A stretch of DNA of 55,630 nucleotides from Woeseiaceae bacterium (GTDB lineage Bacteria; Pseudomonadota; Gammaproteobacteria; Steroidobacterales; Woeseiaceae), in assembly GCA_030066735.1 (NCBI GenBank), contig JASJBB010000064.1, positions 1 to 55,630 of the forward strand, read 5' to 3'. Made by a program: the position numbers and the translations under genes. The notes below the pieces were generated by a model. The model was not told the DNA's origin, ran no database searches, and was given only the letters and a program-made list of their open reading frames with translations. Shown piece by piece: positions 1-55,630 of the stretch; position 1 is the first letter of the stretch, and every line of letters starts with the position of its first letter.

Positions 1-3000
1 ATGTCCGATGCTCCGGCCGCGCCGGCAGCATTGTTGCCGCCCAGCGCTACGCTGCCTGCACCGACCGGACGGCTGTAGACCTGGTAGGTCGTCTGGCTGG
101 TCGTAAGCTGCAGCCCGGTGGCTGCAAATGCCGAGGTCGCAGGATCCAGCCAGGTCGGCAACGCCGTGGCATCGGCGTCATAGGCGACATAAAGCGTCGC
201 ACTGCGATCGAGGTCGAAGGTCAGGAATGACGAGGAGCTGTTACCCGCATCGCCGTGCGCAGTCATGATCCAGACGGCGTTCTCGAGCGTCGCGGGCACG
301 CCCGTCAAACTGGCTGACGAGTCCACGAAATATTCGTCGCCGGCTTCGAGCAGGTTCTGCTTGTAGTTGGGTTGTGACAGGAAGTCTGCAACGAACGGAC
401 TGATCGTCGTTCCCGTCGCATCCCCCAGCAACACGTTGTACCAGAGCTGCGCGATGATGGCGTGCCCGAGCGCGTTGGGATGCAGGTCGTCGGCATACAG
501 ATCCGTGCGAATCCGGTCGGCGGTCCCGTCGCTGTCATCGTCCGGCGCCAGGAACGTCCAGATGTCCGCGCCGGCCAGCGTGCCGGTGAGATCGTTGGTA
601 ATTCGGCCGTTGTACTGATCGATGCGCTGGTTGCGGGTCGACGACAATCCGTCCGTTGCGTCGAGTATCGGCGGCAGCGTTGCGACGCGCACGTCCATGC
701 CTGCTGTGCCGAGCCGGTCCACGATCGACTGCATGTCACTCTCGAAGGCGGCCGCAGACCGAAGCGAATTGGCGTCGTTGGTGCCGAGTTGCACGAGAGC
801 GATCGATGCCTCGTCGTGACGGTCGATGATGGACTGCAACCGGGTCACATCGGTGTCGTTACTCGTATCACCGCCGATACCCTCATTAAACGTAACGACC
901 TCGGTCGGCGGCAGGTCCTCGAGCAGCCTGGCGAGCGTCGACGCGAAAGCGGTGTTCGAGAACACGCGACTCGCATCGTCGTTGTCCGCCGCGAACGTGT
1001 CGCCGATGCCGTTCGGGTTGCTGTCGCCGATCGCGAGAACGTAATCGCCACCGACGGCGATGTCGACGCTGTGCGTGGCAACCGGGTTCGAGCCCGCATC
1101 CAGCAGGCGCACCGTGACGGTCTTCAACCCGTCGGGCACGGATGTGAACGAGCCGGTCCACGGCGGCGCGTTGCGCGTAATCGGCGACGCGCCAGTCAGC
1201 GAGAACTCGACAGCGCCTCCGGCCGGCAGCGCCCGCACGACGGCGCCGACGTCAACCGTGCCACCGGGTACGACATCCAGCGGAATCGGCCCCGTCAGCT
1301 TCACGTCGGGCGCCGTGCCGATCGGGTCGATCACCACGTTGTCGAAGCGCGCCGGCGATTGTGTGAACAGACCCACCGAGCCCGAGGCGTGTGCGCTATC
1401 GGTCGCCGCGAGCACCAATGCCCCGTCTTTGCTCACGCGGATATCCGGCCCCTCGACCTCGACGCTGACCGTAAACGGCGCCGCGGGATTGTCGCCCACG
1501 GCATTCACCGCCAACGTGGAGAAAACGCCGCCGGCGCGCTTCTCGAGCCGGCTGAACCCGTAGCGCGTGTTCATCGTGAAGCGATAGTAGTCGTCCGGAT
1601 TCCTGTAGCGGAACACGACGCCGAGACTCTCCGCGCGGCCATTGCCGAAGCGCTCGACGTCAACCGAGAACCGATAGTCGGTCAGGGTCGCGCCCGCCTG
1701 CAGCCAGGCGAACGAGCCGAGATGGAAGCTCTCTTCGAAACTGGCCGTCGACTCGATCGGATTCGACTGCACGAGCTTGCCGCTGCCGGCATTCCAAGCG
1801 GCCGCCGACGGGGTCTCGTTGACCACGGACCAGCCGTTACTGTCGCCGTCGTCAAAATCGTCCGCAAACGGCAGCCCCAGGCCGGCCGATCCGCCGGCCA
1901 GCGTGGCCGCCTGGATCGTGATGTTCGACCCGGTCTCCTTCACATAGCGGAACGTCAGGGTTTGACCGGGCAACGCCGCCTGGTAGTTCACGGTCACGGT
2001 ACGGTCGAACGGATTCGCGAGGTCCTGCACGGTCGTAACGAACGGCGGCACGGTGCCGTCGCTCAGGCTCACCTCGATCCGGCCACGCGCCTGGTAGCCA
2101 CCGAGGTGGACCTGCAGGGTTCTCGGCGTCGTGTCCGCGGCAACCGTGAACTGTACCGCCGGTCCCGGCCCCGAGAAATACAGGCCGGCCTTCGTGCTCG
2201 TGGCGCCTGTCGGCGTGCCATCCGACCAGCTGTATTCTGCTCGCGAATTGCCGCCAGCGAAGCGACGCCCGGCCGGCCCCGAAAAGTCCGAGATCTGTTC
2301 CGTGACGCCCGACTTGCGGTTGACCGACGACGCTGAACTCAGGCCCCAGTGGATCCAGTCGGCGCTGCCGTCGGCTGTCAGGTCGATACTCGGCGCAGCG
2401 CTGCCGACCGCGGCGGACAGCGCCCCGCTGTCGCCCGTTACGGTCAGCGTCACGTCGACCTGGTCCTCGACATAGCCCGAGGCCGTCGCCGTAATCGTGC
2501 CCGTGTACTGCCCTGCGCTCAGGCCGGTGGGGTTGGCCGTGACGGTTATGGAACCCGCCGGTGTCGTGCCGGAAGTCGGGTTGACCGTCAGCCATGAGGG
2601 CGCCGATGTGCCCAGGCTGAACGGCGCCGCCGAGCTGTCCGAGGCAGACAGTGAGACCGTCTGTTGTAGCGGCGCCGTGTCGCCTTCGTCGGCGCTGAAG
2701 CTCAGCGTTGCCGCGCTGAATTCCAGCGCGGGCGGTGGCGGGGCGACGTCGCCCACCAGCGTGGCCGCTTGCAGCGTGACGTTCTGCCCGGTCAGCTTCG
2801 TGTAGCGGAACGTGAGCGTGTGGCCCGGCGCGGCGGCCTGGAAGCTGATGGTCACGGTGCGATCAAACGCCGTCGACAGATCCTCGACGGTGGTCACGTA
2901 CGCCGGGGTGCCATCGCTCAGGGTTGCCTCTATTTGCCCCCGCGCCTGCCAGCCGCCGAGGTGTACCTGCAGCTGCTTCGTGCTGGTATCGGCAGGGACC

Positions 3001-6000
3001 GTGAACTCGAAACCGGCGGTGCCGCCCTGGAAGTACAGCCCCGCCCGGGTATTTGCCGATGGCGTCGGTGCGCCGTCGGTCCAGCTGTAGAGCGCCCGAT
3101 CTCTGCCACCGTCGAATCGCCGGCCTGCGGCGCCCAGCGTCGTGATGTTGCTGATCTGCGTCGTGACGCCGGCCTTGCGATTAACCGATGACGCGGAAGT
3201 CCGGCCCCAGTGCGCCCAGTCGGCCGGGCCGTCAGCCGTCAGGTTGACGCTGCCCGGTGTCGTGCTGACAGCTCCCGACAGCACCCCGGTGTCGCCGACG
3301 ACGTTGAGCGTGACGTCGATCTCGTCCGTGTTGTAGCCCGAGGCCGTCGCGGTGATCTTGCCCGCGTACTGGCCCGCACCCAGGCCGGTCGGGTCCGCAA
3401 TAATCGTGATTGTGCCTTCCGGCGTCGTGCCCGACGCCGGATTGACGGTCAGCCACGCCGGCGTCGAGGAGGTGAGGCTGAACGCGGCCGCCGAACTGTC
3501 CGACGTGTTCAGCGACACGACCTGCTGCTGCGCCGCGGTGTCTCCCTCGTCCGCCGTGTAGGTCAGCTGGGCAGCGCTGAACTCCAGCGACGGCTGCGGC
3601 GGCGCCACCTCGCCGGCCAGCGTAGCCGCCTGCAGCGTGATGTTGGATCCGGTTTCCTTGATGTAGCGAACCGTCAGTGTCTGTCCCGGCGACGCGGCCT
3701 GGTAATCGACGGTCAGCGTGCGATCGAATGCCGTCGACAGATCCTGGACGGTCGTCACGAAGGGCGCCGTCCCGTCGCTCAGGGTCACTTCGATCCGGCC
3801 GCGGGCCTGCCAGCCGCCGAGGTGTACCTGCAGTTGCTTCGCGCTGGTATCGGCGGGCACCGTCAGCTGGAAACCATTGTTGGGGCCCGTGAAATAGAGC
3901 CCTGCCCCGGTCGTTGACGATCCGACCGGCGCGCCGTCGGTCCAGCTATACGTCGCCCGGGCGCTGTCGCCACCGAACCGGCGCGGCGCGGCGCCGAGCG
4001 GCGACATGGCGCCGATCAGGTTGGTCACGCCCGACTTGCGGTTCACCGAGGACGCCGTGCTCAATGCCCAATGCGCCCAGTCCGCCGTGCCGTCCGCGGT
4101 CAGGTCAACGCTTGACGGTGTCGCGCCGACCGAGGCCGACAACACGCCGGTCTCCCCGGTCACGTTGAGCGTTACGTCGATCTCGTCCTCGGTATAGCCG
4201 GATGCGGTCGCGGTGATGGTGCCCGTGTACTGGCCCGCCGCGAGTCCCGTGGGATCCGCGGTTATCGTCACGGCGCCTGCCGGCGTTGTGCCCGATGCCG
4301 GATCGACGCTCAGCCACGCCGGCGCAGAGGACGCCAGACTGAACGCAGCGCCCGAACCGTCCGAGGCCGACAACGATACGGTTCGCTGCTGCGCCGTCGT
4401 ATCGCCTTCGTCGGCGCTGTAGTTCAAGGACGAGGTGCTGAACTGCAGCGCCGGAGGCGGCGGCGCCACGTCGCCCACCAGCGTGGCCGCCTGCAGCGTG
4501 ATATTGGCGCCCGCCAGCAACGTGTAGCGCACCGTCAGCGTCTGGCCCGGCGATGCCGCCTGAAAGTCGACGGTCAGCGTTCGATCAAACGCCGTCGACA
4601 GGTCTTCGACGGTCGTCACGAACGGAGCGTCACCATCGCTCAGGCTCACCTCGATCTGGCCGCGGGCCTGCCAGCCGCCCAGGTGCACCTGGAGCCGCTT
4701 CGCCGTCGTATCGGCCGGGACCGTTAACACGATGCCGTTGCCTGTACCCTGGAAGTACAGGCCGGCCGTCGTGCTGGCCGAGCCGGTTGGCGTACCGTCG
4801 GTCCAGTTATAGGCCGTTCGCGAGCTCCCGCCCACGAAACGGCGGCCCGCCGCTCCGAGCGTCGTGATATTACTGATCTGCGTTGTGACGCCCGCTTTGC
4901 GGTTGACCGACGATTCCGAGCTGCGCGCCCAGTGCGCCCAGTCCGCACTGCCGTCCGCCGTCAGGTCTACGCCGGGCGCAGTTGTGCTGACCGACGCCGA
5001 CACGACTCCGGCGTCGCCGGTAATCGTCATCGTGACGTCGATCGTGGCCTGGACGAAGCCTGATGCGCTTGCCGTAATCGTTCCCGAGTACTGGCCGGCA
5101 GCCATGCCGCTCGGGTCGGCCGTCACCTGCAACGAATTCTCGGGCGTCGTTCCCGTCGTGGGGGTCGCCGACAGCCACAGTGGTTCCGACGACGCAACGC
5201 TGAACGCGGCCGGCGAACCGTCGGAAGCCGACAACGTGACGGCCTGCTGCATCGGCGTCGTGTCGCCCTCATCGGCGGAGTGAATCATCGTCGACGTGCT
5301 GAACTGCAGGGCTGGCCCGAGGCTTCCCTGCCGGCTCTCGACGAGCCCCTGTCCCTGGGGCTCGAACTGCGCGCTGGTCGTCAGCAGGATCTTGTCGATG
5401 ATGATGCCGTCCTCGCGCATCCAGACATCGAACGCGTGCTCGCCCGCCGAACCGATGTCCACGTAGGCGCGTTCGCCGCTTCCCATCAGCGTCGAACTCC
5501 AGCTCCAGTTGCTCTCGAAGTTGCTGACACGAAAACCGTTCGGCGACGCGGCGCCGTTCAGGCCGACGTGCAGCGAGTCGTTGCTACCGTTAGACGCCTT
5601 GGCCCGGACCCAGACGTAGTGGCGCCCGGGCGCGCTGACGTTGATCCGGTACTCGAGGTGCGGGCTCGTACTAACGTAGTCGTCATTGATGTTGGCGCCG
5701 CTGTTCGGCTGGGCCCGCAACGCCTCGCCCGCAGAGTTGTGCGATTCGGTGACCGCGTCCCAGTTGTGGCCCGCGCGTGCCTGCCGGGCATGAAAGTGCT
5801 CGGCTTCCATGGCGATGATGTTGCCGAATCCGGGGTTCTGCACGAACGGGTCACCGCCTGGCGTGACCTGGCCGAGCGATCGCTGGTTCGCGTTGATGTC
5901 GTCGACGATCTGCTGGCCGAGCGCCGTGAGCGAACTGACGACGCTGCCATTGCTCGACTTGACGTCGGAACTCTCGAGCGGATCGGCGCCGAGATCGAAA

Positions 6001-7307
6001 AGCGCAACAGCGCTGACCGTGGAACCGCTCGTGTTGACCAGCAGCTTCCAGTCGCCGTCGCGCACGGCGCCGAGCCGCGCCTGGGAGAACGGCGCCTCGT
6101 TGAATCCGAAGATCGCGGGGCGCGACAGGCTCGTCACGTCGCCGTTCAGGAGCGGCCACAGATCGAGGCCGTCGACCGCGTACCCGCCGGGTATCGTGGC
6201 GCCGAAGAGCCCCGCGAGCGTGGGCAGGATGTCGATCGCCGACACGGGCTCCGTGACCACCGAACCCGCGTCGAGCTGTCCCGGCCAGCGCATTAAAGCC
6301 GGTACCCGGATGCCGCCTTCGAGCTGCGTCTCCTTGCCGCCGGTAAACGGCATGCCCGAACCGCCATCGATACCGTACTCCAGCCACGGGCCGTTGTCGG
6401 ACGTGAAGATAACCAGGGTATTGTCGTCGATGCCGAGTTCGGACAGCTTGTCGAGCACGCGCCCGACATGAAAATCGATTTCCTCGACCGTATCGCCGTA
6501 CAGGTCGCGCGCCGAACTGCCCACGAAGTTCACCGACGGGTGCAACGGCACGTGCGGCGCCGTCAGCGGCAGGTAAACGAAGAACCTGGCGCTCGCATGC
6601 TGCTCGATAAACGCGATGGCGCGGTCGGTGAACCCGCTCGTGAACGTCGACTGGTCCGAGTTGAATTCAACAATGGTGTCGCCGTCGTACAGCGGCAGAT
6701 TGGGAAAGCCCTCGCCAGGCGGAAAAGTGCTGCCCTGTCCGGCATAGCCGGTCAACTCCGCGCGATCCCGCGCCGCCGTCAGGCGCGGATCCTCGCCTGC
6801 TGTCACCGGCATCAGCGGATGAAACGGCCACATGTCGTTCGAATGCGGAATGCCGAAAAACTCGTCGAAGCCGTGGCGCATGGGGCGGAATTGATAATGA
6901 TCCCCAAGATGCCACTTGCCGAAGACGCCCGTCTCGTAGCCGGCGGACTGCGCAAGCTCCGCCAGTGTGATCTCGTCGTCATGAATCCCGACGGTCGAGC
7001 TGGGCGTGAAGTTCCGGCTCATGCCGGTGCGCGGCGCGTACGAACCGGTCAGCAGCATGACGCGCGAAATGCTGCAACTCGGAGCGACGTGATAATTCGA
7101 AAACGCGGCGCCCTCGCTCGCGAGCCGGTCGATGTTCGGTGTCAGGATATCCGTGGCGCCGTAGGCCCCCACGTCGCCGTAGCCCAGGTCGTCCGCAAGA
7201 ATAACGATAACGTTGGGTTGCGGCGCCTGCGCCGCTGCGGCGCCCAGACCGAACAGGCCGACCAGGACCAGGCAGCCTCTGAACAGCGCTCTTGCCGACT
7301 GCATCAT
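1..7307 (-). CDS. giant secreted sulfatase / SGNH-esterase multidomain protein (3' end outside window)
   Basis: Open on the minus strand from ATG at 7307 to base 1, so about 2435 residues are visible and the C-terminus is missing. Order seen: signal peptide ending near AAAAQA (1-28); sulfatase domain (about 30-470) with LADDLGYGD, a C-S-I-S-R-V-M-L-L-T-G formylglycine-type motif (Cys78), GKWHLG and TSDNGP; a CBM6-like domain (about 490-643); four tandem ~286-residue repeats (about 660-1805); a laminin-G/concanavalin-like domain starting FADDFDDGDSNGW (about 1810-1995); an Ig-like domain; an SGNH hydrolase domain (about 2087-2300) with GDSN, GTND and DLHPN; then a further beta-rich domain. Family knowledge suggests extracellular removal of sulfate and acyl groups from a polysaccharide; the substrate is unknown. 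A second ATG at 7304 is possible. Confidence 0.88.
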   Translation of the reverse strand, partial: MMQSARALFRGCLVLVGLFGLGAAAAQAPQPNVIVILADDLGYGDVGAYGATDILTPNIDRLASEGAAFSNYHVAPSCSISRVMLLTGSYAPRTGMSRNFTPSSTVGIHDDEITLAELAQSAGYETGVFGKWHLGDHYQFRPMRHGFDEFFGIPHSNDMWPFHPLMPVTAGEDPRLTAARDRAELTGYAGQGSTFPPGEGFPNLPLYDGDTIVEFNSDQSTFTSGFTDRAIAFIEQHASARFFVYLPLTAPHVPLHPSVNFVGSSARDLYGDTVEEIDFHVGRVLDKLSELGIDDNTLVIFTSDNGPWLEYGIDGGSGMPFTGGKETQLEGGIRVPALMRWPGQLDAGSVVTEPVSAIDILPTLAGLFGATIPGGYAVDGLDLWPLLNGDVTSLSRPAIFGFNEAPFSQARLGAVRDGDWKLLVNTSGSTVSAVALFDLGADPLESSDVKSSNGSVVSSLTALGQQIVDDINANQRSLGQVTPGGDPFVQNPGFGNIIAMEAEHFHARQARAGHNWDAVTESHNSAGEALRAQPNSGANINDDYVSTSPHLEYRINVSAPGRHYVWVRAKASNGSNDSLHVGLNGAASPNGFRVSNFESNWSWSSTLMGSGERAYVDIGSAGEHAFDVWMREDGIIIDKILLTTSAQFEPQGQGLVESRQGSLGPALQFSTSTMIHSADEGDTTPMQQAVTLSASDGSPAAFSVASSEPLWLSATPTTGTTPENSLQVTADPSGMAAGQYSGTITASASGFVQATIDVTMTITGDAGVVSASVSTTAPGVDLTADGSADWAHWARSSESSVNRKAGVTTQISNITTLGAAGRRFVGGSSRTAYNWTDGTPTGSASTTAGLYFQGTGNGIVLTVPADTTAKRLQVHLGGWQARGQIEVSLSDGDAPFVTTVEDLSTAFDRTLTVDFQAASPGQTLTVRYTLLAGANITLQAATLVGDVAPPPPALQFSTSSLNYSADEGDTTAQQRTVSLSASDGSGAAFSLASSAPAWLSVDPASGTTPAGAVTITADPTGLAAGQYTGTITATASGYTEDEIDVTLNVTGETGVLSASVGATPSSVDLTADGTADWAHWALSTASSVNRKSGVTNLIGAMSPLGAAPRRFGGDSARATYSWTDGAPVGSSTTGAGLYFTGPNNGFQLTVPADTSAKQLQVHLGGWQARGRIEVTLSDGTAPFVTTVQDLSTAFDRTLTVDYQAASPGQTLTVRYIKETGSNITLQAATLAGEVAPPQPSLEFSAAQLTYTADEGDTAAQQQVVSLNTSDSSAAAFSLTSSTPAWLTVNPASGTTPEGTITIIADPTGLGAGQYAGKITATASGYNTDEIDVTLNVVGDTGVLSGAVSTTPGSVNLTADGPADWAHWGRTSASSVNRKAGVTTQISNITTLGAAGRRFDGGRDRALYSWTDGAPTPSANTRAGLYFQGGTAGFEFTVPADTSTKQLQVHLGGWQARGQIEATLSDGTPAYVTTVEDLSTAFDRTVTISFQAAAPGHTLTFRYTKLTGQNVTLQAATLVGDVAPPPPALEFSAATLSFSADEGDTAPLQQTVSLSASDSSAAPFSLGTSAPSWLTVNPTSGTTPAGSITVTANPTGLSAGQYTGTITATASGYVEDQVDVTLTVTGDSGALSAAVGSAAPSIDLTADGSADWIHWGLSSASSVNRKSGVTEQISDFSGPAGRRFAGGNSRAEYSWSDGTPTGATSTKAGLYFSGPGPAVQFTVAADTTPRTLQVHLGGYQARGRIEVSLSDGTVPPFVTTVQDLANPFDRTVTVNYQAALPGQTLTFRYVKETGSNITIQAATLAGGSAGLGLPFADDFDDGDSNGWSVVNETPSAAAWNAGSGKLVQSNPIESTASFEESFHLGSFAWLQAGATLTDYRFSVDVERFGNGRAESLGVVFRYRNPDDYYRFTMNTRYGFSRLEKRAGGVFSTLAVNAVGDNPAAPFTVSVEVEGPDIRVSKDGALVLAATDSAHASGSVGLFTQSPARFDNVVIDPIGTAPDVKLTGPIPLDVVPGGTVDVGAVVRALPAGGAVEFSLTGASPITRNAPPWTGSFTSVPDGLKTVTVRLLDAGSNPVATHSVDIAVGGDYVLAIGDSNPNGIGDTFAADNDDASRVFSNTAFASTLARLLEDLPPTEVVTFNEGIGGDTSNDTDVTRLQSIIDRHDEASIALVQLGTNDANSLRSAAAFESDMQSIVDRLGTAGMDVRVATLPPILDATDGLSSTRNQRIDQYNGRITNDLTGTLAGADIWTFLAPDDDSDGTADRIRTDLYADDLHPNALGHAIIAQLWYNVLLGDATGTTISPFVADFLSQPNYKQNLLEAGDEYFVDSSASLTGVPATLENAVWIMTAHGDAGNSSSSFLTFDLDRSATLYVAYDADATALPTWLDPATSAFAATGLQLTTSQTTYQVYSRPVGAGSVALGGNNAAGAAGASD
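1892..5325 (-). repeat. four tandem ~860-bp in-frame repeats inside the sulfatase/SGNH gene
   Basis: Four consecutive units with boundaries near 5325, 4469, 3609, 2751 and 1892 keep a period of about 860 bp (about 286 residues). Each unit has a BACON/Ig-like half (…SADEGDT…, …GTTP…, …AGQY…GTITA…ASGY) followed by a second beta-rich half with the recurring words DLTADG, DWAHWG, SVNRK, GVT, LQVHLGGWQARG, DLS, FDRT and LQAATL. DNA identity between units is high: for example CAGCCGCCGAGGTGTACCTG occurs unchanged near both 2955 and 3815. The second half is a domain I cannot name. In-frame expansion or contraction by recombination is plausible. Confidence 0.85.
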
Positions 7308-7640
7308 GTTGCTGACGCGCCGCACCCGGGAGCGCCGGTGTCGATGATCTGGGGCTTTAGGTATCCGCGGCACGTAAGATCAGGGTTCCGTCCGTTTTCG
7401 GGCCATCCACGCCTTCAAATCTGCAAGATTCGGGCCGGATTCCTTTATTGCGAGATTAGTTATGGATTTGGCGGCGCCAGTTCGCAATGTACACCGGACG
7501 CCCGGCCCGCGGATGTAAGGTTATTCGACAATCGGCGGCCGCCCCCGGGCATTGCGGGTTTCCCTCACTATCCCTGCAACCTGAGCTGCGAATATCATGA
7601 GAACTGCGTGACCCAAATCCGAGCAGTCGCAGGAGTCATT
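7308..7640. promoter_or_regulatory. divergent intergenic region, no gene seen
   Basis: 333 bp between the divergently transcribed sulfatase gene and the cytochrome lipoprotein gene. It is less GC-rich than its flanks around 7400-7620. It must hold promoters for both genes, but I see no convincing -35/-10 pair or operator. The only clear signal is the AGGAG ribosome-binding site at 7631-7635 for the plus-strand gene. Confidence 0.5.
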
Positions 7641-8126
7641 ATGAAATCACGTATGTTCTGGACATTCGCGCTTGCTGCCTGCCTTATCGCTTGCGGCAAG
7701 CAACCGCCCGCCGAAGAGGCCCCGGTCGACGCCGCCGCCGAAGAGCCGGTGGCCGTCGCAGAACCGGCGCCTGCCGAGCCCGCGCCGGCAGAGTCCGCCG
7801 CAGTCGAACCCGGCGCCGCAAAACCCGAGTTCGGGCAGGAATTCCTGGATCACATGCATGCGCATGCCGAGCGCGTCGATGAGATCATGTACGCCCTTGA
7901 TGACGGCGATCTCGACACGGCCAGGGCGGCCGCCTACTGGCTGGCCAAACACAAGACTGTCGAAGGCATCCCGGACGGGTGGCAGATGTATGTCACCAAC
8001 ATGCGCGAGGCGGCATCGCGCGTGGAGGGCGCGGTAGACCTCGATTCGGCCCGCATCGCTGCCGAGGCTATCTCGCCGCAGTGCCAGGGTTGCCACGCCG
8101 CCGCCGGCGTACTCGCCCAACAGTAG
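7641..8126 (+). CDS. cytochrome c'-like lipoprotein
   Basis: 161 residues. The N-terminus is a lipoprotein signal with lipobox L-I-A-C near residue 18, followed by a low-complexity Ala/Pro/Glu linker (about 22-60) and then a helical domain. One haem-attachment motif, CQGCH, lies near the C-terminus, only seven residues from the end. Helices followed by a C-terminal CxxCH is the layout of class II (c'-type) cytochromes, so a membrane-anchored periplasmic haem protein is inferred. Start chosen because AGGAG sits 5 nt upstream of ATG 7641; a longer reading frame upstream lacks a ribosome-binding site. Its redox partner is unknown. Confidence 0.75.
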   Translation: MKSRMFWTFALAACLIACGKQPPAEEAPVDAAAEEPVAVAEPAPAEPAPAESAAVEPGAAKPEFGQEFLDHMHAHAERVDEIMYALDDGDLDTARAAAYWLAKHKTVEGIPDGWQMYVTNMREAASRVEGAVDLDSARIAAEAISPQCQGCHAAAGVLAQQ

Positions 8127-8212
8127 TTTCGACCGGACGCGACCTCGCCGGCGCCCGGCCGGCCGCGTCATTGCGCCCGGCGAATTCGCCACCGCCAAAT
8201 TGTGAACCGGTC

Positions 8213-8249
8213 CTGACCTTGCAGGGTTGCTGCGGGTATACTCCGCAGC
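8213..8249 (+). promoter_or_regulatory. sigma70-type promoter with a palindrome over the -10 box
   Basis: CTGACC (8213-8218), 18-nt spacer and TATACT (8237-8242) form a reasonable promoter for the gene starting at 8279. A perfect inverted repeat, GCTGCGG (8229-8235) and CCGCAGC (8243-8249), brackets the -10 hexamer exactly. This geometry suggests a repressor operator occluding the promoter. A hairpin at the transcript start is the alternative. Confidence 0.55.
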
Positions 8250-8278
8250 TATCGCTGGCAACGCGGGTCAATACGCCA

Positions 8279-8605
8279 ATGGGCCTGTTCTTCTGGAAAA
8301 ACAACCGCAAGATCGACAACTTTGCGCAGGCTGTTGCCGACGATCTGTTCAGCTATGTTCAGCCCGACGTCGCCCATCAGCATGTTCTCGGGCGTGGCGA
8401 TGTGTCGCGGAAGAAGAAAGCCAAGATCGACCAGAAATTTACGGACATCCGGCTGCAGATCAAGCGCTTCAGCGAAACCAACTCGCTCGGCGTCTACGGC
8501 AAGGCGCGGCTGATGAAACAGTTCAACGACCGGCTCGAAGAACTCGGATACGACGTCGAGATCGTCAACAAGATCACCGAGAACTTCCTGATCAGTAACG
8601 CGTAG
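8279..8605 (+). CDS. small hypothetical protein
   Basis: 108 residues, starting MGLFFWKNNRKID. It is highly charged and predicted helical, with no signal peptide or membrane segment and no motif I recognise. The ATG at 8279 lies about 30 nt after the predicted transcript start; there is no strong Shine-Dalgarno. It ends 9 nt before the TPR-sulfotransferase gene, so the two are probably co-transcribed. Function unknown; the pairing suggests a role alongside the sulfotransferase, but this is only inference. Confidence 0.75.
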   Translation: MGLFFWKNNRKIDNFAQAVADDLFSYVQPDVAHQHVLGRGDVSRKKKAKIDQKFTDIRLQIKRFSETNSLGVYGKARLMKQFNDRLEELGYDVEIVNKITENFLISNA

Positions 8606-8614
8606 CGCGACACG

Positions 8615-10366
8615 ATGAACGAAGCCGAGACGAAGAAACTCATCGAACAGGTCCAGGAAGCCGCGAAACTCCTGCGCGGCGGCAACCGCAGCGAAGCGCT
8701 GCTCATTTACCACGAGGTCAAGGAGCTCAGCGAGCGTTGTCCGCCCGTCGAACTGCAGCTCGGCCATCTGTGCGAAGAATTCGGCGATATCGACGAGGCG
8801 ATCGTGCACTACGAGATCGTCGTGGAGGAGGTGCCCGACAGCGCACAGCTTCTCAGCGTGCTGGGCAGGGCCTATCTCCATGCTCACGAACTCGACAAGG
8901 CGCTCGAGGTGCTCGAGCAGGCGGTGGAGCTCGACCCCGATATCGTCGAGGCGCAGCACGGACTCGGCGCCTACTACATGCGCAGGCTGGATTACGAGAA
9001 CGCCATTGGTCCGCTCGAGCATGCGTGCAAGCTGCGGCCGCGAGACGTCGGCGTGCGCATTAACCTGGCCTCGACACTGGAGAAACTCAACCGCCACGAC
9101 GAAGCGCTCAGCAACATCAACCGCGCCCTGCAACTCGACAAGAAGAACCCCAACGCGCACCTCGTCATGGTGGAAATCCTGTCCCGCACCGGCGACATGG
9201 ACGGGGCGCAAAAACAGGTGGAAAAACTGGTCAAGCTGCAACCCCAGTTTGGTGCCGCCTACGACCAGCTGGCCCGCATCCGCAAATTTACCGACGCCGA
9301 CCTGCCGCTGATCCGGCAGGCCGAGAAGGCGCTGCAGCATGGCATGCCGCCGAAGGAGCGCTGCAACCTGCTCTTTGCCATCGGCAAGATGTACGACGAC
9401 TGCGGCAAGTACGAGGAAGCCTTCGCGAGCTACGAGCAGGCCAACCTGTTGCGCAAGCACCGTTACGACATCAACAGCGACCGCGATCTCGTCAAGGCCC
9501 TGCATCGAGCCTTTACGGCGAAGAACATCTCGATCCTTGCGGCGAACGGCAACCCGTCCGCGAAACCCGTGTTTATCGTGGGCATGCCGCGGTCGGGCAC
9601 GACGCTGATGGAGCGGATCATCGCCAGCCACCCGCTGGGTGGCGGCGCGGGCGAACTTCCACAGATGGTAAGCGCCGGCCACAAGATGTTCCCGAAGGGC
9701 GAGCGGCGTAAATCACTGAAGCAACTGCAGGACGACCTCAACAAGGAGAAGATCGAGAAATTCACCGAGGACTTCCTGCGCGTCCTGGAACAGGCCAAGG
9801 GCGACGCAACCCGCATCGTCGACAAGATGCCTGGCAACGCGCGCTTTCTTGGCCTGATTCACGTGCTGTTTCCCAACGCGACCGTCATTCACGCGATGCG
9901 TCATCCGCTCGATAGCTGCCTGTCCTGTTACTTCCAGAACTTTGCGGAGCTGTGGTGGAGTAACGATCTGCAGGTCATTGGCAAGGAATACACGCTGTAC
10001 CGCAAATCGATGGAGTACTGGCAGAGCGTCCTGCCCGAGGGCACGATCATCGATGTCCAGTACGAAAGTCTCGTCGAAGACCCCGAGACGCACGCGCGTC
10101 GCATGCTCGATGCCATCGGGCTCGAGTGGGACCCTGCGGTGCTGGAGTTCTATCGCAAGAAAGGCGTCGTCCGCACCGCGAGTGTCGCCCAGACGCGGCA
10201 AAAGATTTACAAGAGTTCACGCGCGCGCTGGATGAATTACGCCGAGCACCTCGGCCCACTCGTCGACGAGATCGCACCTTACCTGGAAGATGACCGCGAA
10301 CGACTCGCCGAGCACGGCATAGAATTGCCGTCGGGCCCCGGCTGGCTCAAACGGCTGGTCGGCTAG
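8615..10366 (+). CDS. TPR-repeat sulfotransferase
   Basis: 583 residues. The N-terminal ~200 residues form about five tetratricopeptide repeats (helix pairs with A/G-x-Y and AL.. patterns). The C-terminal half is a PAPS-dependent sulfotransferase domain: the 5'-phosphosulfate-binding loop VGMPRSGTTL lies near residue 325, and the 3'-phosphate-binding segment HAMRHPLDSCLSCYFQ near residue 430. The fold is the Sulfotransfer_3 type. No signal peptide, so cytoplasmic or membrane-peripheral. TPRs usually bind protein, so a protein or glycan-on-carrier acceptor is possible; the substrate cannot be read. Its stop overlaps the stop of the convergent gene at 10363. Confidence 0.88.
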   Translation: MNEAETKKLIEQVQEAAKLLRGGNRSEALLIYHEVKELSERCPPVELQLGHLCEEFGDIDEAIVHYEIVVEEVPDSAQLLSVLGRAYLHAHELDKALEVLEQAVELDPDIVEAQHGLGAYYMRRLDYENAIGPLEHACKLRPRDVGVRINLASTLEKLNRHDEALSNINRALQLDKKNPNAHLVMVEILSRTGDMDGAQKQVEKLVKLQPQFGAAYDQLARIRKFTDADLPLIRQAEKALQHGMPPKERCNLLFAIGKMYDDCGKYEEAFASYEQANLLRKHRYDINSDRDLVKALHRAFTAKNISILAANGNPSAKPVFIVGMPRSGTTLMERIIASHPLGGGAGELPQMVSAGHKMFPKGERRKSLKQLQDDLNKEKIEKFTEDFLRVLEQAKGDATRIVDKMPGNARFLGLIHVLFPNATVIHAMRHPLDSCLSCYFQNFAELWWSNDLQVIGKEYTLYRKSMEYWQSVLPEGTIIDVQYESLVEDPETHARRMLDAIGLEWDPAVLEFYRKKGVVRTASVAQTRQKIYKSSRARWMNYAEHLGPLVDEIAPYLEDDRERLAEHGIELPSGPGWLKRLVG

Positions 10367-10812
10367 TCGTCGACGTCGTCGACCTTTACCTGGCCCGTAA
10401 TGCGGCGCCAGAGGTGTGACCAGGAAACGCCCACGGCGAGCACCACCGCCAGCGCGATCAGCGAAGTCCAGGTAATGGCCGGCACGGTGTTTGACTCGAG
10501 AATATCGAAGTCGTAGAGCAGCCAGATGAAGGCGCCAACGATGAGGCCCGCAATCACCGAGCCGAAGGCCCCCAGGGCGCGCCAGGTTGCAGCCAGGAAC
10601 ACGGCCCAGCCGGCCGCCAGCACGCCGATCGCCAGCAGGTGCTCCGGACCAAACTCGGCCTCGGGACCCAGGGCCGTGCCGATCCAGTGCCATGCCGACA
10701 TGCCAGTCGGGTTGTAGGTCACGAGAACCAGGACCAGGGCCGCAGCGAGGCGCCACAGAAAGCCGACTGCGGTGATGCCGCTGGTTGCAACCTCTCTGTT
10801 CTTTTCTGCCAT
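10363..10812 (-). CDS. small membrane protein, DUF6524-like
   Basis: 149 residues with four probable transmembrane helices. The first helix is followed by the motif VTYNPTGMSAWHW, which I associate with the DUF6524 family. The C-terminus is acidic (KVDDVDD). Function unknown. It converges on the sulfotransferase gene with a 4-nt stop overlap and lies downstream of ald, from which a hairpin terminator separates it. Confidence 0.65.
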   Translation of the reverse strand: MAEKNREVATSGITAVGFLWRLAAALVLVLVTYNPTGMSAWHWIGTALGPEAEFGPEHLLAIGVLAAGWAVFLAATWRALGAFGSVIAGLIVGAFIWLLYDFDILESNTVPAITWTSLIALAVVLAVGVSWSHLWRRITGQVKVDDVDD

Positions 10813-10933
10813 TTTGCGACCCGTCCGGAGTTTCAGACCTTAGTTTACCCGGGCGGCATCCGGGTTAGTACTGGCGTACTCGAGCGCCGTACGCAGTGCT
10901 GCTTCGAACTTGCCGCTTTCAATTGATGAGAAA

Positions 10934-10960
10934 AGGCCGGGCTTGCGCCCGGCCTGTTTT
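10934..10960 (-). terminator. Rho-independent terminator after ald
   Basis: A perfect 8-bp stem GGCCGGGC / GCCCGGCC (10935-10942 and 10947-10954) with a TTGC loop, flanked by AAAA on one side and TGTTTT on the other. Read on the minus strand it follows ald by about 40 nt and ends in TTTTCTC. The flanking A/T runs could make it work in both directions. Confidence 0.8.
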
Positions 10961-10994
10961 GCTCGCCTGTACCTATCGGGGGGAGAGAGAGGGG

Positions 10995-12116
10995 TCAGGC
11001 TGCCTTTAAAGCATCCGCGGCTGAGAGGTATTCGTAGCCCAGGTCGTGGGCGACGGCCTCGTGGTTTACATGACCGGCGTGGACGTTGAGTCCGTTCGCC
11101 AGGTGCGGGTCCCTGGTCAACGCCTCACGCCAACCATGGTTCGCCAGGTCCTTGACGAACGGCAGCGTCGCGTTCGTCAGCGCGAACGTGCTGGTGCGCG
11201 GAACGGCGCCAGGCATATTGGTCACACAATAATGAACGACGTCGTCGACCACGTAAGTCGGTTCGGCATGCGTCGTGGGCCGGCTGGTTTCGAAGCAACC
11301 GCCCTGGTCGATCGAGATGTCGACCATGACCGCGCCGGAGTGCATGTCCCTGACGTTCTGCGCCGACACCAGCTTCGGCGCAGCTGCGCCCGCGATCAGC
11401 ACCGCGCCAACGACCAGGTCGGCGTCCGGAACCATCTCGTCGATGGCGTGCTTGGTTGAGTAAATCGTGTGCACGCGGCCGCCCCACACGTCGTCGATCT
11501 GGCGCAAACGTGGCAGCGAACGGTCGAGAATCGTGACATCTGCGCCCAGGCCGATGGCCATATCCGCAGCATTGAATCCCGACACGCCGCCGCCGATCAC
11601 CACGACTTTCGCGGGCTGCACGCCGGGCACGCCGCCCAGCAGCACGCCGCGGCCGCCATTGGCTTTTTGCAGGTGGTACGCGCCCGACTGAATCGACAGA
11701 CGGCCGGCAACTTCCGACATTGGGGTCAGGAGCGGCAGGGAGCCATCGTCTGCCGTCACTGTCTCGTAGGCAATCGCCGTCGTCCCGGATTCAACGAGCG
11801 CGCGGGTTTGTTCGGGGTCAGCGGCCAGGTGCAGGTAGGTAAACAGCACCTGGTCATCGCGCAACATGGCGCATTCGTTCAGCTGCGGCTCCTTGACCTT
11901 GATGATCAGGTCCGCCGTGTCGAAGACCTCTTTGGCCGTGCCCAGCACGCTGGCGCCGGCGGCTTCGTAGTCGGCGTCGGTCATGCCGATACCGAGGCCG
12001 GCGTTCGTCTCGACGAACACGTCGTGGCCATCGTGCACAAGTTCACGCACACCGGCGGGTGTCATGCCGACGCGAAATTCGAGTGTTTTTATTTCTTTGG
12101 GTACCCCGACCTTCAT
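10995..12116 (-). CDS. ald: alanine dehydrogenase
   Basis: 373 residues, the usual family length. It catalyses NAD-dependent L-alanine/pyruvate interconversion, coupling nitrogen and carbon metabolism. The N-terminus [20 protein letters not shown] is canonical, and the Rossmann motif [13 protein letters not shown] with a following acidic residue (DRS) marks NAD binding near residues 170-200. The start at 12116 is preferred over a codon 21 nt upstream because AGAGGA lies 5 nt before it. It diverges from an Lrp-type regulator across a 143-bp region, an arrangement typical of Lrp/AldR-controlled alanine dehydrogenases. Confidence 0.95.
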
Positions 12117-12259
12117 GAGTCCTCTCCCGTCGCTCATGGCTTAATTGATAGATTACGCTCCCAAGCACGCCATTTGCTTGCTATTTAGGTGCATTCTGCG
12201 CGTTTCTGTGGCATTTTCTGCTGTCTAGATCAATATTTGAGCAATTTTCTGCGACTCTT
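12117..12259. promoter_or_regulatory. ald / lrp-egtBD divergent control region with phased repeats
   Basis: AT-rich 143 bp between two divergent genes. Four related words recur on the plus strand: CATTTGCTTGC (12171), CATTCTGC (12192), CATTTTCTGC (12212) and CAATTTTCTGC (12242). The start-to-start spacings of 21, 20 and 30 bp correspond to whole helical turns. Lrp/AsnC proteins bind as octamers to phased sites, so these are candidate sites for the regulator encoded next door. Confidence 0.55.
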
Positions 12260-12715
12260 ATGGACCGCTACGACCGGCATATTCTCGAAGCGCTGCAGCA
12301 GGACGGCCGCATCAGCAACAAGCAACTGGCCGAGCAGGTCAACCTGTCCGAATCTGCCTGTCTGCGGCGCGTTCGGGCCCTGGAAGACGGCGGCACCATC
12401 CAGCGTTACGTGGCGATGCTCAGCCAGGACAAGGTCGGCGTTTCGGGCGACGTGCTCGTGCATATCGGCCTGCACCGCGAGGAGCAGAGTGAACTCGCGG
12501 CCTTCGAGGAGGCCGTGCGGCAAATTCCTGAAGTCATGGAGTGTTATCTTATGACCGGAGAATTTGATTACTTGCTGCGGGTGGTTGTGGCCGACATGGC
12601 TGACTTCGAGCGAATCCACAAAGAAGAACTCACGCGCCTGCCAGGCGTGGCGCGAGTCAACTCGAGCGTCGCCATACGCAAAGTCCTGAAACGCACGGCC
12701 CTGCCCCTGCGATGA
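12260..12715 (+). CDS. Lrp/AsnC-family transcriptional regulator
   Basis: 151 residues. The N-terminal winged helix-turn-helix (about 1-60) contains DGRISNKQLAEQVNLS and the recognition segment CLRRVRALEDGG; the C-terminal RAM/effector domain covers about 65-145. Lrp family members sense amino acids. It diverges from ald, so it is probably an alanine-responsive regulator like AldR. Its stop overlaps the egtB start (ATGA, 12712-12715), which couples the regulator to ergothioneine synthesis. The promoter presumably lies in the 143-bp region upstream. Confidence 0.92.
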   Translation: MDRYDRHILEALQQDGRISNKQLAEQVNLSESACLRRVRALEDGGTIQRYVAMLSQDKVGVSGDVLVHIGLHREEQSELAAFEEAVRQIPEVMECYLMTGEFDYLLRVVVADMADFERIHKEELTRLPGVARVNSSVAIRKVLKRTALPLR

Positions 12716-13935
12716 CGCTCACCGGACAGTTTCTCGACGCGCGCAGCGTCATGCCGCGTCTGTGCGAGCACCTCGCACCGGAGGACACCGTCGTGCAGTC
12801 GATGCCCGATGTCAGCCCGTCCAAGTGGCACCTCGCGCACGTAACCTGGTTTTTCGAACAGTTCATCCTGCGCGAGTACGATGCCGATTACCGGCCCATC
12901 GACGATCGCTACCACTACCTGTTCAATTCCTACTATTACTCGGCGGGCGAGATGCACGCGCGGCCGCGCCGCGGCTTGCTGTCCCGCCCTACGCTCGCCG
13001 AGATCCTCGCATACCGCGCGCACGTCGACGGGGCCATGCAGCAACTTCTCGAGACGTCGGGTGACAACGCAGACGTGGCTTTTCGGACCGTGCTGGGCAT
13101 GCATCACGAGCAGCAGCACCAGGAACTGTTCCTGACCGACATCAAGCACGTGCTGTCCTGCAATCCGCTGCAGCCGGCCTACGACGCGGGTCTGAAGCAA
13201 CTTGAGCCGGGCACTGTGCCTGCCATGGATTTTGCGCCCGGCCCCCACGGTGTCCACCCTGTCGGAGCAGAGGGCGGCGGGTTCTTTTTCGACAATGAAA
13301 CGCCGCGTCACGACACCCTGCTGCTGCCGCACAGCATGGCCAACCGGCTCGTCACCAATGGCGAGTATCGCGAGTTCATCGACGCCGGTGGTTACGGCAA
13401 AGCGGACTACTGGCTGTCCGACGGCTGGGCGGCCGTGAACGAACAGGGCTGGAAACGTCCGCTGTACTGGAGCGAGGGGCTGGACAGCGAGTTCACCCTC
13501 GGCGGTCCGCGCGACATCGACCCCGGCGCGCCGGTCACCCACGTGTCGTACTATGAAGCCGACGCCTTCGCCCGCTGGGCCGGGGCGCGGCTACCCACCG
13601 AGTTCGAGTGGGAGCTGGCGGCCGAGTCGGCCCGTCCGGACGGCAATTTCATGGAGTCGGGCTATCTCCATCCCCGGCGCTCCGATTCGGACCAGATGTT
13701 TGGCGACGTTTGGGAGTGGACGTCGTCGTCCTATGCGCCCTACCCCCGCTTCGAGCCGCTCGCGGGTTCGCTGGGCGAATACAATGGCAAGTTCATGTGC
13801 AACCAGATGACGGTCCGCGGCGGCTCCTGTGCAACGTCGCAGAGCCACATCCGCAAGAGCTATCGGAGCTTTTTCTACCCGAATGCCCGCTGGCAGTTTC
13901 TCGGCTTCCGGCTCGCGAAGGACCTGCGGCCATGA
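12712..13935 (+). CDS. egtB: ergothioneine biosynthesis sulfoxide synthase EgtB
   Basis: 407 residues. EgtB is a non-haem iron enzyme that oxidatively joins a thiol (cysteine or gamma-glutamylcysteine) to hercynine. The N-terminal DinB-like domain supplies iron ligands: SKWHLAHVTWFFEQF (about 38-52) and HHEQQHQE (about 130-137). The C-terminal FGE-sulfatase-like domain (about 180-405) has TNGEYREFID, RLPTEFEWELAA, GDVWEWTSS and RGGSCATS. It overlaps the upstream regulator and the downstream egtD by 4 nt each. No egtA, egtC or egtE is seen in the window, so the sulfur donor is unresolved. Confidence 0.93.
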   Translation: MTLTGQFLDARSVMPRLCEHLAPEDTVVQSMPDVSPSKWHLAHVTWFFEQFILREYDADYRPIDDRYHYLFNSYYYSAGEMHARPRRGLLSRPTLAEILAYRAHVDGAMQQLLETSGDNADVAFRTVLGMHHEQQHQELFLTDIKHVLSCNPLQPAYDAGLKQLEPGTVPAMDFAPGPHGVHPVGAEGGGFFFDNETPRHDTLLLPHSMANRLVTNGEYREFIDAGGYGKADYWLSDGWAAVNEQGWKRPLYWSEGLDSEFTLGGPRDIDPGAPVTHVSYYEADAFARWAGARLPTEFEWELAAESARPDGNFMESGYLHPRRSDSDQMFGDVWEWTSSSYAPYPRFEPLAGSLGEYNGKFMCNQMTVRGGSCATSQSHIRKSYRSFFYPNARWQFLGFRLAKDLRP

Positions 13936-14864
13936 GTGCGCAGAGCGCTGAGCTGGCAGAGATCCTGGCGGGGCTGAAGCAACCGCAGAAAATGATCTCG
14001 CCGAAGTACTTCTACGACGAGCGCGGCTCACAGCTATTCGATGCCATCACCCATCTGCCGGAGTACTACCCGACCGAGACCGAGCTCGGCATCATGCTCG
14101 ATAACATTGACGAGATTGCTGACCTCGTCGGCCCGAACGCCAGCCTGATCGAGTACGGGTCGGGCTCCAGCCGCAAGACCCGGGCGTTACTCGAGCACCT
14201 GCACGAACTGGCCGTCTATGTGCCGGTGGATATTTCCGAGGACCACCTCATCGCAACGGCCCGCAAGGTCCGCAGCGAGTTTCCGGATCTCGAGGTGCTG
14301 CCTGTCGTGGCGGACTTCACCCAGCCGTTCGCCCTGCCCGATCCGACCATCACGCCGCTGCGCAACGTCGTGTATTTTCCGGGTTCGACCATCGGCAACT
14401 TCACCCACGAGGCAGCGCAGGATTTGCTCGGCGTCATGTACCAGGAGGCCGGGGCGGACGGCGCAATGCTGATCGGCGTCGACCTGCAGAAGGACCCCGG
14501 GATTATCGAGCGCGCCTACAACGACAGCGCCGGGATTACGGCCGAATTCAACCTCAACATGCTCACACACCTGAATCGTGAATTCGGATTCGACTTTGAC
14601 GTCGGCGCCTTCAGCCACAGTGCGGTATACGATCCGGACGAGGGCCGCATGGTCATCGAGCTGATCAGCGGCCGCGACCAGGTCGTGACTGCCGGCGGCG
14701 AAAAAATCGAGGTTGCCGACGGCGAGGCCATCCTCACCGAGTACTCGCACAAGTACACGCTGGAGGGTTTCGCGGACATGGCGCAGCAAGCCGGCTTCGC
14801 CGTACGCAAGGTCTGGACCGACGCCGACCGGTTGTTCAGCGTTCAGTATTGCGTGCGGGCATGA
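13932..14864 (+). CDS. egtD: L-histidine N-alpha-methyltransferase EgtD
   Basis: 310 residues. It trimethylates histidine to hercynine with S-adenosylmethionine, the first step of ergothioneine synthesis. The N-terminus has the family words PKYFYDERGSQLFDAIT and LPEYYPTETE; the SAM site is EYGSGSSRKTR (about 76-86), followed by PVDIS and VVYFPGSTIGNF. The C-terminus keeps TEYSHKYTLEGF. The start ATG overlaps the egtB stop (ATGA). With egtB it supplies the core pathway; the last C-S lyase step would need a gene elsewhere. Confidence 0.94.
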   Translation: MSAQSAELAEILAGLKQPQKMISPKYFYDERGSQLFDAITHLPEYYPTETELGIMLDNIDEIADLVGPNASLIEYGSGSSRKTRALLEHLHELAVYVPVDISEDHLIATARKVRSEFPDLEVLPVVADFTQPFALPDPTITPLRNVVYFPGSTIGNFTHEAAQDLLGVMYQEAGADGAMLIGVDLQKDPGIIERAYNDSAGITAEFNLNMLTHLNREFGFDFDVGAFSHSAVYDPDEGRMVIELISGRDQVVTAGGEKIEVADGEAILTEYSHKYTLEGFADMAQQAGFAVRKVWTDADRLFSVQYCVRA

Positions 14865-14879
14865 TGGCCGGGCAGGCCT

Positions 14880-15152
14880 TTACGCGTCGGGATTGACGAA
14901 CTCGTCGGGAACGGCGGAACCGTCACCGAAGAAAAACTTCTCCATCTCGGCCTCGAGAAACTTGCGCGCATCGGGCTCGATGGGCGTCAGCCGGTATTCG
15001 TTGATCAGGATCGTCTGGTGCGCCAGCCACTTCTGCCACGCTTCCTTGGAGACGCTGTCGTAAATGCGCTGGCCCAGGTCGCCGGGATACGGCGAATAGT
15101 CGAGACCTTCGGCGCCCTCGCCGAGCATTACACACTTAATGGTTCTTGACAT
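14880..15152 (-). CDS. yggX: Fe(2+)-trafficking protein YggX
   Basis: 90 residues, the standard family size. [37 protein letters not shown] and [10 protein letters not shown] are diagnostic, and the conserved cysteine is residue 7. YggX-family proteins protect iron-sulfur enzymes and are part of the oxidative-stress response. The start lies inside the 3' end of mutY (17-nt overlap), the usual mutY-yggX pairing, and MutY itself carries an iron-sulfur cluster. Confidence 0.95.
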
Positions 15153-16191
15153 GGATTTCGCTACTCAGTGATTCGATCAGTTTTTGTACCGGCGCCGCGA
15201 TACCGCCCGGAGGTGCGCCGTCGAGGCGGTGCCACGCCGTGTCCGAATTATCGGCGACTTTACGCGACGCGTCGTCAATGTGCACTACCACGGGCTGTAT
15301 ATCGAGATCGTAGTGGCTAAAGCTGTGTCGCAGGATGCTCCAGGAAACGGTGTCGACACCGGTCGCGTCGAGCCTGTCGCGGCACCAGTCGGCAACTTCG
15401 ATGTCGTCGAGCTCCGGCAGGCTCCAGAGCCCGCCCCAGATGCCCGTCGGCGGGCGCCGCTCGAGATAGACCGCGCCATCGCTGACGGCCAGCACCATCG
15501 TGGTCGTCCGTAGCGGCCGGTCTTTCCTCGGCTTGCGGCCCGGGTAGCGGTCGATGGCCGCTTCCGCCAGGGCGATGCAGTCAACGCGCACGGGGCAGAC
15601 GTCGCACTGCGGTTTGCTGCGCGTACAGACAGTCGCCCCGAGATCCATGATGGCCTGCGTGTAGTCGCCGACCCTGTCGTTCGGGGTGTTCCTCTCGGCC
15701 GCGAGCCAAAGGGCTTTGCCGACCGCCGTTTTGCCGGGCCAGCCGTTGATGGCGCGGTGCCTTGCCAGGACTCGTTTGACGTTGCCATCGAGGATCGCGT
15801 GCCGCTGCCCGAAGGCCAGCGCGAGGATCGCGCCGGCAGTCGAGCGGCCGATGCCGGGCAAAGAACACACGTCGTCAAAGTTGTCCGGAAACGCGCCGTC
15901 GAAGTCGTCGCGAATAACCTGCGCCGCCTTGTGGAGATTTCTCGCCCGGGCGTAGTAGCCCAGCCCCGACCAGTGCTCGAGAACGGCGTCCAGCGGCGCG
16001 TCGGCCAGCGCCCGAACATCGGGGAAGCGCTGCATGAATCGTTCATAGTAAGGAACCACGGTCCGGACCTGCGTCTGTTGCAGCATGATCTCCGACACCC
16101 ATACGCGGTAGGGGTCGTCTACCTGCCATGGCAGGTCCTTGCGGCCGTGGCGATCGAACCAGTCAAGCAGCCGATCGGCGAAGTCAGTCAT
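15136..16191 (-). CDS. mutY: A/G-specific adenine DNA glycosylase MutY
   Basis: About 351 residues. It removes adenine mispaired with 8-oxoguanine. Seen: [18 protein letters not shown], the helix-hairpin-helix [12 protein letters not shown] with the catalytic Asp in [12 protein letters not shown], the four-cysteine iron-sulfur loop [17 protein letters not shown] (about 194-210), and a C-terminal Nudix-like 8-oxoG-sensing domain with the linker RKDRPLR. The ATG at 16191 is preferred over a GTG two codons upstream; either overlaps the asmA stop, so translation is coupled. Confidence 0.95.
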
Positions 16192-18127
16192 CGCCACCGA
16201 GAAGCTTGTCGAGCAGGCGCTCCTTGAGTTCCTCCTCGACCTTTTTCTTCACTTCATCCTTGAGCATCTTCTCGAGGTCCGGCGCAATGCTCGGATCCGT
16301 CAACGGCCCTGTGATCCTCAGCGGAATTTCGGCCTCGGTGAGGTCATCGAGTTCTTCGGGTGACAACGCGCCTGCCAGTTCCGGTTTGCTGAGGATTTTC
16401 GCGACGAGACCGTAGTCGACGTCGCCGGCCGCAAAGTCCACCCGGCCCTCGCCCGTGAGTCTCATGAACGGCAGCTCGGCAGCGAAGTCGTCGTTGCGAA
16501 ACACGCCGTCGGCGACAGGGCCTGTTGCGCGCACATTGCTGAACTGCGTGCGCGCGGGCAGCGTCGGCTCCGGCGCCTCCTCCTGCCGGAACAGGGCGCG
16601 GGCGCGGCGCAGTTCGTACCAGACATCGGTGCCCTCCCAGGCGCCGTCGACGAGTTCCATCGTTATGCTGCCGTCGAGGTCCTGCTGGATCGCCGCCAGG
16701 TCGCGGCCGCTGCCGCCCAGCCGGAACGTGCCGTTGATCGTTCCCGTGACGTCTTCCTGGTCGAACATCGCCAGCGCCAGCGCGCCGAGACTGACGCCCT
16801 CGATGGTCTCGTTGACGGCCAACGACGGCACGTCCCCCGACGCGTCGATGCGCACGTCGCCGGCGTAGCGTCCGTCGAACAGATCCGCCGCAATCGGGTG
16901 CATGCGCAGCTTGCCATCGGCGGCGTTGAGGCCCAATTCCACGTTGGCGAACTGCATGCCGCTGAGATCGGCGCGGCCGATACTCAGGGCGCCGCGCACA
17001 TTCAGCGCGCGTATCAATTCCACGGGAATTTCCACCGGCACGGAATCGCCGCCGGCAGACCCGGCGTCGCCCGCCGGCGTCATGTAGCGATCCAGGTCTA
17101 TCTCATCGGCAACCAGGTCGATGCTGATCGTACCTGCCGCATCGCGCGCCACCGCCATGCTGCCCGTGAATGTCGTGTCATCGACAACCAGCTCCACGCC
17201 TTGCAGCACAATGGCGCCGTCGTCAATGCGCAGGTCGCTGTCGAAGATGACTTTGCCGAGCGCGTCGGGATCAGCCGTGACTGGCGCTTCGATATTGAGC
17301 CGCGTCATCAGCGTCTTGAGCGAGAATGCTTCCACCTGCACGTGAAAGTCCTTGCCTTGGTCGAGACCGGAAACGACCGCGTCGAGACCGACCGCCGAGA
17401 TCTTCGCGTCGCTCAGCATGACGCCGTCATCGACAGGCACCAGGGCTGTCTCGATCGAGAAGTCTCCTGCGAGATCCGCGGGCTGCAACTCGAAATTGAA
17501 GTCGCTGCGAATGTCGATGGGGTCGCCCCCGCCGATTCTCCCGGTCGCCAGGTTGAAGTCGGTCAGGCTGTAGCTTTCGCCTGCCAGCGCATCGACGTAA
17601 CGCACGGCCGCGTTCGAGATATCAATGCTCGCAACGCTCAGCTCGACGTCCTGGCTCGCATCGGCGCCCACAATCTCGTCCGCGGGAACGTCAGGCTCCG
17701 GTTCCTGTTCGGCCCCGGCGTGTTCGGCCATGTCCTGCCAGTTGTTGCGGCCGTTAGCGTCGACCGCCAGGTTGAGCTCGAACGAGTCGAGCACCACGGC
17801 GCCGATCTTGAGGCCCTGCCCGCGAACGAGCGGCAACACCTCGACACTGAGCCGCGCTTCTTCGAAGCTCAGGAACGGCTCAGCGCCGAAACCCGGCGCA
17901 TTGCCAAGCGCGGTTCTGCCGATATCGATCCCGAAAGTCGGGAACAATGACAATCCGAGGTCCCCCTCGATCACGAGTTCGCGGCCGGTGCTGAGCCGGA
18001 CTTCCTCCGCGATCCGGTCGCGGTAATCGTTGGGATCGAAAAACAACGAAATGGCAATCGCAGCCACCACGAAAAGGGCTGCGACGCCAATCAGAAGGTA
18101 GAGAAGTTTCCTGAGCAGACCACCCAT
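16184..18127 (-). CDS. AsmA-family protein
   Basis: 647 residues. One N-terminal transmembrane helix (about 8-30) is followed by FFDPNDYRDRIAEEV, TGRELVIEGDLGLSLFPTFGIDIG and a long beta-rich region with a C-terminal AsmA-like domain. Family members span the periplasm as repetitive beta-groove proteins and affect outer-membrane lipid transport or assembly. The tail is a charged helix (KKVEEELKERLLDKLL). It is first in an asmA-mutY-yggX run with overlapping ends. Its ribosome-binding site sits inside a perfect hairpin (18129-18152). Confidence 0.88.
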   Translation of the reverse strand: MGGLLRKLLYLLIGVAALFVVAAIAISLFFDPNDYRDRIAEEVRLSTGRELVIEGDLGLSLFPTFGIDIGRTALGNAPGFGAEPFLSFEEARLSVEVLPLVRGQGLKIGAVVLDSFELNLAVDANGRNNWQDMAEHAGAEQEPEPDVPADEIVGADASQDVELSVASIDISNAAVRYVDALAGESYSLTDFNLATGRIGGGDPIDIRSDFNFELQPADLAGDFSIETALVPVDDGVMLSDAKISAVGLDAVVSGLDQGKDFHVQVEAFSLKTLMTRLNIEAPVTADPDALGKVIFDSDLRIDDGAIVLQGVELVVDDTTFTGSMAVARDAAGTISIDLVADEIDLDRYMTPAGDAGSAGGDSVPVEIPVELIRALNVRGALSIGRADLSGMQFANVELGLNAADGKLRMHPIAADLFDGRYAGDVRIDASGDVPSLAVNETIEGVSLGALALAMFDQEDVTGTINGTFRLGGSGRDLAAIQQDLDGSITMELVDGAWEGTDVWYELRRARALFRQEEAPEPTLPARTQFSNVRATGPVADGVFRNDDFAAELPFMRLTGEGRVDFAAGDVDYGLVAKILSKPELAGALSPEELDDLTEAEIPLRITGPLTDPSIAPDLEKMLKDEVKKKVEEELKERLLDKLLGGDD

Positions 18128-18128
18128 T

Positions 18129-18152
18129 GACGGCCTCCGATGAGAGGCCGTC
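18129..18152 (-). promoter_or_regulatory. hairpin sequestering the asmA Shine-Dalgarno
   Basis: On the minus strand GACGGCCTC, a 6-nt loop and GAGGCCGTC form a perfect 9-bp stem ending one nucleotide before the asmA ATG. The only good Shine-Dalgarno, GGAGG, lies 6 nt from the ATG and within the loop edge and 3' arm of this stem. There is no T-tract on the minus strand, so it is unlikely to be a simple terminator. A translational switch or a roadblock is inferred. Confidence 0.6.
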
Positions 18153-18168
18153 TAGGTTAGCAAATTGA

Positions 18169-18192
18169 TCGCCCGCTGGGGCGGGCTCCTAC
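18169..18192 (-). repeat. REP-like palindrome, copy 1 (holds the DUF4097 stop codon)
   Basis: A 24-bp element beginning GTAGGAGCCCGC and ending GCGGGCGA on the minus strand, identical over all 24 bp to the copy at 22524-22547. The GTAG foot followed by an imperfect GC-rich hairpin is typical of REP elements moved by TnpA-REP (RAYT) enzymes. The TAG of the foot is the stop codon of the upstream minus-strand gene. Confidence 0.8.
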
Positions 18193-19076
18193 TTGCAGAT
18201 ATCGATGTCGCCGTTGAGTGTCGAAATCGTGACGCGACCATCGCCATCACCCTGCGTAAAGCTCAGTTCCCAGCCCGGTGCATACTTGCTGGTACGCTGG
18301 GCCCTGGGGCCGAAGCAGTTGCTGATGCTGCCGTTAAACGTCTCGATGTCGAAGCGCGCCGATACGCTGCCTTCGAATACGACATCCACGTCGCCGTTGA
18401 CCGATTCGGCCGTCAGCTTACCGCCATTCTCGAGGCCGGCCTGGAAATCGATCTCGCCGTTGACCGTGTTGAGGCTGGCGCGCTCGAACGAGCCGTCGCG
18501 CACCATGACGTCGCCGCTCACGGCCTCGGCCCCGACAGCGCCGGAAACCCCGACGACCGTTACGTCACCGGACACGGTATTGGCCGACGTTTCAATCTCG
18601 GAGCCGTCGCCACGCACGTCGACGTCGCCGCTAACGGCCTGCGCCGATACGTCGCTGCCTGCCGCCTGGGTCATGACGTCACCGCTGACCGTGTGCAGGC
18701 GCTGTTCGCCGCCGACGTCTTCCGCGGTGATGTCGGCGCTGACGGTCGACACGTCGATCGAGCTGTCTTCGGGGACGCGGACCTCGAGGTCGCTCGAGAT
18801 GTTGCTGCTGTTATTGCGCGGGACCTTGACCTTGACGAGCACCTTGTCGCCATTGCGCTCGAGAATCAGCTCCTCGACCTTCGATCCGAGTTCGCCTGTA
18901 ACCTCAACCTCATCGCGTGACCAGCCATAGACTTCGACCGACCCTGAAATGTTGATGATCTCGACCTGGCCGTCCGGGGCGGCGTCGATCGACTCGTCAA
19001 CTTCCCTGGCCTGCGCGGTCACGGCTGTCGCCAGCACCGCTGATCCGATCAATACTCTGACAATCACCTTATTCAC
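18189..19076 (-). CDS. DUF4097-type beta-repeat protein, secreted
   Basis: 295 residues with a signal peptide ending near VTAQA (residue 22). The body is a right-handed beta-solenoid-like series of short repeats (TVSGDV, AVSGDVDV, TVNGEIDF, SVNGDVDV, TLNGDIDI), typical of DUF4097. Such proteins are periplasmic or surface-exposed and often sit beside anti-sigma and ECF sigma genes. It follows the anti-sigma gene by 10 nt and is probably the third gene of that operon. The stop codon TAG belongs to a REP-like palindrome, so the native C-terminus may have been altered. Confidence 0.85.
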   Translation of the reverse strand: MNKVIVRVLIGSAVLATAVTAQAREVDESIDAAPDGQVEIINISGSVEVYGWSRDEVEVTGELGSKVEELILERNGDKVLVKVKVPRNNSSNISSDLEVRVPEDSSIDVSTVSADITAEDVGGEQRLHTVSGDVMTQAAGSDVSAQAVSGDVDVRGDGSEIETSANTVSGDVTVVGVSGAVGAEAVSGDVMVRDGSFERASLNTVNGEIDFQAGLENGGKLTAESVNGDVDVVFEGSVSARFDIETFNGSISNCFGPRAQRTSKYAPGWELSFTQGDGDGRVTISTLNGDIDICK

Positions 19077-19086
19077 AGCTCACCTC

Positions 19087-19638
19087 TTATATGTCCCTGC
19101 GCGGCATTACGCGCTGCGTCAGGCCACCAACTCTCTGCATCAGCGCCAACTCTTCGCGGTACGTCTGCACCAGCAGTTCCTGCAGCAGGGGATTATCCGG
19201 TTCCTCTGCCAGCGCCGCATTAATCTGTCCGATCGCCCCGCGGATCATCGCGAGATTCTCCTCGACTTCCGCACGCGCCTCGGGCGACAACCGCTGCAGC
19301 TCGGTGTCGAGCTGCGCCTCCAGGTCACGATGCGCTTCCTGGTAGCCGACGCCCAGCGCATAGCGGCCGCCAAACGACGCCTGCTCGAAGACCAGCCCGG
19401 CCGGTACGACTTCGACGACCTGCACCTGGTCCTTGGTCGCGAGCCAGGTCAGCCCTGACGATGCGCCGACCAGCAACACGATAGCCGCCGCCTGGGCGAA
19501 GCGCGGCGTCCAGCGCGAGGTCTTCGGCCGCCTGATCGCCGCCTCGATGCCCGGCCACAGGTCCTGCTCCGGACTGATCCCGGTCGACAGATCGCGCGCC
19601 CTGGCGAGCAGTTCGTCGTCGCGTTCAATAGTGTTCAT
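19087..19638 (-). CDS. anti-sigma factor-like membrane protein
   Basis: 183 residues. The N-terminal ~45 residues are cytoplasmic and charged, one transmembrane helix lies at about 48-68 (AAAIVLLVGASSGLTWLA), and the remaining ~115 residues are a helical periplasmic part rich in Glu and Leu. Its ATG overlaps the sigma factor stop (ATGA), the standard sigma/anti-sigma arrangement. No zinc-binding HxxxCxxC motif is seen, so it is not a ZAS-type anti-sigma. Function is inferred mainly from position. Confidence 0.8.
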   Translation of the reverse strand: MNTIERDDELLARARDLSTGISPEQDLWPGIEAAIRRPKTSRWTPRFAQAAAIVLLVGASSGLTWLATKDQVQVVEVVPAGLVFEQASFGGRYALGVGYQEAHRDLEAQLDTELQRLSPEARAEVEENLAMIRGAIGQINAALAEEPDNPLLQELLVQTYREELALMQRVGGLTQRVMPRRDI

Positions 19639-20192
19639 GGTTCGAATCCTTCCTGTTCGAGCTGCTGCGCCAGCAGGCGCCGCGCCCGGTGTAACTGAGC
19701 CTTGCTCGTGCCCGGCGCAATGCCGAGCATTTTGCCAGCCTCGTCGTGGCTGTACCCGTATACCGCGTACAGCACAAAAACATGTCGCGCCCCCTCGGGA
19801 AGGCGGTTGACCGCGTTCGCCAGGTCTCGCAGTTCGCCGGTATCCGCGACCGCCGCCGGCGCGTCCGTCGTCTCGCCGGCGAGCTGGATCCGGTCCTGCT
19901 CGCGCTTCGACTTGCGCATCCTGCCCAGCACCGAGTTAACGGCGATGCGATGCAGCCAGGTGGCGAAGGCGCTGTCGCCGCGAAACCGGTCGATCTTGTT
20001 CCACGCCTGGATAAACGCGTCCTGGGCGCAGTCTTCGGCTTCGGCCACATTGCCCGTCATGCGCAGGCACAGCCCGTAGACCTTGTCGACGTGCATGCGG
20101 TACAGCCGCTCGAACGCCCCGGTATCCGCACGCTGTGCTCTTGCGATCCAGTCTGCCTCGTCAGCCGGACCCGGTTCCGATACAACCGCCAT
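19635..20192 (-). CDS. ECF-type RNA polymerase sigma factor
   Basis: About 185 residues from the ATG at 20192. Region 2 spans AFERLYRMHVDKVYGLCLRMTGN…AEDCAQDAFIQAWNKI and FRGDSAFATWLHRIAVN; region 4 spans LPEGARHVFVLYAVYGYSHDEAGKMLGIAPGTSKAQLHRAR. This is a group 4 (RpoE-like) sigma factor. A longer reading frame to 20321 adds 43 non-conserved residues and is disfavoured. It leads an operon with an anti-sigma gene and a DUF4097 gene, so it probably responds to an envelope signal. Confidence 0.92.
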   Translation of the reverse strand: MAVVSEPGPADEADWIARAQRADTGAFERLYRMHVDKVYGLCLRMTGNVAEAEDCAQDAFIQAWNKIDRFRGDSAFATWLHRIAVNSVLGRMRKSKREQDRIQLAGETTDAPAAVADTGELRDLANAVNRLPEGARHVFVLYAVYGYSHDEAGKMLGIAPGTSKAQLHRARRLLAQQLEQEGFEP

Positions 20193-20198
20193 GTGAGG

Positions 20199-20225
20199 AC
20201 TATAGTCGCTGGCTGCAGTCGTCAA
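20199..20225 (-). promoter_or_regulatory. candidate promoter of the ECF sigma operon
   Basis: On the minus strand TTGACG (20225-20220), a 15-nt spacer and TATAGT (20204-20199). Only 6 nt (CCTCAC) separate the -10 box from the ATG at 20192, and no Shine-Dalgarno is present, so the transcript could start at or next to the start codon. The short spacer lowers confidence. Confidence 0.4.
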
Positions 20226-20418
20226 AAGCGCTTCCAATTGCCGAATCTCCCCGTTATTCGACCTTTTGATGGTTCTCTTTACCCTTTGGTTTAAATGCCG
20301 CAGCCTCGATTCGCGCGGCAAATGACATAAGCGACTGTCATTTCACGTAATTCTGTTATTATTCGTCTGGCCCGTCGAGAAAATGTGGCCTCCACGGTTT
20401 CACTCAAGAAAGGGAAAA

Positions 20419-22527
20419 ATGTCAGGGCATTCGATCCTCTACCTGGGCCGCGGTGAGTTCGCTGCAGAATACCTGAGCGAGCTGGAGACCCTTCCCTTCT
20501 GCGCCCTGCTTACCCGATCCGCTGAACTGGAAGTCCCGATCGACGCGCCGTCCATTATCGACGTGGTGCTGCTCGAGGCCGGTCCCGCCATTGCGCAGTC
20601 CGGCCAGTCGCTGGCCGAAGTGATCGGCCAGCTGGAACCCTACCCGGTCGTCGCCCTGACGACGCGAGAGCGCGAGCACCGCGGAATCTCGGCCGTGCGA
20701 GCAGGCGCGCAGGGCTATATCTGTGTCGACGACATCACGGTCGAGGCGCAGGAGGTCGTCATGCAGCACGCGGTGCAGCGCCACCGGCTGCAGACGCGCC
20801 TGTCCGAGACCGATGTCTCGGTGCTTTCCATCCTGCGAGATATCAACGATGGCGTGATCGTCGTCGACGAACACAGCCACGTCCTCGATATCAACCCGGC
20901 AGCGCGGTCGATCCTGGGCCTGGGCCCTCGCGTCCAGCCCGACGCCACGTGGTCGCAGATGTTCTGCTGCATCGACGCTGACGGCGAGAACTACCCCAAT
21001 TCGGCCGACCTGCCGCTGATGCGGGCCCGGAACGGCGAGAAGTTCGGCAACCAGGTGGCGATCTACCGGATGCCCGAGCAGCCCGACACGATCCTGTCGC
21101 TGAACGGCCAGGGCCTGTATGACGGCAACCGGGAGCTGATTGGCGGTGTCGTGACGTTCCGCGACATTACCGACATCGCGAGAAAGACCAGCGAGCTGCA
21201 GAAGCTTGCGCAATACGACGAGCTCACGGCACTGCCGAACCGCGGCCTGTTCACCGAACAACTGGCCCGCGCGATCGGCCGCAGCCAGCGCAAGGGAGCG
21301 CCGCTCGCCGTGCTGTTCATCGATCTCGATCGCTTCAAGTCTGTCAATGACACGCTGGGGCACGACATCGGCGATGCCCTGCTCGGCCAGGTGGCCGGGC
21401 GGTTGCGCAAGAACCTGCGCATAGGCGATTTCCCGGGACGCTGGGGCGGCGACGAGTTCGTCGTTTGCCTCGAGGACTTCGGCGACTCCGGCAACGCGGC
21501 GGCAGCGGCGCAGAAACTGCTGCTGGTCCTCTCGGAGAAGTACGAGATCGGCAACAGCGAGGTGTATTCCACGCCCAGCATCGGCATTGCCATCTATCCC
21601 GATTCCGGCGAAGCGGCCGACCGGCTTATAAAGGCTGCCGACCTCGCCATGTACGAGGCAAAGAAACGCGGCGGCGGTCGCTTCCAGTATTACTCCGAGT
21701 CGCTCAATGCGAAGCTGGAGCAACGCGAAGAGCTCGAGGTCGGGCTGCGCCACGCGCTCGTGCGTAACGAGTTTGCGCTGCATTACCAGCCGCGCATCGA
21801 CGTCAACTCGGGACGCCTGATCGGCCTCGAGGCGCTGCTGCGCTGGCAACACCCGCGCTTCGGGCTGTTGCCGCCTGCCCGGTTCCTGGCCATTCTCGAG
21901 AGCAGCGGCCTGATTCACTCGGCGGGCGAATGGGTCATCGCCACGGCGTGTCGCCAGCTCGCCGCATGGCAACGGCAGTTCGAGCTGCCCGATCTCTCCA
22001 TGGCGATCAACCTCTCGCCGCAGCAGTTGATGCACAAGCGGCTGGTGGAGGCCGTTGCGCAGTCGCTCGAGAATACGGCCGTCGACCCGGGATGTATCGA
22101 ACTGGAGATCGGCGACGGCGAGGTTGTTCGCAAGCGCAGCAACGAAATCGAGACGCTGCGCGCGCTGCGCCGCCTGGGCGTGCGCATCTCCCTGGACCAG
22201 TTCGGTACGCGCGACGTCTCGTTCGAGTCTCTCGACAACGGCTTCATCGACAGCTTCGTGCTCGACCAGTCACTGATTGCCGACGTCGACAACAACGACA
22301 GTCACCAGCGCATCGTGCGCGCGGCCATCGCCATGGCCCGTGGGCTCGATATCGAGGTCGCCGCCGAAGGTGTCGAGACGCTCTCGCAACTCGAGTTCCT
22401 GCGCAGCTGCAACTGTGATCTCGCCCAGGGCTACCTGATCAGCCGCCCCATCCAGCCGGAGAAAGTCTCGGCCATCCTGAGGTCCGAGATCGCCGGCACG
22501 AGGCTACTCGCCCGCGGGATGCCGTAG
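20419..22527 (+). CDS. pseudo-receiver/PAS/GGDEF/degenerate-EAL c-di-GMP protein
   Basis: 702 residues. The N-terminal receiver-like domain (about 1-120) has LLEAG where the phospho-acceptor Asp is expected (Glu53). A PAS domain follows (about 140-265), then GGDEF (about 275-435) with an intact RWGGDEF and a canonical RxxD inhibitory site (RIGD) five residues upstream. The EAL domain (about 450-690) keeps GLEALLRW and INLSPQQ, but has DQFGTR for DDFGTG and VLD in place of the catalytic KxD lysine (Val614). Inference: an active, feedback-inhibited diguanylate cyclase with a non-catalytic EAL. ATG 20419 follows AAGAAAGGGA. It diverges from the ECF sigma operon. Confidence 0.9.
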   Translation: MSGHSILYLGRGEFAAEYLSELETLPFCALLTRSAELEVPIDAPSIIDVVLLEAGPAIAQSGQSLAEVIGQLEPYPVVALTTREREHRGISAVRAGAQGYICVDDITVEAQEVVMQHAVQRHRLQTRLSETDVSVLSILRDINDGVIVVDEHSHVLDINPAARSILGLGPRVQPDATWSQMFCCIDADGENYPNSADLPLMRARNGEKFGNQVAIYRMPEQPDTILSLNGQGLYDGNRELIGGVVTFRDITDIARKTSELQKLAQYDELTALPNRGLFTEQLARAIGRSQRKGAPLAVLFIDLDRFKSVNDTLGHDIGDALLGQVAGRLRKNLRIGDFPGRWGGDEFVVCLEDFGDSGNAAAAAQKLLLVLSEKYEIGNSEVYSTPSIGIAIYPDSGEAADRLIKAADLAMYEAKKRGGGRFQYYSESLNAKLEQREELEVGLRHALVRNEFALHYQPRIDVNSGRLIGLEALLRWQHPRFGLLPPARFLAILESSGLIHSAGEWVIATACRQLAAWQRQFELPDLSMAINLSPQQLMHKRLVEAVAQSLENTAVDPGCIELEIGDGEVVRKRSNEIETLRALRRLGVRISLDQFGTRDVSFESLDNGFIDSFVLDQSLIADVDNNDSHQRIVRAAIAMARGLDIEVAAEGVETLSQLEFLRSCNCDLAQGYLISRPIQPEKVSAILRSEIAGTRLLARGMP

Positions 22528-22547
22528 GAGCCCGCCCCAGCGGGCGA
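22524..22547 (+). repeat. REP-like palindrome, copy 2 (holds the GGDEF gene stop codon)
   Basis: The same 24-bp element as at 18169-18192, on the plus strand, with no mismatches. It starts GTAGGAGCCCGC; TAG at 22525-22527 is the stop codon of the GGDEF/EAL gene. Confidence 0.8.
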
Positions 22548-22569
22548 CCTGTCATCGCGATTCTTATCC

Positions 22570-22598
22570 GTCATTGCGAGCGCAGCGAAGCAATCTCC
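22570..22598 (+). repeat. dispersed ATTGCGAGCGCAGCGAAGCAAT-type repeat
   Basis: ATTGCGAGCG followed by CAGCGAAGCAAT is an imperfect palindrome (ATTGC…GCAAT). The core is a widely dispersed intergenic repeat in many proteobacterial genomes. It lies between REP copy 2 and the next gene and marks the edge of the lower-GC stretch. Confidence 0.6.
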
Positions 22599-22714
22599 GA
22601 ACGACCGCTCCACCCCAGACACCGGCCGCTCAAGCAGTGGCTTTCGGGGTAAGATGAACTTCTGCTAATGGCCCGTTGCGGTCGCTCGAAAATTATTTGG
22701 ATGTTCGGAACTTG

Positions 22715-22966
22715 ATGACCAAGCGACTGATAATCGCGTTTGCTACGTATTCAGTCTGGTTTTGCTTCAACATCGCAGTCGCGATCGTGCCCATTGGTGA
22801 CGGCGGTGTGGCTGCGCACTTAAGGCTTACCATTACCGGCTTTCCATCGTCCCTTGCTTCATGGCTTCTGCCGCATGGGTCTATTCAAGGTGTACTTGTT
22901 GCTGGCTTACTCGGCACAGTCCAGTTGCTTGCACTCGTTGCGTTTGTGACCTACCGGCGCAATTGA
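22715..22966 (+). CDS. small membrane protein, unknown
   Basis: 83 residues from ATG 22715 (MTKRLIIAFATYSVWFCFN). Two probable transmembrane helices (about 5-25 and 50-77) and a short basic tail (YRRN). No family recognised. The reading frame extends upstream to a TTG at 22676, but without support. The first gene of the lower-GC accessory stretch; preceded by a degenerate copy of the promoter-like element (CGGCCGC near 22622, TAAGAT at 22650). Confidence 0.55.
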   Translation: MTKRLIIAFATYSVWFCFNIAVAIVPIGDGGVAAHLRLTITGFPSSLASWLLPHGSIQGVLVAGLLGTVQLLALVAFVTYRRN

Positions 22967-22996
22967 GGCGACCGAAATACTGGCAGTTGAACGGCT

Positions 22997-23039
22997 GGTT
23001 CTGGCCGGAAGCCGCCTCCCAGGTGATCTGAGGTAGGAT
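22997..23039 (+). promoter_or_regulatory. promoter-like dispersed element, copy 1
   Basis: GGTTCTGGCCG (CTGGCCG at 23001) and, exactly 33 nt on, the -10-like TAGGAT (23034-23039) preceded by TCTGAGG. The block CCTCCCAGG lies between them. The same words and spacing occur at 24451/24484, and in variant form at 27625/27658 and 26994/27023. It precedes the membrane protein gene at 23159. Confidence 0.5.
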
Positions 23040-23158
23040 GACTCGTAACTGACCCACAGCGGACCTTCGTCGACCCTGCCGAATGATTCGTGCAACTGGA
23101 CTTGTTCTGATAGTAACCAGTCCACAAGCAGGCAACATTCATACTGAGGAGCCGTGTT

Positions 23159-23794
23159 ATGCGAAAACTTCTGCCGCTTCTTGGTGGCGTAATCGGATTG
23201 GTAATCATACTGGCTTACCTGAATTTCGCTTTCGGTTGGGTCATGCTATCGCAACGCCTGAGCCTGCTTCTCGCATTAGCGATCGGACCCGTCGCAGCAA
23301 TTGGGACGCTCTCGCTAAGCGAGGACCTCTCAAAGTTTTTCGACAGACCCACGATTCGGGTGGGATCAGTATTCCTTGTGGTCAGTTTTGCGATCCTCAC
23401 TCTGATGATAGCCATGCAACAAGCCATTTTTGCTGAATATCGGCAATTACTGGATGCTTCAGGGACAGCGGAACCAACAGCGCAGCTGAAAGAGGCATTC
23501 TCCCTTGTGAATCATGTCCAGTTGGGCGCTGATGTGGCTTTCGATATCTTCTACTCTATCGGGGTCGTTTTCATCTCATCGGCGCTCGTTCGGGGTAGCG
23601 GCCTGGAGCGATTGATCGGCATCTATGGACTAGTCGTAGGCGCAAGTCTGCTTGCACTCAATATTTGGTACTTCCCGAAACCGCCGGCTGAGATGGGGAG
23701 TATTGACTTAGGGCCCGCATCGATCGCGTGGTGGATTGCTCTTTTCGTGCTCAGCGCCCAGCTCGACAAACGCGAAAACCCTGATGATGTCTGA
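23159..23794 (+). CDS. multi-pass membrane protein, unknown
   Basis: 211 residues with about six hydrophobic segments (about 7-30, 33-52, 70-88, 120-140, 155-172, 182-200). It begins MRKLLPLLGGVIGLVIILAY. GAGGAG at 23145-23150 supports ATG 23159. No recognisable motif or family. It stands alone between a promoter-like element and a palindromic intergenic region; function unknown. Confidence 0.72.
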   Translation: MRKLLPLLGGVIGLVIILAYLNFAFGWVMLSQRLSLLLALAIGPVAAIGTLSLSEDLSKFFDRPTIRVGSVFLVVSFAILTLMIAMQQAIFAEYRQLLDASGTAEPTAQLKEAFSLVNHVQLGADVAFDIFYSIGVVFISSALVRGSGLERLIGIYGLVVGASLLALNIWYFPKPPAEMGSIDLGPASIAWWIALFVLSAQLDKRENPDDV

Positions 23795-23893
23795 GTGTGG
23801 CAAGCCCGTGCCACGTCCGCTCTTGGTCGTTAGCAGACCCCCCATAGAACCTGAATGAATGACTGCTTTCAGTGAGAGCAGACATTCAAATTT

Positions 23894-23913
23894 GACGTTT
23901 CCGCGGAAACGTC
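23894..23913. repeat. perfect 20-bp palindrome
   Basis: GACGTTTCCGCGGAAACGTC is a perfect inverted repeat with no spacer, in the 233-bp gap between two orphan genes (23795-24027). A degenerate promoter-like copy (TTGGTCGTTAGCAG, 23823) lies upstream and GAGTTACAATTACTG, a good -10 region, at 23958-23972 downstream. It may be an operator for the gene at 24028 or a transcript hairpin. Confidence 0.55.
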
Positions 23914-24027
23914 GTTGAACGGTTGCAATACCCCGCATACCGGCCGCTCGCGTCTGCTGAGTTACAATTACTGCCCCCGAACCAAAGCAGCCTCTCGCTT
24001 TGACCAGGCTGGAATTCCGATTTTCGC

Positions 24028-24435
24028 ATGCCCTACGAACTCAGTTTCACTAAATCTCTTGCCGTAGAAAACCCGGACATCTATTGGAACGAGTGTTGCT
24101 GGGGTGGCGACTATGTATCTGAACGACTTCTTCCGATGGTTCGTGGCGGATACGAGGGCGTTTGGCACGATCAAGAAGACTGGGGTTGGTTTATCTGGTT
24201 TCACGATGGTGATACTAAGCTTGCTGTAGACGTCTATTGTGATGATCCGAAGACGGGGACATTTCGCATCTTTCTTACCTCCCAGGTAAGGCGGCCATTG
24301 TTCGGATACCGCATCACTGACACTGACGAACTGTTTCAACTCAAGACCAGGGTATCGAAGGAACTGGAGAGCTGGGTTGACGGCGATATTGTCGAGACGC
24401 TCCTTGATAAGAACCACGACCCAATTGAACCCTAG
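24028..24435 (+). CDS. small soluble hypothetical protein
   Basis: 135 residues, starting MPYELSFTKSLAVENPDIYW. It is acidic and tryptophan-rich (WNECCWGGDYV, DQEDWGWFIWFHDGD), with no signal peptide or membrane helix. The composition recalls small immunity- or cargo-type proteins, but I recognise no family and no partner toxin gene adjoins it. TACAAT at 23963-23968 is a plausible -10 box. Confidence 0.65.
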   Translation: MPYELSFTKSLAVENPDIYWNECCWGGDYVSERLLPMVRGGYEGVWHDQEDWGWFIWFHDGDTKLAVDVYCDDPKTGTFRIFLTSQVRRPLFGYRITDTDELFQLKTRVSKELESWVDGDIVETLLDKNHDPIEP

Positions 24436-24446
24436 TGCGACGCTGA

Positions 24447-24489
24447 TTGGCTGGCCGTTTCCAGCCACCCAGGCGTTTTGAGGTACGAT
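24447..24489 (+). promoter_or_regulatory. promoter-like dispersed element, copy 2
   Basis: TTGGCTGGCCG (CTGGCCG at 24451) and, exactly 33 nt on, TACGAT (24484-24489) preceded by TTTGAGG. CACCCAGGCG lies between, matching CTCCCAGGTG of the 23001 copy. It precedes the membrane protein gene at 24586. Confidence 0.5.
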
Positions 24490-24585
24490 GGCCGCTGTTG
24501 ACCACGTTGCGGTCATTCAAAATAGAAGTACTAGTTTCAATATCAAGCGCTAGATACCAGTAGCGTCAGCGGATACCAGGTAGCA

Positions 24586-24987
24586 ATGACTGAGTACGAA
24601 GCCTACGACACCGTGATGTCGATAGCCTCTCAAACCTATACTTTGATGTTTGGGTACTTCAGTCTTGTCTTCGGGTTCCTGGTGATGAGTCATATGGCGG
24701 CCAGGAAACTCTCGCGCCAACTGGTCGTCGTGGTCATTGGTTTGTACACGTTGGCGTGCTTGGTTATTACTCTCAATTTCTACGCGCTTAACGTCGATTT
24801 AGACAACCTGTACGTGTTTATGCTGGCCCAGAAGCAGAGTGGAGCGTACGACCTTACCTGGTTCGGAATGAACCCACCGTGGGTACCAAAGTCATTGACT
24901 GTCTTTCAGATTCTGCTGGGTCTCGGCGGCTACTTCGGCTCAATTTTCTTTTTCTTCCACAGAAGAAGGAAAAACACGTCCGTCTAG
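24586..24987 (+). CDS. small membrane protein, unknown
   Basis: 133 residues with three probable transmembrane helices (about 18-36, 44-65 and 105-125), a short periplasmic or cytosolic loop containing DLTWFGMNPPW, and a basic tail (HRRRKN). ATG 24586 begins MTEYEAYDTVMSIASQTYT. No family recognised. It is preceded by promoter-like element copy 2 and followed by REP-like remnants. Confidence 0.62.
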   Translation: MTEYEAYDTVMSIASQTYTLMFGYFSLVFGFLVMSHMAARKLSRQLVVVVIGLYTLACLVITLNFYALNVDLDNLYVFMLAQKQSGAYDLTWFGMNPPWVPKSLTVFQILLGLGGYFGSIFFFFHRRRKNTSV

Positions 24988-25064
24988 AGTCGGCACGGAC
25001 ACCCGAGCTTGCGAGGGGGCGCTATTAGCCGACAGCCGTCGATCAGGCTCTCCAGACAGGGTTA

Positions 25065-25080
25065 CAGAGCCACTCCTACA
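25065..25080 (-). repeat. REP-like remnant
   Basis: On the minus strand TGTAGGAGTGGCTCTG: a GTAGGAG foot followed by a diverged stem (GGCTCT…AGAGCC with the sequence at 25045-25053). It resembles the complete copies at 18169, 22524 and 28302 but is clearly degraded. It lies upstream of the oxidoreductase gene. Confidence 0.4.
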
Positions 25081-25128
25081 GCGTCTTGTCACCCTGTACA
25101 ATTCGGGCCTCCCCGGCGGAGCTTAACA

Positions 25129-26232
25129 ATGAAACTCTGGAAAAAAATCCTTCTCGGCTTCGCGGCCGTGCTTGTCCTGGCAGTTGGCGCGCTTGCGGCC
25201 ACCATGAGCTACACGGCGCCGTGTCCCGACGCGCCGTCAATAGCCGCGGGCGCCGAAACAATGAAGGCGGTTCGCGCGCGCTGCTACGGTTCGGCTGACG
25301 TCCTGACTTACGAAGACGTCGAGAAACCCACGCCGGGCCCTGACGAGATTCTTGTTCGGGTGAAAGCGGCCGGTGTCAATCCGCTCGACTATCACTTTAT
25401 GCGCGGTTCGCCATACATACTGCGCCTCATGGGCGGCATTGGTGAACCCGACGATCCGCGGGCCGGCGCCGATTTCGCGGGCGTGGTCGAGACCGTCGGC
25501 AACGAGGTCACAAGTTTCGTGCCTGGTGACGAGGTATTCGGCCGCACCAATGGCACCTTCGCCGAGTACGTTACCATCGGTGAGAACAGGGCCGTCGTTA
25601 AGAAGCCCGGCAACGTCAGCTTCGAGCAGGCCGCCGGCGTCCCGATTGCCGGTATTACCGCGCTGCAGGCGCTCGCCGAAAAGGGCGGACTCGAGGCGGG
25701 CCAGGACGTGCTGATCAACGGCGCCTCGGGCGGCGTCGGCACTTTTGCCGTGCAGATAGCCAAGGCGATGGGCGCCAATGTCAGCGGCGTCTGCAGCACG
25801 CGCAACGTCGCGATGGTCGAATCGATTGGCGCCGATCGGGTCTTCGACTACAAGAACGAGAACTACACTGAGGCCGATTCGCGCTTTGACCTGATCGTCG
25901 ACATGGTTGGAAACCACTCGCCGTCAACCAATGTCGACTTGCTCAAGGCGGATGGCGTGCTCGTGCTCGTCGGCGGCCCGAAGGGTAACTGGATTGCACC
26001 GTTCAAGCGTCCGCTGCAGGCAATGGTTGCGGGTTGGTTCGCCGACCAGGAAATCACGACCCTGTTCGCAAGCCTGAGCAAGGAAAACATGCAGACGCTG
26101 GCTGACATGATGGGTGACGGCCGCCTCGTCACGGTCATCGACCGGACCTACACCCTCGAAGACGTGCCGGAGGCCATACGCCACTCCGAGAGCGGCCGGG
26201 CCAGGGGCAAGATCATCATAACGATGGATTGA
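25129..26232 (+). CDS. NAD(P)H:quinone oxidoreductase-like MDR protein with N-terminal membrane segment
   Basis: 367 residues. An N-terminal hydrophobic segment (about 6-25, KILLGFAAVLVLAVGALAA) precedes a complete medium-chain reductase: GroES-like part with AGVNPLDYHFMRG and GADFAGVVETVG, and a Rossmann part with INGASGGVGTFAVQIAKAMGA (about 195-215) and FDLIVDMVG. Zinc ligands are absent, as in quinone oxidoreductase/zeta-crystallin types. ATG 25129 is preceded by GGCGGAGC. The membrane segment is unusual, since most relatives are cytosolic. Substrate not readable. Confidence 0.88.
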   Translation: MKLWKKILLGFAAVLVLAVGALAATMSYTAPCPDAPSIAAGAETMKAVRARCYGSADVLTYEDVEKPTPGPDEILVRVKAAGVNPLDYHFMRGSPYILRLMGGIGEPDDPRAGADFAGVVETVGNEVTSFVPGDEVFGRTNGTFAEYVTIGENRAVVKKPGNVSFEQAAGVPIAGITALQALAEKGGLEAGQDVLINGASGGVGTFAVQIAKAMGANVSGVCSTRNVAMVESIGADRVFDYKNENYTEADSRFDLIVDMVGNHSPSTNVDLLKADGVLVLVGGPKGNWIAPFKRPLQAMVAGWFADQEITTLFASLSKENMQTLADMMGDGRLVTVIDRTYTLEDVPEAIRHSESGRARGKIIITMD

Positions 26233-26264
26233 CAGGCCGCAATTGGCCAGGCAAATACCGTGTA

Positions 26265-26276
26265 CATCGCTCCTAC
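26265..26276 (-). repeat. REP-like remnant
   Basis: GTAGGAGCGATG on the minus strand, the foot of the REP-like element without a matching second arm. It lies in the 65-bp gap before the CDGSH gene. Confidence 0.3.
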
Positions 26277-26297
26277 GTGACGCGATTGGAGAGTGAG

Positions 26298-26951
26298 ATG
26301 GCGAAGAAGACAGTTTTTCAGTATCAAGGAGCCAAGGCGACCGTTTCCTGGAATGGCCGCTTGTGCATCCATGTCGCAGAGTGCGGTCGCGCCAAAGGCG
26401 ACCTATTCGTCGGCGGCCGTGATCCCTGGTGCCAGCCTGATCTCGCGACAGATGAAGAGGTCGCTGATGTAGTGCTTCGATGCCCGACCGGAGCGTTAAC
26501 TGTCGAATTCGCGGACGGCTCAGGCGCGGAGCAACCTGAGCCCGTCAATACGGTGAATGTCGCCTACAACGGGCCACTGTTCGTTCGCGGCAGCCTGACA
26601 ATAGAGGATGTGCCTGCCAATGCGCCGGGGACTGCTTATCGTGCGGCACTATGTCGCTGTGGCAAATCGCGGAACAAACCGTTCTGCGACAATTCGCATG
26701 AAAAAGAAGGATTCTCCGACTACGGCGCCGTCGGCGAGACTGGATCGCAAGAGCATGAAGACGGAGGCGAACTGGCCGTCAAGCCGATAAAGGATGGTCC
26801 ACTGATGTTTAGCGGCAACCTGACGATAAGGAACAGCAGCGGACGTGACGCCTGGCACGGTAGCCGTGTTGCGCTATGTCGTTGTGGACAATCCGCAAAC
26901 AAACCATTCTGTGACGGCGCGCACAAGCAGGCGGGCTTCAAGAGCGACTAG
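26298..26951 (+). CDS. CDGSH iron-sulfur protein with divergent 4Fe-4S domain
   Basis: 217 residues. The N-terminal ~70 residues match the divergent mono-cluster ferredoxin type (Fer4_19): CIHVAEC, WCQPD and RCPTGAL. Two CDGSH zinc-finger-like domains follow: CRCGKSRNKPFCDNSH (about 118-133) and CRCGQSANKPFCDGAH (about 197-212), each with the three-Cys-one-His set for a 2Fe-2S cluster. So up to three clusters are expected. ATG 26298 with GGAGAG upstream is preferred over an extension to 26229. Relatives act in electron transfer or iron/redox homeostasis; the partner is unknown. Confidence 0.88.
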   Translation: MAKKTVFQYQGAKATVSWNGRLCIHVAECGRAKGDLFVGGRDPWCQPDLATDEEVADVVLRCPTGALTVEFADGSGAEQPEPVNTVNVAYNGPLFVRGSLTIEDVPANAPGTAYRAALCRCGKSRNKPFCDNSHEKEGFSDYGAVGETGSQEHEDGGELAVKPIKDGPLMFSGNLTIRNSSGRDAWHGSRVALCRCGQSANKPFCDGAHKQAGFKSD

Positions 26952-26989
26952 ATAGCCGAAGATTCGATTCGAGGTCTGCTGCGGCCGAC

Positions 26990-27028
26990 GCTTCTGGCCG
27001 TTAGCAACCCCAGGCCCTTTGATACACT
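26990..27028 (+). promoter_or_regulatory. promoter-like dispersed element, copy 3 (shorter)
   Basis: CTTCTGGCCGTTAGCAACC (CTGGCCG at 26994) with TACACT at 27023-27028, a spacing of 29 nt rather than 33. It precedes the gene that starts at 27111. Confidence 0.4.
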
Positions 27029-27110
27029 CAGCGACTGGTAATGACTCGAAGGGGCCTCATCACAGGTTCGCGCAACAAGTGAGATCTCTTTTTGGCCGAG
27101 CTCAAGAGCA

Positions 27111-27581
27111 TTGACGTCTGACAGACTAAAACCAGTTTTGGAGCTGGTGGGGTCCGGCGCGGTCCTTATCGGCCTCATATTCGTTGGCCTGGAATTGCGA
27201 CAGAATACGGCGGCCATGGAAGCTGCCAGCCTGCAGAATCAAACCGACGCATCTACGAATTTCCTGACCTTTGTGGCTTCAGATCCGGATTTGGCGCGCA
27301 TCTGGATCGAAGGACAGGACGACCTGAGCAATCTTGATGAAACGGATGCATTCCGCTATTTCTTGCTCACTCGAGCCCGTTGGTTGCGAATGCAGAATGC
27401 ATATCTGCAGTGGCGTCGCGGCATGCTTACTGACCATGACTGGAATTATTACGTGGGCCTGATTTGCGACCCCGCGGCGACTGGCGGCAGGCAGTTCGAG
27501 GGAACCTGGAGCGACCACAGCTCGGCGCTAGCTGGCGATTTCGTCGCATTCGTGGACGAATGCTGGGCGGGCAATCGTTAG
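27111..27581 (+). CDS. membrane-anchored hypothetical protein (RQNTAA family), copy 1
   Basis: 156 residues from a TTG start at 27111; no ATG is available in frame near the conserved region. One N-terminal transmembrane helix (about 11-26, LVGSGAVLIGLIFVGL) is followed by ELRQNTAAMEAASLQNQTDAS and a helical domain with Trp-rich segments. It is a paralogue of the next gene (27744). The family is frequent in marine proteobacteria as unnamed proteins, from memory. Function unknown. Confidence 0.68.
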   Translation: MTSDRLKPVLELVGSGAVLIGLIFVGLELRQNTAAMEAASLQNQTDASTNFLTFVASDPDLARIWIEGQDDLSNLDETDAFRYFLLTRARWLRMQNAYLQWRRGMLTDHDWNYYVGLICDPAATGGRQFEGTWSDHSSALAGDFVAFVDECWAGNR

Positions 27582-27618
27582 CACGAGAGACGACCTGGAG
27601 CAAAGGCGGTACCGACGG

Positions 27619-27663
27619 CTGCTGGTGGCCGTAAACAGACAGCCGCGTGGTCTGAGCTACAAT
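27619..27663 (+). promoter_or_regulatory. promoter-like dispersed element, copy 4
   Basis: CTGCTGGTGGCCG (GTGGCCG at 27625) and, exactly 33 nt on, TACAAT (27658-27663) preceded by TCTGAGC, matching the geometry of the 23001 and 24451 copies. It precedes the gene at 27744. Confidence 0.5.
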
Positions 27664-27743
27664 GATAATTGTCGACCCAAGGCGGTCGCTGCCCAGATAT
27701 AGCTGTGGTTTTGAATTAGCTCTCCGGACGGTCTGCCGAGAAC

Positions 27744-28226
27744 ATGGAACGCTATAGTCGCAAGGACATTTTCGAGTTTGTTGGTGTTGTTGCCATCGTC
27801 CTGTCATTGGCAGCTGTGGCATATGAGGTGCGCCAGAATACTGCCGCTGTCCGTAGCGCCGCGATTCAGGCGGTTTCCGACCAATCCTCACATGCCATTT
27901 CACTTTTTGTTGAGAACTCAGATTTGCGAGATGCAGTATACGCTGCAGATGAAGGCAATGCGGATCAGACGCAGCTCAGACAGGTGAACACATACTACGC
28001 TCTACTATTGCGGCTCCAGATAAACCGGTTTCTTCAATCTGAAGTCGGAGCAATAGACAGACAGGTCATTTTGAAAATGGGTGGCCGCGCGACAGTCTAT
28101 AGTACGCCTTCGTTTCGCAATTACTGGGACAACATAAAGGAAAATCAACCTGCTGATTTTCGTGAGTTCATGGAAAACGAGGTTTTTTTTGAAGAGGTTG
28201 TCGGACCCGATTACACGACTCACTGA
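27744..28226 (+). CDS. membrane-anchored hypothetical protein (RQNTAA family), copy 2
   Basis: 160 residues, starting MERYSRKDIFEFVGVV. One N-terminal transmembrane helix (about 12-27), then YEVRQNTAAVRSAAIQAVSD aligned with the same motif in the gene at 27111, then a helical domain with RFLQSEVG and FRNYWDNI. A tandem paralogue of its neighbour, but clearly diverged and with its own promoter-like element. Function unknown. Confidence 0.72.
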   Translation: MERYSRKDIFEFVGVVAIVLSLAAVAYEVRQNTAAVRSAAIQAVSDQSSHAISLFVENSDLRDAVYAADEGNADQTQLRQVNTYYALLLRLQINRFLQSEVGAIDRQVILKMGGRATVYSTPSFRNYWDNIKENQPADFREFMENEVFFEEVVGPDYTTH

Positions 28227-28301
28227 ACGGTCGCAGCTTCCTCAATAAAACATCTGAGTGACGGCTATCCGCAAGAGCGGCCGCCATGTGATGAATTTGC
28301 A

Positions 28302-28325
28302 TCGCCCGGCGGGGCGGGCTCCTAC
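28302..28325 (-). repeat. REP-like palindrome, copy 3 (holds the DUF2007 stop codon)
   Basis: On the minus strand it begins GTAGGAGCCCGC and ends CGGGCGA, with two mismatches to the other two full copies in the loop region. TAG at 28324-28322 is the stop codon of the DUF2007/zinc-ribbon gene. Confidence 0.75.
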
Positions 28326-28627
28326 TGCGCGGTTCCGCAGTTCCAGCAGGCTGCAAACTGGCCTTCGTTCTCCTCGCCGCACTTGCGGCACTTCCAGTCG
28401 GCGTGCGGACTCTCGTCCACGATGGCCGAGTCGATCAACTGTTTCGCCCGGTCATAGTCGATGTCGTTGATGATCCAGAGTTCCGGCCAGATCTCCTGCA
28501 GCGGCATCTCCCCCGCGATACCGCCCAGGTACTCGTTGCGAAGCTGGCACGGAATCCCCTCACTTTCGAGCAGGTTCTTGTAATGGTTGATCGTCACCAG
28601 GCTTTCGGATGACGTGAGCTTTTTCAT
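28322..28627 (-). CDS. DUF2007 domain protein with C-terminal zinc ribbon
   Basis: 101 residues. The N-terminal part (about 1-70) matches the DUF2007 'putative signal-transducing' type: VTINHYKNLLESEGIPCQL, EIWPELWI and RAKQLID. The C-terminus is a RanBP2-like zinc ribbon, WKCRKCGEENEGQFAACWNCG (four Cys). Its start ATG overlaps the trpA stop (ATGA), so it is translationally coupled to the trp operon. The stop codon is supplied by a REP-like element. The role in tryptophan metabolism, if any, is unknown. Confidence 0.82.
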   Translation of the reverse strand: MKKLTSSESLVTINHYKNLLESEGIPCQLRNEYLGGIAGEMPLQEIWPELWIINDIDYDRAKQLIDSAIVDESPHADWKCRKCGEENEGQFAACWNCGTAQ

Positions 28628-29394
28628 TTACCACCCAGTGACTTCAGGAATGCTTTGGGGCTGCGGCCCTCTTCGAGCACCTCGACCAGCGCCGAGCCGA
28701 CGATGGCTCCGGAGGCGTGTCGGCCAACGTTCGCCACGTCGTCGGCGTTGCGAATCCCGAAGCCGGCGCACACCGGCAGGTCCGAGACCGCTTGCACGTC
28801 GTCGAGATAGTCGGCCAGGTCGGCCGGAAGTCCGGCATCGCCGCCCGTGATGCCGGTAATCGTGACCGCATAGACGAATCCGCGCGACGCATCGCAGAGC
28901 ATTTCGAGCCGCTCTCTCGGCGTCGCCGGCGTCACGAGCTGGATCAGCCCGAGCCCCTGGTCTTCGAGCGCCGCGCGCAGTTCAGCGCACTCTTCGAAGG
29001 GCAGGTCCGGCACGATAAACGCCGATACGCCCGTGGCACGCGCGCGCTCGGCCAGGCGGTCGAAGCCGTACGCCAGCAGCGGATTGAGGTAGGACATCAT
29101 CACGAGCGGCGTGCCCAGCACGCCCGCCATCTCGAGTTCGGAGAAAATCCACTCGAGGTTGACGCCCTCGCTCAGGGCCGCGTGACTCGATCGCTGGATC
29201 GTCATGCCGTCGGCCATCGGGTCCGAGAACGGGATGCCGATCTCGACGGCATCGCCGACGCTCGCGACGGCCTTCAACGTGTTGATGAAGTCGCCGGGCT
29301 CCGGGTAGCCGGCCGTAATGAACGGCACCAGCGCGGGCCGGCCGCTGTGGTTGGCAGCCTTGATGGCTGCCGTCAGTCGTTCATGCGCTGGCAT
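28624..29394 (-). CDS. trpA: tryptophan synthase alpha chain
   Basis: 256 residues. It cleaves indole-3-glycerol phosphate to indole and glyceraldehyde-3-phosphate. Seen: ALVPFITAGYPEP, the catalytic Glu in VEIGIPFSDPMADG (about 50-62), VPDLPFEE (catalytic Asp region) and FGIRNADDV. The start overlaps the trpB end by 14 nt, and the stop overlaps the DUF2007 gene start. Seventh structural gene of the trp operon. Confidence 0.96.
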   Translation of the reverse strand: MPAHERLTAAIKAANHSGRPALVPFITAGYPEPGDFINTLKAVASVGDAVEIGIPFSDPMADGMTIQRSSHAALSEGVNLEWIFSELEMAGVLGTPLVMMSYLNPLLAYGFDRLAERARATGVSAFIVPDLPFEECAELRAALEDQGLGLIQLVTPATPRERLEMLCDASRGFVYAVTITGITGGDAGLPADLADYLDDVQAVSDLPVCAGFGIRNADDVANVGRHASGAIVGSALVEVLEEGRSPKAFLKSLGGK

Positions 29395-30634
29395 GCTTGC
29401 GAATCCTCGGCGGGTACTTGGTCAATGTCGGCATGTCCTTGTCGCCGCGCCCCGAGTTGCCAATCAGCACCCGCTTGCCCGGGTTGGCCTGCGACCACTC
29501 GCGGGCCGCGGCAAACGCGTGCGACGTCTCGAGCGCGGTCAGTATGCCTTCAGTCTCGCAGAGCTCTTCAAGCGCATCCAGCGCCTCATCGTCGCTGGCC
29601 GCAACGTAGGTCACCCTGCCCGTCGCCTGCAGCAGGGCATGCTCCGGTCCCACGCCCGAGTAGTCGAGCCCGGCGGAAATCGAATGCGTTTCCTGCACCT
29701 GGCCGTCGTCGTCCTGCAGGATCATCGTGTACGAACCCTGCAGTACGCCGGGGGTGCCGGTCGCGAGTGTGGCCGCATTCTGGCCGAGACCGCTGCCGGT
29801 GCCGCCTGCTTCGACGCCGATCAGCTCCATGTCGTCGCCGAGCAACGGGTAGAAAAGGCCGATCGCGTTGGATCCGCCCCCGACGCAGGCGAACGTGGCG
29901 TCGGGCAGGCCGCCGGCCTGGTCGAGCATCTGCTGCCGCGCTTCCTCGCCAATGACCGACTGCAGCTCGCGTACCAGGTAAGGATACGGGTGCGCGCCGA
30001 CCGCCGAACCCAGCAGGTAGTAGATGCCGTCCGGATCGCTGACCCACTTGCGCAGCGCCTCGTCGATCGCGGCCCGCAACGTCTTGTCGCCGGACTCGAC
30101 GGCCACGACCTCGGCGCCCAGTCGCGTCATGCGATCGACGTTGGGCGCCTGGCGCTCGATGTCGACCGCGCCCATGTACACGCTGCATGGCAATCCGACC
30201 CGTGCACAGGCCGCCGCCGATGCAACGCCATGCTGGCCGGCGCCCGTCTCCGCAATGACGCGCTTCGCACCCAGTCGTTTTGCCAGCAGCGCCTGGCCAA
30301 TCGCATTGTTGATCTTGTGCGCGCCGGTATGCGCCAGGTCCTCCCGCTTGAGCCAGACCTCGGTGCCCCAGCGCTCACTGAGCCGCGGTGCGTAGCTCAG
30401 CGCCGTCGGCCGCCCCACCCATTCGCGCAGTTCGCGCCGGAACTCGTCCTGAAACGCGGCGTCGTGCAGGAACTCCCGGACGCCCTGCTCGAGTTTTTCG
30501 AATGCCGGCACCAGGGTCTCCGGCACGTAGCGCCCGCCAAAGGGCCCGAATCGTCCCCGCTCGTCGGGCAGCTCGCCGTTGACCTGGGCTTTGAGTAGTG
30601 CCTTTGCTTCTGCGGCACCCATTTGCGACTTCAT
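29381..30634 (-). CDS. trpB: tryptophan synthase beta chain
   Basis: 417 residues. It condenses indole with serine through PLP. Seen: GRFGPFGGRYVPETL, the PLP lysine in REDLAHTGAHKINNA, AETGAGQHGVASA, the phosphate loop CVGGGSNAIG and the C-terminal NSGRGDKDM. The start is ATG 30634 (MKSQMGAAE), sharing one base with the trpF stop (TAATG); a 35-residue upstream extension lies inside trpF and is rejected. It overlaps trpA, with which it forms the alpha2-beta2 complex. Confidence 0.96.
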   Translation of the reverse strand: MKSQMGAAEAKALLKAQVNGELPDERGRFGPFGGRYVPETLVPAFEKLEQGVREFLHDAAFQDEFRRELREWVGRPTALSYAPRLSERWGTEVWLKREDLAHTGAHKINNAIGQALLAKRLGAKRVIAETGAGQHGVASAAACARVGLPCSVYMGAVDIERQAPNVDRMTRLGAEVVAVESGDKTLRAAIDEALRKWVSDPDGIYYLLGSAVGAHPYPYLVRELQSVIGEEARQQMLDQAGGLPDATFACVGGGSNAIGLFYPLLGDDMELIGVEAGGTGSGLGQNAATLATGTPGVLQGSYTMILQDDDGQVQETHSISAGLDYSGVGPEHALLQATGRVTYVAASDDEALDALEELCETEGILTALETSHAFAAAREWSQANPGKRVLIGNSGRGDKDMPTLTKYPPRIRKHASA

Positions 30635-31227
30635 TACTGCTTCTCCGCGGCGCGCGCCGCACTGATGAATTGCCTGATCCTGGTCATGTCCTTCACGCCC
30701 GGCGCTGATTCGACGCCGCTCGATACGTCGACGCCCCACGGTCGAACCGTGGCAATGGCCCGGGCCACGTTGGCAGCATCGAGGCCGCCGGCCAGGATCA
30801 TTTGCCGGCCCTCCGACAGCGACGCTGCCTGGTCCCAGTTTACGGTTTCCCCGGCGCCACTGGAGGGTCCTTCATAGACAAACGTCCCGGCGCTATCTGC
30901 GATCGCTCCACCACCTTGCCGGTACACGGGCCACTTCCCCATACCTGCGGGCACATCCAGCCCGGCGAAATCTTCCGCGTCGGTCTGCAGGACATCGGGC
31001 CCGAATCCCTCCCGAACGGTCTGCCACGCATCGGCCGAGGGATGCCGCATGACGGCGACGCGCAGGACGCCGGCCGGGACGACGGCCGCGGCCGTGACGG
31101 CATCGGCAACGCTGACTTCGCGCGGCGATTCGGCGAACACGAAACCGACCGCATCGGCGCCGGCCGCGACCGCGGCCTCTACGGTTGCCGCGTCGCGCAG
31201 CCCGCATATCTTTACGAACAGGCTCAT
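30634..31227 (-). CDS. trpF: phosphoribosylanthranilate isomerase
   Basis: 197 residues. It performs the Amadori rearrangement of phosphoribosylanthranilate. Seen: the catalytic Cys in VKICGLRDAATVEAA (Cys8), GADAVGFVFAESPRE, LAGGLDAANV and the catalytic Asp in GVDVSSGVES. The usual central Q-L-H-G word is replaced by LQTDAEDF. Free-standing, not fused to trpC. It overlaps trpC by 4 nt. Confidence 0.94.
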   Translation of the reverse strand: MSLFVKICGLRDAATVEAAVAAGADAVGFVFAESPREVSVADAVTAAAVVPAGVLRVAVMRHPSADAWQTVREGFGPDVLQTDAEDFAGLDVPAGMGKWPVYRQGGGAIADSAGTFVYEGPSSGAGETVNWDQAASLSEGRQMILAGGLDAANVARAIATVRPWGVDVSSGVESAPGVKDMTRIRQFISAARAAEKQ

Positions 31228-32030
31228 GCAGCCACTCCGGCCGCGCCGGCGTCGCGCATGGCGGCGACGAGACCCGCGGGGTCGTCGCTGCGCATCAGTG
31301 CGGTGCCGACCAGCGCCAACCGGTAACCGAGCCCCGCTACGTCAGCCGCGTCCGTCTCGCTGTGCAGCCCGCTTTCGGCAACGCAGCGGCCGGCCGGCAA
31401 TGCCGGCGCCAGGCTGGCCAGGCGGTCTGGGTCGACGTGCAGGGTGCGCAGGTTGCGCGTGTTCACACCGAACAACAGCTGGCCGGCATCGGCGCGCTCA
31501 CGGTCGTGCGGATTGTCGAGCAACCCGGACGACCGCGCGAGGTCGTTCTCATCGAACGACTCGAGCAATACGAACATGCCCTGTTCGGCCGCACAGTCGA
31601 GCATGGCGCGCAGCTGGCCATCGTCCAGCATCGCTGCGATCAGCAATACGCCGCTGGCGCCCGCGCTGCGCGCTTCGAGTATCTGCACCGGGTCAACGAG
31701 GAAATCCTTGCGCATCACCGGTGTACCGGGAACCGCGGCCACGACCTCGGCGAGGTGCTCCAGGCTGCCGTCGAACCGGCTGGGCTCGGTCAGCACCGAT
31801 ATGGCGGCGGCACCGCCCGCGGCGTACTGCCGCGCGCGGCTCGTCCGATCGACGCCCTGTCCCGTCAATTCGCCCTCGGCCGGCGAGCGGTCCTTGATCT
31901 CGGCAATGACGTCGAACGTACCAAGCTGCAGCGGCACGACCGGCTTGTCGAGCTGCGCGGCGCCTGGCGTTCCGGCCGCGGCCGCCCGCTCCGCGCTGGA
32001 CGTCGCCATGGTCTGCAGGAAGTCGCTCAT
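31224..32030 (-). CDS. trpC: indole-3-glycerol phosphate synthase
   Basis: 268 residues. It closes the indole ring. Seen: AEIKDRSPAEGEL (catalytic Lys of the first strand; the family usually has SPSKG here), SVLTEPSRFDGSLEHL, MRKDFLVDPVQILEAR, GVNTRNLRTLHVD and VAESGLHS. Catalytic Glu and Lys positions are kept. Its 4-nt overlaps with trpD and trpF indicate translational coupling. Confidence 0.94.
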   Translation of the reverse strand: MSDFLQTMATSSAERAAAAGTPGAAQLDKPVVPLQLGTFDVIAEIKDRSPAEGELTGQGVDRTSRARQYAAGGAAAISVLTEPSRFDGSLEHLAEVVAAVPGTPVMRKDFLVDPVQILEARSAGASGVLLIAAMLDDGQLRAMLDCAAEQGMFVLLESFDENDLARSSGLLDNPHDRERADAGQLLFGVNTRNLRTLHVDPDRLASLAPALPAGRCVAESGLHSETDAADVAGLGYRLALVGTALMRSDDPAGLVAAMRDAGAAGVAA

Positions 32031-33055
32031 GCCGCTCCGAAATGCGCCCGCAGTTTGTCGAGAAACCGGCTCGCGGACCCGTCGTCGATGGCCGCCGCCG
32101 CCATGCTTACGCCGGCTGCCGGATCGTCGACCATGCCCTGCACCTCGAGCACCAGCGAGGTGCCCATCAATAACGCGTCACGATGCGGTCCCGTGTCGTC
32201 GCCCGTGAACACCCGGATCAGTTCGCGCGCATTGTGCCCGGCGTCGCCGCCAGCCAGGTCCTGCGGCGCGCAGCGTGCGAGGCCGTAGTCCCCGGGTGTG
32301 CGGCGCGTCTGCGTTACGTCACCGGGGCGGACGTCGAACAGCACGAAGTCACCGGCCGGCGTCGCCTCGTCCCAGCCGGGCTCGCCGTGCACGACGAACG
32401 CCCGCTCGATGGCCATGCCGGCCAGCGCATCCGCCATGAGCCTCGCAGCGTCGACGCTCCATGCGCCGATAAGCTGGTACGGAGGCGAGGCGGGATTCGT
32501 GAGCGGGCCCAGCATGTTGAAGACAGTACGCACGGCGAGAGCGCCGCGGACCGGCACGACCGCTTTCATGGCGGGGTGGTAGGCCGGCGCGAACAGGAAC
32601 GTAAACCCGGTCGCGTCCAGGCAGTCGATGGCCGCCGCCTTGTCGAGTGGCAGGGTCATGCCGAGGCTCTCGAGCATGTCGGCGCTGCCGGACTTGCTGG
32701 AAATCGACCGATTACCGTGCTTGACCACCCGCGAGCCGCAGGCTGCCGCCAGCAAACCCGTGCCCGTCGACAGGTTGAAGCTCCCGGACCCGTCCCCGCC
32801 CGTGCCCACGGTGTCGACGGTCGGCTGCCCCTCGGGAATCCCGGGGTTCACGGCCAGTTCGCGCATGGCCGTGGCGAAGCCGCGGATCTCGTCGGCTGTC
32901 TCGCCCTTGGATCGCAGGCCGGCAAGAAAAGCGCCCGCTAGCGCCTCGGGCATCTCGCCCCCGGCCAGGTCGCACATGAAGTCGTGCGCCTGCTTTTCGG
33001 TCAGCGACTCGCCGTCGAGCAGTGCGTCCAGCATCGCGCTGTATTCGGTGCTCAT
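32027..33055 (-). CDS. trpD: anthranilate phosphoribosyltransferase
   Basis: 342 residues. It transfers phosphoribosyl from PRPP to anthranilate. Seen: [10 protein letters not shown], the PRPP loop [18 protein letters not shown] (about 79-96), [18 protein letters not shown] and the metal-binding acidic segment near [10 protein letters not shown]. Not fused to trpG. It overlaps trpG and trpC by 4 nt each. Confidence 0.95.
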
Positions 33056-33627
33056 GACGCACCTTGCCGCAGGAAATTGGCCATGAGCCGATCGCCCTCG
33101 GGCGTCAGCACACTCTCCGGGTGAAACTGCACGCCTTCAAGCGGCAGCTCGCGGTGGCGCACGCCCATGATCTCGTCCTGGTCCGTCGTCGCCGTTATCT
33201 CGAGTTCGTCCGGCAGGCTCGTGTGCTGCGCACACAGCGAATGGTAGCGGCCGACCTCCACGGGCTGCGGCAACCCCTCGAAAATCGTCTTGCCGTCATG
33301 CCGGGCCAGCGATGTCTTGCCGTGCATCAACCGGGGTGCGCGCACGATCTCGCCGCCGAAATGCTGCACGAGGCTCTGGTGGCCGAGACAGACGCCGAGC
33401 AGCGGCACGCGGCCGGCAAAAGCCCCGATCATCTCGAGCGAGACACCCGCATCGTCGGGCCGCCCCGGTCCCGGCGAGATCACGACGTGAGTCGGCTCGA
33501 GCCGCAGCGCGTCGTCGACCGAAATCGCGTCGTTGCGGTAGACCAGCACTTCGGCCCCCTGGGCCGCAAAGGCCTGCACCAGGTTATAGGTAAACGAGTC
33601 GTAGTTGTCGATCAGCAGCATGCGCAT
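33052..33627 (-). CDS. trpG: anthranilate synthase component II (glutamine amidotransferase)
   Basis: 191 residues. It supplies ammonia from glutamine to TrpE. The class I amidotransferase triad is visible: Cys in [17 protein letters not shown] (about Cys80), with His and Glu in [13 protein letters not shown]. The oxyanion segment [11 protein letters not shown] is present. It starts one nucleotide after the trpE stop and overlaps trpD by 4 nt. The C-terminus is short, with no trpD fusion. Confidence 0.95.
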
Positions 33628-33628
33628 G

Positions 33629-35023
33629 CTAGAGACCTTCCCCGGCTATCTCGAGGGCTCGCCGCAGGATGGCGCTCTTCGCAAGCACTTCGCGATACTC
33701 GTTTGCCGGTACCGAATCGGCCACGATGCCAGCGCCGGCCTGGAAGCTGTACTCGTCGCCCGAGAATACGAGCGTGCGGATCGTGATGGCCTGGTCCATG
33801 TCGCCACTCAGTCCAAAGTAGCCCGCGGTGCCGCCGTAAAGACCGCGGCTCACATTTTCCATTTCCTCGATGATTTCCATTGCGCGGACTTTGGGCGCCC
33901 CGACGAGCGTCCCTGCCGGGAAGCTGGCCGCAAACAGGTCGAACTGATCGCTGCCCTCCGCCAGCTCGCCCTTGACGCCGCTGACGATGTGCATCACATG
34001 GCTGTAGCGCTCGATAGCCCGATACGGGTCGACGTGGACCGAGCCGGGCTCGGCCACCCGGCCGAGGTCGTTCCTCGCAAGATCGACCAGCATGACGTGC
34101 TCCGCCGCCTCCTTCGGGTCGGCCAGCAGCGCCGCCTCGTTGGCGCGATCTTCCTCGGGCGTCTCGCCGCGCGGCAACGTGCCGGCGATCGGCCGCAGCG
34201 ACGCGGTCGAACCATTCAGCTTCACCAGCGCCTCGGGCGAGGAACCGACGACCTGCAGGTCGCCGAACTCGAGGAAAAACATGTACGGCGACGGGTTCAG
34301 CAGCCGCAATGCCCGGTAGACCTCGAACGGCGCCACGTTGCTGCGCCCCTTGAACAATACCGAGATCACGATCTGGTAGATGTCGCCGGCCGCGATGTAC
34401 TCCTTGCAGGCCGCTACGCGTTCACGAAACTCGGCTTCGGTGAAGCTCGCACCGGCCGGCGAGATCTCGACGGCGCCGTTGCCGTTCGGCACCGGTCCGC
34501 GCAGGCAGCGGATGACGTCGTCGCGCAGCGCCTTGCGCTCGGCCTCCGGACCGTCATGCAGCAGCGCAACGCGTCGCGTCAGGTGGTCGAAGACCAGCAG
34601 CGAGGCCGGCGCCACGAATGCCGCGTCGGGTATGTCCGACTGGACCTCGACGTCGCGGGGCAGACGTTCGAACAGCCGCACGACGTCGTAACCCGACACG
34701 CCGACGAGTCCGCCGGCAAAGGGCAGACCTTCCACATCGGGTCCGGGCCGCGGCGCCAGCGCAAGCGCGTGCCGCAACGAGTCGAGATATTCCTGCTGAT
34801 TCGTCGGCCTCGGGTTGCGCTCGCCATTCACCTGCAGGAAGTCGCCGTCCATGCGCACCTCGAGCGCGTCGCCGAAGCCGAGGAACGAGTAGCGAGCCAG
34901 CCGCTCGCCGCCCTCGACGCTCTCGAGCAGGAACCGCGGTCGCAGGTCGCGCAGCTTGAGGTACGCCGATACCGGCGTGTCGAGATCTGCGGCTATGTCA
35001 AACGGAGCTTCCAAATTCCTCAC
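33629..35023 (-). CDS. trpE: anthranilate synthase component I
   Basis: 464 residues from a GTG start at 35023. It converts chorismate to anthranilate. The Trp-feedback pocket word [16 protein letters not shown] is present, as are [39 protein letters not shown] and the catalytic His in [16 protein letters not shown]. An in-frame TGA 18 nt upstream and the lack of an ATG force GTG (or TTG at 35014). The N-terminus is about 20 residues shorter than in Pseudomonas-type TrpE. The start lies 5 nt beyond the attenuator T-tract. Confidence 0.93.
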
Positions 35024-35027
35024 CCAT

Positions 35028-35060
35028 AAAAAAACCCATCACCACGACTGCGGAGATGGG
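35028..35060 (-). terminator. trp operon attenuator
   Basis: On the minus strand CCCATC (35060-35055) pairs with GATGGG (35040-35035), extended by CC/GG across a T-T mismatch, followed by seven T (35034-35028). It lies between the Trp-rich leader peptide and trpE. A possible competing antiterminator pairs CTGG/GGG near 35093-35104 with CCAG/CCC near 35057-35066, overlapping the 5' arm. This is the classic ribosome-mediated trp attenuation layout. Confidence 0.85.
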
Positions 35061-35085
35061 CTCTGGAATGTCGCTCAGCCGATGG

Positions 35086-35145
35086 TCAGCCAGCCGCCCC
35101 CTCCTTCGAGGACAGCCACCACCAGTTGTTGCGACGAGCGTTCAT
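35086..35145 (-). CDS. trpL: trp leader peptide
   Basis: 19-residue ORF MNARRNNWWWLSSKEGAAG on the minus strand, with three consecutive Trp codons at positions 8-10. It is followed 26 nt later by the attenuator hairpin and then trpE. GGTGG inside the Trp codons can pair with CCATC just after the stop codon (1:2 pairing). No Shine-Dalgarno is visible, and the -10 box ends 6 nt before the ATG, so the transcript may begin at the start codon. Confidence 0.85.
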   Translation of the reverse strand: MNARRNNWWWLSSKEGAAG

Positions 35146-35151
35146 GCAGCG

Positions 35152-35180
35152 AGTATCACTGCCGCCCGGGACAAGGTCAA
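35152..35180 (-). promoter_or_regulatory. trp operon promoter
   Basis: Minus strand TTGACC (35180-35175), 17-nt spacer, GATACT (35157-35152). The predicted start point is at or beside the A of the leader-peptide ATG (35145). No TrpR-like palindrome (GTACTAGTTAAC type) is seen, so control may rest on attenuation alone. Confidence 0.65.
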
Positions 35181-35195
35181 CGGTTGCGATTGAAA

Positions 35196-37025
35196 TTACA
35201 GCTCGTACATGATCGGCAGCACGAGCGAGAAGCCTATCCACATGATGATGGTCAGTGGAATGCCCACGCGCAGGAAGTCCGCGAACTTGTAGCCGCCGGC
35301 GCTCAGGATAAGGAGGTTGGTCTGGTAGCCATACGGCGTTGCGAAGCTCATGTTGGCGCCGAACAGCACCGCGAGAATGAACGGCTCCACGCTGACGCCG
35401 AGTTGCTGGGCAATTCCGATCGCGATCGGCGTGCCGATTGCCGCTGCGGCGTTATTCGACACGATATTGGTCATTAACGTCATCAGCAGCAGGAACGCGC
35501 TCAGGATCATCGGTGTCGGCAGCGCCGACACGGACATCACGAAGCTCTCCGCCACGTAGTTGGCCATGCCCGTACCGACCAGCGCCTTACCCAGCGCCAG
35601 GGACGTCACGATGATCATCACGACCGGTATCGACAGCGCCGTTGTCGCGTCGCGCCAGCTCAGGCAACCGGTGACGATCATGAGTCCCAGGCCCACCAAC
35701 GCGCTGACCGAGATCGGCATGAGCCCGGTTGCCGCCGCCAGCACGACGAGGCCCATGATGGCCAGGGCGCGCTTCGCGTTGTGCGTGTGCGGCAGGTCGG
35801 TCGTACCGTCCAGGACGAGCATCGAGCCGCTGTCCTTGAGCTTGGAGATGGCCTCGCTGGAGCCCTGGACGAGCAGCACGTCACCGGCGCGCAGCCGAAT
35901 CATGTTGAGGTCGCCCGTGACCTGGGAACTGGGCGCCCGGGCGCGATGCAGCGCAAGCGGCATCAGCCCGTGACTGCTCGAAAATCGCGCCGCCGCCAGG
36001 CTGCGCAAATGCAGCGGCGATCCGCGGGTCACGACGACTTCGGCAAGCTGCTGCCCTTCGGCTTTGAGCGGCGTCTCCTCGTCGACCGGGTGTTCGATGT
36101 CGGAGATGTTGAACAGGGTCGCCCCGATCAGCTGCTCGTAATGCTTGAGGTTTTCGGGCGAGTCCTTCACGAACAGCCGGTCGCCGGGCTGCAACACCAC
36201 CGACGGCAGCTTGGCCAGCTGCAGCGACTCGCTGCGCTGGATCTTGTCGATGCGCATGTGGCCGCTGCATCTTGCGAGCACTTCGGACAGCTTCTTGCCG
36301 TCGGCAAAGCCGCCTTCCTTGACGTGCAGCTGGGCGCTGAAGATGCGCGGCGTCGTATCCGCCATCGGCGGCGTCCGGTCCGGCAGCAGCCGCGGCGCCA
36401 CGAGCCACAGGAACGCGATTGCGGCGCCGCCGACAATTGCCACGGGGAGCGTGAATTCGAACATCGTGAACTCGTGCATGCCGAGATCCTGCGAGATGCC
36501 GACGACCAGCAGGTTGGTCGACGTGCCGATCGTGGTCGACATGCCGCCGACGATCGTCGCCAGGCCCATCGGCAACATGACCTTGGACACCGGGAACTTC
36601 GAACGCAGTGAGGCCCCGACGAGGATCGGCATCAGCAGCACGACGATCGGCGTGTTGTTCATGAACGCGCTGAGCACCGCGCCGGCGACGAGCGTCGTCA
36701 GCAACGCCGTGATGGGCCGCGTCGCCCAGGCCTTGCCGACGACGTTGGCCAGCGGTTGCAGGGCGCCGGTGGTCTCCAGGGCCTTGCCGACCATCATCAG
36801 GGCGCAGATGGCAATCAGCGCTTCGTTGCCGAAACCGATGAAAAAGTCCGCGGGCGCCAGCGCCCGTGCGCCGTCCCTGTAGTAAGGGATGAGCTCGAAA
36901 CCGACGACGAGAATTATCAGTATGGCCAGGGACGAGGACTCGAGCGGGATCCTGTCGCGAGTGAACAGGAACAACGCAAGAACCGTCAGGACCAGTACCG
37001 CGATGCCATGTGCGTCGGGAGTCAT
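35196..37025 (-). CDS. SLC13/DASS-type anion permease with RCK_C domains
   Basis: About 609 residues. Two blocks of transmembrane helices flank a soluble central part (about 210-400) holding two TrkA_C/RCK_C-like domains (LQPGDRLFVKD and LRAGDVLLVQG). Substrate-site signatures are AFMNNTPIVVLLMP and TNIVSNNAAAAIGTP, with GTSTNLLV between. This architecture is common in bacterial sulfate, dicarboxylate or other anion uptake carriers; the ion is not readable. ATG 37025 is preferred over a GTG at 37034. It lies upstream of trp but is unlikely to belong to it, because the trp promoter lies between. Confidence 0.88.
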   Translation of the reverse strand: MTPDAHGIAVLVLTVLALFLFTRDRIPLESSSLAILIILVVGFELIPYYRDGARALAPADFFIGFGNEALIAICALMMVGKALETTGALQPLANVVGKAWATRPITALLTTLVAGAVLSAFMNNTPIVVLLMPILVGASLRSKFPVSKVMLPMGLATIVGGMSTTIGTSTNLLVVGISQDLGMHEFTMFEFTLPVAIVGGAAIAFLWLVAPRLLPDRTPPMADTTPRIFSAQLHVKEGGFADGKKLSEVLARCSGHMRIDKIQRSESLQLAKLPSVVLQPGDRLFVKDSPENLKHYEQLIGATLFNISDIEHPVDEETPLKAEGQQLAEVVVTRGSPLHLRSLAAARFSSSHGLMPLALHRARAPSSQVTGDLNMIRLRAGDVLLVQGSSEAISKLKDSGSMLVLDGTTDLPHTHNAKRALAIMGLVVLAAATGLMPISVSALVGLGLMIVTGCLSWRDATTALSIPVVMIIVTSLALGKALVGTGMANYVAESFVMSVSALPTPMILSAFLLLMTLMTNIVSNNAAAAIGTPIAIGIAQQLGVSVEPFILAVLFGANMSFATPYGYQTNLLILSAGGYKFADFLRVGIPLTIIMWIGFSLVLPIMYEL

Positions 37026-37045
37026 CGCGAGCACCGTATCTTAGA

Positions 37046-38236
37046 TCAGGCAGGCTCCGCAATCTGGCGTTCGGTAAATCTTTGCTGTAAGACCGCGGCC
37101 ACCTGGCGGTGGAAATTGACGAACTCGGCAAACGTCCACCCTGATGTGTCCGGTGGCTCGGAGATCACGCAGGCATCGGCGTAGCGCAGCAGTGGTGCGA
37201 GATTGGCGTATCGGTAGGCCGCCACTCCATCTTCCGGAAACAGCGCCCAGGGGGACATGACCAGCAGATTGCGGTGCCGCTGGGCGCTGGAGTCCAGCGC
37301 CTGGCGCCAACGCCGTTGCCAGCCCTCGCGAAGGCGCTTGTCGGGCATGGGCGGCACGCGCCCCGCCTGTTCGAGCACCGGCACAGGCCCGAACGTCTCG
37401 GCCAGGCGGCGCGATTGCCGGACCAGCGCGTCGCGCACCCGCGCAACGAGCCTCTCTGTCAGCAGCAACGTGCTGAATTCCCCGGGGTCGAGGCGCAGCC
37501 TGGCGACCATCGTGCCGATGCCCGCGAGTTCGATGGCGAGGCGCCGGTTGAGCCACGCATCGTGCCGCATGCGTGGTGTCGGCCACCTGGCGCTCGTGAA
37601 CCCGTGTTCACCCGATTCCACGGCGCCGGCGGCGGCCCGCAGCAGCCCGGCCTCGTCGACCTGCCCCTCCGCGGTGACGAAATCCGGCAGCCGGATGCGC
37701 CGCGACACCCATGCCGACGCGACCGGCGCCAGCACCTGCGTCCCGGGGATAACGACCGTGCCCGGTTCCGGACCGAGCAAGGGGCACGCCGACGCGACCT
37801 CGGTGGCCATGGCGACACGCAGGTGGCGCTCATTGCGCAGGTCCCAGAGGTCCTGCCAGCGCGTGTTCCGCGGATCGCGGACGACGCACAGCGGCCCGGC
37901 GCCGAGCTGCCGCAGGCGCGCATGCCACAGGTCCCGCGGTGCAAGACCGCCTTCGCGCACGGTCAGTGCGACCTCGCCCGGGTCTGCATTCGCGGCAACG
38001 GCCGCGTCCCGCAACAACCCGCCGACGTTCGCCAGCCCACCATCCCTGGCATCGGTCGAGATCAATTCGACGGCCAGCGCGTGCCCGCTGACGAGAATGT
38101 CGAAGGACTGCTGCGTGAAGTGATCGGCCGCAGCCGGCGATTCGGCCAGCAGGCGCGCGTCCGCCGACAGCGTGGCGCCGCTTTCCGTGTCGTCGGCGAA
38201 AAGAGTATGATCGCGGGAAACAGCCATCTTCGGCAT
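37046..38236 (-). CDS. hypothetical protein, unrecognised
   Basis: About 396 residues from ATG 38236 (MPKMAVSRDHTLF); a frame extension to 38317 would overlap the start of the divergent ppc frame and is disfavoured. It is Arg- and Ala-rich and soluble, with no signal peptide. Segments that look conserved include LCVVRDPRNTRWQDLWDLRNERHLR, shown here only as a position near residues 135-160, and LNRRLAIELAGIGTMVARL near 255. No catalytic motif recognised. It ends 20 nt before the SLC13 gene start, so the two may be co-transcribed. Confidence 0.7.
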   Translation of the reverse strand: MPKMAVSRDHTLFADDTESGATLSADARLLAESPAAADHFTQQSFDILVSGHALAVELISTDARDGGLANVGGLLRDAAVAANADPGEVALTVREGGLAPRDLWHARLRQLGAGPLCVVRDPRNTRWQDLWDLRNERHLRVAMATEVASACPLLGPEPGTVVIPGTQVLAPVASAWVSRRIRLPDFVTAEGQVDEAGLLRAAAGAVESGEHGFTSARWPTPRMRHDAWLNRRLAIELAGIGTMVARLRLDPGEFSTLLLTERLVARVRDALVRQSRRLAETFGPVPVLEQAGRVPPMPDKRLREGWQRRWRQALDSSAQRHRNLLVMSPWALFPEDGVAAYRYANLAPLLRYADACVISEPPDTSGWTFAEFVNFHRQVAAVLQQRFTERQIAEPA

Positions 38237-38357
38237 TGTCAGTACTGCCCACCCTGCGCGCTGCCCGCGTATCTGGGCGGCTTCATCAGATTTTGCGAGC
38301 GGGTTCCTAATCTCCATGGCAATAGGGGCACAGAAGACATTGCGTCGTCAGGACATC

Positions 38358-41057
38358 ATGTTCGAGGACAAGGACCAGGCGCTGCGCGACGACGTGCGCA
38401 CCCTGGGTGCGATGGTCGGCGACCTGATCCGTGAGCAGGGCGGCGAGGACCTGTTCGAATTCGTGGAAACCGCGCGGCGCCGCTCGATCAGGCGCCGGGA
38501 AGACAACGAGCTGCCCGGCGAGGAACTGGCCAGTCTCGTCGAGAACCTGGATCCCGACCTGGCCCTGCAGGTCATTCGCAGCTTCTCGACCTACTTCCAG
38601 ATGGTCAACACGGCCGAGAAAGTGCATCGTATTCGCCGCCGCCGTGAATACCTGCGTGAAGTCGGCCATTACCAGCCCGGCGGGTTCGAAGATACGCTCG
38701 TCAAGCTCAAGGCGTCGGGCGTCACCGTGGACGAGCTCCAGGAGCTGATCGATACGCTTAGCATCGAGCCGGTGTTCACGGCGCACCCGACCGAGCCGAC
38801 GCGGCGCACGATCCTGCGCAAGGAACAGAACATCGTCCGCTACCTCGTCGACCTGCTCAACCCGACGATGACCGCGCAGGAGCGGCACGCCTGTCTCGCC
38901 AACATCCGCCTGCTGATCACGACCGGCTGGCAGACTGACGAACACCCGTCGGAGCAGATGTCGGTTGCCGACGAGCTCGAGCATGTCCTGTTCTTCATTA
39001 CCGACGTCCTGTATCGCGCGACGCCACCCTTCTACGAAGACATCCTGATGGCGGTGCAGCGCATCTACGGCGACGAGGCCGACAAGATAACCGTACCGTC
39101 CATTCTCAAGTTTGCTTCCTGGGTCGGCGGCGACATGGACGGGAACCCGAACGTCAACGCCAAGACGATTCGCGCCACGCTTGCCCGGCAGCGCGCCCTG
39201 ATTCTCGACCTGTATTACAACGAGTGCGCGGCGTTATCGGCGAAGCTCAGCCAGTCGACCGAGCGCGCGGAATTCGACGAGCAGCTGCTGGCAAAGATCG
39301 AGGAGTATCACGGCGTTTTCCAGAATGCCTATCACGCGGTCCCGGCCCGGCATCGCAATATGCCGTATCGCGTCTTCCTGCGACTGATCCAGCAGCGGCT
39401 GCAGTCGACCTATGACGACGACATCTTCCCGTATGAAAATTTCCGCGAGCTGCGCGCCGACATCCAGCTCATCGAAAACAGCCTGAAATCGAACAAGGGT
39501 GAGCACGCCGGCCTGTTCGCGGTCACTAGACTGCTCCGCCGCATCGACACGTTCGGCTTTCACCTGATCACGCTCGACGTGCGCCAGGACGCCGAGGTGC
39601 ACCGCGAAGTCGTCGGCGAGTGCCTCGGTGAGGACGACTGGGACGAGTGGTCGCAGGCGGACCGCTGCGCCCGGATTCTCGAGGCGCTCGACAGCCGCGA
39701 GAGCATGCCGACATCGCTGAGCACGCAGGCGCGCAAGACCATCGGCGTCTTCCAGGCTATCGCCTTCTGTCGCCGGAAATACGGCAAACGGGCGATCGGC
39801 CCGTTCATCGTCAGCATGACGCAGGGCGCCGACGACATTCTTTCGGTGCTGTTGCTTGCGCAATGGGGCGAGCTGCACAACAAGCGCTTCGAGATACCGC
39901 TCGACGTTGCGCCGCTGCTCGAGACTGTCGACGACCTCGATCGCGGCCGCGAGATCCTCAAGGAGCTGCTCGAGACCCCGCCGTACCGGGAGCACCTGGA
40001 GCGCCGCGGCAACCGGCAGACCGTCATGATCGGCTACTCGGACTCCAACAAGGACGGTGGTCTCGCGTCGGCCCGCTGGGCGCTGCAGAACGCACAGGTA
40101 ATGCTGGTCAACGCCGTCGAGTCGGAAGACGTCGAGCTCACGCTGTTTCACGGTCGCGGCGGCACGATCAGCCGCGGCGGCAGCAAGACTCACGTCGCCG
40201 TGCTCGGCGCGCCGCCGGGGACCGTCAACGGGACCCTGCGAGTCACCGAGCAAGGCGAAATCATCAATGAGAAGTACGGCCTTCGGGGTATCGCGCTGCG
40301 CACGCTCGAGCAGGTGACGGGATCGGTCGCGCTTGCCACGGCCATGCCGCGGCACCGTGGCAACGACATGCCCGAGTGGCACGACATGATGGATGTCATT
40401 GCCGAGGAAAGCCGGCGCGTTTACCGCAAGCTCGTGTACGAAACGCCGGGTTTTTACGAGTATTTCCAGCAGGCGACACCGATCGACCTGATCCAGCGCA
40501 TGCGCATCGGCTCGCGGCCTTCCTCGCGCCGGTCCCAGCAAGGCATCCAGGACCTGCGCGCCATCCCGTGGGTATTTTCGTGGACTCAGTCGCGGTGCAT
40601 GCTGCCCGGCTGGTACGGCATCGGCTCGGGTCTCGCCAAGGCGGCCAAGGAGTTCGAGGACGGCGCGTTTCGCGAGATGTTCGCCGAATGGTATTTCATG
40701 CGGGCCCTGACGGCTGACGCCGAGATGGTGCTGGCCAAGGCCGACCTCGGCATTACCCGCCTCTACTCCGAGCTCGCCGGGGAACTGCACGAGCAGTTCT
40801 TCCCGATTATCGAAGCCGAGCACGACCTCACGCGCGACCTCATTCTCGAGTACTCGGATCACGACCTGCTGCTCGAGGGCGACAGCACGCTGCAGCGGGC
40901 GATTATGTTGCGTAACCCTTACGTCGACCCGATGAGCCTGATGCAGGTCGACCTGCTGGCGCGCTGGCGAGACTCCGACCGGGAAGACCAGCGATTGCTC
41001 GACGCGCTGCTCGCAAGCGTGAACGGCATCGCACAGGGGCTGCAGAATACCGGGTAG
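38358..41057 (+). CDS. ppc: phosphoenolpyruvate carboxylase
   Basis: 899 residues from ATG 38358 (MFEDKDQALRDDV), preceded by AGGA; an in-frame ATG at 38316 would add 14 residues. It carboxylates PEP to oxaloacetate, replenishing the TCA cycle. Diagnostic segments: the catalytic His in VFTAHPTEPTRRT, GGDMDGNPNV, GYSDSNKDGG, FHGRGGTISRGG, QSRCMLPGWYGIG, RNPYVDPM and the C-terminal QNTG. Complete. It diverges from the unrecognised gene at 38236 with about 121 bp between. Confidence 0.97.
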   Translation: MFEDKDQALRDDVRTLGAMVGDLIREQGGEDLFEFVETARRRSIRRREDNELPGEELASLVENLDPDLALQVIRSFSTYFQMVNTAEKVHRIRRRREYLREVGHYQPGGFEDTLVKLKASGVTVDELQELIDTLSIEPVFTAHPTEPTRRTILRKEQNIVRYLVDLLNPTMTAQERHACLANIRLLITTGWQTDEHPSEQMSVADELEHVLFFITDVLYRATPPFYEDILMAVQRIYGDEADKITVPSILKFASWVGGDMDGNPNVNAKTIRATLARQRALILDLYYNECAALSAKLSQSTERAEFDEQLLAKIEEYHGVFQNAYHAVPARHRNMPYRVFLRLIQQRLQSTYDDDIFPYENFRELRADIQLIENSLKSNKGEHAGLFAVTRLLRRIDTFGFHLITLDVRQDAEVHREVVGECLGEDDWDEWSQADRCARILEALDSRESMPTSLSTQARKTIGVFQAIAFCRRKYGKRAIGPFIVSMTQGADDILSVLLLAQWGELHNKRFEIPLDVAPLLETVDDLDRGREILKELLETPPYREHLERRGNRQTVMIGYSDSNKDGGLASARWALQNAQVMLVNAVESEDVELTLFHGRGGTISRGGSKTHVAVLGAPPGTVNGTLRVTEQGEIINEKYGLRGIALRTLEQVTGSVALATAMPRHRGNDMPEWHDMMDVIAEESRRVYRKLVYETPGFYEYFQQATPIDLIQRMRIGSRPSSRRSQQGIQDLRAIPWVFSWTQSRCMLPGWYGIGSGLAKAAKEFEDGAFREMFAEWYFMRALTADAEMVLAKADLGITRLYSELAGELHEQFFPIIEAEHDLTRDLILEYSDHDLLLEGDSTLQRAIMLRNPYVDPMSLMQVDLLARWRDSDREDQRLLDALLASVNGIAQGLQNTG

Positions 41058-41066
41058 AATGGCCGG

Positions 41067-41963
41067 ATGATCGTCATTTCGCGCATCCGGCTTACTCTCC
41101 TTGGCTTGCTCGCGCTGTCCTGCGTGGCCTATGCGCAGGACAAGGCCCCGGAGTTCGCCCGCGTCGTGCACGATGCCGACAATCGCCCGCGCGCGCTGCA
41201 GATGTCGATTGCGAGCTATGCGCCGGCAGCGGGCGACAGCCTGCTGCAGGTTGATCTCGTCGGAGCGATCCACATCGGCGACCCGGCTTATTACGCCGAA
41301 CTCAACGACCGCTTTCGCGAATACGACGTGCTGTTGTACGAGCTGGTCGCGCCCGAGGGTGTCAGCGGTGACCGGCTCGAGAAGCGCAAGGGCATCCTGT
41401 CGTCGACGCAGATCGGCATGACCAAGATGCTCGACCTGTCGTTCCAGCTCGATGAGATCAACTACGACGTCGCGAATTTCGTGCACGCAGACCTGTCTCC
41501 TGACGAGCTGCGCGCCAGCATGGAGGAGCGCGGCGAGTCGCTGTACGTCTATTTCTGGCGCATCTTCTTCGCCACGATGAACGAGTACGCGAAGGACCCG
41601 CTCGGGCTGCGTGACATGGAGATGCTCTCGGGCATGATCGCCGCCGAGCAGGACAACTCGTTCAAGGTGATGATCGCCTACGAGATGACAGACATCGATT
41701 CGGTGCAGGATGTTCTCGGCGACGACTCCAGCAACGCGGTCATCGGCGCCAGGAACCAGCGCGCCATCGACGTGCTGCAGCGCGAAATTGAAGGGGGCGC
41801 TACGCGCATCGGCATTTTCTATGGCGTCGCCCACATGCCCGACCTGGAAGAGCGCCTGGCCGATCAGCTCGGCCTGAGCTGGCAGAGCACCGACTGGGTC
41901 GACGCCTGGCAACTCGGCGACGGGGACCGTGGCACCCCGCGTAAGGACCTCAATAACAAATAG
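41067..41963 (+). CDS. TraB/TIKI-superfamily protein, secreted
   Basis: 298 residues with a signal peptide ending near CVAYAQ (residue 24). The superfamily marks are VGAIHIGDPAYYAELNDRF…YDVLLYELV (about 63-95) and the C-terminal IGIFYGVAHMPDLEERL (about 252-268), which carry the conserved Gly-x-x-His pairs of the TraB/GumN/TIKI fold. Some relatives are metalloproteases; activity here is unproven. It starts 9 nt after ppc and ends 9 nt before the TRAP-type gene, so the three are probably one transcript. Confidence 0.8.
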   Translation: MIVISRIRLTLLGLLALSCVAYAQDKAPEFARVVHDADNRPRALQMSIASYAPAAGDSLLQVDLVGAIHIGDPAYYAELNDRFREYDVLLYELVAPEGVSGDRLEKRKGILSSTQIGMTKMLDLSFQLDEINYDVANFVHADLSPDELRASMEERGESLYVYFWRIFFATMNEYAKDPLGLRDMEMLSGMIAAEQDNSFKVMIAYEMTDIDSVQDVLGDDSSNAVIGARNQRAIDVLQREIEGGATRIGIFYGVAHMPDLEERLADQLGLSWQSTDWVDAWQLGDGDRGTPRKDLNNK

Positions 41964-41972
41964 GAGCGGCCC

Positions 41973-43277
41973 ATGGCCGCAGTAAAGCGCCGCTACGTAG
42001 CGGTCATCATTGCCCTAATTCTTATCGTCGGGATTCCCGGATACCTGTCGATGTACACGTCGCCAGATCCCGATTACTCGGAACCGCAAACTGCTGCCGA
42101 GGGGGCCGGGGAACGAACTACTGAAGGCTTGCGGGCAGATGCGCCGCCTGCTCCTGTGTTCCCCGACCTGCGCCGACCGGCCGCACCACAACCGGCCGCT
42201 GCGTCGCCAGTTGCGTCGGTTACGGCATCAGACGCGCCAGACTACGAGGAGCCTGAATCCGACCCGGGCGCGTCGGCGTACGTCAGCAGTTGCCAGCCTG
42301 CGGCCGGCGTGTCGCCGAACCCGAATGCCGAGGGCCGCAGAGCTCGCCTGAAAATCGCTTTGGCTGCACCGGAAACTGCCTACATCGTCCAACGGCTGCG
42401 TGAAGCTGAGAATCTCGTGCTGACGCAGACGGCAGGTCGCATCAGTTTGAAGTTCTATCCCGGCGGCATCATGGGATCCGATGCCGACGTAATAAAGAAG
42501 ATGCAGGTCCGCGTGTTGCAGGGCGCCTTGCTCTCCCCGGCCAGCCTGCAGGAAGCCGTGCCGGCGCTGGGCATTTACCGCCTGCCAATGCTGTTCCGTT
42601 CGAAGGACGAAGTGGCACACCTGCGCGAGATAACCGACCCGGTGCTTTACGACGCTTTGCTTGAAGCTGGCTATGTCGCCTTCTGCTTCGCGGGCAATGG
42701 TTTCACGCGCTTCTTCTCGAAGCTGCCGGTACGTTCGGAGGTAGACCTGCGCGTCAGCAAAGTCTGGGTTAGCGAAGGAGATCGGATCGCCGAACGGTTC
42801 TTGCGCTTACTCGAAGTCAGTCCCGCATCGATACCGCTTGTCGACCTCTTGGTCGCGCTCCAGACCGGGCTGCTCGAAGTTGTTACGGTACCGCCGCTGA
42901 GCGCATGGGTATTCCAGTGGTATACCCAGGTCGACTACATGACCGACCTGCCGTTGACATACGACTACAGCGTGCTGGTTATCGACGCAGAAGCTTTTGA
43001 GTGGATCGCACCAGCGGACCAACGGATCATAGCGGCGGCCCTGAATGGCGTACTTCACGATTTCGACAGCGCCAGCTTTTCAGACTCCTCCAAGGCTATT
43101 GAGGCCATCGCCCGTAAAGGCATACACGTTGTGCCCGCCAACCCGGGGTTCCGCTCCCAACTCGAGGGCCTCATGCGTGAGCAGACAATGGCGATGATCG
43201 GCGACGGCATCCTGCCGAAAGACCTCACGCTGCAGGCTTTACAGATTCTCGCCGACTATCGCGCCGCGGCGCCCTAG
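41973..43277 (+). CDS. orphan TRAP-type solute-binding protein (DctP family), membrane-anchored
   Basis: 434 residues. An N-terminal hydrophobic segment (about 8-25) is followed by a Pro/Ala/Glu-rich linker (about 30-115) and a DctP-type domain: LKIALAAPETA, LKFYPGGIMGSDADVIKKMQ, GALLSPASLQEAVPALGIYRLPMLFRS, and a late signature around WVFQWYTQVDYMTDLPLTYD. No DctQ or DctM membrane subunits lie nearby. GGAGC precedes ATG 41973. The long linker after an uncleaved-looking anchor is unusual for this family. Confidence 0.85.
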   Translation: MAAVKRRYVAVIIALILIVGIPGYLSMYTSPDPDYSEPQTAAEGAGERTTEGLRADAPPAPVFPDLRRPAAPQPAAASPVASVTASDAPDYEEPESDPGASAYVSSCQPAAGVSPNPNAEGRRARLKIALAAPETAYIVQRLREAENLVLTQTAGRISLKFYPGGIMGSDADVIKKMQVRVLQGALLSPASLQEAVPALGIYRLPMLFRSKDEVAHLREITDPVLYDALLEAGYVAFCFAGNGFTRFFSKLPVRSEVDLRVSKVWVSEGDRIAERFLRLLEVSPASIPLVDLLVALQTGLLEVVTVPPLSAWVFQWYTQVDYMTDLPLTYDYSVLVIDAEAFEWIAPADQRIIAAALNGVLHDFDSASFSDSSKAIEAIARKGIHVVPANPGFRSQLEGLMREQTMAMIGDGILPKDLTLQALQILADYRAAAP

Positions 43278-43279
43278 CG

Positions 43280-43954
43280 TTACTCCTCGACGAAACTCGA
43301 GAACGCCTCGAGCGGCTTTCTCTCGATGTCCGGCACCTCGGCGTCGTCGGCCGGGTAGCCGGCGACGAGTAGCAGGAACGGTCGTTCGTTTTTCGGCCGC
43401 CCGAGAATGTCATTGAGGAACTTCATCGGGCTCGGCGTGTGGGTCAGCGTGGCGAGACCCGCGTGATGCAGCGCCGTGATGAGAATGCCAGTCGCGATGC
43501 CGGTCGACTCGACCGGGTAGTAGTGCTTCACCTTGCGGCCGTCCGGCAACGTGCCGAACTTTTGCAGGAAGATCGCGATCAGGTAGGGGGCCGTCTCTAG
43601 GAACGGCTTGTTCGAGTCCGTTCCGAGGGGCGCGAGCGCCTCCAGCCATTCACTCGATGCGCGGCGCTCATAGAATTCGCGTTCCTCGACCTCGGCTGCC
43701 TCACGGATTTTTTTCTTCGTCTTCGCGCCGCTGACCACGACGAAGTGCCAGGGTTGCAGATTGGCGCCACTGGGCGCCGTGCTCGCCGCCTTCAATGCGT
43801 TCTCAATGATCTCTCGCGGCACGGGCCGGCCGGAGAACTCACGCACTGTGCGACGGCGGTCGACTTCGGCGTAGAACGCCTCCGCGCGGCGCCGCATTTC
43901 GTCCACGGTATATTCCTCGTAGCCGGTCAGCGGCACGGTCGGGTAGTCACTCAT
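43280..43954 (-). CDS. nitroreductase-family flavoprotein, iodotyrosine-deiodinase-like
   Basis: 224 residues. FMN-binding words: [13 protein letters not shown] (about 33-45), [17 protein letters not shown] (about 58-74), and [29 protein letters not shown] (position about 152-180). The set [19 protein letters not shown] and THTPSPM resembles the iodotyrosine deiodinase branch rather than typical NfsB enzymes. The active-site lid segment (EEREFYERR…EWLEAL) is present. It follows ycgN by 3 nt and converges with the TRAP gene. Real substrate unknown: halotyrosines are possible. Confidence 0.87.
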
Positions 43955-43957
43955 TGT

Positions 43958-44389
43958 TCAGTCACCCAGTTTCTGCAGTACGGTGAAGAGTTTGGTTTCG
44001 TTCTCGGAGACGGCCTTGCCCCTGACGGAGATGCCCGCCTCGTGAACCGACTCCGGGTCACCGGTAATCAGCGGATGCCACTCGGGCAGGTCCTGGCCGT
44101 TTTCCAGGCGCCGGTAGGCACAGGTCGCAGGCAGCCATGCGAACATCGCGGGTTCGTCGGCCGACAGGACGAAGCACTCGGCAACTTCCTTCGCCCGTTG
44201 CGCATAGTCGACGCAGCGGCAGGTCTCGAGATCGAGCAGGCGGCAGGCGACGTCCGTGTAATAGACCTCGCCGGTCTCTTCGTCTTCGAGCTTGTGCATG
44301 CAGCACAGCGCGCAGCCGTCGCAGAGGCCTTCCCACTCCTCGTCCGTCATCTCGGACAGTGATTTGCGTTTCCAATAGGCATCGGTCAT
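43958..44389 (-). CDS. ycgN: YcgN-family cysteine-cluster protein (UPF0260)
   Basis: 143 residues from ATG 44389 ([19 protein letters not shown]). The cysteine cluster reads [32 protein letters not shown] and later [19 protein letters not shown], all as in Escherichia coli YcgN. Likely metal-binding; function unknown in the family. A longer frame to 44428 would run into the divergent gene and is rejected. It is upstream of and probably co-transcribed with the nitroreductase. Confidence 0.93.
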
Positions 44390-44421
44390 CGTCAGGCACT
44401 TTGTGACAGAGACCGGGGCAA

Positions 44422-45381
44422 ATGGCAATGACTGCCGTGTTTCTCGACTATTCGACGATGGGCGACGGCCTCGACCTTACTCCCCTGACGGACCTGCTCC
44501 CGGAGCTGCAGGTCTTTGCCGCGACCGGTGAAGATCAGATCGCCGAACGTATCCGCGATGCCGAGTTCGTATTCGTCAACAAGATCCGTCTCGACGATGC
44601 GTTGCTGGAGCAAGCGCCGAAGCTGCGCTTCATTGGCCTCACCGCAACCGGCACCGACAACATCGACACGGTCAGCGCGGCTCGTCACGGCGTCGCCGTC
44701 GCCAACATCCGAGCCTATTGCACCCGGTCGGTGACCGAGCACGTTTTTGGTGTGCTGCTGATGCTCACTCACAACCTCGGCAGGTATTCGGCCGCTGTGC
44801 GCCGTGGCGAATGGAACCGGGCCCGCGACTTCTGCATGCTCGGCTACCCGGTGCGCGAACTCTCGCTGATGACGCTCGGCATCGTGGGCCTCGGCGACCT
44901 CGGCAACTCGGTGGCAAGAACGGCACGCCACTTCGGCATGAACGTTATCGTTGCAGCGCGCCCCGGCGAGCCGCAAGTACCGCAAGATCGCGTCGCGTTC
45001 GGCGACCTGCTCGGGCAGTCGGACGTCATTTCGCTGCACTGCCCGCTCAACGAGCATACGCAGGGGCTGTTCGGCGCGCGCGAGTTCAAGCGCATGAAGA
45101 ACTCGGCAATCCTGGTCAACACCGCGCGCGGCGCGCTCGTCGATACCGCGGCCCTGGCCGATGCGCTGAGAACCGGCGAGATAGCAGCGGCAGCCATCGA
45201 CGTGCTGCCCAAGGAGCCCCCGGCCGACGGCGACCCGCTACTCGATTACGAAGGTGACAACCTCATCGTCACGCCGCATATCGCCTGGAGTACCGACCGC
45301 GCCCGCCAGGAAGCTATCGGGGAGCTCGCGGCGAACGTCGCTGCGTTCCTCGACGGGAAAGAGCGCAATCGAATCGTTTAG
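44422..45381 (+). CDS. D-2-hydroxyacid dehydrogenase (hydroxypyruvate reductase-like)
   Basis: 319 residues. NAD-binding segment [14 protein letters not shown] (about 154-167); the catalytic Arg lies in [15 protein letters not shown], Glu in VLPKEPP and His in VTPHIAWST. Substrate-side words [11 protein letters not shown] and [13 protein letters not shown] resemble glycerate dehydrogenase/HprA. ATG 44422, with another at 44428. Only about 32 nt separate it from divergent ycgN. It overlaps the convergent Nudix gene by 4 nt. Confidence 0.9.
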
Positions 45382-45794
45382 GCCCCGATGACCTGCCGCG
45401 CCCACTGCACCACGCTGCGAACCCGCGGCGCGGTCATGTCGTATGCCTCGTCGAAGCTCACCCAGCGCCATTCGTGGTGTTCGGGCTCCCCGGTTTCGGG
45501 GGACGGCCCCATGACCACGGTCGCCTGGCTCGTCCGTGCCAGGTAGTAGCGCGCCGTCTTGCCGCGGCTGTAGGGGCCGGTCTCCATGAAGCGGTCGCCC
45601 CAGTCGAATTCGAGTTCCTCGATGCTCGTCTCTTCGCCGACTTCGCGGATAGCCGCTTCCTTCGGCTGTTCGCCGTCTTCCTGCAACCCCTTGGGAAAAT
45701 CCCAGTGGTGATAGGCGCGCAGCAACAGGGTCACCCAACCGTCGTCGGTCTGACGAGCCAGCACCACGCCGCAGGAGAGAAAGGGTTCGTTCAT
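45378..45794 (-). CDS. Nudix hydrolase, diadenosine-tetraphosphatase-like
   Basis: 138 residues from ATG 45794 (MNEPFLSCGVVL). Complete Nudix box GLQEDGEQPKEAAIREVGEET (Gly-x5-Glu-x7-Arg-Glu-Val-x-Glu-Glu, about 36-56), preceded by HHWDFPKG, a feature of Ap4A hydrolase-type Nudix enzymes. The start shares one base with the stop of the ABC permease gene, so they are coupled. The nucleotide substrate is inferred, not proven. Confidence 0.88.
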   Translation of the reverse strand: MNEPFLSCGVVLARQTDDGWVTLLLRAYHHWDFPKGLQEDGEQPKEAAIREVGEETSIEELEFDWGDRFMETGPYSRGKTARYYLARTSQATVVMGPSPETGEPEHHEWRWVSFDEAYDMTAPRVRSVVQWARQVIGA

Positions 45795-48283
45795 CAGGCC
45801 GCTCGCAGTACGTCGACCGGGGCCGCGTTGACGGCGCTGCGCGCCGCTACGTAGCCGCTCACACACACGACGAGCACGCCGGCGCCAACGCCGGCAACCC
45901 AGAGCCACGGATTGAACTCGTAAGGCAATTCAAACAGGCGCGTCGCGACAATGGCGGCAAGCGCGGACGCTCCTGCCGACGCGAGCACGCCGGCCGCCGC
46001 TCCCAGCGCCGCAAACTCGGCCATGACGCCGGCAAACACGATCCGCTTGCGCGCGCCGAGTGCGCGCAGCATCGCGCTCTCGAATCTTCGCTCGTCGATC
46101 GTTGACTGCACGGCCGCAAACAGTACGGCAATGCCGGCCGCCAGCGTGAAGACGAACACGGCCTGCACGGCGAGGCTGGCCTTCTGCACGATGCCGCGCA
46201 CCTGCTGCAGGATCGCGTCGAGATCGATCACCGAGATACTCGGGTGAGCACGCACGAGGTCGACGAGCACCGGCCGCTCTTCCGGCGTCAGCCGCAGGCT
46301 GGAGATATAGGTGGTCGGCATGCCGTCCAGCGCGCCCGGCGAGAACACCATGAAGAAGTTCGGCTGGAACGAGTCCCAGTTGATCTTGCGGATGCTCGCG
46401 ATGGTGGCCTCAACTTCCCTGCCCGCCACGTTGAACACCAGCTTGTCGCCGAGCGCCAGGCCGGTCTCGACGGCGGCCTCCTCCTCGACCGAGATCAGCG
46501 GCGGGCCGTCGTAGTCTGCAGGCCACCACTCGCCCTCGAGAATTTCATTGCTCGACGAGAGCGTTGCTGCGAACGACAGGTTGGCCTCACGATTGGCCAT
46601 CCAGCGGCCGCCCGGGTCCGGGTACTCGCGATCCTTGACCGAAACGTCGTTGATCGTGGACATGCGCGCGCGCACCAGCGGCACGAATTCGGGCGGCTCG
46701 ATACCGGCGGACCGGTAGATCCCGGCGACCGAGTCGCGCTCCTGCGGCTGGATATTGATCATGAAATGATTGGGCGCGTTCTCATCGAGCGTCTGGCGCC
46801 AGCCGTCGAGCAGGTCCGTTCGCACGATCGTCAGCAGCAACAGCACGGTGAGCCCGAGGCCGAACGCCACGACCTGGACGGCACTGTCGCGGCCGCGGCG
46901 AGCGACGTTTGCCAGCCCGTAGCGCCACGCAACGCCGACACCGGAGCGGAATCGGCCCATCATCGCTACAAGGCCACGACCGACGAAATACAGCGCCGCA
47001 GCGATCACGATGATGCCGCCGAGAAGGATGACCAGCATCTGCGCATCGCCGACGGAGCGGTACAGCAACGCGGCGACGGCCGCCAGCGACAGGCCGGCCA
47101 CGAGGATGCGCGACGGCGCGGGCGGCATCGCGTCATGTCGCAACACGCGCAGCGGCGGTGTATTGCGCAGCTGTATCAGGGACGGCAACGCAAATCCGAC
47201 TAGCAGCACCAGCGCGCTGCCGCTCGCCAGCACAACGGGCATCGGCCCGACCGGCGGCAGGTCACTTGCGATCAGGTCCGCGAGCACTGTCGTCAGTATC
47301 TGCTCCGCGGTGAAGCCGATCACGCTGCCGATAGCCACGCCCAGGATGCCCAGCAGGACGAGCTGCACGATCGATACCGCGATCACGAAACCCTGGGTGG
47401 CGCCGAGGCTCTTCATCAGCGCGACCGTGTCCATGCGGCGGTGGGCGAAGCGGCGTGCCGACATCGCGACCGCCACCGCGCTCAGCAACAGGGCGATGAT
47501 TGCGGTCAGCGACAGGAAGCGCTGCGCACGATCGGCCGCCCGGTAGGCGCGCTCGCTGCTTTCCTCGCGATTCGACGAGCGCACGGCATCGGGCAGCTCG
47601 GGCTGTATCGCGGCGTCGAACTCGTTGACGGCCTGCTCGTCGCCGGCCACCAGCAGCGCGTAGCCGACGCGGCTGCCCTCCGAGATCAGGCCGGAAGCCG
47701 GAATGTCGTCGATGTTCATCAACAGCGAGGGCGCGAGCGACGCGAACCCCATGCTTTGGTCCGGCCGGTAGGTCAGGACGGCCGTCACCTCGAGCTCCAG
47801 CGCTCCCACTGACAGCCGGTCGCCGATATCCGCATCGACGCGCGCCAGCAAAGCCCCGTCCGCCCAGACTTCGCCCCGCGCGGGCGTGTCATCGACGGTG
47901 CGCTGCTCACCGAACAGGACGTCGGCGACACGCACCGCGCCGCGCAGCGGGTAGGTGCTGCTGACGGCCTTGATCGTAGCCAGCGCGCTCAGGTCGCCTG
48001 CAAACACGACGCTCGGGAATGTCGTCGTCTCCGCCGTCGCCAGGTCGAAACCCTCCGCCATCTCGCTCCAGGTTGCCGGGATCGGCTCCTGCGATCGCAA
48101 ACGAAGATCCGCGGCCAGTACCTCGTTGGCCTGCCGGGCGACGGCTTTGCCGATGCGGTCGGTCAGAAAACCGACCGCCGTCAGTGCGGCGACGGCCAGC
48201 GCAACGGCGGCCAACAGCACGAGCACCTCGCCCGAGCGAATCTCGCGGCCAAAACTGCGCAATGCGAAGCGCAGCGCCTTCAT
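45794..48283 (-). CDS. ybbP: ABC transporter permease YbbP-like (FtsX/MacB fold)
   Basis: 829 residues. An N-terminal transmembrane helix, a large periplasmic region, an FtsX-type three-helix block (about 255-365), a second periplasmic region, and a C-terminal FtsX block (about 705-825) match the ten-helix YbbP layout. Together with YbbA it forms a MacB-type exporter or mechanotransmission complex; substrate unknown. It overlaps ybbA by 4 nt upstream and the Nudix gene by 1 nt downstream. Confidence 0.92.
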   Translation of the reverse strand: MKALRFALRSFGREIRSGEVLVLLAAVALAVAALTAVGFLTDRIGKAVARQANEVLAADLRLRSQEPIPATWSEMAEGFDLATAETTTFPSVVFAGDLSALATIKAVSSTYPLRGAVRVADVLFGEQRTVDDTPARGEVWADGALLARVDADIGDRLSVGALELEVTAVLTYRPDQSMGFASLAPSLLMNIDDIPASGLISEGSRVGYALLVAGDEQAVNEFDAAIQPELPDAVRSSNREESSERAYRAADRAQRFLSLTAIIALLLSAVAVAMSARRFAHRRMDTVALMKSLGATQGFVIAVSIVQLVLLGILGVAIGSVIGFTAEQILTTVLADLIASDLPPVGPMPVVLASGSALVLLVGFALPSLIQLRNTPPLRVLRHDAMPPAPSRILVAGLSLAAVAALLYRSVGDAQMLVILLGGIIVIAAALYFVGRGLVAMMGRFRSGVGVAWRYGLANVARRGRDSAVQVVAFGLGLTVLLLLTIVRTDLLDGWRQTLDENAPNHFMINIQPQERDSVAGIYRSAGIEPPEFVPLVRARMSTINDVSVKDREYPDPGGRWMANREANLSFAATLSSSNEILEGEWWPADYDGPPLISVEEEAAVETGLALGDKLVFNVAGREVEATIASIRKINWDSFQPNFFMVFSPGALDGMPTTYISSLRLTPEERPVLVDLVRAHPSISVIDLDAILQQVRGIVQKASLAVQAVFVFTLAAGIAVLFAAVQSTIDERRFESAMLRALGARKRIVFAGVMAEFAALGAAAGVLASAGASALAAIVATRLFELPYEFNPWLWVAGVGAGVLVVCVSGYVAARSAVNAAPVDVLRAA

Positions 48284-48987
48284 GCCGCGGACTTCGTGTC
48301 GCTCACCAGCTTGCCGACGTCCAGGCTCAGCACCCGGTCGCAGCGCTCGGCGAGCGACAGGTCGTGAGTCACCAGCACGAGCGTGGTCGAGCTGCTGCGA
48401 TTCAGGTCGAACATCAGCTCCATGATCTTGGCGCCGGTGCGACTGTCGAGATTGCCGGTCGGCTCGTCGGCGAACAGCACGGCCGGTTCCGTGGCGAAAG
48501 CCCGCGCGATCGCGACGCGCTGCTTTTCACCACCCGAGAGCTGCGCGGGATAATGGCTCCAGCGATCACTGAGCCCGACCTTGTCGATGATGTTCCGCGA
48601 CGCGGTGCGCGCGTCTTCTCCACCGGCAAGTTCGAGAGGCAGCATCACGTTCTCGAGCGCGTTGAGCGACGGCACGAGGTGAAACGACTGGAACACGAAG
48701 CCCACGCTCTCGGCGCGGACGATGGCGCGGCCGTCTTCGTCGAGGTTGGAGAGGTTCGAGCCGTTGAGGACGACGTGACCCCGGGTGGGCAGATCCAGGC
48801 CCGCGAGCAATGCCAGCAGCGTGGACTTGCCGGCGCCGGACGGTCCGACGATCGCGACGCTTGCGCCTGCCCGGACCTCGAAACTCACGTTGTCGAGAAT
48901 GGTCAGAGTACCCTCCGGGCTGCTAACCTCCTTGCTGATGCCGTGTGCCGCCAGAACGGCGGCGTTGGCCGTTGATTGATTGTCCAT
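48280..48987 (-). CDS. ybbA: ABC transporter ATP-binding protein YbbA
   Basis: 235 residues from ATG 48987 ([16 protein letters not shown]). Walker [10 protein letters not shown] (about 48-56), Q-loop [21 protein letters not shown] (position about 100-120), signature [16 protein letters not shown], Walker [13 protein letters not shown] and H-loop THD. A LolD/MacB-type ATPase partner of the YbbP permease. Its start codon overlaps the divergent tesA start codon. Longer upstream reading is antisense to tesA and rejected. Confidence 0.94.
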
Positions 48988-49597
48988 GCTTAGAATTCTT
49001 GCCTTTTTGGTCCTGTTACTGGCTGCCACCGCGGATAGCGCGGAACCGCCGACTGTACTTGTGTTCGGCGACAGCCTCAGCGCCGGGTTCGGAATAGATG
49101 TTGACCAATCCTGGACGTCATTGTTGCAGTCGCGGCTGCAGGAGCAAGGGTACGAACATCGGGTCGTCAACGCCAGTATCAGCGGCGAGACCACCGAGGG
49201 CGGCGCGACGCGCATCGGCGGCGCCATCGAGACTTTCAACCCCGAGCTGGTCATCCTGGCGCTGGGCGGCAACGACGGGCTGCGGGGCTTTCCGCCGAGC
49301 CGCACGAAAGAGAACCTGGAGACCATCGTCAACACCAGCACCGCGTCCGGCGCGGCCGTGGTGTTGCTGGGCATAACGATCCCGCGCAACTACGGCCAGC
49401 GCTACATCGAGCAGTTCGAGGCCTCTTTCCGCGACGTCGCCACGCAATACGAGATCCCCTGGATAGAGTTCTTCATGGAGGGCGTTGCGCTCAATGAAGA
49501 GCTGATGCAGAGCGACGGCATTCACCCGAATGCTGCAGCGCAGCCGCTTCTGCTGGATAATGCATGGCCAATCATCGTCGAAGCGCTCGCAGACTAA
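48986..49597 (+). CDS. tesA: acyl-CoA thioesterase I / lysophospholipase L1, TesA
   Basis: 203 residues. Signal peptide (about 1-20), then SGNH blocks: GDSLSAGFG (Ser nucleophile), Gly in SISGETTEGG, GGND and DGIHPN. A periplasmic esterase/thioesterase acting on acyl thioesters and lysophospholipids. The tesA-ybbA divergent pair is also conserved in Escherichia coli. It ends 10 nt before the fadD start, which suggests co-transcription of two lipid-metabolism genes. Confidence 0.94.
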   Translation: MLRILAFLVLLLAATADSAEPPTVLVFGDSLSAGFGIDVDQSWTSLLQSRLQEQGYEHRVVNASISGETTEGGATRIGGAIETFNPELVILALGGNDGLRGFPPSRTKENLETIVNTSTASGAAVVLLGITIPRNYGQRYIEQFEASFRDVATQYEIPWIEFFMEGVALNEELMQSDGIHPNAAAQPLLLDNAWPIIVEALAD

Positions 49598-49607
49598 AGG
49601 CAATCCC

Positions 49608-51269
49608 TTGGAAAAAATCTGGCTGAAGTCGTACCCGGAATCCATCCCCAGCGAACTCCCGGAACCCCCTTTTCGCAGCGTCCGGGAAATCTTCGAGCAT
49701 TCTTTCGATGCCTGGCCCGAGCGCCCGGCCTACACCAACATGGGCGCAACGCTCACCTACCGTGACGTTGACGAGCTGTCGATGCAGCTCGCCTGCCACC
49801 TGCAGCAGGATCTCGGCCTGACCCGTGGCGAACGCGTCGCGATCATGCTGCCCAACCTGCTGCAGTACCCCGTGGTGCTCGCCGCCATATTCCGGGCCGG
49901 ACTGGTCGCCGTAAACGTCAATCCGCTGTACACGGCGCGCGAACTCGAGCACCAGCTGTCCGACTCGGGTGCGCGCTGCATCGTCATTCTCGAGAACTTC
50001 GCGCACACGCTCGAGGCCGTTGTCGACAAGACGCCGGTCGAGCACGTGATCACCACGAGCGTGGGCGACCTGCTGAACTTCCCGCGCGGAGCAATCACGA
50101 ATTTTGTGCTGCGGTACGTGAAGCGCGCGGTCCCCGCTTACTCACTGCCCGGCAGCGAGACCTTCCGGGCGGCGCTCAAGGCCGGCGAGCACAAGGGACT
50201 GCAGCACATCGAGCTTGGCTATGCCGATATCGCGTTCCTGCAATACACGGGCGGCACGACGGGCGTCTCCAAGGGCGCCATGCTCAGCCACCGCAACCTG
50301 GTCCGCAACGTGCAGCAGATCATGTTGTGGCACGACGACATATACGAAGGTCTGCCGTGGATTATCGCGATTGCGGCGTTGCCGCTGTATCACATCTTTG
50401 CGCTGCAGGCTAACTGCCTGACGATCTGCGCCATGGGCGGCGAGAACGTCCTGATCACCAACCCCAGGGACCCGAAAGGCTTCGTTGCCGAGCTGCGCAA
50501 GCACAAGTTCAGCCTGATCACGGGCGTCAACACGCTGTTCGCGGCGCTCCTGAATACGCCGGGCTTCGAGGATCTCGATTTCAGCGGGCTGCGCGCCTGC
50601 GTGGGCGGCGGCATGGCCGTGCAACCCGCCATCGCCGAGGAGTGGGAGAGGGTCACGGGCAAGCCCATCCTGCAGGGATACGGGCTGACCGAGACGTCGC
50701 CCATAGCCACGGCCAACGTGTTCCGGGACGGCTTTAACGGCTCGATCGGCCTGCCGGTCCCCGGCACCGAACTCATGATCGCCGATGACGACGGCAACCC
50801 GCTGCCTGTCGGCGAGATCGGCGAAATATGCGTCAAGGGCCCGCAGGTCATGGAAGGTTACTGGCAGCGCCCGCAGGAAACCGCCGACGTCATGCTGCCC
50901 GGCGGCTGGCTCAAGACCGGCGACGTCGGCCGCATGGATGAGAACGGCTTCACCTACATCGAAGACCGCAAGAAAGACATGATCCTCGTGTCGGGATTCA
51001 ACGTGTACCCGAACGAGATCGAGAATGTCGTTGTCGAGATGGACGGCATCCTCGAGGCCGCCGCAATCGGCAAGCCCGACGAAAAGTCCGGCGAGATCGT
51101 GAAACTGTTCGTGGTACGCACCGACCCGAGCGTGAGCGAGCAGGACATCCTCGATTATTGCCGCGAAAACCTGACCAACTACAAGCGGCCGCGGATCGTC
51201 GAGTTTCGCGACGAGCTGCCCAAGACCAACGTCGGCAAGATCCTGCGCCGCGCCTTAAGAGACGAATAA
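49608..51269 (+). CDS. fadD: long-chain fatty acid-CoA ligase FadD
   Basis: 553 residues from a TTG start at 49608, with AAAGG 7 nt upstream; the product then begins MEKIWLKSYP, the FadD N-terminus. An ATG-based frame from further upstream overlaps tesA and lacks conservation. The AMP-binding loop is YTGGTTGVSKGAMLSH (about 206-221); other marks are GYGLTETSP, LKTGDVG and the C-terminal lysine segment KTNVGKILRR. It activates long-chain fatty acids to acyl-CoA at the inner membrane. Escherichia coli fadD also uses TTG. Confidence 0.95.
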   Translation: MEKIWLKSYPESIPSELPEPPFRSVREIFEHSFDAWPERPAYTNMGATLTYRDVDELSMQLACHLQQDLGLTRGERVAIMLPNLLQYPVVLAAIFRAGLVAVNVNPLYTARELEHQLSDSGARCIVILENFAHTLEAVVDKTPVEHVITTSVGDLLNFPRGAITNFVLRYVKRAVPAYSLPGSETFRAALKAGEHKGLQHIELGYADIAFLQYTGGTTGVSKGAMLSHRNLVRNVQQIMLWHDDIYEGLPWIIAIAALPLYHIFALQANCLTICAMGGENVLITNPRDPKGFVAELRKHKFSLITGVNTLFAALLNTPGFEDLDFSGLRACVGGGMAVQPAIAEEWERVTGKPILQGYGLTETSPIATANVFRDGFNGSIGLPVPGTELMIADDDGNPLPVGEIGEICVKGPQVMEGYWQRPQETADVMLPGGWLKTGDVGRMDENGFTYIEDRKKDMILVSGFNVYPNEIENVVVEMDGILEAAAIGKPDEKSGEIVKLFVVRTDPSVSEQDILDYCRENLTNYKRPRIVEFRDELPKTNVGKILRRALRDE

Positions 51270-51272
51270 ACG

Positions 51273-51635
51273 ATGAAAAGAGTGCTATTGGGGCTCGGGC
51301 TTTTCAGCCTGGGCGTCGCCGTCGGCGTGGCCGCCACGTCACCACTCGATCCGCTGCGCGCGGCGCCGCACATCTACGAACTGGCGTTCGAGAACGACCG
51401 GGTGCGCGTCCTGAAACGCACCGTGCGCAACGGTGAGACCTCGCCGCTGGTGGCGCAGCCCGACCGCGTCGTCGTCTACCTGAACCCCTGCGCCTGGATG
51501 GTCGAGGACGAAACCGGCAAGCGCATGGAGTCGTTCAGGTTCGGTGAGCCTGCGTGGCAGCCGGCCAACACGCACGGCGGCTCGACCGCCAACGTGATCG
51601 AGGAATGCCACATCGTCGAGGTGGAATTGCGCTAA
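51273..51635 (+). CDS. small secreted or anchored cupin-like protein
   Basis: 120 residues. A hydrophobic N-terminus (about 4-22) could be a signal peptide or anchor. The body has an all-beta cupin-like pattern ([49 protein letters not shown]), without the full metal-binding histidine set. It starts 3 nt after fadD and overlaps the hemE stop at its end (convergent). Function unknown. Confidence 0.72.
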
Positions 51636-52696
51636 TCGTGATACTGCGGGCTCAGCTCGTGGACGGCATCGACGAGGGCCGCGACGTGATCGGGATCGAT
51701 GTCGGGCGTAACGCCATGGCCAAGGTTGAACACGTGGCCGGGCCCCTTGCCGTAACTCGCCAGCGTATCGGCTACGCCCTGGCGGATGGCCTCGGGTGAC
51801 TCGCGCAGCGTCGCCGGATCCAGGTTGCCCTGCAGCGCCACCTCGTCATTCGTGTAGCGGCGCGCGTCCGCCAGGCTCGTGGTCCAGTCGACACCCAGTG
51901 CATCGCAACCCGTACCCACCATGTCCGCGAGCAGCGGGCCGGCGCCCTTGGTAAACAGGATCACGGGCACCCGGCGCCCTTCGCTCTCGCGAGTCAGGTT
52001 GTCGACAATGCGTTGCATCGGGCCGAGCGAGAACCGCAGGTAATCGTCGCGCTCGAGCGCCGCTCCCCAGGTGTCGAAGATCATCAGCGCCTGCGCGCCC
52101 GCCTCGACCTGGGCATTGAGGTATTCGGTCGTCGTCTGCACGACGATGTCCAGCATCGCGTCGAGCGCCTGCGGCTCTTCCCTGGCTAGGCCCTTGATCG
52201 TCGGGAACTCGCGGCTCGACCCACCCTCGACCATGTACGTGCCGACCGTCCAGGGGCTGCCCGCGAAACCGATCAGCGGCACCTGCCCGTCGAGTTCGCG
52301 GCGGATAGTGCTGACCGCCTCGAACACGTAACCCAGTGAATCCGCGACGTCGGGCACCGCGAGCTTCCTGATCGCGGCGGCGCTTTGCACGGGCCGCTCG
52401 AACTTCGGCCCTTCGCCCGTCACGAAATACAGGCCCAGGCCGAGCGCATCGGGAACCGTCAGGATGTCGGAAAACAGGATTGCCGCGTCGAGCTTGTAGC
52501 GCCGGAGCGGCTGCATCGTCACTTCGCAGGCAAGCTCCGCGTTGCGGCACAGGCTCATGAAATCGCCCGCCTGCGCGCGCGTCTCGCGGTACTCCGGCAG
52601 GTAGCGGCCGGCCTGGCGCATGATCCAGAGCGGTGTGCGCTCGGTCGGCTCGCGCAGCAGCGCCCGGAGCAGCAGATCGTTTTTGAGTTCCGTCAT
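51632..52696 (-). CDS. hemE: uroporphyrinogen decarboxylase
   Basis: 354 residues. It decarboxylates uroporphyrinogen III to coproporphyrinogen III in haem synthesis. Seen: [17 protein letters not shown] (about 19-35), [14 protein letters not shown] with the catalytic Asp, GFAGSPWT and GNLDPATL. The start shares a base with the pyrF stop (TGATG). It is convergent with the cupin-like gene. Confidence 0.96.
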
Positions 52697-53409
52697 CAGG
52701 CCACCGCCTCTGCAATTGTCGCCTGGATCGCCTCGGCGGCCTCGCGCGGGCTGCCGGCATCGCGAATCGGGCGCCCGACGACGATGTAGTCAGCGCCGTT
52801 GCCGAACGCCGTGTCTACCGTGACGACGCGCTTCTGATCGCCCGCGGGCTTGTTATCGACGGGCCGGATTCCCGGTGTAACCACGAGCAGCTTGTCGTCG
52901 ATGTTCTCCCGCAGTCGCGGCACCTCGAGGCCCGACGAGATCACGCCGTCGCAACCGGCCTCGAGCGCACGCCGCGCGCGCGACAGCACGAGGTCTCCCA
53001 CGTCGCAGTCGAAGCCGAGATCGTCCAGGTCGCCCCTGTCGAGACTCGTCAGCACCGTGACGCCAAGCACTTTGAGCGTGTCGCCCTTGTTCTCGGCGGC
53101 CGCCTCCATGATCGACTGGTTGCCGTGCACGGTGACGAAGGTGGCGCCGCGATCCTTGAGTTGGCGCACGGCCGACCCGACCGTGGCCGGGATGTCGAAG
53201 AACTTGAGGTCGCAAAAGACCTTCTTGTCGCGTTCGAGCATCCAGTCGAGCAGCTCGAAGTAGCCGCCGCTCATCATCAGTTCCAGTCCGATCTTGTAGA
53301 ACGTCACCGCGTCACCGAGCGCGTCCGCGAGGCTGCGCGCCTGTTCGCAGTCGGGAACGTCCATCGCGAATATGAGCCTGTCCCTGGGGGAAATGTCCTT
53401 GTGCTTCAC
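52696..53409 (-). CDS. pyrF: orotidine-5'-phosphate decarboxylase
   Basis: 237 residues. It makes UMP. Seen: LIFAMDVPD (about 13-21), [11 protein letters not shown] and [15 protein letters not shown] with the catalytic Lys/Asp tetrad, [19 protein letters not shown], and the phosphate-binding [17 protein letters not shown] replaces the more usual DLKLHDIP, but the key Asp and Lys residues are kept. It lies 39 nt downstream of dgt and overlaps hemE. Confidence 0.95.
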
Positions 53410-53448
53410 TTGCTGACCTCTTCGTCTGTGCCGTCGGGCGGCCGCATT

Positions 53449-54573
53449 CTAACAGAGCAGGCGCTCGTGTTCGGCGATCGCGTAACGGTCGGTCATGCCC
53501 GCGACGTAGTCGGCAACGACGCGCGCCCGTCCTGCCTCATCCTTGTCCTTCGCGCGGCCCGCGAATTCCTCCGGCAGCAGGCTGACATCGGCCGAGTACA
53601 GGTCGAACAGCTCGCGCACGATGCTTTGCGCCCGACGCGTCATCTCGAGTTTTTTCTCGTGCGAATAGAGGTGCTGCTGCAGGAAGCGCTTGAGCGAGAC
53701 GTGTTGCTCGTATATCTCGTCGGAAAACGCCACGAGCGTCTTGCCAGCCTTGCGCACGTCGTCGATCGAACCCGGCTCGAGCGTCTCGATGTTGGCCCGC
53801 GTGTTCTCGATCAGGTCCGTCACGACCCTGCCGATCATGCGCCGAATCGTCTCGTAAATGAGCCGCCGGTCGTCGAGGCCCGGGTGCAGCCGCTGCACAT
53901 CGTCGTACCCGGCCGCGAACAGCGGTTGCGCCTGCAGCTGTTCCAGCGTCAGCAGGCCGGCGCGAAGCCCGTCGTCTACATCATGGTTGTTATAGGCAAT
54001 CGCGTCGGCAATGTTCGCGATCTGCGCCTCCAGGCCCGGCTGCTCGCGATCGAGAAACCGGCGGCCCACGTCGCCGAGCTGCCGCGCGTTGGCTTTCGAG
54101 CAATGCTTCAGGATGCCCTCCCGGGTCTCGAACATCAGGTTGAGGCCGGGGAAATCGGCGTACTTCGCCTCCAGCTCGTCGACGACTCGCAGCGACTGCA
54201 GGTTGTGCTCGAAGCCGCCGAACTCGCGCATGCAGTCGTTCAGCTCGTCCTGCCCGGCATGCCCGAATGGCGTGTGCCCGAGGTCGTGCGCCAGGCAGAT
54301 AGCCTCGGTCAGCGGTTCGTTCAGCGCCAGCGCCGTCGCCACCGACCGGCCAACCTGGGAGACCTCGAGGGAGTGCGTCAGGCGCGTCCGGTAGAGGTCG
54401 CCTTCGTGGTTGACGAAGACCTGGGTCTTGTAAATGAGCCGGCGGAACGCCGTCGAATGAATGATCCGGTCCCGGTCGCGCTGGTATTCGCCGCGATATT
54501 TCGGGGTCGGCTCTGCAATCCGCCGGCCGCGACTCTGCGCCTCGCTGGCGGCATACGGCGCGAGATCGCTCAT
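53449..54573 (-). CDS. dgt: deoxyguanosinetriphosphate triphosphohydrolase (HD domain)
   Basis: 374 residues from ATG 54573 ([13 protein letters not shown]). Hydrolyses dGTP to deoxyguanosine and triphosphate. The HD metal set is visible: [28 protein letters not shown] and a later Asp in [37 protein letters not shown] is typical of the Dgt N-terminus, given here as about residues 22-44. It overlaps aroB by 4 nt; an extension to 54858 lies inside aroB and is rejected. Confidence 0.94.
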
Positions 54574-55630
54574 TCGCTGGCCGCCTCGAGCACCTCGTCC
54601 AGCAGAGACCGGTCGTAGTCGCTGGTCACAGCCGCATGGCCCAGGCGCTCCAGCACGACGAAACGCAGCTTCTTGGCGAGCACTTTCTTGTCCATGCCCA
54701 TCGCGTCGAGCATTGCCTGTGACCCGACAGCCGGTGGCGCCACCGGAAGGTTTGCGGTCTTCAGCAGTGCGCACAGACGCTCGACGTCGGACGCCTCGAT
54801 AGCGCTGAGCCTGGCCGCCATGACCATGCCGGCCGCCACCGCTTCGCCGTGCAGCCACTCGCCGTAGCCCTGGCAGTGCTCGATGGCATGACCGAAGGTG
54901 TGCCCGAAGTTCAGGATTGCCCGGCGTCCGGCTTCGCGTTCGTCCTCGGCCACAACCTCGGCCTTGATCTCGCAGGAACGCTGAACGGCGTACGCAACAG
55001 CCTCGGGATCACGCGCCACCAGGGCCTCCATGTTGCTTTCGAGCCATTCGAAAAAGCCGGCATCGGCGATAGCGCCAGCTTTCACGATCTCGGCGACCCC
55101 CGCGCTCAGTTCGCGGTCGGGCAGCGTGTCGAGCGTGGCCGTGTCGATAAGCACGATCCGGGGCTGGTGAAACGCGCCAACGAGGTTCTTGCCGAGCGCA
55201 TGGTTGACGCCCGTCTTGCCCCCGACCGACGAGTCGACTTGCGCAAGCAGCGTCGTGGGTACCTGGATGAACGCAACGCCACGCATGTAACATGCCGCGG
55301 CGAACCCCGTGATGTCGCCGACAACGCCACCGCCCAGTGCGATCAGTGTCGTATCGCGATTCGCCCCCGTGCTGACGAGCTTGTCGAGCACGCTCGACAT
55401 CGTATCCAGCGTCTTGAAGGCCTCGCCATCCGGCAGTTCGAGCGTCTCGACCGACTTACCAGACAGGTTCGCCCGCAGCGCGTCGATATACAGCGGCGCG
55501 ACGGTCTCGTTGCTGACGACCAGGCAGTCGCCGCCGGCGAGGTGCTCGCCCAGGTCGAAATCGCCGCCCAGCAGCCCGCTGCCGATAACGATCGGGTAAC
55601 TGCGCTCGCCAAGCTCAACGGTGATAGTCC
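54570..55630 (-). CDS. aroB: 3-dehydroquinate synthase (5' end outside window)
   Basis: About 353 residues visible; the frame is open through base 55630, and the first residues seen ([18 protein letters not shown]) are close to the normal N-terminus, so only a few codons are missing. Seen: [41 protein letters not shown] and the zinc ligands in [15 protein letters not shown] and [11 protein letters not shown]. Second step of the shikimate pathway, which also feeds chorismate to TrpE. It overlaps dgt by 4 nt. Confidence 0.95.

Follow-up and report, generated by a model that had tools for sequence, protein, structure and literature searches.

The locus considered here raises the question of whether a sulfatase and an SGNH esterase are genuinely joined through a series of repeats in one secreted polypeptide, as an earlier note on this DNA had proposed from its letters, and, if they are, whether the two enzymes act together on one decorated polysaccharide or have simply been brought together by the shuffling of gene parts.

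Reading frame and domain architecture

The window (the whole stretch of DNA analysed, 55,630 nucleotides) is positions 1-55630 of a contig of a metagenome-assembled genome (MAG, hereafter the own genome) with 3,339,645 bases in 173 contigs and a completeness of 85%. The minus-strand frame that runs from 7307 to 3 is uninterrupted, with zero stops, and the GC content at codon position 3 is 0.837 over the whole gene and 0.79-0.86 in each full 200-codon step. Because the contig starts at base 1, the gene lacks its 3' end. Full-length relatives (P0002-P0005) run 8 residues past the window protein and end in ...MYLVGLLP (GAAD/GASD-MYLVGLLP), which puts the missing part of the window gene at about 8 residues plus the stop codon. 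The features placed on the window are as follows.

3..7307, minus strand: fused sulfatase-SGNH gene of 2435 codons, truncated at its 3' end by the edge of the contig
7224..7307, minus strand: Sec-type signal peptide, residues 1-28, assigned by eye; the sole stretch above the hydropathy threshold
5892..7217, minus strand: S1-type sulfatase domain, residues 31-472 (25-472 by iterated profile), from Pfam and profile
7062..7076, minus strand: formylglycine site CSISR, C78-R82, Ile and not Pro at +2, from motif
5358..5819, minus strand: GH115_C carbohydrate-binding-type module, residues 497-650, from Pfam and profile
5037..5318, minus strand: BACON 1, residues 664-757, with the mosaic breakpoint at about residue 757, from profile
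4479..5015, minus strand: unnamed module, copy 1, residues 765-943, from profile
4176..4454, minus strand: BACON 2, residues 952-1044, from profile
3615..4154, minus strand: unnamed module, copy 2, residues 1052-1231, from profile
3315..3593, minus strand: BACON 3, residues 1239-1331, from profile
2757..3293, minus strand: unnamed module, copy 3, residues 1339-1517, from profile
2454..2732, minus strand: BACON 4, residues 1526-1618, from profile
1896..2432, minus strand: unnamed module, copy 4, residues 1626-1804, from profile
1341..1862, minus strand: LamG/CBM66-like module, residues 1816-1989, from profile and levanase match
1071..1313, minus strand: Ig/FnIII-like domain, residues 1999-2079, from profile
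429..1049, minus strand: SGNH hydrolase, residues 2087-2293, from Pfam and profile; S2096, GGD, N2177, D2273/H2276
3..365, minus strand: C-terminal module, residues 2315-2435 (profile 2315-2433), distant match to 6hpd
41973-43277: DctP-type binding protein, from the neighbour scan
45794-49389: FtsX permease and ABC ATPase, from the neighbour scan

A second MAG (G085), placed in the same genus as the window genome, carries a colinear copy of the gene (L005/L162, protein P0002) with 87% identity over residues 6-2435, beside which the same arrangement of a sulfotransferase gene (86%), an alanine dehydrogenase gene (95%) and an EgtB-like DinB/FGE gene (83%) is found, and three further clusters (P0003-P0005) are 75-80% identical and have the same domain order. 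An assembly chimera of the window gene is ruled out by this colinear copy, the conserved neighbours and P0003-P0005, and the colinear frame also excludes the frameshift or assembly join at about 1000-1900 that the earlier note had named as a refutation; the rejection applies to the window gene and not to P0007, a relative discussed below. The claim of one polypeptide with both enzymes is borne out by the single open frame and by the same order in other assemblies, the layout being identical in P0002-P0004 and one repeat shorter in P0005. Nor do relatives always encode the two domains separately: the domain maps listed cover 46 different proteins, of which 7 carry both (the window protein, P0002-P0005, P0007 and P0010, with P0002, the protein of L005, which shares its contig with L162, counted once). 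The fusion is real, is present in several assemblies, and is rare.

Domains were mapped with Pfam and with profiles iterated from the window protein over 234 fetched proteins. Sulfatase, SGSH_C (residues 329-452), GH115_C (496-644), BACON_2 (in four stretches) and Lipase_GDSL_2 all pass the Pfam cut-off, so that the sulfatase, SGNH and BACON domains named by the earlier note were all recovered; the part that it had called CBM6-like is GH115_C instead. Over its laminin-G-like part, 3keto-disac_hyd scores just below the Pfam cut-off, and the module, LamG/CBM66-like, matches the levanase entries 4b1l/4azz (E 3e-5), whose matched domain we take to be CBM66. The count of four large repeats also stood, with the refinement that each consists of a BACON domain and an unnamed module of about 180 residues, which has 14 invariant columns among 30 copies and has no model in Pfam (two families, each matched by 1 of the 30 members, best E 0.023) or in NCBIfam (no family for any of the 30 copies). 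By hhalign this module is not akin to GH115_C, BACON, LamG, Ig or the C-terminal module, and a match to designed Pizza proteins (whole-sequence E 3.6e-4 at best, with no significant stretch) was taken as noise. The module is also present in proteins with M23 peptidase domains, and therefore need not bind a foreign glycan. The C-terminal module is distantly similar to 6hpd, a GH2 enzyme of ulvan-related origin, over residues 869-972 of the latter (E 8e-5). Past the signal peptide, no hydrophobic anchor was found by hydropathy and no sorting signal by eye. One GspD scores above cut-off in the genome, so a type II route exists; export of the fused protein by that route would be a guess.

Active sites, constraint and sulfatase maturation

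The sulfatase head is matched by PF00884 at residues 31-370 (E 6.9e-59, 200 bits against a cut-off of 25), and D39, D40, C78, R82, K131, H133, H252, D304, N305 and K325 are all present and align with GALNS 4fdi, the closest PDB sequence match, and with sulfatase 6bia. The residues D, D, R, K, H, H, D, N and K of this set are presumably the metal and sulfate ligands of S1 sulfatases, and the A that 4fdi reads at the Cys position is taken to be the modified residue. The SGNH head is matched by PF13472 (Lipase_GDSL_2) at residues 2092-2284 (E 9.9e-18, 65.7 bits against a cut-off of 32.9), and its blocks are complete: GDS (S2096), GIGGD, N2177 and D2273/H2276. Across 17 aligned SGNH rows, the window included, Ser and Asn are each kept in 15, Asp in 14 and His in all 17; the PDB matches of this domain are weak, the best being 1yzf (E 5e-9).

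When the window gene is compared with the L162 copy, dN/dS is lowest of all domains in the sulfatase (0.055) and is 0.062 in the SGNH domain, with values of 0.071-0.076 for GH115_C and the CBM66-like module, 0.113-0.144 for the repeats, 0.140 for the C-terminal module and 0.161 for Ig. Both heads are complete at their active sites and are under strong purifying selection. The cysteine content is also distinctive: the window protein has only two, one (C12) within the signal peptide and the other C78, which the mature protein keeps alone; seven other window proteins, with 33 cysteines per 3509 residues, lead to an expectation of about 23 in the fused protein. P0002-P0004 have one cysteine each and the leader of P0005 holds two more, so that the equivalent of C78 is the sole post-leader cysteine in the window protein and in P0002-P0005; P0007 and P0010 have six additional cysteines in the Ig-SGNH part. 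The fused protein is probably active at both ends.

The formylglycine site departs from the C-x-P-x-R motif, because CSISR keeps Cys and Arg and has Ile in place of Pro; throughout the window clade (P0001-P0007) the +2 residue is Ile or Leu. In a count of 322 motifs, which covers P0121-P0228 plus 12 proteins and includes the window clade, this residue is P in 229, A in 60, V in 20, I in 7, L in 3, and T, G and S in 1 each. The idea that CSISR is truly strange was toned down after this count, since Pro is often replaced (in 93 of the 322), chiefly by Ala or Val. Outside the window clade P0203 is the one case of Ile at +2, and P0015 and P0016 are the two cases of Leu; 6 of the 7 Ile and 1 of the 3 Leu belong to the clade, and Ile or Leu at +2 is therefore uncommon outside it.

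The own genome has five PF00884 genes, and in this 85% complete assembly no maturase was matched: PF03781 gave no Cys-pair FGE, there was no anSME-type match, and a TIGR03942 search returned nothing. True FGE requires a C-x4-C cysteine pair. PF03781 matches two proteins, L089, which has an FGE-like domain, and a DinB/FGE protein. L089 was rejected as a maturase, as a large protein, PEGA-like by eye, whose FGE tail has no cysteines. The second match, an "FGE-sulfatase" hit at 12712-13935 that would have been a nearby maturase, carries DinB_2 and adjoins a Methyltransf_33 gene, and was read as half of an EgtB/EgtD pair, which is what we take such a pair of genes to be. In a check of tail cysteines that took in FGE-like proteins other than EgtB-like ones, G105 (one contig, 100% complete) and G093 gave the same maturase picture as the own genome, and G072 has an extra FGE-like protein with two cysteines, not at the place expected; all three genomes hold Cys-type sulfatases. 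G275, G128, G207 and G423 have FGE-like proteins whose tail carries C-x4-C, and in G275 and G128 an FGE-like ORF whose tail lacks the C-x4-C pair lies 31 bases before an SGNH-tail ORF on the same strand. Benjdia et al., cited in PMC6315715, reportedly proposed in 2007 a third sulfatase maturation system for E. coli.

Relatives and mosaic origin

The best 120 of 151 matches to the full-length protein were taken; one of the relatives, P0006, ends early on a 4861-base contig. Of the 107 genomes in the family, 84 give a match at 1e-20, with generic sulfatases behind nearly all of the matches listed, and the full-length fusion is found in 2 of the 107 (the own genome and G085), with contig-edge partials in G064 (C-terminal part, 68%) and G005 (N-terminal part, 66%). 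Of the 369 genomes in a class sample, 15 have the SGNH tail and 5 have the unnamed module, the own genome included in both counts, and a P0010 query over a phylum sample at E 1e-90 returned the own genome alone among 398.

Separate versions of both parts are known from the same data. Module-bearing sulfatases without SGNH comprise P0012 (Thiocapsa rosea), P0015, P0016, P0196, P0197, P0204, P0207 and P0208, together with loci in G275, G128, G207 and G423; a contig end may truncate some of them. The SGNH tails that lack a sulfatase are P0008, P0009, P0011, P0014 (Thiocapsa rosea), P0017-P0024 and P0229-P0234, together with loci in G275, G128 and G207. In the last three genomes the sulfatase and SGNH genes are separate and lie on different contigs; the SGNH proteins of G128 gave no match to the unnamed module. 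Among the four other module-bearing genomes, the module sulfatase is present in all four and the SGNH tail in three, which is little independent evidence because the four span two genera. The two Thiocapsa rosea proteins share with the fused protein the sulfatase kin, the unnamed module and the kind of SGNH tail, but they are separate, both listing a contig of 5,890,510 bases.

In steps of 50 residues, the identity between the window protein and P0007 is 0.62-0.88 as far as residue 750 and 0.16-0.26 across 751-950; the bin 951-1000, which takes in the start of BACON 2, gives 36%, although this last bin is low against P0005 too, because the alignment ended at 1000. The break in likeness falls at the end of BACON 1, past which P0007 has GH115_C-BACON repeats and the window protein has the unnamed modules. 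Residues 1054-2435 of the window protein have 58% identity with P0008, an SGNH-only protein.

Trees were built from 20 sulfatase rows and 32 SGNH rows, chosen by domain map from 234 proteins plus loci, with P0208 and L154 (same contig), L005 and L162 (same as P0002) and the long multi-sulfatase proteins kept out. In the sulfatase tree P0007 joins the window clade (support 100/99), and the position of P0010 is weak (60/26). In the SGNH tree P0007 groups with P0234, P0233 and P0010 (100/100), and the window clade groups with L163, P0008, P0009, P0011 and P0229 (100/100). The sulfatase grouping is rejected when imposed on the SGNH data (529 log units worse, p-AU 3.6e-55), as is a pairing of P0007 with P0010 imposed on the sulfatase data (69 log units worse, p-AU 2.5e-4), and the likelihood also falls when all fused rows are forced together on the SGNH data (623 log units worse, p-AU 3.2e-7); the constrained groups were named after quick trees had been seen. 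The gene is a mosaic, in which one sulfatase lineage has been joined to two distant SGNH tails and the trees of the two halves conflict, and much of the argument for this rests on P0007, which represents one metagenome cluster with 4 member sequences and a contig of 7112 bases. The trees are unrooted, and the lone GH115_C of the window clade would be the expected leftover of a tail replacement in the direction of exchange that we infer. The tail swap could stem from loose recombination instead of selection.

Genomic context, proposed function and precedents

Twenty window ORFs were scanned, of which 3 gave no family at the thresholds used. The neighbours comprise a TPR-sulfotransferase, alanine dehydrogenase, the DinB/FGE-domain protein and its Methyltransf_33 gene, an HhH-GPD/NUDIX protein, AsmA, DUF4097, a sigma factor, a PAS/GGDEF/EAL protein, zinc dehydrogenase, Glycos_transf_3, anthranilate synthase, PEP carboxylase and an HD protein, with the DctP-type protein and the ABC/FtsX pair at least 34 kb from the fused gene. 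No CAZyme or SusCD-type gene is found among these 20 ORFs, and by that criterion the locus does not look like a polysaccharide utilisation locus. The sulfotransferase gene, 1.3 kb from the fused gene, is conserved beside the L162 copy; a 477-residue ORF at 8249-9682 on the minus strand, which has no Pfam match and is antisense to it, was taken as spurious.

The reading to which we give about even chances is that the protein is a secreted, two-headed decoration-stripping enzyme, born from the joining of a head and a tail, with both heads acting on one glycan that is sulfated and acylated. After Sec export, Cys78 would be converted to formylglycine, the N-terminal sulfatase would hydrolyse sulfate esters, and the C-terminal SGNH domain, which sits in a recurring CBM66-like/Ig/SGNH/C-terminal cassette, would remove O-acyl, probably acetyl, groups. 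The GH115_C, BACON, unnamed and CBM66-like modules would serve to bind and to space, such that both heads could reach one glycan and benefit from their proximity. The gene itself would have originated when a sulfatase-GH115_C-BACON head was joined to a module-BACON-SGNH tail within a repeat-rich gene. Because the sulfatase lineage keeps an SGNH partner even though the lineage of the partner varies, we infer that the two heads are functionally paired. A stronger form of the proposal, in which selection keeps the sulfatase-esterase pair despite replacement of the partner, both decorations are stripped per encounter, and formylglycine is made by a route that is neither FGE nor anSME, is a long shot. 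The considerations that speak against a two-headed enzyme include the lack of a PUL-like context among the scanned ORFs, the M23 peptidase proteins that share the unnamed module, the separate genes on different contigs, the rarity of the fusion and the failure to match a known maturase.

If repeat-rich genes shuffle heads and tails freely, then the pairing could be incidental, with two independent enzymes that have different substrates and whose joining brings no benefit. The existence of a P0007-type tail joined to a GSDH dehydrogenase head in P0234, the many SGNH-tail proteins without a sulfatase, and the fact that the break falls inside a repeat are all as this explanation would predict; the retention of an SGNH partner with both tail types by the sulfatase lineage, and the continued constraint on both heads in the fused gene, are not, and we regard it as unlikely while granting it real weight. 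The modules could alternatively bind the cell's own wall or capsule, with the heads editing the sulfate and acyl groups of surface polymers belonging to the cell itself or to a neighbour. This appears improbable, because there is no sign of an anchor or sorting signal beyond the signal peptide and the GH115_C, levanase-like and 6hpd-like modules point to glycan-degradation proteins, although the occurrence of the unnamed module in M23 peptidase proteins, the absence of CAZyme neighbours among the scanned ORFs and the nearby conserved sulfotransferase gene would each fit it.

It could also be supposed that the sulfatase is never activated and that the SGNH domain works alone, a supposition which draws on the Ile or Leu at +2 that is rare outside the window clade and on the absence of a Cys-pair FGE or anSME-type match in the MAG. 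The low dN/dS of the sulfatase, the retention of C78 as the sole cysteine, and the frequency of +2 residues other than Pro tell against it, as does the complete relative G105, which has other Cys-type sulfatases and likewise no maturase match, and a one-headed enzyme is accordingly considered very improbable.

The earlier note had also regarded the joining of the two activities as a distinct strategy. In favour of this are the single polypeptide, the signal peptide (by eye) and the two complete, constrained sites, but the arrangement is not new in kind, since fusions have already been published. In the available text of PMC4807772 (Kim et al. 2016), Porphyra-associated Planctomycetes are described as likewise having sulfatases joined to further domains, esterase/lipase and laminin G among them, and gene fusion is proposed as the origin of multi-domain sulfatases; those proteins come from another phylum, and that text mentions no such repeats or SGNH tail. 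P36 of Formosa agariphila, as described in the available text of PMC8511951, combines an S1_25 sulfatase with GH78 and is similarly one polypeptide with two catalytic domains, analysed separately in that work, which act in consecutive steps on one sulfated polysaccharide, but its partner is a rhamnosidase instead of an esterase and its substrate is ulvan. Sulfatase-GH fusions are described in the portions available of PMC6388578, and the fused acetyl-feruloyl esterases of Bacteroidetes (PMC7110780, likewise in part) resemble the present protein in carrying two decoration-removing enzymes on one multimodular chain and differ in that both are esterases, the substrate is xylan and there is no sulfatase. 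More sulfatase genes are reported in pelagic Woeseiaceae MAGs in PMC12175321, the main text of which has 0 occurrences of "SGNH" and "carbohydrate esterase". At the level of titles and abstracts, with the subscription literature thinly covered, no published sulfatase-SGNH fusion was found. Sulfatase-esterase fusions are known elsewhere; what belongs to the present system is the tail cassette, the repeat module without a model, and the clear marks of an exchange of partners.

If the two-headed enzyme is as proposed, then the removal of sulfate and acyl groups, which are usually pictured as separate steps, would be coupled in one molecule, and the tail exchange would amount to a natural experiment on whether selection favours such coupling. 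The presence of glycans that are both sulfated and acylated would then be indicated for the niche of the family, a new repeat module would be defined, and the single-cysteine protein would make a clean test for sulfatase maturation in Woeseiaceae-type bacteria.

Other combinations of sulfatase and esterase were met among the fetched proteins. P0191 and P0203 (scanned) and P0205 and P0209 (by precomputed Pfam) likewise have a sulfatase and Lipase_GDSL_2 in one polypeptide, but in proteins of this type the GDSL_2 domain is N-terminal, there are 2-3 sulfatase domains (three in P0191, two in P0203), identity in the sulfatase is about 40%, and DUF7133 and HEAT lie between; their GDSL_2 match misses the first approximately 20 profile positions, so that a catalytic Ser is no more than putative there. 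From its domain order, this combination appears to be independent. P0145 has three sulfatases and a BD-FAE domain in one protein, and other proteins pair a sulfatase with alpha/beta-hydrolase domains.

Formylglycine maturation in Woeseiaceae-type genomes

The mature part of the approximately 2400-residue fused sulfatase-SGNH protein (window 3-7307) contains a lone cysteine, which is the one to become formylglycine. The sulfatases inspected in the window's own genome (G000), in G105 and in G093 (loci L084-L088 and L200-L203) belong to the Cys type. Searches with PF03781 detected no formylglycine maturase (FGE) carrying the expected C-x4-C cysteine pair in the Woeseiaceae-type genomes G000, G085, G064, G005, G105 or G093 (L089, L169-L173), of which G105 is complete in a single contig, and TIGR03942 gave no match over its cut-off in G000, G105, G093, G072, G085 or G064. 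Woeseiaceae-type genomes may possibly use a third route to formylglycine.

In two compared genomes, an FGE-like reading frame of 361 aa immediately precedes an SGNH-tail reading frame on the same strand, with a gap of 31 bases, and its own tail does not contain the C-x4-C pair:

L155:14253-15335, (-), FGE-like ORF in G275
L157:6200-7282, (+), FGE-like ORF in G128

The unnamed module and probably non-catalytic SGNH tails

Four copies of a module of approximately 180 residues, matched by neither a Pfam nor an NCBIfam model and having invariant D, W, H and W close to its start, are present in the window:

1896-2432, unnamed module
2757-3293, unnamed module
3615-4154, unnamed module
4479-5015, unnamed module

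The module is present in L007 and L008 too, and proteins with M23 peptidase domains also carry it. The paralogous SGNH-tail proteins of G125 (L129 and L134) are probably non-catalytic, judging from their sequences, because GDG replaces GDS and the Asn is missing.

Neighbouring gene and other domain combinations

A TPR-sulfotransferase gene (window 8615-10366) lies 1.3 kb from the fused gene, an adjacency kept in L162, the G085 locus with an 87%-identical copy. In P0234, the head fused to a P0007-type GH115_C-BACON-SGNH tail is a glucose/sorbosone dehydrogenase, not a sulfatase. Individual proteins (P0121, P0123-P0126, P0145 and others) contain between three and six sulfatase motifs in tandem, and some of these proteins also have an esterase-type domain.
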